Of a DNA stretch of 35,928 nucleotides, positions 1 to 35,928 are shown piece after piece. Every line of letters starts with the position of its first letter. Position 1 is the first letter of the stretch. Source of the DNA: Haloarculaceae archaeon. GTDB taxonomy: Archaea > Halobacteriota > Halobacteria > Halobacteriales > Haloarculaceae. Under the pieces are notes generated by a model, which was not told where the DNA came from, made no database searches, and saw nothing but the letters and a program-made list of their open reading frames with translations. The stretch is from contig SKTU01000083.1 in the NCBI GenBank assembly GCA_007122455.1, positions 1-35,928 on the forward strand, given 5' to 3'. The position numbers and the translations under genes were made by a program.

Positions 1-594
1 CCCGTCGGATCGATCGGGGACGTCGGATGCTTCTCGTTTTACCCCACGAAGAACATGACGAGCGGCGAGGGCGGGATGATAACCACCGACCGCGACGACA
101 TCGCGGAGCGCGCGGCCCAGTTCATCGACCACGGCCGTGGCGAAGAGACGTACGCGCACCCGACGATCGGGCACAACTACCGGATGACCGATCTCGCAGC
201 GGCAATCGGTCGCGAACAGCTCGCCAAGTTGCCGTCGTTCGTCGACGCCCGGCGGGCCAACGCCGACGTCCTGAACGACGCGCTCTCCGGAAGTTCGGTG
301 ACGACACCGATCGAAGGAGACGACCGTCGCCACGCCTACCATCAGTACACGATCAAAACCGACCGTCGCGAGGCGATCCAGCGTGCGCTCGCCGAACGGG
401 GCGTCGACACTGCGGTCTACTATCCGACCTGCATCCACGAGCTCGGCTGTTACGATTCGATCGACGCCTCGGTCCCGACTGCCGAGCGGACCGCCGATCG
501 GGTGCTGTCGCTGCCGGTTCACCCGAACGTCGAGGATCACCAGCTGCACGAGATCGGCGAGACGGTGACCGCCGCGAACTCGGTGGAGGTCTAA
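1..594 (+). CDS. DegT/DnrJ/EryC1 (WbpE-like) sugar aminotransferase, 5'-truncated by window edge
   Basis: PLP-dependent nucleotide-sugar aminotransferase; the family transfers an amino group, usually from glutamate, to a keto sugar. The reading frame is open from base 1, so about 165-170 N-terminal residues of a roughly 360-residue family lie outside the window. Visible motifs are GDVGCFSFYPTKN, whose Lys (codon 49-51) is the PLP Schiff-base residue, then SGEGGM, the NYRMTDLAAAIG segment, and a C-terminal YYPTCIHEL/LPVHP signature. The TAA stop lies 2 nt before the ATG of the next gene, so the two are probably co-transcribed. Context (Gfo/Idh oxidoreductase, hexapeptide acetyltransferase, UDP-sugar 6-dehydrogenase) suggests amination of a UDP-3-keto-HexNAc uronate, as done by WbpE. 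The family assignment is firm; the substrate is inferred. Confidence 0.93.
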   Translation, partial: PVGSIGDVGCFSFYPTKNMTSGEGGMITTDRDDIAERAAQFIDHGRGEETYAHPTIGHNYRMTDLAAAIGREQLAKLPSFVDARRANADVLNDALSGSSVTTPIEGDDRRHAYHQYTIKTDRREAIQRALAERGVDTAVYYPTCIHELGCYDSIDASVPTAERTADRVLSLPVHPNVEDHQLHEIGETVTAANSVEV

Positions 595-596
595 CC

Positions 597-1589
597 ATGT
601 TGGAACGGGACGTCCTCCGTGCCGGTGTGGTCGGCGTGGGTAGCATGGGCGAGAACCACGCCCGCGTCTACGACGACCTCGTGTCGGCGGAACTGGTCGG
701 TGTTCACGACGTACAGGAGGACCGCGCCGAAGCTGTCGCCGGAACGTACGGCGTCCCGGCGTGTAGCTTCTCGGAGCTCCTCACGACGGCGGACGTCGTC
801 TCCGTCGCGGTGCCGACCGAGCACCACTACCGGACGGTTCGGGAGTGCATCGACGCGGGAACTCACGTCCTCGTCGAGAAACCGTTCGTGTCAGATCCCG
901 ACCGGGGACGGAAGCTCGTCGAGTTCGCCGACCAGCGCGGCGTTACGCTCCAGGTCGGCCACATCGAGCGGTTCAATCCCGCCGTTCAGGAGCTGTTCGG
1001 ACTCCTCTCCGATCGGGAGATCGTAGCGATCGATGCACAGCGGCTGGGTCCGCCACTCGACCGGAATATCGACAACTCGGCCGTGATGGATCTGATGATC
1101 CACGACATCGACGTGCTCCTGCAGCTCGTCGACGCCCCGGCGGAGGTAACCGCCGCGGCGACTCGGGACGGCGAGTACGCGACCGCGACGATACAGGCCG
1201 AAACCGGAGAGATCGGGCGGCTGACGTCCAGCCGCGTGACCGAGGAGAAGGTTCGGAAGCTAACGGTCACCACGGCCGACTGTCGAATAAAGGTCGATTA
1301 CACGGACCAATCCCTCGAGATCTGTCGTCAGTCGTTCCCGGAGCACGTCAACCAGGATCGGAACGCCCATTACCGGCACGAAAACGTCGTCGAAAAGGTG
1401 ATGGTCGAATACCGGGAGCCGCTCAAGGCGGAACTCGAGGCGTTCCTCGAGTCGGTGAGAAACGGCGATGAACCGTCCGTCACGGGGGAGGACGGCATTC
1501 GAGCGGTCGAGATCGCCCGATCGATCGAGAACAGCGCGACGGCGCCGTCGTCCGCGGCGTCCGATCCGGTTCGATCGTTCCCCCGCTGA
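597..1589 (+). CDS. Gfo/Idh/MocA NAD-dependent oxidoreductase (WbpB-like)
   Basis: A 330-residue protein with an N-terminal Rossmann fold (GVVGVGSMGENHAR, about residues 9-22), the family EKPF motif near residue 100, and GHIERFNPA starting the C-terminal alpha/beta domain. The same motifs are typical of UDP-N-acetylglucosaminuronate 3-dehydrogenases such as WbpB/WlbA, which oxidise C3 of the sugar before transamination. The frame is open upstream to base 27, but that region is the aminotransferase read in another frame. ATG 597, 2 nt after the aminotransferase stop, gives a start right before the beta strand of the Rossmann fold. Length agrees with WbpB (about 315). A 200-nt gap with its own promoter signals separates it from the next gene. 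Family firm; substrate inferred from neighbours. Confidence 0.9.
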   Translation: MLERDVLRAGVVGVGSMGENHARVYDDLVSAELVGVHDVQEDRAEAVAGTYGVPACSFSELLTTADVVSVAVPTEHHYRTVRECIDAGTHVLVEKPFVSDPDRGRKLVEFADQRGVTLQVGHIERFNPAVQELFGLLSDREIVAIDAQRLGPPLDRNIDNSAVMDLMIHDIDVLLQLVDAPAEVTAAATRDGEYATATIQAETGEIGRLTSSRVTEEKVRKLTVTTADCRIKVDYTDQSLEICRQSFPEHVNQDRNAHYRHENVVEKVMVEYREPLKAELEAFLESVRNGDEPSVTGEDGIRAVEIARSIENSATAPSSAASDPVRSFPR

Positions 1590-1649
1590 TCGTTCGAACT
1601 CCGGACCGTGCCCAGTTTACCAGTATTATAAACGGAGTTATTCTCGTTC

Positions 1650-1658
1650 TTAATAAAG
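1650..1658 (+). promoter_or_regulatory. TATA box (TTAATAAAG) upstream of the acetyltransferase-dehydrogenase genes
   Basis: An A/T-only core in otherwise GC-rich DNA; a second candidate, TATTATAAAC, lies at 1621-1630. Start of transcription would be expected near 1681, about 10 nt before ATG 1692 of a small ORF and about 110 nt before the acetyltransferase start at 1790. Confidence 0.45.
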
Positions 1659-1691
1659 CCACGTGAGCTCCGAACGGACTGTGTCGGAAGA

Positions 1692-1793
1692 ATGATTCAC
1701 GGAACGAGAGTTCTCGGTGCCCCAGTTAGCGGACGTATCGCCCCGTTCGAGGGAACCGTGAACCGAACGGACCCCGCTGAGGTGAAACGGTGA
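1692..1793 (+). CDS. Candidate 33-aa leader ORF coupled to the acetyltransferase start
   Basis: ATG 1692 opens a 33-codon frame whose TGA (1791-1793) overlaps the GTG start of the acetyltransferase (1790-1792) in a GTGA arrangement, the same coupling geometry as bona fide gene pairs in this cluster. It begins about 10 nt after the transcription start predicted from the TATA box at 1650. The peptide is basic and polar at the C-terminus (ends DPAEVKR) and shows no known domain. Third-position G/C content is lower than in neighbouring genes, so it could be a fortuitous frame in an untranslated leader. Confidence 0.25.
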   Translation: MIHGTRVLGAPVSGRIAPFEGTVNRTDPAEVKR

Positions 1794-2383
1794 ACCGAAC
1801 CCGGGTGAGTATCGGACGCGATTCGTCGGTGGACCAGCCCGAGCTCGTCGGATACGTTCACGACGAGGACGCCCAGCCGACTGTTATCGGTGACGGGGCG
1901 ACGATTCGAGCCGGAACGATCGTCTACACGGACGTCGAGATCGGCTCCGGATTCACCACCGGACACGGTGCACTGATCCGAGAGGAGACGACCATCGGCG
2001 ACGACGTCGTCGTCGGAAGTAACGTCGTCATCGACGGCCGGACAACGATCGGATCGCACGTGAGCCTCCAGACCGGCGTCTACATCCCCACCGAAACGAC
2101 GATCGGGAACAACGTGTTCGTCGGTCCCCGGGCCGTCCTCACCAACGATCCGTATCCGGTTCGTCAGGACGTCTCCCTCGAGGGACCGACGATCGAATCG
2201 GGGGTATCGATCGGTGCGAACGCGACGCTCCTCCCCGGCGTCACCGTCGGGGAGGGGGCGTTCGTCGCGGCCGGCGCGGTCGTCACGGACGACGTTCCGC
2301 CGGACACGCTCGCCGTCGGATCGCCGGCGGAACACCGGCCGCTACCCGACGAACTTCGCGAGCGGAACACGCTTCAAGCATGA
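1790..2383 (+). CDS. Left-handed beta-helix N-acetyltransferase (WbpD-like)
   Basis: A 197-residue acyltransferase made almost entirely of hexapeptide repeats ([LIV]-G-x4; for example TIGDDV, TIGSHV, TIGNNV, SIGANA, TVGEGA) that form a trimeric left-handed beta-helix. The TNDPYPVR segment matches the active-site loop region of the WbpD/WlbB group, and the C-terminal GSPAEHRP resembles the family's GxPAK end. WbpD-type enzymes use acetyl-CoA to acetylate the 3-amino group of UDP-2-acetamido-3-amino-glucuronate; WbpD is about 191 residues. GTG 1790 is chosen because GAGGTGA (1779-1785), a strong match to the 16S 3' end, precedes it by 4 nt. The string GTGAACCGAAC also occurs 32 nt upstream at 1758, but there it is in another frame. 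The 3' end overlaps the next gene (ATGA). Confidence 0.88.
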   Translation: MNRTRVSIGRDSSVDQPELVGYVHDEDAQPTVIGDGATIRAGTIVYTDVEIGSGFTTGHGALIREETTIGDDVVVGSNVVIDGRTTIGSHVSLQTGVYIPTETTIGNNVFVGPRAVLTNDPYPVRQDVSLEGPTIESGVSIGANATLLPGVTVGEGAFVAAGAVVTDDVPPDTLAVGSPAEHRPLPDELRERNTLQA

Positions 2384-3720
2384 CTTCAGAGATAATCGAC
2401 GAAACGGCAAGCGCGGACAGTATCGATCGACGACGGGACTCCGAGGTACTCTGTATCGTCGGACTCGGCTACGTCGGCCTCCCGCTGGCGACGACGTTCG
2501 ACGAGGCGGGATACGACGTCATCGGCTACGACGTCGACGAGTCGTTGATCGAATCGCTACGGCGCGACGAGGACCCGACGAACGAGATCGGCGGCGATCG
2601 ACTTGCCGAGCTGGAGGTCGAGTTCGTTCCCGATCCGGTAGATATCGAACGGGCCGATTACGTCTTCGTCACCGTCCCGACGCCCCTCGACAGTTCCCAG
2701 AACCCCGAACTCGAGTTCGTCAGAAGCGCCGCGAGAACTATCGGCGAGCATCTCTCGGAGGGAACGACCGTGGTGCTGGAATCGACGGTTTATCCCGGCG
2801 TGACGCGGAACGTCCTCCAGCCGACCCTCGCCGAGGCGTCCGGTCTCACCCCTGGCGAGGAGTTCAACGTGGGCTACTCCCCGGAGCGGCTTTCGCCGGG
2901 TGACGGCGGTCGCGGAATCCGCGACGCCGTCAAGATCGTCAGCGGCGACTCCGAGTCGACGCTGGCGAATCTCTCACGAATATACGGATCGATAATCGAC
3001 GCCGGCGTCCACGAGGCCGCCTCCCTCGAGGTTGCCGAGGCGGCGAAGGTTCTCGAGAACGTTCAGCGCGACCTCAACATCGCACTGATGAACGAGGTCG
3101 CGATCATCTGTGAGAACCTGGACATCGACACCAAGGAGGTGATCGAGGCCGCCGGAACGAAGTGGAACTTCCACGAGTACTCGCCGGGACTCGTCGGGGG
3201 ACACTGTATCCCCGTCGACCCGCTGTATCTCGTTCACGGCTCCGAACGCGCGGGGTTCTCGCCGAAACTCATCCTCCAGGCTCGTGAGATCAACGAATAC
3301 ATGCCGACTCACGTCGCCGATCTCACGATACGGGGGCTGAACGACTGCGGGAAGGTGATCAAGGACACCCGACTGCTCGTTCTGGGGGCGGCCTACAAGC
3401 CGAACGTCGGGGACATTCGAACCTCCGAGGTGAAAACGGTGATTAGCGTGCTCGAACAGTACGGCGTCGACGCCGTCGTCTACGACCCGATCGCGGACGA
3501 CGAGGCGATCGCCGAATCCCTCGACGTCGAGACAGTCTCCGAGCCCGACTACGATGGCTGCGACGGGATCGTCCTCGCGACCCCACACGAGCAGTTCTAC
3601 TCGCTCGATTTCCCCGGCGCCGTTGAAGAGCTGGAGCCGGATCCGGTGTTCGTCGACGTGAAGGCCGTGATGGACGAGCAGGAACTGACCGAGGCCGGCT
3701 ACGAATACCGGTGTTTGTAA
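2380..3720 (+). CDS. UDP-N-acetylhexosamine 6-dehydrogenase (nucleotide sugar dehydrogenase, TviB/WbpO/WbpA type)
   Basis: A 446-residue NAD-dependent four-electron dehydrogenase that oxidises C6 of a UDP-sugar to the uronic acid. The N-terminal NAD site is CIVGLGYVGLPLA (about residues 25-37), followed by the TVPTP and ESTVYPG motifs. The central domain carries TKWNF and GLVGGHCIPVDP with the catalytic Cys, and the C-terminal UDP-binding domain has LGAAYKPNVGDIRTS. The TKWNF...PGLVGGHC context resembles TviB/WbpO enzymes acting on UDP-GlcNAc or UDP-GalNAc more than UDP-glucose dehydrogenases, but this cannot be settled by eye. ATG 2380 overlaps the acetyltransferase stop by 4 nt, so the two are translationally coupled. 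It would provide the first committed step for the preceding three enzymes. Confidence 0.92.
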   Translation: MTSEIIDETASADSIDRRRDSEVLCIVGLGYVGLPLATTFDEAGYDVIGYDVDESLIESLRRDEDPTNEIGGDRLAELEVEFVPDPVDIERADYVFVTVPTPLDSSQNPELEFVRSAARTIGEHLSEGTTVVLESTVYPGVTRNVLQPTLAEASGLTPGEEFNVGYSPERLSPGDGGRGIRDAVKIVSGDSESTLANLSRIYGSIIDAGVHEAASLEVAEAAKVLENVQRDLNIALMNEVAIICENLDIDTKEVIEAAGTKWNFHEYSPGLVGGHCIPVDPLYLVHGSERAGFSPKLILQAREINEYMPTHVADLTIRGLNDCGKVIKDTRLLVLGAAYKPNVGDIRTSEVKTVISVLEQYGVDAVVYDPIADDEAIAESLDVETVSEPDYDGCDGIVLATPHEQFYSLDFPGAVEELEPDPVFVDVKAVMDEQELTEAGYEYRCL

Positions 3721-3769
3721 CGATGGCTCGAACACGCGTCCGAATCCGATACTCTCGGAGAGTGATTCG

Positions 3770-4846
3770 ATGAGGGTGATCGTCACGATGCAGCGGCCGT
3801 CGCACGTCCACTTTTACCGGCACGCCATCGAGGCGATGGAGGCCGACGGGCACGACATTCACGTCTTCGCACGGGACGCGGAGGTCACGATTCACCTCCT
3901 CGAGTCCTACGGGATCGATCACGGGGTACTCGTCGACGCCCCGCCGTCCGGTCGGTCGCTGCGGAAACTCGCGACCATGCAGGCCACCTACGAGTCGAAG
4001 CTCCTGCTGCGCGCACGCGAGATTCAGCCCGACGTCATCACCGCGATCGGTGGCGTCGCGGCGTCACACGTCGCGAAACTCGTCGGTGCACGGAGCATCG
4101 TCTTCACCGACACGGAGCACGCGACGATGTCGAACAGGCTGGTCACGCCGTTCGCCGACGCCATCTGGACGCCCGACTGCTTCCACGAGGATCTGGGTCA
4201 AAAGCACGTCCGCTACCCGGGATATCACGAACTGGCGTATCTTCACCCGGAGCGATTCACTCCGGACCCCGACGCTCTCTCGACTGCGGATGCCGACTCG
4301 GAACGTCCGCTCGTGGTCCTGCGACTGACGGACTGGGACGCTCTCCACGACATCGGTGCGGCCGGATTCGACGATGCGACGGACGTCGTAGAGCGACTCG
4401 AAGGCTCCGGCGCGCAGGTTCGGATCACCTCCGAAGTCCCGCTTCCCGACGAACTCACCAATCGACAGGTGTCGATTCCTCCGGAGGAGATTCACGACCT
4501 CCTCGCACACGCCTCGCTCTATCTCGGAGAGGGGGCGACGATGGCCGCCGAGAGTGCCGTACTCGGCACCCCATCCCTCTACGTGAACACGCTTCGGATG
4601 GGGTACACGGACGAACTCGAGGCGCGGTACGAACTGCTGTACAACTTCCAGGGTGCGTTCCGTCACGAACACGCCGTCCGAACGGCGGAAACGCTTCTCG
4701 ACGACGAGGGGGAAAACGACTGGGCCGCCAGGCGTGAACGGCTGTTGGCGGACAAGACGGACACGACGGACGTCATTCTCGACGCCATCGGCATCGGCGA
4801 CGGCTCCAGTGCGGAGAGCAAACCGACAACGGTGACGGCGCCGTGA
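3770..4846 (+). CDS. DUF354 family protein (GT-B-like, putative glycosyltransferase)
   Basis: A 358-residue protein recognised as archaeal DUF354: MRVIVTMQRPSHVHFYR start, the HVFARD segment, the AIGGVAASHVAKLVG stretch, VFTDTEHAT, and C-terminal LYLGEGATMAAESAVLG. The last motif corresponds to the nucleotide-sugar-binding side of GT-B folds such as the UDP-GlcNAc 2-epimerase/MurG-like group. DUF354 genes commonly sit in archaeal surface-glycan clusters, but no activity is established from the sequence. ATG 3770 is preceded by GGAGAGTGA (3757-3765), a partial ribosome-binding site. The 3' end overlaps the next start as GTGA. It follows the dehydrogenase by 49 nt and is probably in the same operon. 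It could be a glycosyltransferase or an epimerase-like protein. Confidence 0.82.
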   Translation: MRVIVTMQRPSHVHFYRHAIEAMEADGHDIHVFARDAEVTIHLLESYGIDHGVLVDAPPSGRSLRKLATMQATYESKLLLRAREIQPDVITAIGGVAASHVAKLVGARSIVFTDTEHATMSNRLVTPFADAIWTPDCFHEDLGQKHVRYPGYHELAYLHPERFTPDPDALSTADADSERPLVVLRLTDWDALHDIGAAGFDDATDVVERLEGSGAQVRITSEVPLPDELTNRQVSIPPEEIHDLLAHASLYLGEGATMAAESAVLGTPSLYVNTLRMGYTDELEARYELLYNFQGAFRHEHAVRTAETLLDDEGENDWAARRERLLADKTDTTDVILDAIGIGDGSSAESKPTTVTAP

Positions 4847-5802
4847 CGGGGATCCGCGTCCTCCAGCTGACCTCCTCGATGGAGCCGTTCTTCCGCCAAC
4901 AGGTCGACGTCCTCGAAGAGCACGGGGTCGACTGCACGACTCTTCCCGTGCCGGGAACCGCCCGGGGCGACGAGTCGCGGAACGTCCGAAACTACGCGAA
5001 GTTCTACAGACGAACGATCGCCGAGTGTCGGAACGACTACGATCTCGTTCACGTGAACTACGGGCTCATCGGCCCGATCGGACTGGCTCAGCCGATCCGA
5101 CCGGTCGTGCTCACGCTGTGGGGATCCGAGGTGATGGGTTACTCCAGCCCCGTCGATCGGCTCTCTCGCTTCGCCGCCCGGCGGAGCGACGCCGTCATCG
5201 CCCCATCCGTGGCGGTCTCCGAGCGGCTCGACTGCTCCCATCGCGTCGTCCCCTTCGGCGTCGATCTCGATCTCTTCAAACCGATCGACCGGCGGGAGGC
5301 CCGGGAGTATCTGGGCTGGTCGCAGAACGACCGGATCGTCCTCTTCCCGTACGATCCCGGTCGGACGGTGAAGAACCACGCCCTCGCGCGAAGCGTCATC
5401 GACCGGACGAGCGTCAATGCGGAACTCAAAACGGTGAGCGGACTGCCGTACCACGAGATGCCGTACGTCATGAACGCGTGCGACGCGGTACTCGTGACGT
5501 CTCGACGGGAAAGCGGACCGATGGTGGTTCGGGAGGCCGCAGCCTGTAACGTCCCCGTCGTCTCGACCGACGTCGGCTTCGTCTCGGAGACGCTCGAGAA
5601 CGTCGAGAACAGCTACGTCACGGACGCCGAGTCGGAGCTCGTCGAGGCGGTCGACTCCGTACTCCGATCAGTGGGGCGTTCGAACGGCCGCGAGATCGTC
5701 GAGCAGTACGACACGGAACGTATGGGTTCCGAGCTCCTCTCGGTGTACGTCGACGCCCTCGACGGCGAGAGTTCGGATCCGCGCCGTGTCGAACCGAATT
5801 AA
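4843..5802 (+). CDS. Glycosyltransferase family 4 (GT-B)
   Basis: A 319-residue cytosolic GT-B glycosyltransferase. It has an N-terminal acceptor domain (HVNYGLIGPIG, LTLWGSEVMG) and a C-terminal donor domain with VPFGVDLDLFKP, the linker typical of GT4 enzymes. ACDAVLVTSRRESGPMVVRE follows, containing the E-x7-E type nucleotide-sugar-binding motif (ESGPMVVREA). The GTG start at 4843 overlaps the stop of the DUF354 gene, implying coupled translation. Donor and acceptor cannot be deduced; given the neighbours it may transfer the diacetamido uronic acid or a sugar next to it. A 372-nt intergenic region follows. Confidence 0.9.
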   Translation: MTGIRVLQLTSSMEPFFRQQVDVLEEHGVDCTTLPVPGTARGDESRNVRNYAKFYRRTIAECRNDYDLVHVNYGLIGPIGLAQPIRPVVLTLWGSEVMGYSSPVDRLSRFAARRSDAVIAPSVAVSERLDCSHRVVPFGVDLDLFKPIDRREAREYLGWSQNDRIVLFPYDPGRTVKNHALARSVIDRTSVNAELKTVSGLPYHEMPYVMNACDAVLVTSRRESGPMVVREAAACNVPVVSTDVGFVSETLENVENSYVTDAESELVEAVDSVLRSVGRSNGREIVEQYDTERMGSELLSVYVDALDGESSDPRRVEPN

Positions 5803-6174
5803 TCAGTCGACAATTCGATCCTCGGAGCGCTTCGTAACGCGGAGCGGCAGTGATCCCGAAACCGCCGGGGATTCGATCACGACGGGTTTCCGGCTCTCTC
5901 TCCGCCGTTCGACCTCACCTCGGGTTTAGGAACCTCGTAGCCGGACGTTTCTTCCCAGTTGCGTCGATTGGAATGTGCGGGGGTTTCGTCGACTGCTCCT
6001 TAGTTCGTGTATAGTAACAGTTCTTCCACGCGACCGATCTCGAAGGAGACGGTTGTGAGACCGTTGATAGACCATGATAGGAAACGCAAATACAGCGACG
6101 TCCGTCACCGAGCGATCGACTACTGTCAACGGCTGTGGAACTCGCGTTCGACCGCCCGTGAGGGGTGTCCGCTG
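5803..6174 (+). other. Intergenic region and putative long leader upstream of glmS
   Basis: 372 nt without a convincing gene. A weak TATA-like stretch (GTATAGTAAC, about 6008-6017) lies some 160 nt ahead of the glmS ATG, so any leader could be over 100 nt. An imperfect GAAACC...GGTTTC pair lies near 5869-5891. The glmS frame is open upstream to 6007, but that part has poor codon bias and would bury the catalytic N-terminal Cys. GAGGGGTG about 10 nt before ATG 6175 may act as a ribosome-binding site. Confidence 0.5.
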
Positions 6175-7986
6175 ATGTGTGGCATCATCGCCTGTATCGG
6201 CGTCGACGACGCCGGATGCAGGGTCGTCAGCGGTTTGGAGAACCTGGAGTATCGGGGATACGACTCCGCAGGGGTCGCCGCACAGTCCGACGACGGACTG
6301 GTCGTTCGCAAACAGAGCGGACAGATCAGCGACCTGAAGGAGTCGTTCGTCGACGAGATACCGTCCGGAACGCTGAGCATCGGACACACCCGGTGGAGTA
6401 CACACGGCCCGCCGACGGACGAAAACGCTCACCCGCACACGAGCACATCCGGACGCGTCGCCGTCGTACACAACGGTATCATTTCGAACTACCAGAAGCT
6501 CCGGGAGCGATGCAACCGGCTCGGTTACGAGTTCGAGAGCGACACCGACACCGAGGTCATCCCGCACCTGATCGAACACCGCCTCAGTGGGGGGATGGAT
6601 GCCGAGCGAGCGATCAAGGACACGATCGCCGAGCTCGAAGGGAGCTACGCGATCACCGTCGCGATCGAGGGATACGACGAGTTGTTCGCCGCCCGAAAAG
6701 GATCCCCGCTGGTGATCGGGGTCGGCGAGGACGCGAACTACCTGGCGAGCGACGTTCCGGCGTTCCTCGAGTTCACGGACCGGGTCGTCTACCTCGAGGA
6801 CGGGGACGTCGTTTCGGTTTCGGCGACGGAGCACACGTTCCTCGACACCGGTGGCGATTCGGCGAGCCGTCCCGTCGAAACCGTCGACTGGAGTTCCGAG
6901 GACACCGGCAAGGGCGAGTACGACCACTACATGCTGAAGGAGATCGACAACCAGCCGAGTTCGCTGGCGAGTACGATCGACGGACGGATCGACACGGATT
7001 CCGACTCCATCGAGTTCGAGTCGTTCCCCGAGGGGGAGTTCACCGACGTCGATCGGATTCACCTCGTCGCGTGTGGAACGTCGTACCACGCTGCACTGTA
7101 CGGTGGACGACTGCTGAACAGGGCCGGCATTCCGACCCAGGCGTTCCGAGCCAGCGAGTACGACGAGACGTATCCGATCTCGTCGGATACCCTGGTGGTG
7201 GGCGTGACACAGAGCGGTGAGACGGCGGATACGCTCGCTGCGCTCCGGACGGCCAAGCGCGAGGGTGCGGAGACGTTCGCCGTCACGAACGTGGTCGGCT
7301 CCACCGCAGCCCGAGAGGCCGACACGGCGGTGTATATCCGAGCCGGCCCCGAGATCGGCGTCGCCGCGACCAAGACGTTTTCCTCGCAGGTGGTGACGCT
7401 CGCGCTCCTCACCGAGATGTTCGCGGCGGAGATCCCCGACGCGACTCCTCGCGACGATCTTCCGGAGTTCCTGGACGCGCTCTCCGAGTTACCGTCTCAG
7501 ATCGACGAGATACTGCGGACGTCACACGTCGACGACATCTGCTCCCGATATCTCAATCGGGAGAAATACCTGTTCATCGGGCACAGCCACGAACACCCGG
7601 TCGCGCTCGAAGGGGCGTTGAAGTTCAAGGAGATCACGTACAAACACGCCGAGGGATACGCATCGGGACAGCTCAAACACGGACCACTCGCGCTCGTCAC
7701 GCCCGGCGTTCCCGTCTTCACGATTCTGGGTGCCGACGACGAGAAGACGCGAATCAACGCCGAGGAGGCTCACGCTCGAGGTGCTGACGTCGTCGCAGTG
7801 ACGTGCGAATCCGACGTGAACCCGAAGTTCGCCGATTCGGTGCTGGAGATCCCCGAGACGCATCCGGACCTCATTGGATTGCTCGCCAACGTCCAGCTAC
7901 AGCTCGTCGCCTACCACACGGCTCGGCTCCTCGATCGATCGATCGACAAGCCACGAAACCTCGCCAAGAGCGTCACCGTCGAGTGA
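6175..7986 (+). CDS. glmS: Glutamine-fructose-6-phosphate aminotransferase (isomerizing)
   Basis: A 603-residue enzyme converting fructose-6-phosphate plus glutamine to glucosamine-6-phosphate, the entry step to UDP-GlcNAc. The start at ATG 6175 gives MCGIIACIG, placing the nucleophilic Cys second, as required after Met removal for the class II glutaminase. RGYDSAGVA, HTRWSTHGPPT and HPHTS complete the glutaminase site. The two SIS domains carry ACGTSYHAALYGG, TQSGETADTLAALR, GVAATKTFSSQV and the C-terminal KPRNLAKSVTVE tail that closes the active site. Length is normal for GlmS. Placement in a glycan cluster suggests a dedicated supply of amino sugar. The next gene starts 4 nt after its stop. 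Confidence 0.97.
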   Translation: MCGIIACIGVDDAGCRVVSGLENLEYRGYDSAGVAAQSDDGLVVRKQSGQISDLKESFVDEIPSGTLSIGHTRWSTHGPPTDENAHPHTSTSGRVAVVHNGIISNYQKLRERCNRLGYEFESDTDTEVIPHLIEHRLSGGMDAERAIKDTIAELEGSYAITVAIEGYDELFAARKGSPLVIGVGEDANYLASDVPAFLEFTDRVVYLEDGDVVSVSATEHTFLDTGGDSASRPVETVDWSSEDTGKGEYDHYMLKEIDNQPSSLASTIDGRIDTDSDSIEFESFPEGEFTDVDRIHLVACGTSYHAALYGGRLLNRAGIPTQAFRASEYDETYPISSDTLVVGVTQSGETADTLAALRTAKREGAETFAVTNVVGSTAAREADTAVYIRAGPEIGVAATKTFSSQVVTLALLTEMFAAEIPDATPRDDLPEFLDALSELPSQIDEILRTSHVDDICSRYLNREKYLFIGHSHEHPVALEGALKFKEITYKHAEGYASGQLKHGPLALVTPGVPVFTILGADDEKTRINAEEAHARGADVVAVTCESDVNPKFADSVLEIPETHPDLIGLLANVQLQLVAYHTARLLDRSIDKPRNLAKSVTVE

Positions 7987-7990
7987 TCCG

Positions 7991-9727
7991 ATGACGCTTT
8001 CAACCTCTACCGTGCGGAACACCGCGGAATCCCCGCCGCGGATGAACCGCGAGCTGTTCGGGCTCTTCGGATCCAAAGCGGAGCTCGCGTCGCACTGTTC
8101 GCTCTCGGAGTTCGACGCGGTCGTCGCGGGATCGTCCGTCGCCGTCGGGATACGGGACGACACCATGGATCTTCCCGCTCGCAGCAGCGTTCACGAGGGA
8201 TCGGACGGACACTGCGTGATCCTGGGCGAGGCGTGGATGGATCGGAGTCGTCCGGAGAGTGCGGCCGAGCAGCTCTACCAACGATTCGTCACCGAGGGAT
8301 CCGAGGCGTTCGAGGGGATCTACGGCTCCTATCTCGTGGTCCTCGAACACGACGACGACGTCTGGATCGTCCCCGATCTCATCCGGTCCTGGGAGTGCTT
8401 CTACACCGACGACAGCGGCGAACGCGTCTTCGGAACGGACGCAGCGAGGGTCGCCCGGACGATCGATCGGCCGACACTGAACGAGCGCGCGGCAAACGAA
8501 CTGTTCCACTTCGGCGTCGTGTTCGGAACTGGGACGCTGCTCGCGGAGCTGCACCGGCAACCGTTCGATCGAGCACTCGACGCCGAGACGTCTCGGGATC
8601 TCGAGCGCTTCGTCTACAGGACCGCGTCGTCTGATCGCGACTACGCGGCCGATCTCGCGGAGCGACTCGAGGCGGTCGTCGGGGAGCGAATAGATTACCC
8701 CGATCCGAAGGGGGCGCTCACCAGCGCGGGATACGACTCCCGGTTCCTGCTCGCGACGATCCCGGATCTGGACACCTGCTACACGCTCGGGCACCCGACG
8801 ACGCCGGAGATAGAGACTGCCCGCGACGTGGCCACCCAGTACGGCCACGACCACGAGCGGTTGCCCGTTACACCCGACTATCTCGATCCGAGCCCCTCGA
8901 TCGTTCAGTACACGAACGGGATTCGGGAATCGTTACACATCCACCACCGCGGGAACGAGTCCGCACTCGACGTGGTGACGATGTACCACGGGCTGTTGCT
9001 GGACACGGTACTGCGGGACTTCTATCTCCCCGGTCGCGAGATCGATCTGTTCGGCCACCCCCTCCCGCTCCCCGGGCTCGAGTCGGATCCCGACTTCTAT
9101 CAGTTCTATCGGGACCGACTCGACGTCTACCGGAACGGTGGCCAGCTACTCGGAAAGGCCGACGATCTCCCCGAGAGCACGATCGAGGAGTTCGGAGAAC
9201 GGACCGTCAGCTCCGCGATCGAGCGATGCCGACCCCGGACGGACTCCGTCTACAACGCGATGGCGATGCTCGGGGTAAAGCTCACCCCCGCGCTCCCGTT
9301 TCGGACCCACCTGGCCGATAACTTCGTCGAGAGTCTGTTTGCGACCGATCCCCGACTCGTCGAGTGGCACCTCACGACGCCACCCGAACACCGGAATTCC
9401 CGCACGTTCCAGCGGGCCATAGAGCACGTCGACGGGGAGATATTCCGTCACCGACCCCCCGACCGACCGTACACCTCCTACACGTTGAACCAGATCAGCG
9501 GCTTTCTCAGGCGGAACGTTCCCGGAGTCCGATCGCCCGGAACCGCGTGGCCCGACCGGAAACGGATCTACAACGACAACGACATGGACGCTCGGTTGTT
9601 CCCCGACTCCGAGTGGGTTCACGATCATCCCCCGCGAGTCAAGCTTCGGATCAACGACGCGCTCACGTGGCTCGACCTCGCGACCGACCGGACGTACACC
9701 CCCGACGATATTCTCCGGCGAACGTGA
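7991..9727 (+). CDS. Asparagine-synthetase-like protein without the glutaminase cysteine
   Basis: A 578-residue protein with the two-domain outline of asparagine synthetase. The N-terminal Ntn-like domain should start MCGIFG, but here the matching motif is ELFGLFG with Phe where the Cys nucleophile belongs, and it lies some 20 residues inside the protein. An ATP-pyrophosphatase domain follows, with the PP-loop variant TSAGYDSRFLLA near residue 245. Proteins of this kind (beta-lactam synthetase, lasso-peptide cyclase) adenylate a carboxylate and join it to an amine instead of glutamine-derived ammonia. Start could be ATG 7991 (4 nt after glmS) or ATG 8042; the first is preferred for operon spacing. 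Substrate unknown; a carboxylate of the cluster's uronic acid is a plausible target. Confidence 0.8.
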   Translation: MTLSTSTVRNTAESPPRMNRELFGLFGSKAELASHCSLSEFDAVVAGSSVAVGIRDDTMDLPARSSVHEGSDGHCVILGEAWMDRSRPESAAEQLYQRFVTEGSEAFEGIYGSYLVVLEHDDDVWIVPDLIRSWECFYTDDSGERVFGTDAARVARTIDRPTLNERAANELFHFGVVFGTGTLLAELHRQPFDRALDAETSRDLERFVYRTASSDRDYAADLAERLEAVVGERIDYPDPKGALTSAGYDSRFLLATIPDLDTCYTLGHPTTPEIETARDVATQYGHDHERLPVTPDYLDPSPSIVQYTNGIRESLHIHHRGNESALDVVTMYHGLLLDTVLRDFYLPGREIDLFGHPLPLPGLESDPDFYQFYRDRLDVYRNGGQLLGKADDLPESTIEEFGERTVSSAIERCRPRTDSVYNAMAMLGVKLTPALPFRTHLADNFVESLFATDPRLVEWHLTTPPEHRNSRTFQRAIEHVDGEIFRHRPPDRPYTSYTLNQISGFLRRNVPGVRSPGTAWPDRKRIYNDNDMDARLFPDSEWVHDHPPRVKLRINDALTWLDLATDRTYTPDDILRRT

Positions 9728-9988
9728 CTTACCCCGAGGGTTGCTGTAGCTGTAGGCGTTAGTTCCCTGTCAGTCAGCGTTCCGAGGGACGCCCGGACGA
9801 TCGCGATAAAACGTCGACGGATCGATTTCTACTCCGTCCACAGATACGGGCTCGCTCGTCGGAGCTTCCCTCTCCCTCGGTATTGACGCGAACGCTCGCT
9901 CCTCGCCCGTCGGACGGATCAGTAGCGCGGGGACGTCGCCTTTACTGTTCGTTTCATCCCACGGATTTCGTCTCGATTACGCGCTGAG

Positions 9989-10888
9989 TCATCCGAAGAG
10001 GCCACCATCGTCATCGTCCTCTTCGTCTTCTTCTTCGTCTTCTTCTTCCTCTTCGTCGTCGTCATCGTCTTCCTCTTCCTCTTCCTCTTCGTCGTCGTCA
10101 TTGTCTTCTTCTTCTTCTTCTCGATCGTTATCATCGTCCTCCCAGTCATCGTCGCTGTCATCGTCTTCGTCTTCTTCTTCTCGATCGTTATCGTCGTCCT
10201 CCCAGTCACTATCGTCCTCTTCTTCCTCCTCTTCGTACAGTTCGATCACTCGGTCTTCGTGATCGTCGCCGACCGAGACCACGATCAGGTAGAGATCGGG
10301 ATCGAAGTCACTGGTATCCAGCTCGTAGACGTAACTGGACGTTCCACCGGCTTCGAGGGTCGCTTCGTACGACGTGAGTTCCTCGTCGTCGAACGAGAGT
10401 GTGAGTTCCTCGGACCCTTCTGCATCACCACGGTTCTCCACCTCGAATTCGATCGCCACCGTCTCGCCGACTTCCGCCTCGTCGGGCGCATGGAGTCCGG
10501 TGACGACGATGTCGGCCTCCTCGTCTTCGGGCGTCTCCTCCGGTGTCTCGGTGGGTGTGTCCTCAGGTGTTTCGGTGGGCGTCTCCTCAGGTGTCTCAGT
10601 AGGGGTGTCCTCAGGTGTTTCGGTGGGGGTGTCAGTCGGCGTCTCGGTTGGCGTCTCCTCCGGTGTCTCGGTGGGTGTGTCCTCTTCCGGTGTCGGCGTT
10701 TCCTCTCCTCCATCACCTGCCTCATCCGCCCCACCGATCCCGAGGGTCGAGGGCCCCACGACACCGGCGACGACGAAGCCCGTTACGAAGAGGACCACTC
10801 CAGCAACCAGTAGAAGCTGGTGAAGCTGTCCGGTGCCGACGCTTCCGCCGCCTGTGTCGTGCGGGCCGCTCGAAGAAGAACCGTTCAT
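9989..10888 (-). CDS. Membrane-anchored surface protein: TPTETPE stalk, CARDB-like domain, poly-acidic tail
   Basis: A 299-residue protein with a short polar N-terminus, one hydrophobic segment (about residues 22-50), a Thr/Pro/Glu-rich stalk of repeated TPTETPE units (about 62-125), then a beta-rich domain. In the last, VEVENRGDAEG-like wording (EFEVENRGDAEGS) and the surrounding TVAIEFEV/YVYELDTS strands resemble CARDB adhesion-type domains. The final 75 residues are almost only Asp and Glu, with two copies of WEDDDNDREEE, and end in GGLFG. The stalk threonines are candidate O-glycosylation sites (inference). Orientation is probably N-terminal anchor with the rest outside. It is oriented against the flanking genes and has its own TATA box. 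Confidence 0.82.
   Translation of the reverse strand: MNGSSSSGPHDTGGGSVGTGQLHQLLLVAGVVLFVTGFVVAGVVGPSTLGIGGADEAGDGGEETPTPEEDTPTETPEETPTETPTDTPTETPEDTPTETPEETPTETPEDTPTETPEETPEDEEADIVVTGLHAPDEAEVGETVAIEFEVENRGDAEGSEELTLSFDDEELTSYEATLEAGGTSSYVYELDTSDFDPDLYLIVVSVGDDHEDRVIELYEEEEEEDDSDWEDDDNDREEEDEDDDSDDDWEDDDNDREEEEEDNDDDEEEEEEEDDDDDEEEEEDEEEDEEDDDDGGLFG
10111..10208 (-). repeat. Duplicated 60-bp unit inside the acidic tail
   Basis: Two near-identical 38-bp blocks (10111-10148 and 10171-10208) differ at one base and are spaced exactly 60 bp, i.e. 20 codons, encoding WEDDDNDREEE twice. They sit in a long C/T-rich tract of the + strand (about 10011-10240), consistent with growth by in-frame slippage. 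Confidence 0.85.
10528..10692 (-). repeat. TPTETPE-coding minisatellite
   Basis: Short tandem repeats encoding T-P-T-E-T-P-E/D units. Blocks such as GGTGTCTCGGTGGGTGTGTC recur within the tract on the + strand. The repeat number is likely to vary between strains. Confidence 0.85.
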
Positions 10889-10938
10889 GATAGATCAGGG
10901 GGACGTCAGTAGTTACTCCATCATCGGCCCAGCGCTCC

Positions 10939-10948
10939 TTTATTATCG
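10939..10948 (-). promoter_or_regulatory. TATA box (CGATAATAAA) for the acidic-tail surface protein
   Basis: Read on the minus strand it lies about 53 nt upstream of ATG 10888, predicting a leader of about 25 nt. Confidence 0.45.
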
Positions 10949-11003
10949 GCTCGATAAAGCTGCCGAACGACTCATCAACCGAGGTCCTCCGAACGGTAGT
11001 CGA

Positions 11004-11021
11004 ACGCCCGTAAGCGGGCGT
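11004..11021. other. Perfect 7-bp hairpin (ACGCCCG-TAAG-CGGGCGT)
   Basis: A compact inverted repeat in the divergent intergenic region between the minus-strand acidic protein and the first lipoprotein. A T-run (11049-11054) follows 28 nt downstream on the + strand, but no + strand gene ends nearby. It may be an operator or the end of a small RNA; the role is unknown. Confidence 0.5.
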
Positions 11022-11125
11022 ATCCGTGGGACTTACGGTATTCCTATGTTTTTTAACTCGCTGACCGGTTGGATATCGACCTCTCGAAGCATTACTGTCA
11101 ATATTTTAATTAATCTTACTATACC

Positions 11126-11134
11126 TATAATAAA
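11126..11134 (+). promoter_or_regulatory. TATA box (TATAATAAA) for the first propeller lipoprotein
   Basis: Centred about 32 nt ahead of ATG 11162 within an AT-rich stretch (11088-11135), which favours that ATG with a very short leader. Confidence 0.6.
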
Positions 11135-11161
11135 GGATCTGTCACAGTATCGTTGACCTAT

Positions 11162-12274
11162 ATGTCGCAGCAATCGAGGCGGAGACCAGTGCTTGCATCC
11201 CTCGGCGCCACCGTGGTCGCGGGGTTGAGCGGCTGTGTCGGCTCGGTCGGAGAACAGATCGGTACCGAGGACGATTCAGAGGAGCCGACCGAGACGCCGA
11301 CGGAGGAGCCGACAGAGACTCCGGAGCCCGAACCGGACGAATCGATACACAGCGGTGAGAGTATTCCCACCTACCCGTACGCGGACACCGGTACGGAGCC
11401 GTTGAACCCGCGCCCCGACGACGCGGCCGACAATCCGGTTCTGACGGCCGACGACATCGACGACTACGATGCGTCCTTCGTCGCCGATCCGACCCTGTAC
11501 ATCGAGGACGACGAGTGGCACATGTTCTTCGAGGTGTCGGCGGACGGTAGGGGTCGGATCGCCCACGCCGTCAGCGACGATGCGGGGGAGAGCTGGGAGT
11601 ACGATCAGGTCGTGTTGAACCTGCGGCACCACGTCTCCGGCCCGTACGTTTTCAAATGGGACGGCGAGTACTACATGACCACCCAGGCCAATCCCCGCAC
11701 GCGTCCAGTCATGCTGTTCAAGGCGAACGTCTTTCCACACGACTGGTACCGTGCTGCCGAGCTGTACGATCCCGATCAATACGACCACGGCGTCACCGAC
11801 CACGCGCTCTTCCGGTGGGACGATACGTGGTGGAACATCGCCGGCGACGAACGGCGCCACACCTATCTCTACTACAGTGAGGAACTCGAGGCCAGCGACT
11901 GGCAACCGCACGAGGAGAACCCGGTCGTCGAGGATCGCCCGGCTGCATCGCGTCCGGGCGGTCGGCCGATCGTCCGCGACGACGACGTACTGGCGTTCTT
12001 CCAGTCGCAGGTCGGCGGCTTCGGTATGGAGGTCAACGCCTACCGGATCACGGAACTGACGCCGTCGGCCTACGCGGACACGGAACATCCCGCGTCCCCG
12101 ATTCTCACCGGCACCGAGACGCTCGATCAACACGACGAACCGACGTGGAACTCCTATCGGATGCACCGATACGATCCGTGGTACCTCGGTGACGGCGAGG
12201 GATGGCGGGCCGTCGTCGACGGCGACGACGGGAACGACGACTGGAAGATCGGAGTGTACCACGTCCGTGAGTAG
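11162..12274 (+). CDS. Tat lipoprotein with GH43-like (GINT1_N-like) beta-propeller, copy 1
   Basis: A 370-residue exported protein. SRRRPVLASLG is a twin-arginine signal and LSGC a lipobox, giving a lipid-anchored surface protein. An acidic Thr/Pro linker (PTETPTEEPTETPEPEP) follows, then a propeller domain. DPTLYIEDDEWHMFFE, GRIAHAVSDDAGESW, GPYVFKWDGEYYMTTQA, SDWQPHEENPVVEDR and GWRAVVDGD are the repeating strands of the GH43-related fold found at the N-terminus of plant glucosamine inositolphosphorylceramide transferases and in many bacterial glycan loci. The fold suggests binding or processing of a carbohydrate; activity is not known. ATG 11162 is chosen over TTG 11153 from the TATA position. 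A paralogue follows directly. Confidence 0.82.
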   Translation: MSQQSRRRPVLASLGATVVAGLSGCVGSVGEQIGTEDDSEEPTETPTEEPTETPEPEPDESIHSGESIPTYPYADTGTEPLNPRPDDAADNPVLTADDIDDYDASFVADPTLYIEDDEWHMFFEVSADGRGRIAHAVSDDAGESWEYDQVVLNLRHHVSGPYVFKWDGEYYMTTQANPRTRPVMLFKANVFPHDWYRAAELYDPDQYDHGVTDHALFRWDDTWWNIAGDERRHTYLYYSEELEASDWQPHEENPVVEDRPAASRPGGRPIVRDDDVLAFFQSQVGGFGMEVNAYRITELTPSAYADTEHPASPILTGTETLDQHDEPTWNSYRMHRYDPWYLGDGEGWRAVVDGDDGNDDWKIGVYHVRE

Positions 12275-12304
12275 CTTCCGATCCCGTCTTTTGAAGTTGC
12301 TATA

Positions 12305-12320
12305 CGTACGCTCTCGTACG
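12305..12320. other. Inverted repeat CGTACG-CTCT-CGTACG between the paralogues
   Basis: A perfect 6-bp stem about 30 nt after the stop of the first lipoprotein gene. It could end that transcript or be an operator for the second; each arm is also self-complementary. Confidence 0.35.
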
Positions 12321-12375
12321 ACCGCAGCACAGTTTCGACCGTTGCAGCACGGTTCAGATCACTCGAGACAGTTAC

Positions 12376-12390
12376 TTTACTAATAATAAT
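12376..12390 (+). promoter_or_regulatory. TATA box (TTTACTAATAATAAT) that sets the start of the second paralogue
   Basis: The box abuts an in-frame ATG at 12392, too close to be translated from a downstream transcription start, but lies about 32 nt before ATG 12416. This argues that 12416 is the real start of a nearly leaderless mRNA. Confidence 0.6.
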
Positions 12391-12415
12391 CATGGCACTA
12401 CGGCAAAACCGAGAC

Positions 12416-13555
12416 ATGGAGACGAGTCGAAAGCGGCGACAGTTCCTCGCATCGATTGGTATAACCGGTCTCGCCGGTCTCGCCGGCTGTACCGATCGGA
12501 TTACGGGGAACGGCGACAACCCCCCTAGCGGTGACGACGAACCGAATCACGACGACGATCCGGAAACGGAAGACGAGGAGCCGGACGACGAGGACGAGTA
12601 TTTCTACTCCGGTGAGACGATCCCGCCGTTCCCCTACGAGGGCGTGACGATAGACCCCCTCGAAACCCAACCCGATCCGGAGGTGTCGAACCCCGTCTTC
12701 ACGGCCGACAGCGTCGATCAGGACGACTTCGACGACGAGTTGCAGTTCGCTGCAGACCCCTACATGTTCGTCGAGGAGGACGAGTGGCACATGTTCGTCG
12801 AGGTCGTCGAGAGTGGTCACGGCGGACGGATCGTCCACGCGGAAAGCGACGATCGCGGCGTGACGTGGGATTACACCGGCATCGTCCTCGAGGAAGAGTG
12901 GCATCTCTCGTTCCCGTTCGTATTTAAATGGGAAGGCGACTACTACATGACGACGCAGGCGAACCCGAGTAGTCGTCCCCCGCGGCTCTACAAGGCCAAC
13001 TCGTTCCCCGGGGAGTGGTACACCGTCGTCGACGGCTACTACGACCAAAACGAGTACGATCACAGGATTAACGACCACGCTGTCTTCCACTGGGACGGCA
13101 CCTGGTGGGACATCGCCTGTCACGACAACGAGGACACCTACATTTATTACAACGATCAGCTGGAACACGGCGGTTGGCAACCACACGAGGAGAACCCGGT
13201 CGTCGAGGACAGGCCGTTCGCAGCTCGTCCCGGCGGACGCCCGCTCGTGTTCGAGGACCGCATCTTCGTTCCCTTCCAGCAGACCGAGGAGCTCTATGGA
13301 GAGACGATTCAGGGCTACTGGATCACTGACCTCACGACGGATAGCTACGAGGACGAACACATCGGTACCGTTCTCCAGGGGACGGACCGGTACACGGACG
13401 ACGACGAACCCGCCTGGAACTCGCTCCGGATGCACCACTACGACGCGTGGTATCTCGGTGACGAGGAGGACGGATGGCGGGCCGTCGTCGACGGCGACAA
13501 AATCGAAACGTCGGGGGCAGATTGGACCGTCGGAATGTACCGAACCCAGAGCTGA
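12416..13555 (+). CDS. Tat lipoprotein with GH43-like (GINT1_N-like) beta-propeller, copy 2
   Basis: A 379-residue paralogue of the preceding gene. RKRRQFLASIG is a canonical Tat motif and LAGC the lipobox; an Asp/Glu-rich linker (about 30 residues) replaces the Thr/Pro linker of copy 1. The propeller conserves the same landmarks: DPYMFVEEDEWHMFVE, RIVHAESDDRGVTW, FPFVFKWEGDYYMTTQA, WQPHEENPVVEDR, RPGGRP, DEPAWNSLRMHHYDAWYLGD and GWRAVVDGD. The two copies are clearly homologous over their full mature length but differ in linker and loops, so the duplication is not recent. Function unknown; surface carbohydrate binding or hydrolysis is inferred from the fold and location. Confidence 0.82.
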   Translation: METSRKRRQFLASIGITGLAGLAGCTDRITGNGDNPPSGDDEPNHDDDPETEDEEPDDEDEYFYSGETIPPFPYEGVTIDPLETQPDPEVSNPVFTADSVDQDDFDDELQFAADPYMFVEEDEWHMFVEVVESGHGGRIVHAESDDRGVTWDYTGIVLEEEWHLSFPFVFKWEGDYYMTTQANPSSRPPRLYKANSFPGEWYTVVDGYYDQNEYDHRINDHAVFHWDGTWWDIACHDNEDTYIYYNDQLEHGGWQPHEENPVVEDRPFAARPGGRPLVFEDRIFVPFQQTEELYGETIQGYWITDLTTDSYEDEHIGTVLQGTDRYTDDDEPAWNSLRMHHYDAWYLGDEEDGWRAVVDGDKIETSGADWTVGMYRTQS

Positions 13556-13559
13556 ACCC

Positions 13560-13581
13560 GTCCGCGCCGACACTGGCGGAC
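13560..13581 (+). terminator. Possible terminator hairpin after the second propeller lipoprotein
   Basis: GTCCGC and GCGGAC form a 6-bp stem with a 10-nt loop, 5 nt after the stop codon, followed at about 13600 by a T-rich stretch (CTCGTTTTCC). Archaeal termination depends mainly on T-runs, so support is modest. Confidence 0.35.
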
Positions 13582-13613
13582 TGTACTCCCGCTTCGTCTC
13601 GTTTTCCTCCGTG

Positions 13614-13740
13614 CTAACGTGGGTGTAGACCGTCGTTCACGGCGGTACGGCTGCTGAATCGGAGGATCTCGTTACCTGCGACGAACAGCGTGAAGAGCGC
13701 ATTAACCGCTCTGTTCACACGGATTTCGGCGGGTTTCATG
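13614..13740 (-). CDS. Candidate 41-aa small protein with a hydrophobic core
   Basis: A minus-strand frame from ATG 13740 encodes 41 residues: a basic start (MKPAEIRVNR), a hydrophobic core (ALFTLFVAGNEILRF) and a polar end (NDGLHPR). Third-position G/C is moderately high in the core. A TATA-like TTAAT lies near 13768-13772, about 30 nt upstream, which fits a leaderless start. It lies between convergently read surface genes and no family is recognised. It may be a real small protein or a chance frame; the frame stays open further upstream into the next gene's antisense strand, which weakens the case. Confidence 0.3.
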
Positions 13741-13780
13741 AACGTACTAACTGTCCTTTCGCCGACATTAATCCTATGCT

Positions 13781-13793
13781 CAAAATAATAAAC
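13781..13793 (+). promoter_or_regulatory. TATA box (CAAAATAATAAAC) for the poly-Asp/Glu lipoprotein
   Basis: Centred about 41 nt before ATG 13828, predicting a leader of about 14 nt. Confidence 0.5.
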
Positions 13794-13827
13794 CCCTCCT
13801 GGATCCAACGGACGGTTGCAGCGAGCC

Positions 13828-14238
13828 ATGAAAGAAAACGACCTACTCAGTCGACGACGCCTCATCGAACTCACTGGGGCAGCTAGTATCGTTGGCATCG
13901 CGGGATGTTCCGACCCTGGCGACCCGGACGAACCAGGCGAAGAAGACGACGACTTCGACGACGATCCGGCGGACGACGATCCGGTGGACGACGATCCGGC
14001 GGACGACGATCCGGCGGACGATGACGATGACGACTTCGATGAGGACGACGACGAGGAGGACGACGACTTCGACGACGACGAAGATGACGACTACGACGAG
14101 GACGACGATCCCGCGGACGACGACGAAGATGACGACTTCGATGAAGACGACGACGAGGACGCCGAAGACGACGATCCCGCGGACGATGACGCCGAAGACG
14201 ACGACTTCGACGAAGACGACGACGAGGACGAAGAGTAG
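13828..14238 (+). CDS. Poly-acidic Tat lipoprotein
   Basis: A 136-residue protein. MKENDLLSRRRLIELTG is a Tat motif and GIAGC the lipobox near residue 28; everything after it is Asp, Glu and a few Pro, Ala, Phe, Gly and Tyr, arranged in short units such as DDDPAD and DDDFDED. No globular domain is visible. Lipid-anchored at the outer face, it would be an extremely negatively charged brush that could bind Ca2+, Mg2+ or cationic partners (inference). Upstream TTG 13816 is less likely than ATG 13828. The gene sits after two other Tat lipoproteins and is followed by a T-run terminator. Confidence 0.82.
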   Translation: MKENDLLSRRRLIELTGAASIVGIAGCSDPGDPDEPGEEDDDFDDDPADDDPVDDDPADDDPADDDDDDFDEDDDEEDDDFDDDEDDDYDEDDDPADDDEDDDFDEDDDEDAEDDDPADDDAEDDDFDEDDDEDEE

Positions 14239-14284
14239 AAACTCGTCCGATCGACTCGTCGTAACGTAGTCGAATAACAGGCGG

Positions 14285-14301
14285 TGCGGTTCCGTTTTTT
14301 T
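14285..14301 (+). terminator. T-run terminator after the poly-acidic lipoprotein
   Basis: Seven consecutive T (14295-14301) about 57 nt after the stop codon, in a GC-rich surrounding, form a typical archaeal intrinsic terminator. It lies in the convergent gap before the minus-strand glycosyltransferase. Confidence 0.55.
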
Positions 14302-14336
14302 ACACCGTGGCCAACAACGGGAGTGACGAGCGCCTT

Positions 14337-15590
14337 TCAGGCAGATACGGCAGTATTTCGGTATAGCGCCAGTAGTTCCTCGAGAACGGTTTCCGGGCTG
14401 AACTGGTCGAGCTGATCGGGGATCTCGCGCCGGTACGCCCCGTAGTCGTTCCGGAGCTGATGGACGTGCTCGGCGAGGTCACGCTCGTTTCCGGGCTCGA
14501 AAACCTCACCCGCTGCTCCGATGATGTAGCTCATGCTCCCGATGTCCGAACTGACGACCGGAGTCCGACTCGCGAGCGCTTCGAGTATCACGCGACCGAA
14601 CGGTTCGTCGATGACTCCCGGATAGACGAAGACGTCCGAGTCGTGATACGCCGACGGGAGCTCTTCGTGATCGACGTAGCCGAGCCACGAGATCCGATCC
14701 GCGACGTCGAGGTCCGCCGCGAGCGTTCGCAGCGCCGATTCGTACGGCCCGCTGCCGGCGATCCGGAGTTCGACGTCGAAGGGCAGTTCTTCCAGATGCG
14801 GGAGGGACCGAATGAGTACGTCGACCCCCTTGATCTGTTTTAAGGCACCGACGTAGAGGAGCGAGAGGGTTTTCCCGTCCGAAATCGAGAACGCGTCGGC
14901 TCCGTCACCGTTCGGGGGCGTGAACCGGTCCTCGTAGAAGTGCGGTACGACCGTGATTCGGTCCGCGGGAAAGCCGAGCTCCACGTAGTCGTCGCAGAGG
15001 TGTGGCGACAGCGCGTGGTAGGCCGTAACCCGATTACGGTTTTCGAACGACTGTTTGACGAGCGGCCCGCGGCCGGCGGAGAGATACGCCGATTTGAGTT
15101 CGTTCGTGACGCCCTGTCGGCGGCCGAGCGCGGTCGATGCGATGCAACTCGAACATTTCGCCACTCCCGGCCCGCTGCACTTCTCCGTTCCACGATACCT
15201 GAGATCGGCCTTCGGACAGACCGGAAGATACGAGTTGAGCGTCACGAGCGTCTCGGTCTCGAGTTCGGCGAGTGTCGAGATGAACGCCGACGAGTAGGAG
15301 TGGACCAAATCGTGGGAGTTCAACTCCTCTCGCCTCCCCTCGAGCGCCTGCTGTTTCCGCTGGATCGGATGGGGAAGATAGGACAATTCGTCGGAGATGA
15401 CGTACTCTACCCTGTCGTCCGCCGGAAGGTCGGCTCGCCCCGCGCTCCGCTGACTCGCGACGTACACCGTGAGATCGTGATACTTCGAGAGGTGTTCGAT
15501 GAGTAGTGTCGACGTGTGTGTGGCCCCGGATCCGCCAGTACCTGGGCACTCGACGGGGACGAAGCCGACGTCGAGACGGTGCTCTACCAT
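14337..15590 (-). CDS. Glycosyltransferase family 4 with internal cysteine cluster
   Basis: A 417-residue GT-B enzyme. The N-terminal domain starts LDVGFVPVECPGTGGSGATH. The C-terminal donor domain shows LLYVGALKQIKGVDVLIRSL, LRIAGSGPYESAL, WLGYVDHEELPSAYHDSDVF and DEPFGRVILEALASRTPVV with the E-x7-E nucleotide-sugar motif. An insertion at about residues 125-160 carries four Cys (CP...KCSG...KCSSC), a possible metal-binding knuckle seen in some haloarchaeal GT4 proteins. ATG 15590 is preferred over in-frame ATG 15605 because a TATA box is centred about 31 nt upstream of 15590. Donor and acceptor unknown. It is a single gene, convergent with the lipoprotein gene. Confidence 0.9.
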   Translation of the reverse strand: MVEHRLDVGFVPVECPGTGGSGATHTSTLLIEHLSKYHDLTVYVASQRSAGRADLPADDRVEYVISDELSYLPHPIQRKQQALEGRREELNSHDLVHSYSSAFISTLAELETETLVTLNSYLPVCPKADLRYRGTEKCSGPGVAKCSSCIASTALGRRQGVTNELKSAYLSAGRGPLVKQSFENRNRVTAYHALSPHLCDDYVELGFPADRITVVPHFYEDRFTPPNGDGADAFSISDGKTLSLLYVGALKQIKGVDVLIRSLPHLEELPFDVELRIAGSGPYESALRTLAADLDVADRISWLGYVDHEELPSAYHDSDVFVYPGVIDEPFGRVILEALASRTPVVSSDIGSMSYIIGAAGEVFEPGNERDLAEHVHQLRNDYGAYRREIPDQLDQFSPETVLEELLALYRNTAVSA

Positions 15591-15614
15591 TACAGTACCC
15601 CACATGCCGCCCGC

Positions 15615-15627
15615 TGATTATTATCGG
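15615..15627 (-). promoter_or_regulatory. TATA box (CCGATAATAATCA) for the GT4 gene
   Basis: Centred about 31 nt upstream of ATG 15590 on the minus strand; this distance supports that start as leaderless or nearly so. Confidence 0.55.
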
Positions 15628-15666
15628 CGGATTAAGTCGTCCTCGACGAGTGGTCCGGACCGACCG

Positions 15667-16770
15667 TCAGGCGCGTTCCAGTTCGACGCAGAAGACCGAT
15701 CCCTCGGGGTCGTTGTCTTCGATCCGTATACGTCCCCCGTACTGCGTCACGAGGCGATCGACGAGCGTGAGTCCGACGCCGATCCCGCTGCTTTCGACAC
15801 TCTGGATCCCCTCCTCGAAGATGCGATCCCGCTGCCGTCTCGGGATCCCCGGTCCGTTGTCCGCGACCCGCACCGTCACCGTGTCTCCCTCAACCGTCCC
15901 GTCGATGTGCACTTTCGCCTCCGATTTGTCGTTGAAGAAGACGCCGTTACTGATCAGATTCCCGAACACCGACGCCAGGAGACGGTTCCCCCGAACGTCC
16001 GCATCGGGAACGTCACCCATCGTGATTTCGGAGCTCCGATAGAGGCTCCGCGCTTTCTCGACCTCCCGCTGGAGAATCGCGTTCAGATCGGTCGGCGACA
16101 GCTCCGGCGTCTCCTCGGCTGTCATCGAATCGAGCGCGTCGCCGATCGTTCGTGTCAGCTGCAGAATGTGGTTCCCGGATTGGATGATCTCCTCGACGAT
16201 GTCCTGCCCTCGGGGATCGACGTAGTCGGTGAGCTCCTCCGTTCGTCCGACGATGAGGCTAATGTCGTTTTTGATGTCGTGTCTCGTGAGCTGGTTCAGC
16301 ATCGCCAGCTGTTCGGATCGCCGTCGGAGTTCCTCTTCGGTTTGCTTCCGCTCGATCGCGTACTGGATCGCCATCGCGAGGGTCTGTGACGTGATGTTGT
16401 CCTTAACGAGGTAGTCCTGTGCGCCCTCCGATACGGCTTTCATCCCGAGCTGCTGTTCCGGCATTCCGGTGAGTACGACCACGGGAAGATCCGGCAACTC
16501 CGCGAGCGCCCGAGTGACCGTCTCGATCCCGTCGCTGTCTGGTAGCTGAAGGTCGAGTAGTACGGCGTCGGGCTGTAGCTCGGGGGCCCGATCCAGTCCG
16601 GACTGCAACGTGTCCTCGTGTGTAACCTCGACCTCGTCGGTTCGCTCTTCTCCCGGTCCGTGGGCGAGAAGCGAATTGAGCTTCGCCTGGACGAGGAGTT
16701 CCTGAACCAGGTTTGCGTCGTGGGGATTGTCCTCGATCAGGAGTATCGTGAGTGTTGTGTTGTCGTTCAT
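15667..16770 (-). CDS. Receiver-histidine kinase (REC-HisKA-HATPase)
   Basis: A 367-residue cytosolic two-component protein. The N-terminal receiver has acidic-pocket residues (LLIEDN), the phospho-accepting Asp73 (LLDLQLPDSDG) and Lys123 (YLVKDN). A coiled-coil linker (about 138-158) leads to the kinase H-box with His164 (LTRHDIKND), then the N-box (NLISNGVFFN), G1 (DNGPGIP) and G2 (GIGVGLTLV) of the ATPase. No membrane segment or PAS domain is present, so input comes through the receiver; it may relay phosphate in a multi-step pathway. It lies 60 nt downstream of the HxlR-REC-HalX gene on the same strand, so the two probably form one operon and a phosphorelay. Confidence 0.93.
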   Translation of the reverse strand: MNDNTTLTILLIEDNPHDANLVQELLVQAKLNSLLAHGPGEERTDEVEVTHEDTLQSGLDRAPELQPDAVLLDLQLPDSDGIETVTRALAELPDLPVVVLTGMPEQQLGMKAVSEGAQDYLVKDNITSQTLAMAIQYAIERKQTEEELRRRSEQLAMLNQLTRHDIKNDISLIVGRTEELTDYVDPRGQDIVEEIIQSGNHILQLTRTIGDALDSMTAEETPELSPTDLNAILQREVEKARSLYRSSEITMGDVPDADVRGNRLLASVFGNLISNGVFFNDKSEAKVHIDGTVEGDTVTVRVADNGPGIPRRQRDRIFEEGIQSVESSGIGVGLTLVDRLVTQYGGRIRIEDNDPEGSVFCVELERA

Positions 16771-16830
16771 GCGTTTGCGTACGTCAGCACGTCCGTCGAT
16801 TCGGACGGAACGGTCGATCGCAGTCGCGGT

Positions 16831-17709
16831 TCACTCGTCGTCTTGTAACGATGCGAGGAGCCGATCGTCGTTTTCGATTCCCTCCGACGGATCGTCGATC
16901 GCCGCCTCGAGTTCCTCGAGGCGTTCGATCAGCCGCGTGTACTCGTCGCTCTCGGCGAGTTCGGACGCCGTCTTCTCGGCGTCCAGCAATGCCCGTTTCG
17001 CGTTCAAAACCACGTACTCTCGCGTCTTTTCGCCGTAGGTGTCTCGCGTGAGCACGTCAGTGAGTACGTCCCTGAGCTCGTCTTTGAGGGTGGGCTTCAT
17101 CACGTACGCGTCGAACGCCATGTCGACGACGTCGAAGTCCGGGTTGACGGCCGAGAGCATGACGACCCGACAGTCGAGGTTCAGCCCACGGATTCGCTCG
17201 AGGATCTCGTCACCGGAGAGCCCCGGCATCCGTCGGTCCAACAGGACGACGTCGACGTCCTCGTCGAGCATCCGGAGGCCGTCGCTTCCGTTGTACGCCC
17301 GCTTGACCTGATAGTCGTCCTCGAGCCACCCTGCGTGCATCTTCACGAGTCGCGGATCGTTGTCGATGATGAGAACGGTCGGATCGGGATCGGGATCGAG
17401 ATACTCGTCGCCCCACTCCGCCAGAGAACTGAGCGCCACGTGGAGCCCCCGGCCGTCTTTCGTCAGCTCGTACTCGACGCGCTTCGGCGACTCGCTGACG
17501 ACGGTGCGGCTCACGAGATCGTTCTCGACCAGGTTATCGAGACTGTCGGTCAACACCTTCGCGGAGATCTCCCCGACGCGGTCCTTCAGCTCGGTGAAAC
17601 GCAGTGGCTCCTCCCTGTGGAGCCGGTGGATGATGATCGGATGCCACTTCTTCGACACCAGATCGACGGCACTGACTAACCTCTCGAGTTCTTCCTCTTC
17701 GTCGTTCAC
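16831..17709 (-). CDS. HxlR winged-helix + receiver + HalX fusion regulator
   Basis: A 292-residue regulator. Residues 10-103 form an HxlR-type winged helix (KKWHPIIIHRLHREEPLRF, with the recognition region SAKVLTDSLDNL). Residues 111-220 are a receiver with Asp158 (VLLDRRMPGLSGDE) and Lys205 (YVMKP). Residues 225-292 are a HalX C-terminal domain with a helical Glu/Lys-rich segment. Most haloarchaeal HalX proteins are REC-HalX without a DNA-binding part; here a DNA-binding domain is joined in front, so phosphorylation could directly govern DNA binding. Start is GTG 17709. Likely partner is the REC-kinase immediately downstream. Targets unknown; neighbouring surface-polysaccharide genes are candidates. 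Confidence 0.9.
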   Translation of the reverse strand: MNDEEEELERLVSAVDLVSKKWHPIIIHRLHREEPLRFTELKDRVGEISAKVLTDSLDNLVENDLVSRTVVSESPKRVEYELTKDGRGLHVALSSLAEWGDEYLDPDPDPTVLIIDNDPRLVKMHAGWLEDDYQVKRAYNGSDGLRMLDEDVDVVLLDRRMPGLSGDEILERIRGLNLDCRVVMLSAVNPDFDVVDMAFDAYVMKPTLKDELRDVLTDVLTRDTYGEKTREYVVLNAKRALLDAEKTASELAESDEYTRLIERLEELEAAIDDPSEGIENDDRLLASLQDDE

Positions 17710-18156
17710 ACGTTTGTCCTATCTTATCGTTCGCCGGAAGTTACTATGTAGGAGCTAAACGCCGACCCACCGCCCACCGACTGCTTTCGATGGGGATGGC
17801 TAACCCGTGGTTTCATTCCCAGCTGTATACTGACGACGATGTGGCCCCGGGAACACGTACTTTTCGGTTACTGCTCTATTCGCTTTTGAAACGTGGATGA
17901 CTCCGTGAATCGCCGAACGGTGCCGACGATCGCTCTGGTGTCCGACGGAGTGTCCCTCGTCAGCCCGGCTTAGGATCGACGCCGATCGCTAGGTGCTCTG
18001 CTGCCGGAACGGTTCGACGAATTAACGAACTGATAATAAAATGAAGGGACGGCGATAGGCTGATGTGATGTGTTTTGTGAACCACTGTTGCCGTCACGTC
18101 TCCTCGATGGCTGATCGCCCCGGAGTAGAAACCGGGCGACGGAGGTGGGTGAACTG
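17710..18156. promoter_or_regulatory. Divergent intergenic region with promoter and strong ribosome-binding site for the phosphatase-family gene
   Basis: 447 nt between divergent genes. A TATA box (GATAATAAAA, 18032-18041) predicts a transcript starting near 18065 and a leader of about 90 nt. GGAGGTG (18141-18147), a full match to the 16S 3' end, lies 9 nt before ATG 18157 and decides that start over GTG 18145, which would overlap the site. A/T-rich stretches near 17720-17745 may serve the minus-strand regulator. Nothing gene-like is seen in 17760-18000. Confidence 0.55.
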
Positions 18157-19788
18157 ATGTCCTCGAAGAATTCGATGGACGTGTTGCTCATCGGGGTCGA
18201 CGCCGCGTGTCCGTCGGTCCTCGATATGCTCTTCGAGACCGAGAGCGTACCGAACATACGTGGCTTGATCGACGACGGCGTCGTCAGCCAGCTTCAGTCT
18301 CAGATCCCTCCGTGGACGCCGAGCGCGTGGCCGTCGATCTACACGGGCGTCAATCCGGGCAAGCACGGCGCGTTCGGCTTCGTTCAGTTCGACGGCTACG
18401 ACTGGGAGGTCGTGAGTGCCGAACACGTACGCGAACGGTCTCTGTGGTCACTCCTCGCAGAACACGGACTGACGAGCGTCGTGGTCAACGTTCCGGTGAC
18501 GTATCCGTCCGACGATATCGACGGAGCGATCGTCCCCGGATTCATCGGTCCCGAGGACCCCGACTGTTCCCCGCCCGGATTGCTAGAGGATATCCGCGAT
18601 GCGATCGGCGAGTACCGCGTCTACCCGGAGTACGCGCGCGGCGATACCGACTACAGCGACGACGAGAAGATGGACGAGTACTGTCGCCTGGCCAAATTCC
18701 GCGGTCAGGCGTTTCGGTATCTCTCCGACGAGTTCGATCCCGACTTCGGCTTCGTGCAGTTCCAGAAGACCGACACGGTGTTCCACGAGTTCGACGGCCA
18801 GACCGAGAAGGTCCGGCGGATATACGAGGAGACCGACGACCAGATCGGGAAGATCCTCGATCACTGTGATCCGACGTACGTGTTCCTCGTGAGTGATCAC
18901 GGTATTGGACCGTACGACGGCCACGAGTTCCGGGTCAACGAACACCTGAAGGAACGCGGATACCTCGAGTCGACGTTCGAGGGGAAGGGAATGCCGTCGT
19001 GGAATCCGATTCGGAGTCAGCTCCGACAGGGTGAGACGACACGGACGTGGGATCCTGGCGTGATCAGCCAGATGGCCGCATTGCCGGCCAAGGTCGGGAT
19101 CAGTCCGAGCGACGTCGTGTCGAAGCTCGAGCGGTTCGGGCTCGCGGACGTCGTGAGACGACACGCACCCGCGTCGATGGTTCGAACCTCGACCGAACAG
19201 GTCGATTTCCCGTCGTCGACGGCGTACATGCGGGCTCGCACCGAACTCGGCGTGCGAATCAATCTCGAGAGCCGGGAGCCGGAGGGGATCGTCCCACAGG
19301 AGGAGTACGAGGCCGTTCGACAGGAGCTCATAGAGCTCCTCCAGCGCGTGCGAACTCCCGACGGTGACCCGGTCTTTCAGGCAGTTCGCCCACGGGAGGA
19401 GTTCTTCCACGGCCCGTACGCCGAAGACGCCGTCGACATCGTAACGATCCCTAACGAGTTCAACCAGTTCCTGTCGGCGAACCTCGCTGGAGAGCGGTTC
19501 GGACCGCCGACCGAACCGTGGAACCACAAGCTCGACGGCGTGATCGTGGCTGCCGGGGGCGACATCGATACGACGGCTCGACTGGAGAATCCCCACATAT
19601 TCGACGTCGCACCGACGGTGATGGCGGCGTTCGGCCTACCGATCAGCGACCGAATGGACGGGACGGTCCTCCCGCTCATCGAGGACACCGGGCGAAAGAG
19701 CTACCCGTCTTACCGCTCGTCCGCCAGAAGCGATCGAGACGTCTCCGACGTCGAGGAGCGGCTCTCCGATCTCGGCTATTTCGAGTAG
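18157..19788 (+). CDS. Alkaline-phosphatase-superfamily (type I phosphodiesterase/nucleotide pyrophosphatase) protein
   Basis: A 543-residue soluble protein with the two-metal alkaline phosphatase core. Asp15 (LLIGVDAAC), the nucleophile region around residues 53-60 (WTPSAWPSIYTG, Thr54 or Ser56), D206/H210 (KTDTVFHEFDG) and D247/H248 (LVSDHGIGPYDG) are the expected metal and catalytic ligands. No signal peptide or membrane segment is seen, so it should act in the cytoplasm, unlike sulfatase-like phosphoethanolamine transferases. Haloarchaeal relatives often lie near glycosylation genes, but the substrate is unknown; a sugar-phosphate or lipid-linked intermediate is a guess. It converges on the PadR gene with a 40-nt gap. 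Confidence 0.88.
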   Translation: MSSKNSMDVLLIGVDAACPSVLDMLFETESVPNIRGLIDDGVVSQLQSQIPPWTPSAWPSIYTGVNPGKHGAFGFVQFDGYDWEVVSAEHVRERSLWSLLAEHGLTSVVVNVPVTYPSDDIDGAIVPGFIGPEDPDCSPPGLLEDIRDAIGEYRVYPEYARGDTDYSDDEKMDEYCRLAKFRGQAFRYLSDEFDPDFGFVQFQKTDTVFHEFDGQTEKVRRIYEETDDQIGKILDHCDPTYVFLVSDHGIGPYDGHEFRVNEHLKERGYLESTFEGKGMPSWNPIRSQLRQGETTRTWDPGVISQMAALPAKVGISPSDVVSKLERFGLADVVRRHAPASMVRTSTEQVDFPSSTAYMRARTELGVRINLESREPEGIVPQEEYEAVRQELIELLQRVRTPDGDPVFQAVRPREEFFHGPYAEDAVDIVTIPNEFNQFLSANLAGERFGPPTEPWNHKLDGVIVAAGGDIDTTARLENPHIFDVAPTVMAAFGLPISDRMDGTVLPLIEDTGRKSYPSYRSSARSDRDVSDVEERLSDLGYFE

Positions 19789-19828
19789 CGTTCGATCGAG
19801 ACGACGCGAACTTCCTCCGGAAACCTGG

Positions 19829-20137
19829 TTACGAGACGACGATGTTGAGATCCTCTTTGATCTCGTCCGAGAGCATCTGGAACTGCCACTGGACTCTGGC
19901 CTCGATCTCTCGCTTTCCGTACTCCGTCAGTACGTACTTGTTCGTCCGCTGGTCGTGTTGGCCCTTCTCGACGAGCCCTTTCTCGACGAGCGCGTCTAGG
20001 TTCGGATACAGACGCCCGTGGCGTATGTCCTCCCAATAGTAGCTGTTGACGATCTCTTTTATGTCTAGGCCTTTCGGTTCGTCCAATCCCGATATGACGA
20101 ACATGAGATCTCGTTGGAAGGCGGTCAGGTCGTGCAT
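19829..20137 (-). CDS. PadR-family transcriptional regulator
   Basis: A 102-residue winged-helix regulator of the haloarchaeal PadR type. It has the characteristic MHDLTAFQRDLMFVISGLDE opening, the recognition region HGRLYPNLDALVEKGLVEK, and a wing TNKYVLTEYGKREIEARV; the short C-terminal helix supports dimerisation. ATG 20137 is chosen over an upstream in-frame ATG (20179) since homologues start at MHDLT and a TATA box (GGTATATGT) is centred about 30 nt upstream. Target genes unknown; the family often represses an adjacent or its own gene. Confidence 0.92.
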   Translation of the reverse strand: MHDLTAFQRDLMFVISGLDEPKGLDIKEIVNSYYWEDIRHGRLYPNLDALVEKGLVEKGQHDQRTNKYVLTEYGKREIEARVQWQFQMLSDEIKEDLNIVVS

Positions 20138-20162
20138 CGATGGATAGCTTGTATACGGGTAG

Positions 20163-20171
20163 ACATATACC
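20163..20171 (-). promoter_or_regulatory. TATA box (GGTATATGT) for the PadR gene
   Basis: Centred about 30 nt upstream of ATG 20137, implying a leaderless mRNA. A GTATAC pair (20153-20158 and 20201-20206) brackets it and could be part of an operator. Confidence 0.5.
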
Positions 20172-20317
20172 GAAAACATTGTTCAAAAATTTACCATTAC
20201 CGTATACTGGATCCGATCAGCTAGCGGCAGTTCGATTGCACACTTATCAGTTGTTTAAAAGGCCTATCTACCGCCCACGTCGTGGAGTGTGAACGGTGCG
20301 ACACGATTCCACCTATC

Positions 20318-20339
20318 TCGTCGACTGACTGGTCGACGA
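20318..20339 (-). terminator. 8-bp inverted repeat (TCGTCGAC-TGACTG-GTCGACGA) after the PAS kinase
   Basis: A perfect stem beginning 18 nt beyond the stop codon of the minus-strand histidine kinase. No T-run follows, so it may stabilise the mRNA end rather than terminate transcription. Confidence 0.4.
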
Positions 20340-20356
20340 ACTCGATCGGCTGTCGT

Positions 20357-22189
20357 TCACTCGGTCGGTCGGCCGCCTGGATCGGTCACCGGAGCGAGAG
20401 GCGTCGTCCCGCGCTCGACTTCGAGATCGCAGTCGGCCCTCGGTAGCGTGAGGTGGAACGCCGTTCCGACGCCCTTCTCGGATTCGACCCATATCCCTCC
20501 GCCGTGATACTCGACGATCTTCTCACAGGTCGCCAGCCCGATCCCGTAGCTGTCGCTGTAGCCCGACGAGAACAGATCGAAGATGCCATCCTGCTCGTTT
20601 TCGGTCATCCCGACGCCGCAGTCTTCGATGGAGAACTGGTGGACGTCTTCTCGGCGTTCGGCGGAGATTTCGACGCGGGGAATTCCGTCGCCGGAGTACT
20701 CGATCGCGTTACTCAACAGGTTCTGGAAGAGTTGAACGAGCATGCCACGATCGCCGGTCACCGTCGGGAGCGGCTCCGACCGTATCCGCGCTTTCGATCC
20801 GATGATCGCACTCTGGAGGTTCCCGACTGTTTCCCTGAGGACGGACTCGGTGTCGACTGATTCGATCTCCATCTCGGAGCCGACGCGGGAGTAGTCGAGG
20901 AGCTTCCCGATCATCTCCTGCATCCGCTCGGATCCGTCGATTGCCGTCCCGATCAGCTGTATCGCGTCCTCGTCTAACTCGTCACCGTACCGTCGCTGGA
21001 GGAGGTCCAGATAGCTCCGAACCGTCCGGAGCGGCTCTCGGAGGTCGTGGGACGCGACGTACGCGAACTTCTCGAGTTCGTCGTTCGACTGTTCGAGCTT
21101 GCGGACCGTCTGTCTGAGTTCCCGTTCGGCGGTAACTCGACGGCTGATGTCACGACCGATCCCGCTGACGAACCCGGTTCCGTCGCTCTTTTCGATCAGC
21201 GATCCCGTGAACTCGTAAGGGATCGTCTCCCCGTCCTTCGTCGACAGATTGAGTTCGGCCTTCCGGTCGCCTTCCTGCTGCACCTTGGCGAGCGACTCCA
21301 TCACCGTCGGTCGATCACGCTCCGGGAAGAACTCGACCGCGTGGAGCGAATCGATCTCCTCGTCGCTGTATCCGGTTACTTCGTTCAGACGGTGGTTCCA
21401 CTGAACCAGGTTTCCCTGAAAATCCGTCACGAAGAAGATGTCGTCGATCTGATCGAGGACGGTCCTGACGAACTGCGGGCCGGGATCAGATGGACTGCCC
21501 TGGGTTATCAGCTCGCCGAATTCGCGTTCGTCGAGGACGAAGCTGTCGTCAGTTACCGGCAACGCGAGATACTGGTGGAACTCCCCATCCACGGTGGCGA
21601 ACGTTCGCTTTGCGCTCTGTGAGGTGATCGCCGACCGCCCGAGTTCGAGGAGATCCGTATCCTGTTCGGAGGGCGGGTGCTCCTCGATGGTGAGTTGGCC
21701 TTCGATTTCGTCTTTCGCGACGCCGAGGCGGTCCGCCATCTCGCGGTTGACCCAGCGATACGTTCCATCGTCGTCGATTCGGGCGATCGCACCGTTCGTT
21801 CGCCTGAGTGCGGAGATGACGTCCGACGGTTCGTCGGTTTCGTTCAGCGGTCGACGGGACATTTCCACGTCGAGTTCGGCCGGATCGATCCTCCCGTTCG
21901 AAAGCACTCGATCGATCTCCCCTTCGATCTGGTCGGAGAGGTCGGCCGGATCTCCACGGTAGGCGACGTTGAACGCCTCGCCGATCGTTCTGGCGTGCTC
22001 CAGAAACGCCGTCCGCTTGCCGGCGTCGAACGACTGATCGACGATCAGCCACTCGCAGGGGGATCGAAGCAATCGGTCGATGGCGTTCCCGGCGTTGTTC
22101 GTAGCGAAGACGCTCACGGACTCTTCGTCGATCTCCACGAGGAGGTTCGCGATTGCGGCGTCAGTGTCTCCGACGTAAACTATCCGCAT
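20357..22189 (-). CDS. PAS-PAS sensor histidine kinase with receiver-like N-terminus
   Basis: A 610-residue soluble kinase. Residues 1-98 resemble a receiver (MRIVYVGDTDAA, LIVDQSF with Asp51), but the Lys-containing final strand is not evident, so it may be degenerate. PAS domains lie at about 125-225 and 240-350 (FFVTDFQGNLVQWN, EVTGYSDEEI, FVSGIGRDISRR). The dimerisation domain has His381 (FAYVASHDLREPLRTV) and the ATPase has NLLSNAIEYS, DCGVGM and SYGIGLATCEKIVEYHGG. The PAS domains may sense a small molecule or redox state. No response regulator is adjacent on the same strand; the nearest is the HxlR-REC-HalX protein 2.6 kb away. Confidence 0.93.
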   Translation of the reverse strand: MRIVYVGDTDAAIANLLVEIDEESVSVFATNNAGNAIDRLLRSPCEWLIVDQSFDAGKRTAFLEHARTIGEAFNVAYRGDPADLSDQIEGEIDRVLSNGRIDPAELDVEMSRRPLNETDEPSDVISALRRTNGAIARIDDDGTYRWVNREMADRLGVAKDEIEGQLTIEEHPPSEQDTDLLELGRSAITSQSAKRTFATVDGEFHQYLALPVTDDSFVLDEREFGELITQGSPSDPGPQFVRTVLDQIDDIFFVTDFQGNLVQWNHRLNEVTGYSDEEIDSLHAVEFFPERDRPTVMESLAKVQQEGDRKAELNLSTKDGETIPYEFTGSLIEKSDGTGFVSGIGRDISRRVTAERELRQTVRKLEQSNDELEKFAYVASHDLREPLRTVRSYLDLLQRRYGDELDEDAIQLIGTAIDGSERMQEMIGKLLDYSRVGSEMEIESVDTESVLRETVGNLQSAIIGSKARIRSEPLPTVTGDRGMLVQLFQNLLSNAIEYSGDGIPRVEISAERREDVHQFSIEDCGVGMTENEQDGIFDLFSSGYSDSYGIGLATCEKIVEYHGGGIWVESEKGVGTAFHLTLPRADCDLEVERGTTPLAPVTDPGGRPTE

Positions 22190-22331
22190 ACTGTACTATC
22201 GCTATCCGAACCCACCTGTTTCTCGGACGACATCTGCAGAAGTGTATTACGACCACCGTAATATGTTTATCGGACTCGAGAGGCGAGTTAACGACAAACG
22301 CTCGATCGCCCCGAAGACGGAGTTTAACGGC

Positions 22332-22351
22332 CGCTTACCCGGCAGTAAGCG
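22332..22351. promoter_or_regulatory. Perfect 7-bp inverted repeat (CGCTTAC-CCGGCA-GTAAGCG), possible operator
   Basis: It lies about 20 nt upstream of the long TATA element of the three-gene operon, in the divergent region shared with the histidine kinase. The position fits an activator or repressor site. Confidence 0.4.
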
Positions 22352-22371
22352 CCCACGGTTACTGAAGTGTT

Positions 22372-22387
22372 AGATATATTATATATG
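22372..22387 (+). promoter_or_regulatory. Extended TATA element of the three-gene operon
   Basis: Sixteen A/T-dominated bases (GATATATTATATATGT) about 35-50 nt before ATG 22422. Predicted transcription starts fall at about 22405-22412. Confidence 0.55.
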
Positions 22388-22421
22388 TGGGAATGCTGTT
22401 TCTTGAATCGTGATTGGAAAC

Positions 22422-23117
22422 ATGGAGGCGGCGGAGCAGGGTAGTCATCCCCAGCCGCTCACGAACGTTGCGACGGCGGAACGATCCCTCGAAACGGGCG
22501 AGCGAGACGACGCGATCCACGGACGCGCGGAGACGATGGCGGAGATGCTCTGCGAAGGGTTCCGGTTCCACGACGAGCGGAAGCGTGCGGACTCTATCGA
22601 GGCGTTCTACTACGTCGATCGGCGTAAGTTCGACGGAGTGAGCGACGAGGACGCGTGGGACGCCGCCGAAGCCTACGTCGACGCGCTGTGGCGAAAGGAC
22701 GAGGTCGAGGAACCGTACGTCTCCGGCGGTCGTATCGTCGATCCAGACGGCTTGGCTGAGGCCGACTGGTCGCCGGTTCGGGACGCGCTCGCACGCCGCG
22801 CCCGGGCAGTCGGATTCGACGAGTCGTACGCGGAGCTCACCACCGAAAGCTGGCGACGGCACAAGGTGGGTGGCGATTACTGGACCCCAATGCTTCGCGC
22901 TCAGGAGATCGAGTGTTCGGCGGCGCTCGGAGAACAGCGTCCGTCCCACAGCGAGGACACTCCCCGGGAGACCGTCGGCCATCTGCCGGCCCGGTACCTG
23001 GTCGGCGTCGAACTGCACGACCTGCACACCGAAGCCCACTGGCGACAGGCGATCGGCGTGATGACGCCCTACTTCGAAACGATCCTGCGATCCGCAGACA
23101 GCGGGAGGCTCCGATGA
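22422..23117 (+). CDS. Uncharacterised 231-aa protein, first gene of a three-gene operon
   Basis: No family is recognised. The protein is charged and soluble, without signal peptide or membrane segment, with several Trp and Tyr in the second half (WRRHKVGGDYWTPMLRAQE, ARYLVGVELHDLHTEAHWRQ). The first half carries a helical Glu/Arg-rich segment (GRAETMAEMLCEGFRFHDE). Codon bias is that of a real haloarchaeal gene. ATG 22422 is chosen, but GTG 22410, which adds four residues and coincides with the predicted transcription start, is equally possible. Its stop overlaps the next start (ATGA), so the two are translationally coupled. Confidence 0.72.
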   Translation: MEAAEQGSHPQPLTNVATAERSLETGERDDAIHGRAETMAEMLCEGFRFHDERKRADSIEAFYYVDRRKFDGVSDEDAWDAAEAYVDALWRKDEVEEPYVSGGRIVDPDGLAEADWSPVRDALARRARAVGFDESYAELTTESWRRHKVGGDYWTPMLRAQEIECSAALGEQRPSHSEDTPRETVGHLPARYLVGVELHDLHTEAHWRQAIGVMTPYFETILRSADSGRLR

Positions 23118-23287
23118 GCGACATCACCCAGCGGACCCGTCTCATGGCTGCGAGGGAACTGTTGCTCGGTATTCCCCGGGGGTACACGTCGATGCCAGCT
23201 GAGCAGGAGGCGAACGTCCAGGAAGCGGTCGAACACATCGACCGGACGCTTGCGCTCCTCGGCGAGGTGCCGGAACGCGATGACTGA
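23114..23287 (+). CDS. Uncharacterised 57-aa protein, second gene of the operon
   Basis: A small helical protein starting MSDITQRTRLMAARELLLG, with a second helix VQEAVEHIDRTLALLGEV. The central PRGYTSMPAEQEAN looks like a turn. No family recognised. ATG 23114 overlaps the previous stop by 4 nt (ATGA) and the 3' end overlaps the third gene by 8 nt. The tight packing supports that all three are real and co-expressed, perhaps as a complex. Confidence 0.65.
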   Translation: MSDITQRTRLMAARELLLGIPRGYTSMPAEQEANVQEAVEHIDRTLALLGEVPERDD

Positions 23288-23486
23288 AGGGATCCCGGAA
23301 AGCAGGGCTGCAAGTCAGGACTGGCCCGTGTTTCCGCTTCAGTACACGTTCAACCCGGATGATCTCGCGCCCGGGGAGACGTTCGAACCGGACGAAGTGG
23401 TGATCTACGATGCGCAGAACTGGCGAGAGTCGCGGTGGATCGCTGCCAAGCGCGGCTCGTACGTCTCCGTCGAAGATATCAGATAG
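23280..23486 (+). CDS. Uncharacterised 68-aa protein, third gene of the operon
   Basis: An acidic small protein: MTEGIPESR start, a Pro/Phe-rich stretch (WPVFPLQYTFNPDDL) and a C-terminal segment VVIYDAQNWRESRWIAAKRG that resembles, only loosely, small haloarchaeal DUF proteins ending in an aromatic beta strand. ATG 23280 overlaps the end of the previous gene. The frame is open upstream to 23250, but that part lies inside the previous gene. No function can be assigned. Confidence 0.62.
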   Translation: MTEGIPESRAASQDWPVFPLQYTFNPDDLAPGETFEPDEVVIYDAQNWRESRWIAAKRGSYVSVEDIR

Positions 23487-23587
23487 CGGGCTCGTTGTCG
23501 AAGCGGCGTTCAGTGAGATGAAACGGAGCAGCGTGGCGGCTACCCGTTCGTAACTGCCGATTCTCTCGAATAGTTTCCACTCGACCG

Positions 23588-23896
23588 CTACTCTCGTCGC
23601 ACGATGATCGTACCGGACGCGCACAGCTGTATCGTGTGTGCCGGCAGCGCTACGATCACTCGGTCCAGAGCCGTCGCATCCGTGGCGTCCTCGGGAAACA
23701 ACCTGTTGAGGGCGTCGGGATCGACGTGATCGAACAGACAGACGTCGACCTCGTCCGGTTCTCTGTGCTCGATCGACGCAATCGCGTACACGATTCTCGT
23801 CGTCATCGGTTCGCCGCTCCACTCGTCGGGACCGAAGCGGTACTCGTTGGAAATCGGTCGCGCCCTCGGCCCGCCGTACTCTCGAATCGAATCCAT
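23588..23896 (-). CDS. HalOD1 output-domain protein
   Basis: A 102-residue protein matching the haloarchaeal HalOD1 domain over residues 30-100: RIVYAIASIEHREPDEVDVC, DHVDPDALNRLF, then paired beta strands RVIVALPAHTIQL and SGTIIV. HalOD1 occurs alone or at the end of haloarchaeal signalling proteins and is presumed to pass on a signal, but its partner is unknown. The stand-alone copy is convergent with the three-gene operon and near the kinases, consistent with a regulatory zone. No clear TATA box was seen upstream. Confidence 0.82.
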   Translation of the reverse strand: MDSIREYGGPRARPISNEYRFGPDEWSGEPMTTRIVYAIASIEHREPDEVDVCLFDHVDPDALNRLFPEDATDATALDRVIVALPAHTIQLCASGTIIVRRE

Positions 23897-24503
23897 CGAC
23901 AGTTTCTACCCGGATTTCCCTCTTCAACGTTCCCTACCCCCGGGGTTTCTTCCCCGGTTACGTCGGAGTAATCGGGTCTGTTTCGGAATCGTCGGGAAAT
24001 CAACGACAGTTTACTCTTATATACTGACTTTTACTTGATATACAGCCATTAAATTTGGATAGATATTAAAAACACCCGTTATTTATAGATAAATCTAGGG
24101 TTAACGTCTTATATATCTTCGATCTATCTCTGTCTATATTATATTTATATCGCGCTGTGAATCTATTTTACTACAGAAAAATGCTCGAAACGTAGACGTT
24201 CCATCTTTCCGAACGCCACAGTCGTGTCTCGGATCTTTCTCGAACTCCTCTTCGAGAATCGAAATCCGATTTTCGGAAGCGATCGTTTGCCGACGGCACT
24301 ACTATACAGTTGTTAAACGGCGGGCGACCGGTCGATCGCTGGCCCGCCGCTCAACCAGCGAGCAGCCAGATAAACCGTCAACGCAGGACCGATGTCGCCC
24401 CGTCGACGAAACTGCTCGAGAGAGCGGACGTCGGTGACCGCCTCGGTGTGGATCGTGTTACTTTCCACATAATAAAACTCGGTAGAGACGACATTTGGAT
24501 CGA
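23897..24503. other. 607-nt gene-free region with AT-rich core and tandem hairpins
   Basis: No convincing gene on either strand. About 24005-24180 is far more AT-rich than anything else in the window and contains several TATA-like strings (TTATATACT, GATATACAG, TTATATATC, TATTATATTTATATC). CCGGGG-TTTCTT-CCCCGG (23940-23957) is a GC-rich hairpin near the HalOD1 start. At 24237-24258 TTCTCGAA and TTCGAGAA form a perfect 8-bp stem, followed directly by CGAAA...TTTCG (24260-24275). A small RNA driven from the AT-rich block, or a relic of inserted DNA, are both possible. Confidence 0.5.
24468..24477 (+). promoter_or_regulatory. TATA box (CATAATAAAA) for the GlmU-like gene
   Basis: Centred about 31 nt before ATG 24504, which supports that ATG over an in-frame TTG at 24495. 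Confidence 0.6.
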
Positions 24504-25685
24504 ATGCAAACCGTCATTCTCGCAGCTGGACGGGGGACCAGAATGGGGCCCGTCACTGCTCAGTTGCCCAAGCCGATGCTCCCCGTCGGCGGAACGCCGA
24601 TCGCCGCCCGCGTCGCGGAGTCCGCGCTCGAAGCCGGGAGCGACGAACTCCTGTTCGTGACGGGGTACATGGGCGAGACGATTCGGGACTACTTCGGCGA
24701 CGAGTATCGGGGTGTCCCGGTGAAGTATGCGACACAGGACTCCCCCAGCGGGACGGCCGACGCGCTCCGGGCGGTCAGCGATCTGATCGACGACCGGTTC
24801 GCGCTCCTCAACGGCGACAACGTCTACGATCCAGCGGGCCTCCGTTCGCTGTTCTCGAACGGGCCGAGCATCGGCGTTCACGAGGTCGACGATCCGACGT
24901 CGTACGGCGTCGTCTCGGTCGAGGACGGTCAGGTGGTCGACATCGTCGAAAAGCCCGACGATCCGCCGTCGTCGCTCGCGAACGCGGGCGCGTACGTCTT
25001 CCCCTACGAGGTCACCAACTACCTCGACGTTTCGCAGAGCGAACGCGGGGAATACGAGTTGACGGACGTCGTCGCGCGGCTCTTGGAGGAGTACCGACTC
25101 GCCCCCGTCGAACTCGACCGATGGCTCGACGTCGGGCGTCCCTGGGAGTTACTCGAGGCGAACTCGCTCCTCATGGCGGATCAACCGCGGGCCCTCGACG
25201 GCGAGATACACCCAAGCGCGACGATTCGCGGAAACGTCGTGGTCGAAGCCGGTGCGACGATCGAACCGGGCGTGACGATCGAAGGCCCCGTGCTGGTGCG
25301 GGCGGGGAGCACCGTCGGCCCGAACGCGTACGTTCGCGGCTCGACGACGATCGGGGAGGACGTCCGTATCGGACACTCCGTCGAGATAAAGAACAGCCAG
25401 ATCATGTCGGGGACGAACGTTCCGCACCTCTCGTACGTGGGTGACAGCGTGCTCAGCGGTGACGTGAACTTCGGTGCGGGGACCGTGGTCGCGAACGTCC
25501 GGCACGACGACGAACCGGTCGAACTCACGGTCAAGGGCGACCGGGTTTCGACGGGGCGGCGAAAGTTCGGCGTCGTCGTCGGTCCGGGCGTGAAAACCGG
25601 GATCGGAACTGAGCTCTGTCCCGGTGTGACGCTGTCGACCGGCGCGACGACCGAGCCGGGTGAGACGGTATTTCGAGACCGATAA
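24504..25685 (+). CDS. GlmU-like bifunctional sugar-1-phosphate nucleotidyltransferase/acetyltransferase
   Basis: A 393-residue archaeal GlmU-type enzyme. The N-terminal nucleotidyltransferase has the GxGTRM loop (LAAGRGTRMGP), the KPMLPVGG lysine, and metal-binding Asp in LLNGDNVYD. A left-handed beta-helix follows from about residue 228 (hexapeptides such as TIRGNVVVEAGATIEPGVTI), with the HSVEIKNSQIMSG and HLSYVGDSVLSGDVNFGAGT motifs of GlmU acetyltransferase sites. Expected reactions are acetylation of glucosamine-1-phosphate and uridylation to UDP-GlcNAc. With GlmS in the same window, only phosphoglucosamine mutase is missing from the route to UDP-GlcNAc. Specificity for UTP or dTTP cannot be read by eye. 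Confidence 0.9.
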   Translation: MQTVILAAGRGTRMGPVTAQLPKPMLPVGGTPIAARVAESALEAGSDELLFVTGYMGETIRDYFGDEYRGVPVKYATQDSPSGTADALRAVSDLIDDRFALLNGDNVYDPAGLRSLFSNGPSIGVHEVDDPTSYGVVSVEDGQVVDIVEKPDDPPSSLANAGAYVFPYEVTNYLDVSQSERGEYELTDVVARLLEEYRLAPVELDRWLDVGRPWELLEANSLLMADQPRALDGEIHPSATIRGNVVVEAGATIEPGVTIEGPVLVRAGSTVGPNAYVRGSTTIGEDVRIGHSVEIKNSQIMSGTNVPHLSYVGDSVLSGDVNFGAGTVVANVRHDDEPVELTVKGDRVSTGRRKFGVVVGPGVKTGIGTELCPGVTLSTGATTEPGETVFRDR

Positions 25686-25757
25686 CGCCGTGATCACGAA
25701 CGGACCTCGGAGGCGCACAGTGCCCGAAACTGTAGCTCTCAATACATCTCGACTGCC

Positions 25758-27293
25758 GTGAAACGAACACTCACCTCGGCGTTTCTCTCCGTGGCCAGTG
25801 GGAACCTCTTCGTTCTCCTCGCGGCGCTTTTCACGACGCCGATAATCGTCAGGTTGCTCGGTGAACACTCCTACGGACAGTACGCCACGGTGATGGCGCT
25901 GTTCGGATTGTTGATGATCCTCGTGAGCTCCGGCGTCAACAGCGGCACGCGGAAGTACATCTCCGAGGATCGCGACGAGGAGCAGTGGAAGAGCCACGTC
26001 TTCGGGTTCTACTTCCGGCTCGCCGCCGTGTTCGCGTTCCTCGGATCGGCGGCGCTGCTCGCGGCTGCGCAGATCGGGATCGTCGATCGGACGCTCGGCG
26101 AGGAGTTCGCCCGGTACGTCTATCTGCTCGCCCTTCTGGTGTTCACCTCGCAGTTCGGCGAGTATACCCGGCGGACGTTGATGGGACTCCAGCTCGAACA
26201 CATTTCCGAACCGATCAACGTCCTCTACAAGCTCTCCTTCGCCGTCTTCGCGATACTCCTCGCCTACCTCGGATACGGCGTCGTGGGCGTCCTTCTGGGA
26301 CACGTACTGGCTCGTTTGCTGGTGATCGTGACCTCGATGTACTTCATCACGAAACACGTCTCGGTCTCGGCGATCCTGACGACGACGCCGGAGTGGTTCC
26401 CCCGAGAGAAACTTCTCAACTTCAACCACCTGTCGGTACTGTACGTCTTTCTCCTCTCCTCGCTGTACCACGTCGACGTGTTGATGCTGGAGATGTACAC
26501 CACGAGCGCACAGGTCGGCTACTACAAGATCGCGCTCGTGATCGCGGAGTTCCTCTGGTTCGTTCCGCGAGCGGTCCAGTCGGTGATGATCCAGTCGACG
26601 TCGGATCTGTGGGCGCAGGGAAAGACCGAACGCGTCACCGAGATTTCGACCAACGTGACGCGGTTTACGTTCGTGTTCACGGTGTTGCTCGCGATCGGTC
26701 TCGCCGTTCTCGCGGAGGATTTCGTCCCGCTGTACGCGGGCCCCGCCTACACCGCGTCGGTGGTACCGCTGTTGCTCTTGCTCCCCGGAGCGGTCGGATT
26801 CGCCATCGCTCGCCCGGTACTCGCCATCAGTCACGCGAAAGGGGATCTCCGCGTGATGATATACGCGACGGGACTTTCGGCCGGGATGAACGTCGTTCTC
26901 AACGCGATCCTGATTCCGCTCTACGGGATCGAGGGTGCCGCGATCGCGACGTCGATCGGATACGGGTCGCTTCCGGTGTTTCACGTGCTCGGTGCGCGTC
27001 GGCTGGGCTATCGGCCGCTGTCGGACCTCCGCATCGTCCCGGTCGCAGTTACGGCGACCGTCACCGGGCTCTGCATCTATCCGCTGGCGGCGGCCATCGA
27101 CGGCGTACTGCTCTCGCTCCTCGTCGTCCCGCCAGTCGGATTCGTCGTCTACTCGATCGTCACCGTCCTGACCGGAGCCGTGACCCGAACCGAGGTGTTC
27201 GACGTGCTCTCCGATCTACCGCCGCCGATCAGCCGACGTGCGGCAACCGTCGAGCGAATGCTCGACGAACGGGAGTTCCCGTTCCCCCGGTAG
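25758..27293 (+). CDS. Wzx-type polysaccharide flippase (MOP superfamily)
   Basis: A 511-residue multi-spanning membrane protein with about 12-14 hydrophobic segments along its whole length. The start resembles the family pattern (FLSVASGNLFVLLAALFTTP, then RLLGEHSYGQYATVMALFG), as does the cytosolic loop LLNFNHLSVLYVF and the later GLPxxx-like IEGAAIATSIGYG. It should flip lipid-linked oligosaccharide across the membrane. GTG 25758 is the start; the upstream GlmU-like gene ends 72 nt before, so they may share a transcript. Its stop faces the CapA stop across a 10-nt convergent gap. Confidence 0.93.
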   Translation: MKRTLTSAFLSVASGNLFVLLAALFTTPIIVRLLGEHSYGQYATVMALFGLLMILVSSGVNSGTRKYISEDRDEEQWKSHVFGFYFRLAAVFAFLGSAALLAAAQIGIVDRTLGEEFARYVYLLALLVFTSQFGEYTRRTLMGLQLEHISEPINVLYKLSFAVFAILLAYLGYGVVGVLLGHVLARLLVIVTSMYFITKHVSVSAILTTTPEWFPREKLLNFNHLSVLYVFLLSSLYHVDVLMLEMYTTSAQVGYYKIALVIAEFLWFVPRAVQSVMIQSTSDLWAQGKTERVTEISTNVTRFTFVFTVLLAIGLAVLAEDFVPLYAGPAYTASVVPLLLLLPGAVGFAIARPVLAISHAKGDLRVMIYATGLSAGMNVVLNAILIPLYGIEGAAIATSIGYGSLPVFHVLGARRLGYRPLSDLRIVPVAVTATVTGLCIYPLAAAIDGVLLSLLVVPPVGFVVYSIVTVLTGAVTRTEVFDVLSDLPPPISRRAATVERMLDEREFPFPR

Positions 27294-27303
27294 CGGGCCG
27301 GTC

Positions 27304-28677
27304 CTATTCGGGTGATCTGTCGCCCGAGGGCGACGTCGGCACGAGTTGCTCCACGAGCGACCGGAACTGCCGTCCGGACGTCGAGGGCTGGTCGTAAACC
27401 TCCCTGTCCTCCGTCCGCGAGATGAGCTCTCGGACCGTGCTCTCGATGGCCGGCGTTCGCCTGTCGGTTCCGACGTCGGTTCGGAGTTCGATCGCCGTCT
27501 CGATGACCGACCGGTGGGATTCGTTCCGAACGAGATTCAAAAGGAGCAACATCTCCGATCGGCGTCGGTCGGCGTCCCAGAGCCCGTCGCCCCGAAGGTG
27601 GAGATCCGGCTGCTTGATCATCGACACGGGATCGCCGCCCGCCGCCTTCCGGAGCCAACTGGAGTACCGCTGCAGGAATATCCGATCGGCGATCTCCTGC
27701 CAGTGCGCCTCGAGCGCTCCTCCCTCGGAAATTTCGGTGAGTTGCCGAAGGTGATCCAACAACTCCCGTCTGTCGGAGCCATTCCGCATCTCCCGAACCG
27801 TACCGTCGACGATCTCCGTCGGAACGAGCTCGAGGGCGAGAGGCGTCCGGCCGGATCCGGTGAGTTCGAGGGCGAGACCGCGCTGCGTTTTCGGTCGTCT
27901 CGGTTGACTGAAGAGGAAGTTTCCGAGACTGTAGAATATCACTCCCCCGTCGACGCGTTCCCACCCCTGGGGGACGTGAGGGTGGTGTCCGACGACGACG
28001 TCGGCGCCGGCCTCGACGAGCGACCGGAGTCGCTGGTGGCGGGCGGGCGGTGAAATCGGAACGTACTCGATGCCACCGTGGGCGAAGACGATCACGACGT
28101 CCGCCCTCGTCGCTGCCGTTTCGATCCGACCCCGAACCTCCGGATGATCGATCCAGGCCGCACCGGGATCGGTCTCCGTCGCGACCCCGAACTCCCGCTC
28201 ACAGAGTCCGATCAGCGCGACGGAAACCGCTCCGTCGGCGACGTCGACGTAGAGCGGTGACAGCGCGGCGGTGATCTCCGATCCGGCGCCGCAGACGCCG
28301 ATCCCCGCGTCACGGCACGCAGCCATCGTCTCGAACAGGCCGTCGCAACCGTAATCCATCGAGTGGTTGTTCGCGAGCGTCACCGCGTCGACGCCCACGT
28401 CGGCGAGCAGTTCCGGCGTCCGCTCGCTCGTCTCCTTCAGCGGGCCGTATTTCGTCAGCGGGGCCGCGGATCCTCTGATCGCCCCCTCGAGGTTCACGAC
28501 CGTGAGATCCGAACCGCGCATCCGTCGCGTGAGCGACTCCCCGAACGGTCGTTCCGCGACCCGGTCGCCGACGACGCAGTCGCCCGCGAGAAACGCGGTC
28601 CAGCGGTCGCCCTCGTGCTCCGTCGAGTGGGCGGTTTCCAGACGGACGGACGTCTCTGCAGAGCGCTGGGTATCCAT
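27304..28677 (-). CDS. CapA-family (PGA_cap) metallophosphatase-like protein
   Basis: A 457-residue protein with the calcineurin-like fold of CapA/PgsA: Asp33 (FLAGDCVVG), NLEGAI (about 62-67), ANNHSMDYG (102-110), FAHGGIEY (about 200), GHHPHVPQGWE (about 238) and YSLGNFLFSQ. These supply the metal-binding Asp, Asn and His residues. CapA is tied to poly-gamma-glutamate capsule in Bacillus and is known from haloarchaeal poly-glutamate loci, but no CapB or CapC is here, so a role in polysaccharide modification or release is more likely (inference). No signal peptide or membrane segment is visible, unlike bacterial CapA. A TATA box (28708-28719 on the minus strand) precedes ATG 28677 by about 35 nt. 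Confidence 0.9.
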   Translation of the reverse strand: MDTQRSAETSVRLETAHSTEHEGDRWTAFLAGDCVVGDRVAERPFGESLTRRMRGSDLTVVNLEGAIRGSAAPLTKYGPLKETSERTPELLADVGVDAVTLANNHSMDYGCDGLFETMAACRDAGIGVCGAGSEITAALSPLYVDVADGAVSVALIGLCEREFGVATETDPGAAWIDHPEVRGRIETAATRADVVIVFAHGGIEYVPISPPARHQRLRSLVEAGADVVVGHHPHVPQGWERVDGGVIFYSLGNFLFSQPRRPKTQRGLALELTGSGRTPLALELVPTEIVDGTVREMRNGSDRRELLDHLRQLTEISEGGALEAHWQEIADRIFLQRYSSWLRKAAGGDPVSMIKQPDLHLRGDGLWDADRRRSEMLLLLNLVRNESHRSVIETAIELRTDVGTDRRTPAIESTVRELISRTEDREVYDQPSTSGRQFRSLVEQLVPTSPSGDRSPE

Positions 28678-28745
28678 CAGTTGTCGAGAAGACGGCGGTG
28701 ATACGCTTAGTTATACACCACCCAAGCTCGGCGCTACCGTGGCCG

Positions 28746-30038
28746 CTACAGTGTCGTCGTCTGGGCGAGGTGCCACTCCCCGTCGTACCAGACTGCGTGC
28801 CCTTCCGAACCGTCGGAACCGACGTGGTAGCCGCAGTCGTACTCGTGAGCTCCATCGATCGACGAGAGGTCCGTCGGGAGGATCATCCCGTCCGAACGGA
28901 TGCGGACGTTTCCGTTCGACGTCGGGTCGACGCCGAACAGCTCCGCATCGTCCAGGCAGTGCGACCCCGAGTGCATGTCGCCGTCGGAGCAGCCGAAGAT
29001 CGCGATGAAGCCGTTACCGTATCGACGGACGAAGTTGTCTCGAACCGTGATCTGGCTGGTGTCGTGGACGTTCACGCCCCGCTGAACCCGCGTGTAATCG
29101 TGGTTCGCACCGCGGGGGTTGATCCCGTGGAAGTAACAGCCGTCGACCAGGAGGCCGTCGGCCCTGGTGGCGTAGATTTCGACGGGATAGTCCTCGCTTC
29201 GGGCGTTGCCCTCGATGTAGACGCCCGAAACGTTCACCGATCGACCGCTTCGAACCTCGACCCCGTAGCTGTGGTTCAGCTGCGTCGTTCCGCCGCTGAG
29301 ATGACTCGCCGTTCCGCGGAGGCGGAATCCGACGCCGCGGTTGGCGATGGCCTGGCAACCGAAGTAGGCGGTCGCGTGGGGATCGGCGGAGCGCTTCTCC
29401 CTGAAGCCGTCGCCGCCGCAGTTCCACGCCTGACAGTTGAACCAGTTCGTCCCGAAGGTTCCCCCGTCGGAGTGACTGTCGATGTAGGTGCCGTGGCTGC
29501 CGGTGTTGTAGAGGACGAGGTTCTCGAAGCTGGCGTACGGAGCGCAACGCACCCGGAGGCCGATGTTTCCACCTTCGATACGGAGGTTCCGAACCACCGG
29601 ATTGTTCCGGTAGTCGCTGGAGCCGGTACCGATTACCTCGATCACGTTCTCGTCGACGTCTCCCGCGTCGATGATCGATCCGGACGGATGCCCACCCGTG
29701 AGCGTCACCTGTTTCGTCCCGTAATCCAGCACGATCGGGAACTCCTCGCCGGCCGTCTGGGCGTCGTACGAGGAGTGAACGTAGACGGTGTCGCCGTCCT
29801 CGGCTGCTTCCCACGCCGTCTCGATCGTCGCGTACCCGTCTTCGCCAACGATTCGCCGCCCGCCGATGTCGTAGCCGTCGGTCGAACTCGAGTTGTTCTG
29901 GTGCGGGTTTCCGCTCCCCGAAGCCCGTACCGGGCCCGCGGACGCCGCAAGGCCGGCACCGCCCGTCAGTAGCATGAACATGCGCCGAGAGACACTCGAA
30001 GTCGATTCGACAGTCTGCTGTTGTGAGTGTTCGTTCAC
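28746..30038 (-). CDS. Tat-secreted right-handed beta-helix protein (pectate-lyase-like)
   Basis: A 430-residue exported protein. SRRMFMLLTGGAGLAASAG is a Tat signal with a likely signal-peptidase site at VRASG, and no lipobox, so it is released or held by other means. The mature protein is a parallel beta-helix: successive short strands with turn asparagines and glycines (NVIEVIGTG, NPVVRNLRIEGGNIGLRVR, FNCQAWNCGGDGFR, YFGCQAIANRGVGFRL, GLLVDGCYFHGINPRG, QITVRDNFVRRYGNGF). This fold is typical of polysaccharide lyases, epimerases and phage tailspike-like hydrolases, but no catalytic triad could be picked. Start is GTG 30038, set by the TATA element about 27 nt upstream. It could trim or modify the exported glycan. 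Confidence 0.85.
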   Translation of the reverse strand: MNEHSQQQTVESTSSVSRRMFMLLTGGAGLAASAGPVRASGSGNPHQNNSSSTDGYDIGGRRIVGEDGYATIETAWEAAEDGDTVYVHSSYDAQTAGEEFPIVLDYGTKQVTLTGGHPSGSIIDAGDVDENVIEVIGTGSSDYRNNPVVRNLRIEGGNIGLRVRCAPYASFENLVLYNTGSHGTYIDSHSDGGTFGTNWFNCQAWNCGGDGFREKRSADPHATAYFGCQAIANRGVGFRLRGTASHLSGGTTQLNHSYGVEVRSGRSVNVSGVYIEGNARSEDYPVEIYATRADGLLVDGCYFHGINPRGANHDYTRVQRGVNVHDTSQITVRDNFVRRYGNGFIAIFGCSDGDMHSGSHCLDDAELFGVDPTSNGNVRIRSDGMILPTDLSSIDGAHEYDCGYHVGSDGSEGHAVWYDGEWHLAQTTTL

Positions 30039-30055
30039 GATTCAAAGAAATATCT

Positions 30056-30069
30056 ACTAATATATTAGT
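30056..30069 (-). promoter_or_regulatory. TATA element in a perfect 14-bp palindrome (ACTAATATATTAGT)
   Basis: Centred about 25 nt upstream of GTG 30038. The palindrome makes it a possible combined TATA/operator site where a dimeric repressor could block TBP. Confidence 0.55.
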
Positions 30070-30161
30070 TAAATCTAACATTTAGGTAACCGCCTCCATT
30101 ACTCGGTGGTAACTAGAGCGGCGAGAGAACGGTTGGACGAGCAGCTACGAACCGAGTTAGT

Positions 30162-31319
30162 TTAGCACCAGTCCTGTTCGCTGAACGTGACCTGCCAGTT
30201 CGACGTCTCGTCCAGTCGCTGACCGTCGATCGACCAGTCGCGCTCTCGGAGGTCGGCGTTCCGACGACCGCTCGGGAGCGGACGGACCGCGAGTGTCGTC
30301 CGGCGGCTTACGCGGGAGAGTGGAAACGTATCCGTCCGAACGAATCCGAACGCGGACTGGATCTCCGACGGGAGGACGTCGGGCGCTCCCGCGAGTAGCG
30401 CCGCGTCCTCGAAGTCCGCGAGAGCGGCACCGACGAGAGACGAGAGTCCCTCCAGGTCCTGATCGACTGTCGGGAGGAGTTCGGTCAGCCGAACGATCGA
30501 CCCGGTACCTCGAGTGCCGACGATCGCGCCGGCGACGACGTCGCCGTCCCGACGTGCGAGGTAGGACACGTACTTCCACTCCGGGTTCCGGAACCGCCAT
30601 CGGTAGAACCGCTCGTCGCGCACCAGCTGGAACCCCTCCGAACCGCGCCGGTCGTTCAGATTCGCGAACGCCGATGCGGGAATCGCGTCGGTTCGCTCGA
30701 CCGCGACGCCGGTGGAGTCGACGGCACTCGACCGACTCCGAAGCCGTCGATATCCCGCGACGGCGCCGTCGATCGCCGCTGCGGCTACCTCTCCGGCGAC
30801 CGACGGAACGCGAGTGGCCACGAGACGTCCGGGACGGTGGACGCGATAGGCGTTCGGCGCCTCCACGACGACGCGCCAGCCGAGCTCTCGATTCGCCGGC
30901 AGGGACTGTTCGTTCGGGAAGTTGAAGAAGAACGGAACGCTCCCGCGGTATCGCTCGATCGCCGCCTCGGTCATCCGGGTGAACAGTCCCTGTCGGCGGT
31001 GATCCTCGAGAACCATCGTGTCGCACGGCTGTAGCACCGTCTCGCGCCGAGAGCCGACCTCCATCTCGAGGGCGAAGAACGACCGGGCGCCGACGAGTTC
31101 CTCTCCAGCTTCGGCGACGATCACGGGAACGTGGTCGACGTAGGGGTTCTCCTCGTATTTCCAGGCGAACCACTCCGAATCGGGCGTGGCGTCGAAGACC
31201 TCACCGAAGAGTTCGAGGAAGGCGTCACGATCGTTCGGCCGATACTGACGGATCGTGTAGCCGGCGTCGGAGTGAGCGTCAACCGACCCGCGACCGACGC
31301 TGTCCACACGCCCGGTCAC
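30162..31319 (-). CDS. GNAT-family N-acetyltransferase
   Basis: A 385-residue soluble protein. The N-terminal GNAT domain shows IRQYRPNDRDAFLELFGEVF, VGARSFFALEMEV and the acetyl-CoA site TMVLEDHRRQGLFTRMTEAA (R-x-x-G-L/K type). The second half (FNLP-like FFFNFPNEQSLPANRELGW, RWRFRNPEWKY, PLSRVSRRTTLAVR) is a second GNAT-like unit as in Eis and FemAB-like proteins. It is translated in coupling with the deacetylase upstream (GTGA overlap at 31316-31319), suggesting acetyl groups on a polysaccharide are removed and added by the pair. Substrate unknown. Confidence 0.88.
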   Translation of the reverse strand: MTGRVDSVGRGSVDAHSDAGYTIRQYRPNDRDAFLELFGEVFDATPDSEWFAWKYEENPYVDHVPVIVAEAGEELVGARSFFALEMEVGSRRETVLQPCDTMVLEDHRRQGLFTRMTEAAIERYRGSVPFFFNFPNEQSLPANRELGWRVVVEAPNAYRVHRPGRLVATRVPSVAGEVAAAAIDGAVAGYRRLRSRSSAVDSTGVAVERTDAIPASAFANLNDRRGSEGFQLVRDERFYRWRFRNPEWKYVSYLARRDGDVVAGAIVGTRGTGSIVRLTELLPTVDQDLEGLSSLVGAALADFEDAALLAGAPDVLPSEIQSAFGFVRTDTFPLSRVSRRTTLAVRPLPSGRRNADLRERDWSIDGQRLDETSNWQVTFSEQDWC

Positions 31320-32269
31320 GGTCCGCCTCCGGTCACCACGCGCTGGTTCGGTTCGGAGCCTGCTCCGGCGTTCACTCGATCGGCGACGTCGTTCATCGTC
31401 TCGATCCGGAGATCGGTCGCGTCGACGCGGTCACGGAGATATTCGAGGATTGGTTCCATCCGTTCGGTTCCGTGCTCCGCCACGAGATCGTGGGGGTGGA
31501 GCCACATGTGAAAGACGCCGTCGGATCCGACCGCAGCGTCGATACCGCGCTTGGCTTTCGCGACGATCGGATCTCGACCGACGGCCGCGGCGACGGAGCG
31601 CAGCGGTCCCTCGAAGCCGGAGAGATACAGCGACGCGGGGACGTTCACGAGACCGTACTCGTCGACGGTCGGTGTGACGATCGGCGGCGGGGTTGCCCGG
31701 ACGAACGCGTCCCCGATCTTGGTGGCTCGCCGTCGAAAGGTCGATTCCGTCGCGTGTCGCGGGTTCGGCCCGCGGTAGCAGTCGAACCCGTACTCGGCCA
31801 GCAGCCGACGGTATTTCATTCGATTGACGGGGAAGACGAACGAGGAGAGTTCGACCTCGCCTGCGGCGTCGATGCTCCGTCGCAGCTCTCGCTCTGCGAT
31901 CGCTTCGGTCATCCCCTCGTGATCGAAGCGCCAGTGGGTGTAGCCGTGACTCGCGATCTCGTGATCGACGTCGGCCGACCGCACGGCGTCGACGAGTTCG
32001 CTCCCGAACCAGATCTGCTCCGCGGGCGTGTCGTCGACCGCTCGCGTGCAGCATCGCTCCCCGGCTGGATGTTCCTCGTGGCGCTCGTCACACTTCGAGT
32101 GGAAGAGGTGACCGACGATCGCCCACGTCGCCGGAACGTCGAACTCGTCGAAACGCTCCAGCAGTCGGTACCAGCACGAGCGAGCGTCGGCGACGTACTC
32201 CCCGGACGGGACGTTCAGGTGCCGCCCCCAGCCGAGTTCCCCGTCCAGTGAGATCACGACGGAACCCAT
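31316..32269 (-). CDS. Polysaccharide deacetylase (NodB-like)
   Basis: A 317-residue protein with NodB homology: motif 1 SLDGELGWG, motif 2 IASHGYTHWRFDH (His-x3-His metal ligands) and a late MWLHPHDL motif. The catalytic TFDDG is replaced by SLDGE, with Asp retained. Cys residues cluster around 60-75 (KCDERH...ERCCT). No signal peptide is evident, so it may act on cytoplasmic lipid-linked sugar or nucleotide sugar. ATG 32269 lies 35 nt downstream of a minus-strand TATA box (32299-32308). Its stop overlaps the GNAT start, making a two-gene operon. It would expose an amino group by removing N-acetyl or O-acetyl. Confidence 0.88.
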   Translation of the reverse strand: MGSVVISLDGELGWGRHLNVPSGEYVADARSCWYRLLERFDEFDVPATWAIVGHLFHSKCDERHEEHPAGERCCTRAVDDTPAEQIWFGSELVDAVRSADVDHEIASHGYTHWRFDHEGMTEAIAERELRRSIDAAGEVELSSFVFPVNRMKYRRLLAEYGFDCYRGPNPRHATESTFRRRATKIGDAFVRATPPPIVTPTVDEYGLVNVPASLYLSGFEGPLRSVAAAVGRDPIVAKAKRGIDAAVGSDGVFHMWLHPHDLVAEHGTERMEPILEYLRDRVDATDLRIETMNDVADRVNAGAGSEPNQRVVTGGGP

Positions 32270-32298
32270 CTCTGTGTTCGTTCTGGGGGGCGCCGCTG

Positions 32299-32308
32299 TT
32301 TATTATAT
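32299..32308 (-). promoter_or_regulatory. TATA box (ATATAATAAA) for the deacetylase-GNAT operon
   Basis: About 35 nt upstream of ATG 32269; expected leader about 8 nt. It is part of a 284-nt divergent promoter region. Confidence 0.5.
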
Positions 32309-32497
32309 CCTCTTTAAGGGTGGTTCCGTCCCGGCGCGTCGGTTTCTCGAACGCGATCCCGTGGGCGACTCCGACTTCGTTCCCCACAGCTCGGATTACG
32401 CTGTTGCTATACCGCATCGATCGCGACGATACTGCGCTAGCGCGTCCGAGCCCGGTCCACGTTCGAGCGCGGGGTTCCCGACGGGGTGATAAGCTCG

Positions 32498-32505
32498 TAT
32501 ATAAG
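32498..32505 (+). promoter_or_regulatory. TATA box (TATATAAG) for the GT2 gene
   Basis: About 52 nt before ATG 32554, predicting a leader of about 25 nt. No ribosome-binding match is seen before the ATG. Confidence 0.5.
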
Positions 32506-32553
32506 AAAGGGGCGGCGCGTGAAAGGTCACGTCGAACACCCCGGGATCCATCC

Positions 32554-33546
32554 ATGTACGAAGAGAAGACAATCGCTGCCGTGGTACCGGCCTACAACGA
32601 GGAGCCGTTCATCGGGGAGGTGATAGCCGACCTCCCGGAGTTCGTCGACCGGGCGTACGTCATCGACGATCGCTCGACGGACGGTACGTGGGCGGAGATC
32701 CAAAAACACGCTGGCGACGACGAGGCGGAATCGCACGTGCCGACGCCCGACGGTGGCGTCGCCCCGGCCACGATCGTTCCGATCCGACACGAACAGAACC
32801 GCGGCGTCGGTGGGGCCATCAAGACGGGGTACCAGCGCGCCCTCGAGGACGGCGTCGACGCCGCGGTCGTGATCGCCGGTGACGGCCAGATGGAACCGGA
32901 CATCGTCGAGCGGGTGCTCGAACCGGTCGCCGACGGCCGCGCCGATTACTCGAAGGGGAACCGGTTACTGCACCGGGATCGGGATCGGATGCCTCGATTC
33001 CGGCGGTTCGGCAACTTCCTGCTCTCGCTCATCACGAAGATCGCCAGCGGCTACTGGAAGCTCAACGATCCACAGAACGGCGCGACTGCGATATCGAGGA
33101 ACGCGCTGGAGACGGTCGACATCGACGCGCTGTACGAGGATTACGGCTTCGCGAACGATCTGCTCGTTCGCCTCAACGTCCACGGGATGCGAGTCGCCGA
33201 GGTCCCCCACCGGCCGGTGTACAAAGACGAGACGAGTCACATCAAATACTCGACGTTCATACCGAAGACGTCCACGCTGCTCCTCCAGCGATTCCTGTGG
33301 CGGCTCAAGGAGAAGTATCTGGTTCGCGACTTCCACCCGCTCGCGTTCTTTTATTATCTCGGTGCCGCCGCGACGGCCACAGGCGTCGTCGGTGGCTTCC
33401 GTTCGCTGCTCTCGGACGGAACGGGGTCCGAACGCAGTTCGTCGGTCGTTCTCTTCGTGTTCGGATGGCTTCTCATGCTGTTTGCGATGGTCTTCGACAT
33501 GCGGGAAAGCGAGGAGCTGGAGCTGCTGGTCGACGACGAGGAGTGA
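32554..33546 (+). CDS. Glycosyltransferase family 2 with two C-terminal membrane segments
   Basis: A 330-residue GT-A enzyme resembling dolichyl-phosphate sugar synthases. AAVVPAYNEEPFIGEVIADL is the start of the fold; Asp38/Asp39 (VIDDRSTDGT) bind the nucleotide; AGDGQMEPD holds the metal-binding DxD-type site; NDPQNGATAI and the acceptor loop follow. Two hydrophobic segments (about residues 265-290 and 300-320) anchor it in the membrane. It probably loads a sugar on a polyprenyl phosphate or a lipid-linked oligosaccharide. The frame is open upstream to 32248, but ATG 32554 gives the canonical start before the first beta strand. It converges with the ATP-grasp gene 15 nt away. Confidence 0.92.
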   Translation: MYEEKTIAAVVPAYNEEPFIGEVIADLPEFVDRAYVIDDRSTDGTWAEIQKHAGDDEAESHVPTPDGGVAPATIVPIRHEQNRGVGGAIKTGYQRALEDGVDAAVVIAGDGQMEPDIVERVLEPVADGRADYSKGNRLLHRDRDRMPRFRRFGNFLLSLITKIASGYWKLNDPQNGATAISRNALETVDIDALYEDYGFANDLLVRLNVHGMRVAEVPHRPVYKDETSHIKYSTFIPKTSTLLLQRFLWRLKEKYLVRDFHPLAFFYYLGAAATATGVVGGFRSLLSDGTGSERSSSVVLFVFGWLLMLFAMVFDMRESEELELLVDDEE

Positions 33547-33561
33547 TCGTCCCGACCGGCG

Positions 33562-34722
33562 CTATCGCCGAACGACGCCGTGACGTCGGTAGAACTCCCG
33601 GACGCGTTCGTCCTCGAGTAGCGGTCGATGGCTCTGCAGCGACTTCATTCCCGGGTAGCTGTTCCCCTCGATGATCTTGAACCCGCCCGCGTCGTCGGTG
33701 AGGACGAGATCCCAGCCGACGTACGGGAGCTGTCGGTTCTCCTCGGCAATACCGAGTAGCCGGTCGCGGATCGTCGGCCACTCGGGGATTTCGACTCCCT
33801 CGATCTGCGCCCCTGTCGACGGGTGTTCGGCGTGTCTGACGAGATCCGTGGGTGTGCGCAGCTGGACGGCTTTCCCCATCTCACCGGTCTCGACGTCAAT
33901 CGGAGCGCTGAGACCGCCCTGTGAGAAATTGTCCATCGATCCGGACCGATCCGTTCCCACGCGGAGGATCGCGATGGGAACGAACGCCTCCGCCTCCGTC
34001 TCGTCGTACATCGTGACGACCCGAAGCGTGTTGGTGGTTCCGGGGTAGACCGACGAGGAGAACTCGCTCTGTTCGACGAACTCACAGACGAGATACTCGT
34101 GGAGCCCCTCGACCAGCGACTCGAACTCCGCCGTCGTCTTCGGCTCCCCGTTGACGCGGATGCCGTCGTCGGTCTGCGAACAGAGGTAGACGTTCTCTCC
34201 TCCGCCGCCTTTGATCCACTTCAGTACGAGCCGGCCGTCGGACTGCAGGCGCTCGAGAACTCGCTGTGCCGCGTCCGTCGTCTTCCGACCTCGGAGGGAG
34301 AGTTCAGCGCCGTTCGCGCCGAGCCCCTCCGTGGCTACCGCCGGCGGTTCGTCTCGAGTCCCTCGAGGCGAACCGTCGCTGTCGAGCGGCAGGTACCGGC
34401 CGTCTCGCACCATCCCGGAGACTCCCATCCGGTGGGCCTCGAAGCGACCCATCAGCCAGTGAAAGAGGAGCTTGTTCGTGAGTGCCACGTTCCACTCACC
34501 GTTGATGAGCGGCGTGCGAACGAAGCGCTCGAAGTCGGTGAGATAATACCGGTACCGGTCGTCGGTGAGGTCGTAGACGTACTCCGATCGACTGAGAAAG
34601 CCGTGTCGCCACAGCCACAGCCGCCGGCGAAGCGGCAAGTCGTAGGTGTCGTACGATTCGAGTTCCTCCTCGAGCAACTGCCGAAACTTCAATCCACGGA
34701 GGTACAGGTCACGGATATCCAT
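33562..34722 (-). CDS. Sugar-transfer-associated ATP-grasp protein
   Basis: A 386-residue protein of the ATP-grasp subgroup found in polysaccharide loci. An N-terminal helical region (about 1-100, RRRLWLWRHGFLSRSEY, TNKLLFHWLM) precedes the ATP-grasp fold with LVLKWIKGGGGENVYLC (phosphate-binding loop), EFVEQSEFSSSVYPGTTNTL, GGLSAPIDVETG and KIIEGNSYPGMKSLQSH, which holds the metal-binding Glu-x-Asn. ATP-grasp enzymes join a carboxylate to an amine or similar nucleophile. In a uronic-acid glycan cluster it may attach an amino acid or amine to the glycan (inference). A TATA-like element (34747-34757) lies about 30 nt upstream of ATG 34722. Confidence 0.87.
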   Translation of the reverse strand: MDIRDLYLRGLKFRQLLEEELESYDTYDLPLRRRLWLWRHGFLSRSEYVYDLTDDRYRYYLTDFERFVRTPLINGEWNVALTNKLLFHWLMGRFEAHRMGVSGMVRDGRYLPLDSDGSPRGTRDEPPAVATEGLGANGAELSLRGRKTTDAAQRVLERLQSDGRLVLKWIKGGGGENVYLCSQTDDGIRVNGEPKTTAEFESLVEGLHEYLVCEFVEQSEFSSSVYPGTTNTLRVVTMYDETEAEAFVPIAILRVGTDRSGSMDNFSQGGLSAPIDVETGEMGKAVQLRTPTDLVRHAEHPSTGAQIEGVEIPEWPTIRDRLLGIAEENRQLPYVGWDLVLTDDAGGFKIIEGNSYPGMKSLQSHRPLLEDERVREFYRRHGVVRR

Positions 34723-34812
34723 CGTTCGTTGGGAGGGGACGGACCGGTATACTTATCAGTCACCTAACGACCGGTGGCCGAAACGGCGAACCGCTCGATC
34801 CGTCGGCGGCTC

Positions 34813-35226
34813 TCAATCGCGACGACGATCGAACACCGTCACCGGGACGCGCGTGTTCTCGATGATTCCCCTCGAGACGCTGCCGAGCGTCTCCCGATCC
34901 TCTCCCGAGAGTTCCTCGTTTTCGGGAACGAGCCCCCGGTGGCCGACGTAAATGACGTCGAAACCGTTTGCCTCGGCGTGTTCGGGGATCACCTCAACGG
35001 GATCGCCGACGAGCAACTCCGTTTCGATTGCCACGCCTCGGTCGGCGGCCTGCTCGAGGGCCGCCTCAAGCACCTCGTTTTCGTCCACCGCTGCCTCCGT
35101 CCGCGTTGGATCGTCGATCACGTGAACGACCGTCAGCTCGGCGTCGGCCACGTCCACCAGATCGAGCGCGTTCGCGAGCGCGTTCGTACTCTCTTCGGAG
35201 CGGTCCGAAGCCACGAGAATCTTCAT
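34813..35226 (-). CDS. Universal stress protein (UspA family)
   Basis: A 137-residue Usp protein: MKILVASDRSEES start, TVVHVIDD and the ATP-binding signature VGHRGLV...LGSVSRGIIENT (G-x2-G...G-S type), so nucleotide binding is likely. Haloarchaea carry many such genes; function is a general stress role. A TATA box (GCTAATAGTAA, 35252-35262) sits about 30 nt upstream of ATG 35226. It is not functionally tied to the glycan genes as far as can be seen. Confidence 0.93.
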   Translation of the reverse strand: MKILVASDRSEESTNALANALDLVDVADAELTVVHVIDDPTRTEAAVDENEVLEAALEQAADRGVAIETELLVGDPVEVIPEHAEANGFDVIYVGHRGLVPENEELSGEDRETLGSVSRGIIENTRVPVTVFDRRRD

Positions 35227-35282
35227 ATCGGTTCATCTCACCTCGGCCACGTTACTATTAGCAGCGTAACTCGCCCGGGGCG

Positions 35283-35928
35283 TCAGTTCAGCGCCACCGA
35301 TTCGCCGTCGGCGTAGACGACGACTGGTGCATCGGCTTCGAAGCCGGTGATCTCGCCGGTGAATGCGAAGGAGTCGGGTTCGCTGGTGGTTCGTCCGGTG
35401 ACGGTGCCGTCGCCGTTGATCGTGTCGTAGCCGTTGATCGTCCCACCGTGTGCCGTCGATTTCTCCACGGAGCCGTCGACCGTGAACTCGTAATGAGCGG
35501 TCGCCCCGTCCCCGACGACCGTGATGACGTCGGCGCCGAGGAATGCGGGTTCGATCTCCCGACCGTTGAGCTGGACGGTCGGATTCCCGTCGGCCTCGAA
35601 GCCGGTGATCTCTCCCGTAAACGTAAACGAGTCTGGTTCGCTGGTGGTTCGGCCGGTGACGGTACCGTCGTCGTGGATCGTGTCGTAGTCGTTGATCGTT
35701 CCATCGTACTCCGTCGACTTCGAGACGCTGCCGTCGACCGTGAACTCGTAGTAGCTCGTCGAGCTGTCGCCGGAGATCGTGATCGTGTCACCGGCGAGTT
35801 CGGCCGGATCGACCGTCTCTCCGTTGATGGAGACGACGACGGGTGCGTCGGCCTCGAAGTCGGTGATCGCCCCCGTGAAGGCGAAGGAGTCGGGTTCGCT
35901 GGTGGTTCGACCGGTGACGGTACCGTCG
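35283..35928 (-). CDS. Haloarchaeal surface repeat protein, C-terminal part (5' end beyond window)
   Basis: The minus-strand frame is open from the window end to TGA 35283-35285, about 214 residues with no start inside. It is made of 86-residue tandem repeats with landmarks YEFTVDGSV, KST, TINxYDTI, DGTVTGRTTSEPDSF, FTGEITGFEAD and a variable V(V/Q)L/Y strand; no membrane segment or anchor signal is seen in this part, which ends PVVVYADGESVALN. Similar C-terminal repeats occur on haloarchaeal beta-helix surface proteins, where they follow a pectate-lyase-like domain. Function of the repeat is unknown; cell-wall binding or stalk are the obvious guesses. Its stop is 57 nt ahead of the uspA start. 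Confidence 0.85.
   Translation of the reverse strand, partial: DGTVTGRTTSEPDSFAFTGAITDFEADAPVVVSINGETVDPAELAGDTITISGDSSTSYYEFTVDGSVSKSTEYDGTINDYDTIHDDGTVTGRTTSEPDSFTFTGEITGFEADGNPTVQLNGREIEPAFLGADVITVVGDGATAHYEFTVDGSVEKSTAHGGTINGYDTINGDGTVTGRTTSEPDSFAFTGEITGFEADAPVVVYADGESVALN
35362..35928 (-). repeat. Exact 258-bp tandem repeats
   Basis: Identical blocks recur at 258-bp steps: a 20-bp block at 35473 and 35731, and the block GCGAAGGAGTCGGGTTCGCT at 35365 and 35881 (2 x 258). The middle copy is diverged in places. At least 2.2 units lie inside the window, and the array continues past the end. Confidence 0.9.

Follow-up and report, generated by a model that had tools for sequence, protein, structure and literature searches.

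Two Adjacent Lipoprotein Genes

The window, meaning the whole stretch of 35,928 nucleotides that was analyzed, is one contig of a fragmented Haloarculaceae genome (2.93 Mb in 149 contigs). On its forward strand it carries two adjacent genes, P1 (11162-12274, 370 aa) and P2 (12416-13555, 379 aa), encoding paralogous Tat lipoproteins, each with a five-bladed propeller of the GINT1_N type. An alternative start at 12392 would make P2 eight residues longer. Over their whole length the two proteins are identical at 183 of 382 positions (48%), and their low-complexity linkers differ, being rich in Thr, Glu, and Pro in P1 versus Asp and Glu in P2. An earlier note on this DNA, which described two neighboring paralogous reading frames with unlike linkers, is thereby borne out. 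Both paralogues are under purifying selection (dN 0.25 and 0.24, dS 1.43 and 1.58, the latter near saturation). A foreign origin was considered and rejected on composition, GC3 being 0.82 and 0.79 versus 0.77-0.84 in five genes of the cluster, and P2 found nothing when searched against viral contigs.

In both proteins the N terminus carries a twin-arginine segment followed by a short hydrophobic run and a lipobox whose Cys is residue 25 (SRRRPVLASLGATVVAGLSGC at 11162-11236 in P1 and KRRQFLASIGITGLAGLAGC at 12416-12490 in P2, both on the forward strand), and by sequence and motif rule both are Tat lipoproteins. The signals are the same as those of haloarchaeal Tat lipoproteins generally, with no difference seen. 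According to PMC2945643, 78-87% of the lipoproteins predicted in haloarchaea use Tat, and the anchoring of P1 and P2 is therefore ordinary. The signal motifs, together with this usual route as given there, support the claim that the two are anchored at the outer face, and this is the location that we infer for them.

AT-rich boxes are found about 27-40 bases upstream of both starts, on the forward strand: TATAATAAAG at 11126-11135 for P1 and, assuming that P2 starts at 12416, TTTACTAATAATAA at 12376-12389 for P2. Both are putative TATA boxes. The stretch from -40 to -20 has an A+T content of 70% for P1 and 80% for P2; among all 20-mers of the window 0.7% reach 75% and 0.3% reach 80%. Judged by base composition, it is plausible that each gene has its own TATA-like box. 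The hairpins that were said to flank the genes turned out to be short inverted repeats of 7-15 bases, mostly 7, and they were rejected as terminators, since one terminator-like site was found versus 2.4 expected, which is at or below chance.

The domain shared by P1 (residues 90-355, 123.6 bits) and P2 (residues 90-361, 161.4 bits) is by curated score (cut-off 27 bits) the same as PF24793, GINT1_N, the N-terminal domain of plant glucosamine inositolphosphorylceramide transferase 1. In plant GINT1 this domain precedes a GT64 glycosyltransferase domain, while the 370 and 379 residues of P1 and P2 hold GINT1_N as their single domain behind the Tat lipoprotein signal. No other Pfam family was found in either protein up to an E-value of 10, the cut-off of PF04616 (GH43) was not reached, and no NCBIfam model scored above its cut-off. 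When the single proteins were searched against PDB sequences, P1 gave matches at E 0.06 or worse and P2 gave none.

The Surrounding Gene Cluster

Upstream of the pair, at 2380-9727 on the forward strand, are genes for a UDP-sugar dehydrogenase, a DUF354 protein, a GT4 glycosyltransferase, a GlmS-like protein, and an asparagine-synthase-like protein. P2 is followed by a gene for a third Tat lipoprotein of 136 aa (13828-14238, forward), which after its lipobox consists nearly throughout of Asp/Glu/Pro repeats, and downstream of the three lipoproteins another GT4 glycosyltransferase is encoded on the reverse strand (14337-15605). Further along are an archaeal GlmU-type sugar nucleotidyltransferase and a flippase (24495-27293, forward), a PGA_cap (CapA-like) protein (27304-28677, reverse), and an exported Tat beta-helix protein (28746-30038, reverse). 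The window also encodes a GT2 glycosyltransferase, an ATP-grasp protein, regulators, a Gfo/Idh oxidoreductase that is nearest to UDP-GlcNAc 3-dehydrogenase at a score below the model cut-off, and a deacetylase-like protein whose score misses the Pfam cut-off. These neighbors support the view that P1 and P2 are surrounded by a polysaccharide cluster. Its UDP-sugar dehydrogenase implies acidic sugars, and the gene content suggests that the product is an acidic, amino-sugar-containing surface polysaccharide.

Two other genes of the window were also noted. Just upstream of P1, on the reverse strand (9989-10888), is the gene for a CARDB-like membrane protein with Thr/Pro/Glu repeats and a hyperacidic tail. 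A reverse-strand gene at 16831-17709 combines an HxlR-type DNA-binding domain, a response-regulator receiver, and HalX in one protein, and adjoins a receiver/histidine-kinase hybrid (15667-16770).

Fold of the Propeller

The propellers comprise residues 76-370 of P1 (11387-12271, forward) and residues 77-379 of P2 (12644-13552, forward); the structural alignments span model residues 75-370 and 76-379. The AlphaFold models were built from 22-row alignments of the window proteins and proteins of related loci. The P1 model has an overall pLDDT of 82.2, mostly above 90 over residues 80-370, and the P2 model one of 79.6, with the propeller mostly above 85; the linkers are disordered in both. DSSP strands form five blades, all of which are modeled in P1 and in P2. 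Foldseek ranks a GH130 enzyme first (E 2.5e-9). With VIA-align, where rows within 1 Z were taken as tied, P1 reaches a Z of 25.5 to GH130 phosphorylases, 23-25 to GH62, 21-22 to GH43, 23.9 to GH159 (7zei), and 22.6 to the Flavonifractor GalNAc deacetylase. The scores of P2 are much the same, and five-bladed GH130, GH62, and GH43 chains fall at Z 21-26 to the two models. A profile search of PDB sequences gave GH130 as the best match (E 9.2e-5), followed by GH32 and GH117 (E about 5e-4). The five-bladed propeller that had been postulated, and that any other structure would have spoken against, is thus upheld by confident models at a Z of about 25 to chains of the GH130/GH62/GH43 kind. The function of P1 and P2 is not named by the fold alone.

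Putative Pocket Residues

When it comes to the residues of the putative active site, the GINT1_N set (P1 numbers) consists of Asp109, Glu124, His157, Asp213, Arg264, Arg268, His335, and Asp353. In the model most of them sit where an innermost strand begins, and they would line one shared pocket. Asp109 starts blade I and Asp213 blade III, with a commonest spacing of 99-108 residues, and 50-53 residues past Asp213 there is an RPxGR motif where GH43 has a glutamate. The GH43 reference consisted of 13 haloarchaeal proteins (16 frames minus L185, L189, and L192, which look like wrong reading frames), whose conserved Asp, Asp, and Glu are spaced 106-142 and 45-58 residues apart.

The comparison of acids with GH43 that the earlier note had called for was made by spacing and motif, and its outcome is divided. 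Two of the three acids, Asp109 and Asp213, are kept, while the blade IV Glu, which GH43 employs as its acid and carries in an EAP or EGP motif, gives way to the invariant RPxGR. Judged in this way, P1 and P2 lack the complete set of three catalytic acids, on blades I, III, and IV, of GH43, a family in one clan with GH62, GH32, and GH68. The likeness to the GH43 and GH62 arabinofuranosidases and xylosidases is one of fold (Z 21-25) and of two aspartates, on blades I and III, at similar spacing. An hhalign comparison of the domain with the 16 haloarchaeal GH43 frames was weak and blade-shifted (probability 33%), and was for this reason not used for residue mapping.

The closest fold is that of the GH130 beta-mannoside phosphorylases (9fj8, 5b0p), at a Z of about 25 over about 258 residues. 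The Asp of their EDPR motif, which we take to be the catalytic residue, is by alignment absent from GINT1_N: the aligned residue is Gly in P1 and Phe in P2, and among the relatives it is Phe, Tyr, Gly, or Asn, with Phe or Tyr in most. No GH130 match over the cut-off was found in 116 haloarchaeal genomes. In the GH117 anhydro-galactosidases the blade III Asp aligns with that of GINT1_N in a short profile match. PMC11574756 describes for GH117 an Asp as base, a His/Asp pair as acid, and a Glu. GINT1_N has the invariant His335 and Asp353, a candidate counterpart of that pair, with the His placed on blade V by the model.

The pocket set is conserved throughout the family, together with Gln281 as a ninth residue. 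Among the non-exported rows each of the nine is present in 47-49 of 47-49 (Arg268 in 48 of 49); each is also present in 16 of 16 rows of the exported clade B described below (Gln281 in 15 of 16), in 5 of 5 bacterial rows, and in 6-7 of 7 rows of the clade of the window proteins. There are some exceptions. Asp109 is Asn in one broken Halalkalicoccus copy, and in the P1 orthologue of the nearest relative (L112) Glu124 is replaced by Thr and Gln281 by Arg, both otherwise near-invariant. A deeper group of seven rows has His157 in only two. Three fusions, whose partner is presumably formyltransferase-type, have Thr for Arg268 and are unalignable at His335; a Pfam search of these three for a formyltransferase domain found none. 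An incomplete GH43 set combined with another, near-invariant set of charged residues would be compatible either with unusual catalysis or with tight binding of acidic sugars. For unusual catalysis the His/Asp acid of GH117 (PMC11574756) is a precedent.

Relatives in Other Genomes

GINT1_N is found in seven of 60 near relatives and in 57 of 391 genomes of the class, and the two sets combined give 60 genomes with a match. A phylum-wide alignment-based search hit 49 of 294 genomes, with most matches confined to signal and linker, and was left out of the counts. The same tandem pair did not recur in the other genomes: two complete side-by-side copies are present in the window only (1/60 genomes with a match), and a conserved tandem was thus rejected.

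The tree contains 80 rows, with 10 fragments or formyl-type rows left out. Among named genomes, the nearest relative to carry the genes is one of Natronomonas, obtained from a metagenome. Each of the two window proteins groups with a single protein of this relative (support 100/99 each), and these four form a clade of five with a Halalkalicoccus lipoprotein (100/100). A recent duplication is rejected by this pairing, and the gene was therefore duplicated before the two Natronomonas-like genomes diverged. The orthologues in the relative lie on separate contigs with other flanking genes. The P1 orthologue (L112) has a beta-helix gene directly upstream, a relative of the Tat beta-helix protein of the window, and a GMP-synthase-like gene (the latter assigned by eye), and the P2 orthologue has a ferredoxin-like neighbor (by eye). 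The idea that the two lipoproteins act together as a pair is weak, since the orthologues are separated in this way, though both paralogues are old. Two of the three Halalkalicoccus copies are broken by frameshifts or stops (L109, 8831-9962; L102, 8640-9796), so the function must be dispensable there; the Halalkalicoccus label rests on one named contig (L131) and on the shared genus label of the other.

A second exported clade, clade B, comprises 16 rows (100/100) from Haloarcula and Halocatena-like genomes; in five of them, marked C in the tree, the label rule missed a Tat signal without a lipobox. One member (L052) is fused to LamG. Other members, from Halocatena-like genomes, are Tat-exported fusions of H-lectin with GINT1_N (L096, L123, and weakly L130). 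Four of the five bacterial relatives, which are secreted, carry F5/8, LamG, or Golvesin_C modules, and PKD was also seen. The bacterial fusions (L132, L134, L135, L136) come from Thermodesulfovibrio, Omnitrophota, and Syntrophobacterales. Contrary to what the earlier note had implied, export is thus not unusual for GINT1_N, being found in the clade of the window, in a second haloarchaeal clade, and in secreted bacterial forms.

The window genome has a third GINT1_N copy on another contig (L047, 18083-19150, reverse strand, at the end of G000:C20). It has no export signal and groups among the 46 non-exported rows of the tree. This copy and many non-exported relatives have an N-terminal segment of the AWxxGxxxxH type, which is absent from the exported forms.

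Neighborhoods of the Family

The loci were searched with profiles built from genes of the window, with 40 random 19-kb stretches from the same contigs as controls, and neighborhoods were counted for loci over 15 kb. A glycosyltransferase or flippase is found near GINT1_N in 50 of 69 loci versus 5 of the 40 random stretches (p = 7e-10, a value that ignores kinship, related genomes being non-independent samples); with one locus per genome the count is 43/58. The link to polysaccharide loci, the absence of which would have spoken against the reading of the earlier note, thus holds family-wide, but it is carried by the non-exported members (39/46). For the other classes the figures are 4/11 in clade B, 3/3 in the formyl-type, 4/5 in the deep group, and 0/1 for L075. 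Outside the window, the exported clade of P1 and P2 has no glycosyltransferase or flippase within about 9 kb in any of three loci. That exported relatives mostly lie outside glycosyltransferase clusters is the strongest result against P1 and P2 being simply part of the synthesis machine.

An exported polysaccharide deacetylase is encoded near seven exported loci (L063, L109, L069, L077, L082, L124, L127), versus none of the 78 other target loci searched and one of the 40 controls. These seven fall into two syntenic sets, one in Halalkalicoccus and one in Halocatena and its kin, and therefore represent about two independent events. CapA-like (PGA_cap) relatives adjoin exported propellers in two loci (L052 and L117).

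Possible Roles of P1 and P2

On balance P1 and P2 appear to be lipid-anchored, outer-face carbohydrate-active propellers that act on the cell's own glycan after its export, and we hold this account with moderate confidence. Tat would export the folded protein and the lipobox would anchor the domain outside the membrane. A linker of 50-odd residues, flexible as judged from its sequence, would carry the propeller outside, where it would engage the acidic, amino-sugar polysaccharide that the cluster, to judge by the neighboring genes, makes and flips. The glycans on which the two propellers act would then probably be those of the cell's own surface. Because the pocket residues are common to the non-exported relatives, the chemistry or the ligand is probably the same whether the domain works inside or outside the membrane. 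Trimming or other modification of the glycan by a non-standard set of residues is narrowly favored over binding only. The account as a whole is supported by the fusion of exported relatives to sugar-binding modules (LamG, H-lectin, F5/8, Golvesin_C), the family-wide link to polysaccharide loci, the exported deacetylases beside exported loci, the conserved pocket residues, and purifying selection on both paralogues. Several findings count against it: the glycosyltransferase link is carried by the non-exported members, the blade IV Glu and, by alignment, the GH130 Asp appear to be absent, the P1 orthologue in L112 has lost two pocket residues, and two of the three Halalkalicoccus copies are broken.

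The propellers might instead be non-catalytic anchors that tether the exported polysaccharide to the membrane, with the pocket as a lectin-like site in which the two invariant arginines bind carboxylate or phosphate. This is rather unlikely, as is its extension to the non-exported members, which beside glycosyltransferases would hold an acidic acceptor likewise. An invariant RPxGR in place of the third GH43 acid, a UDP-sugar dehydrogenase in the cluster and hence acidic sugars, and anchoring by lipid and linker would all suit a binding role. The two pocket residues lost from the P1 orthologue in L112 (Glu124 and Gln281) fit binding better than catalysis for that copy. However, eight charged residues conserved in archaea and bacteria, exported or not, exceed what a plain binding module commonly requires, and exported relatives already have separate binding modules.

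Enzymatic alternatives draw on the same fold. As it is common to GH130, GH62, and GH43 enzymes, P1 and P2 could be anchored hydrolases that degrade foreign polysaccharide and lie near the cell's own synthesis genes by chance. The LamG, H-lectin, and F5/8 fusions, as in many secreted hydrolases, and the position of most exported loci outside glycosyltransferase clusters are in line with this, but the window copies are within a biosynthetic cluster, their pocket is that of non-exported members at biosynthetic loci, and the standard catalytic triad is incomplete, all of which make such a role improbable. Still more doubtful is a carbohydrate de-N-acetylase or another enzyme removing esters or amides, a possibility that overlaps with the account preferred here, being one form of glycan modification. 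It is prompted by the five-bladed Flavonifractor GalNAc deacetylase (6n1b/6n1a, Z 22.3-22.6 over 265-273 residues), which P1 and P2 resemble in fold, and amino-sugar neighbor genes and exported deacetylases agree with it. GH130, GH62, and GH43 chains score equal or higher, however, and with a deacetylase already encoded alongside, another would be superfluous.

Returning to propellers that act on the cell's own glycan, a wider reading can be put forward tentatively, and we think it is more apt to be wrong than right: GINT1_N may be an unrecognized family of carbohydrate-active enzymes with its own pocket on a GH43/GH130 propeller. Its substrates would be acidic or amino-sugar glycans, handled within the cell near glycosyltransferases and flippases, and also outside it by lipoproteins and secreted multidomain proteins.

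Implications

In the literature searched, which was mainly open-access, no paper on archaeal or exported GINT1_N was found, and nothing useful turned up on lipoproteins in haloarchaeal exopolysaccharide clusters. Should the pocket be catalytic, a domain so far named only after a plant lipid glycosyltransferase would become an enzyme family of archaea, bacteria, and plants that works on both sides of the membrane, and haloarchaea would offer small single-domain versions for tests. If the wider reading is true, plant GINT1, a sphingolipid glycosyltransferase, would contain a second enzyme in its N-terminal half rather than a mere spacer. For haloarchaeal biofilm and capsule biology, a catalytic pocket would mean that polysaccharide clusters, mostly interpreted as synthesis and flipping only, have a further step at the outer face.
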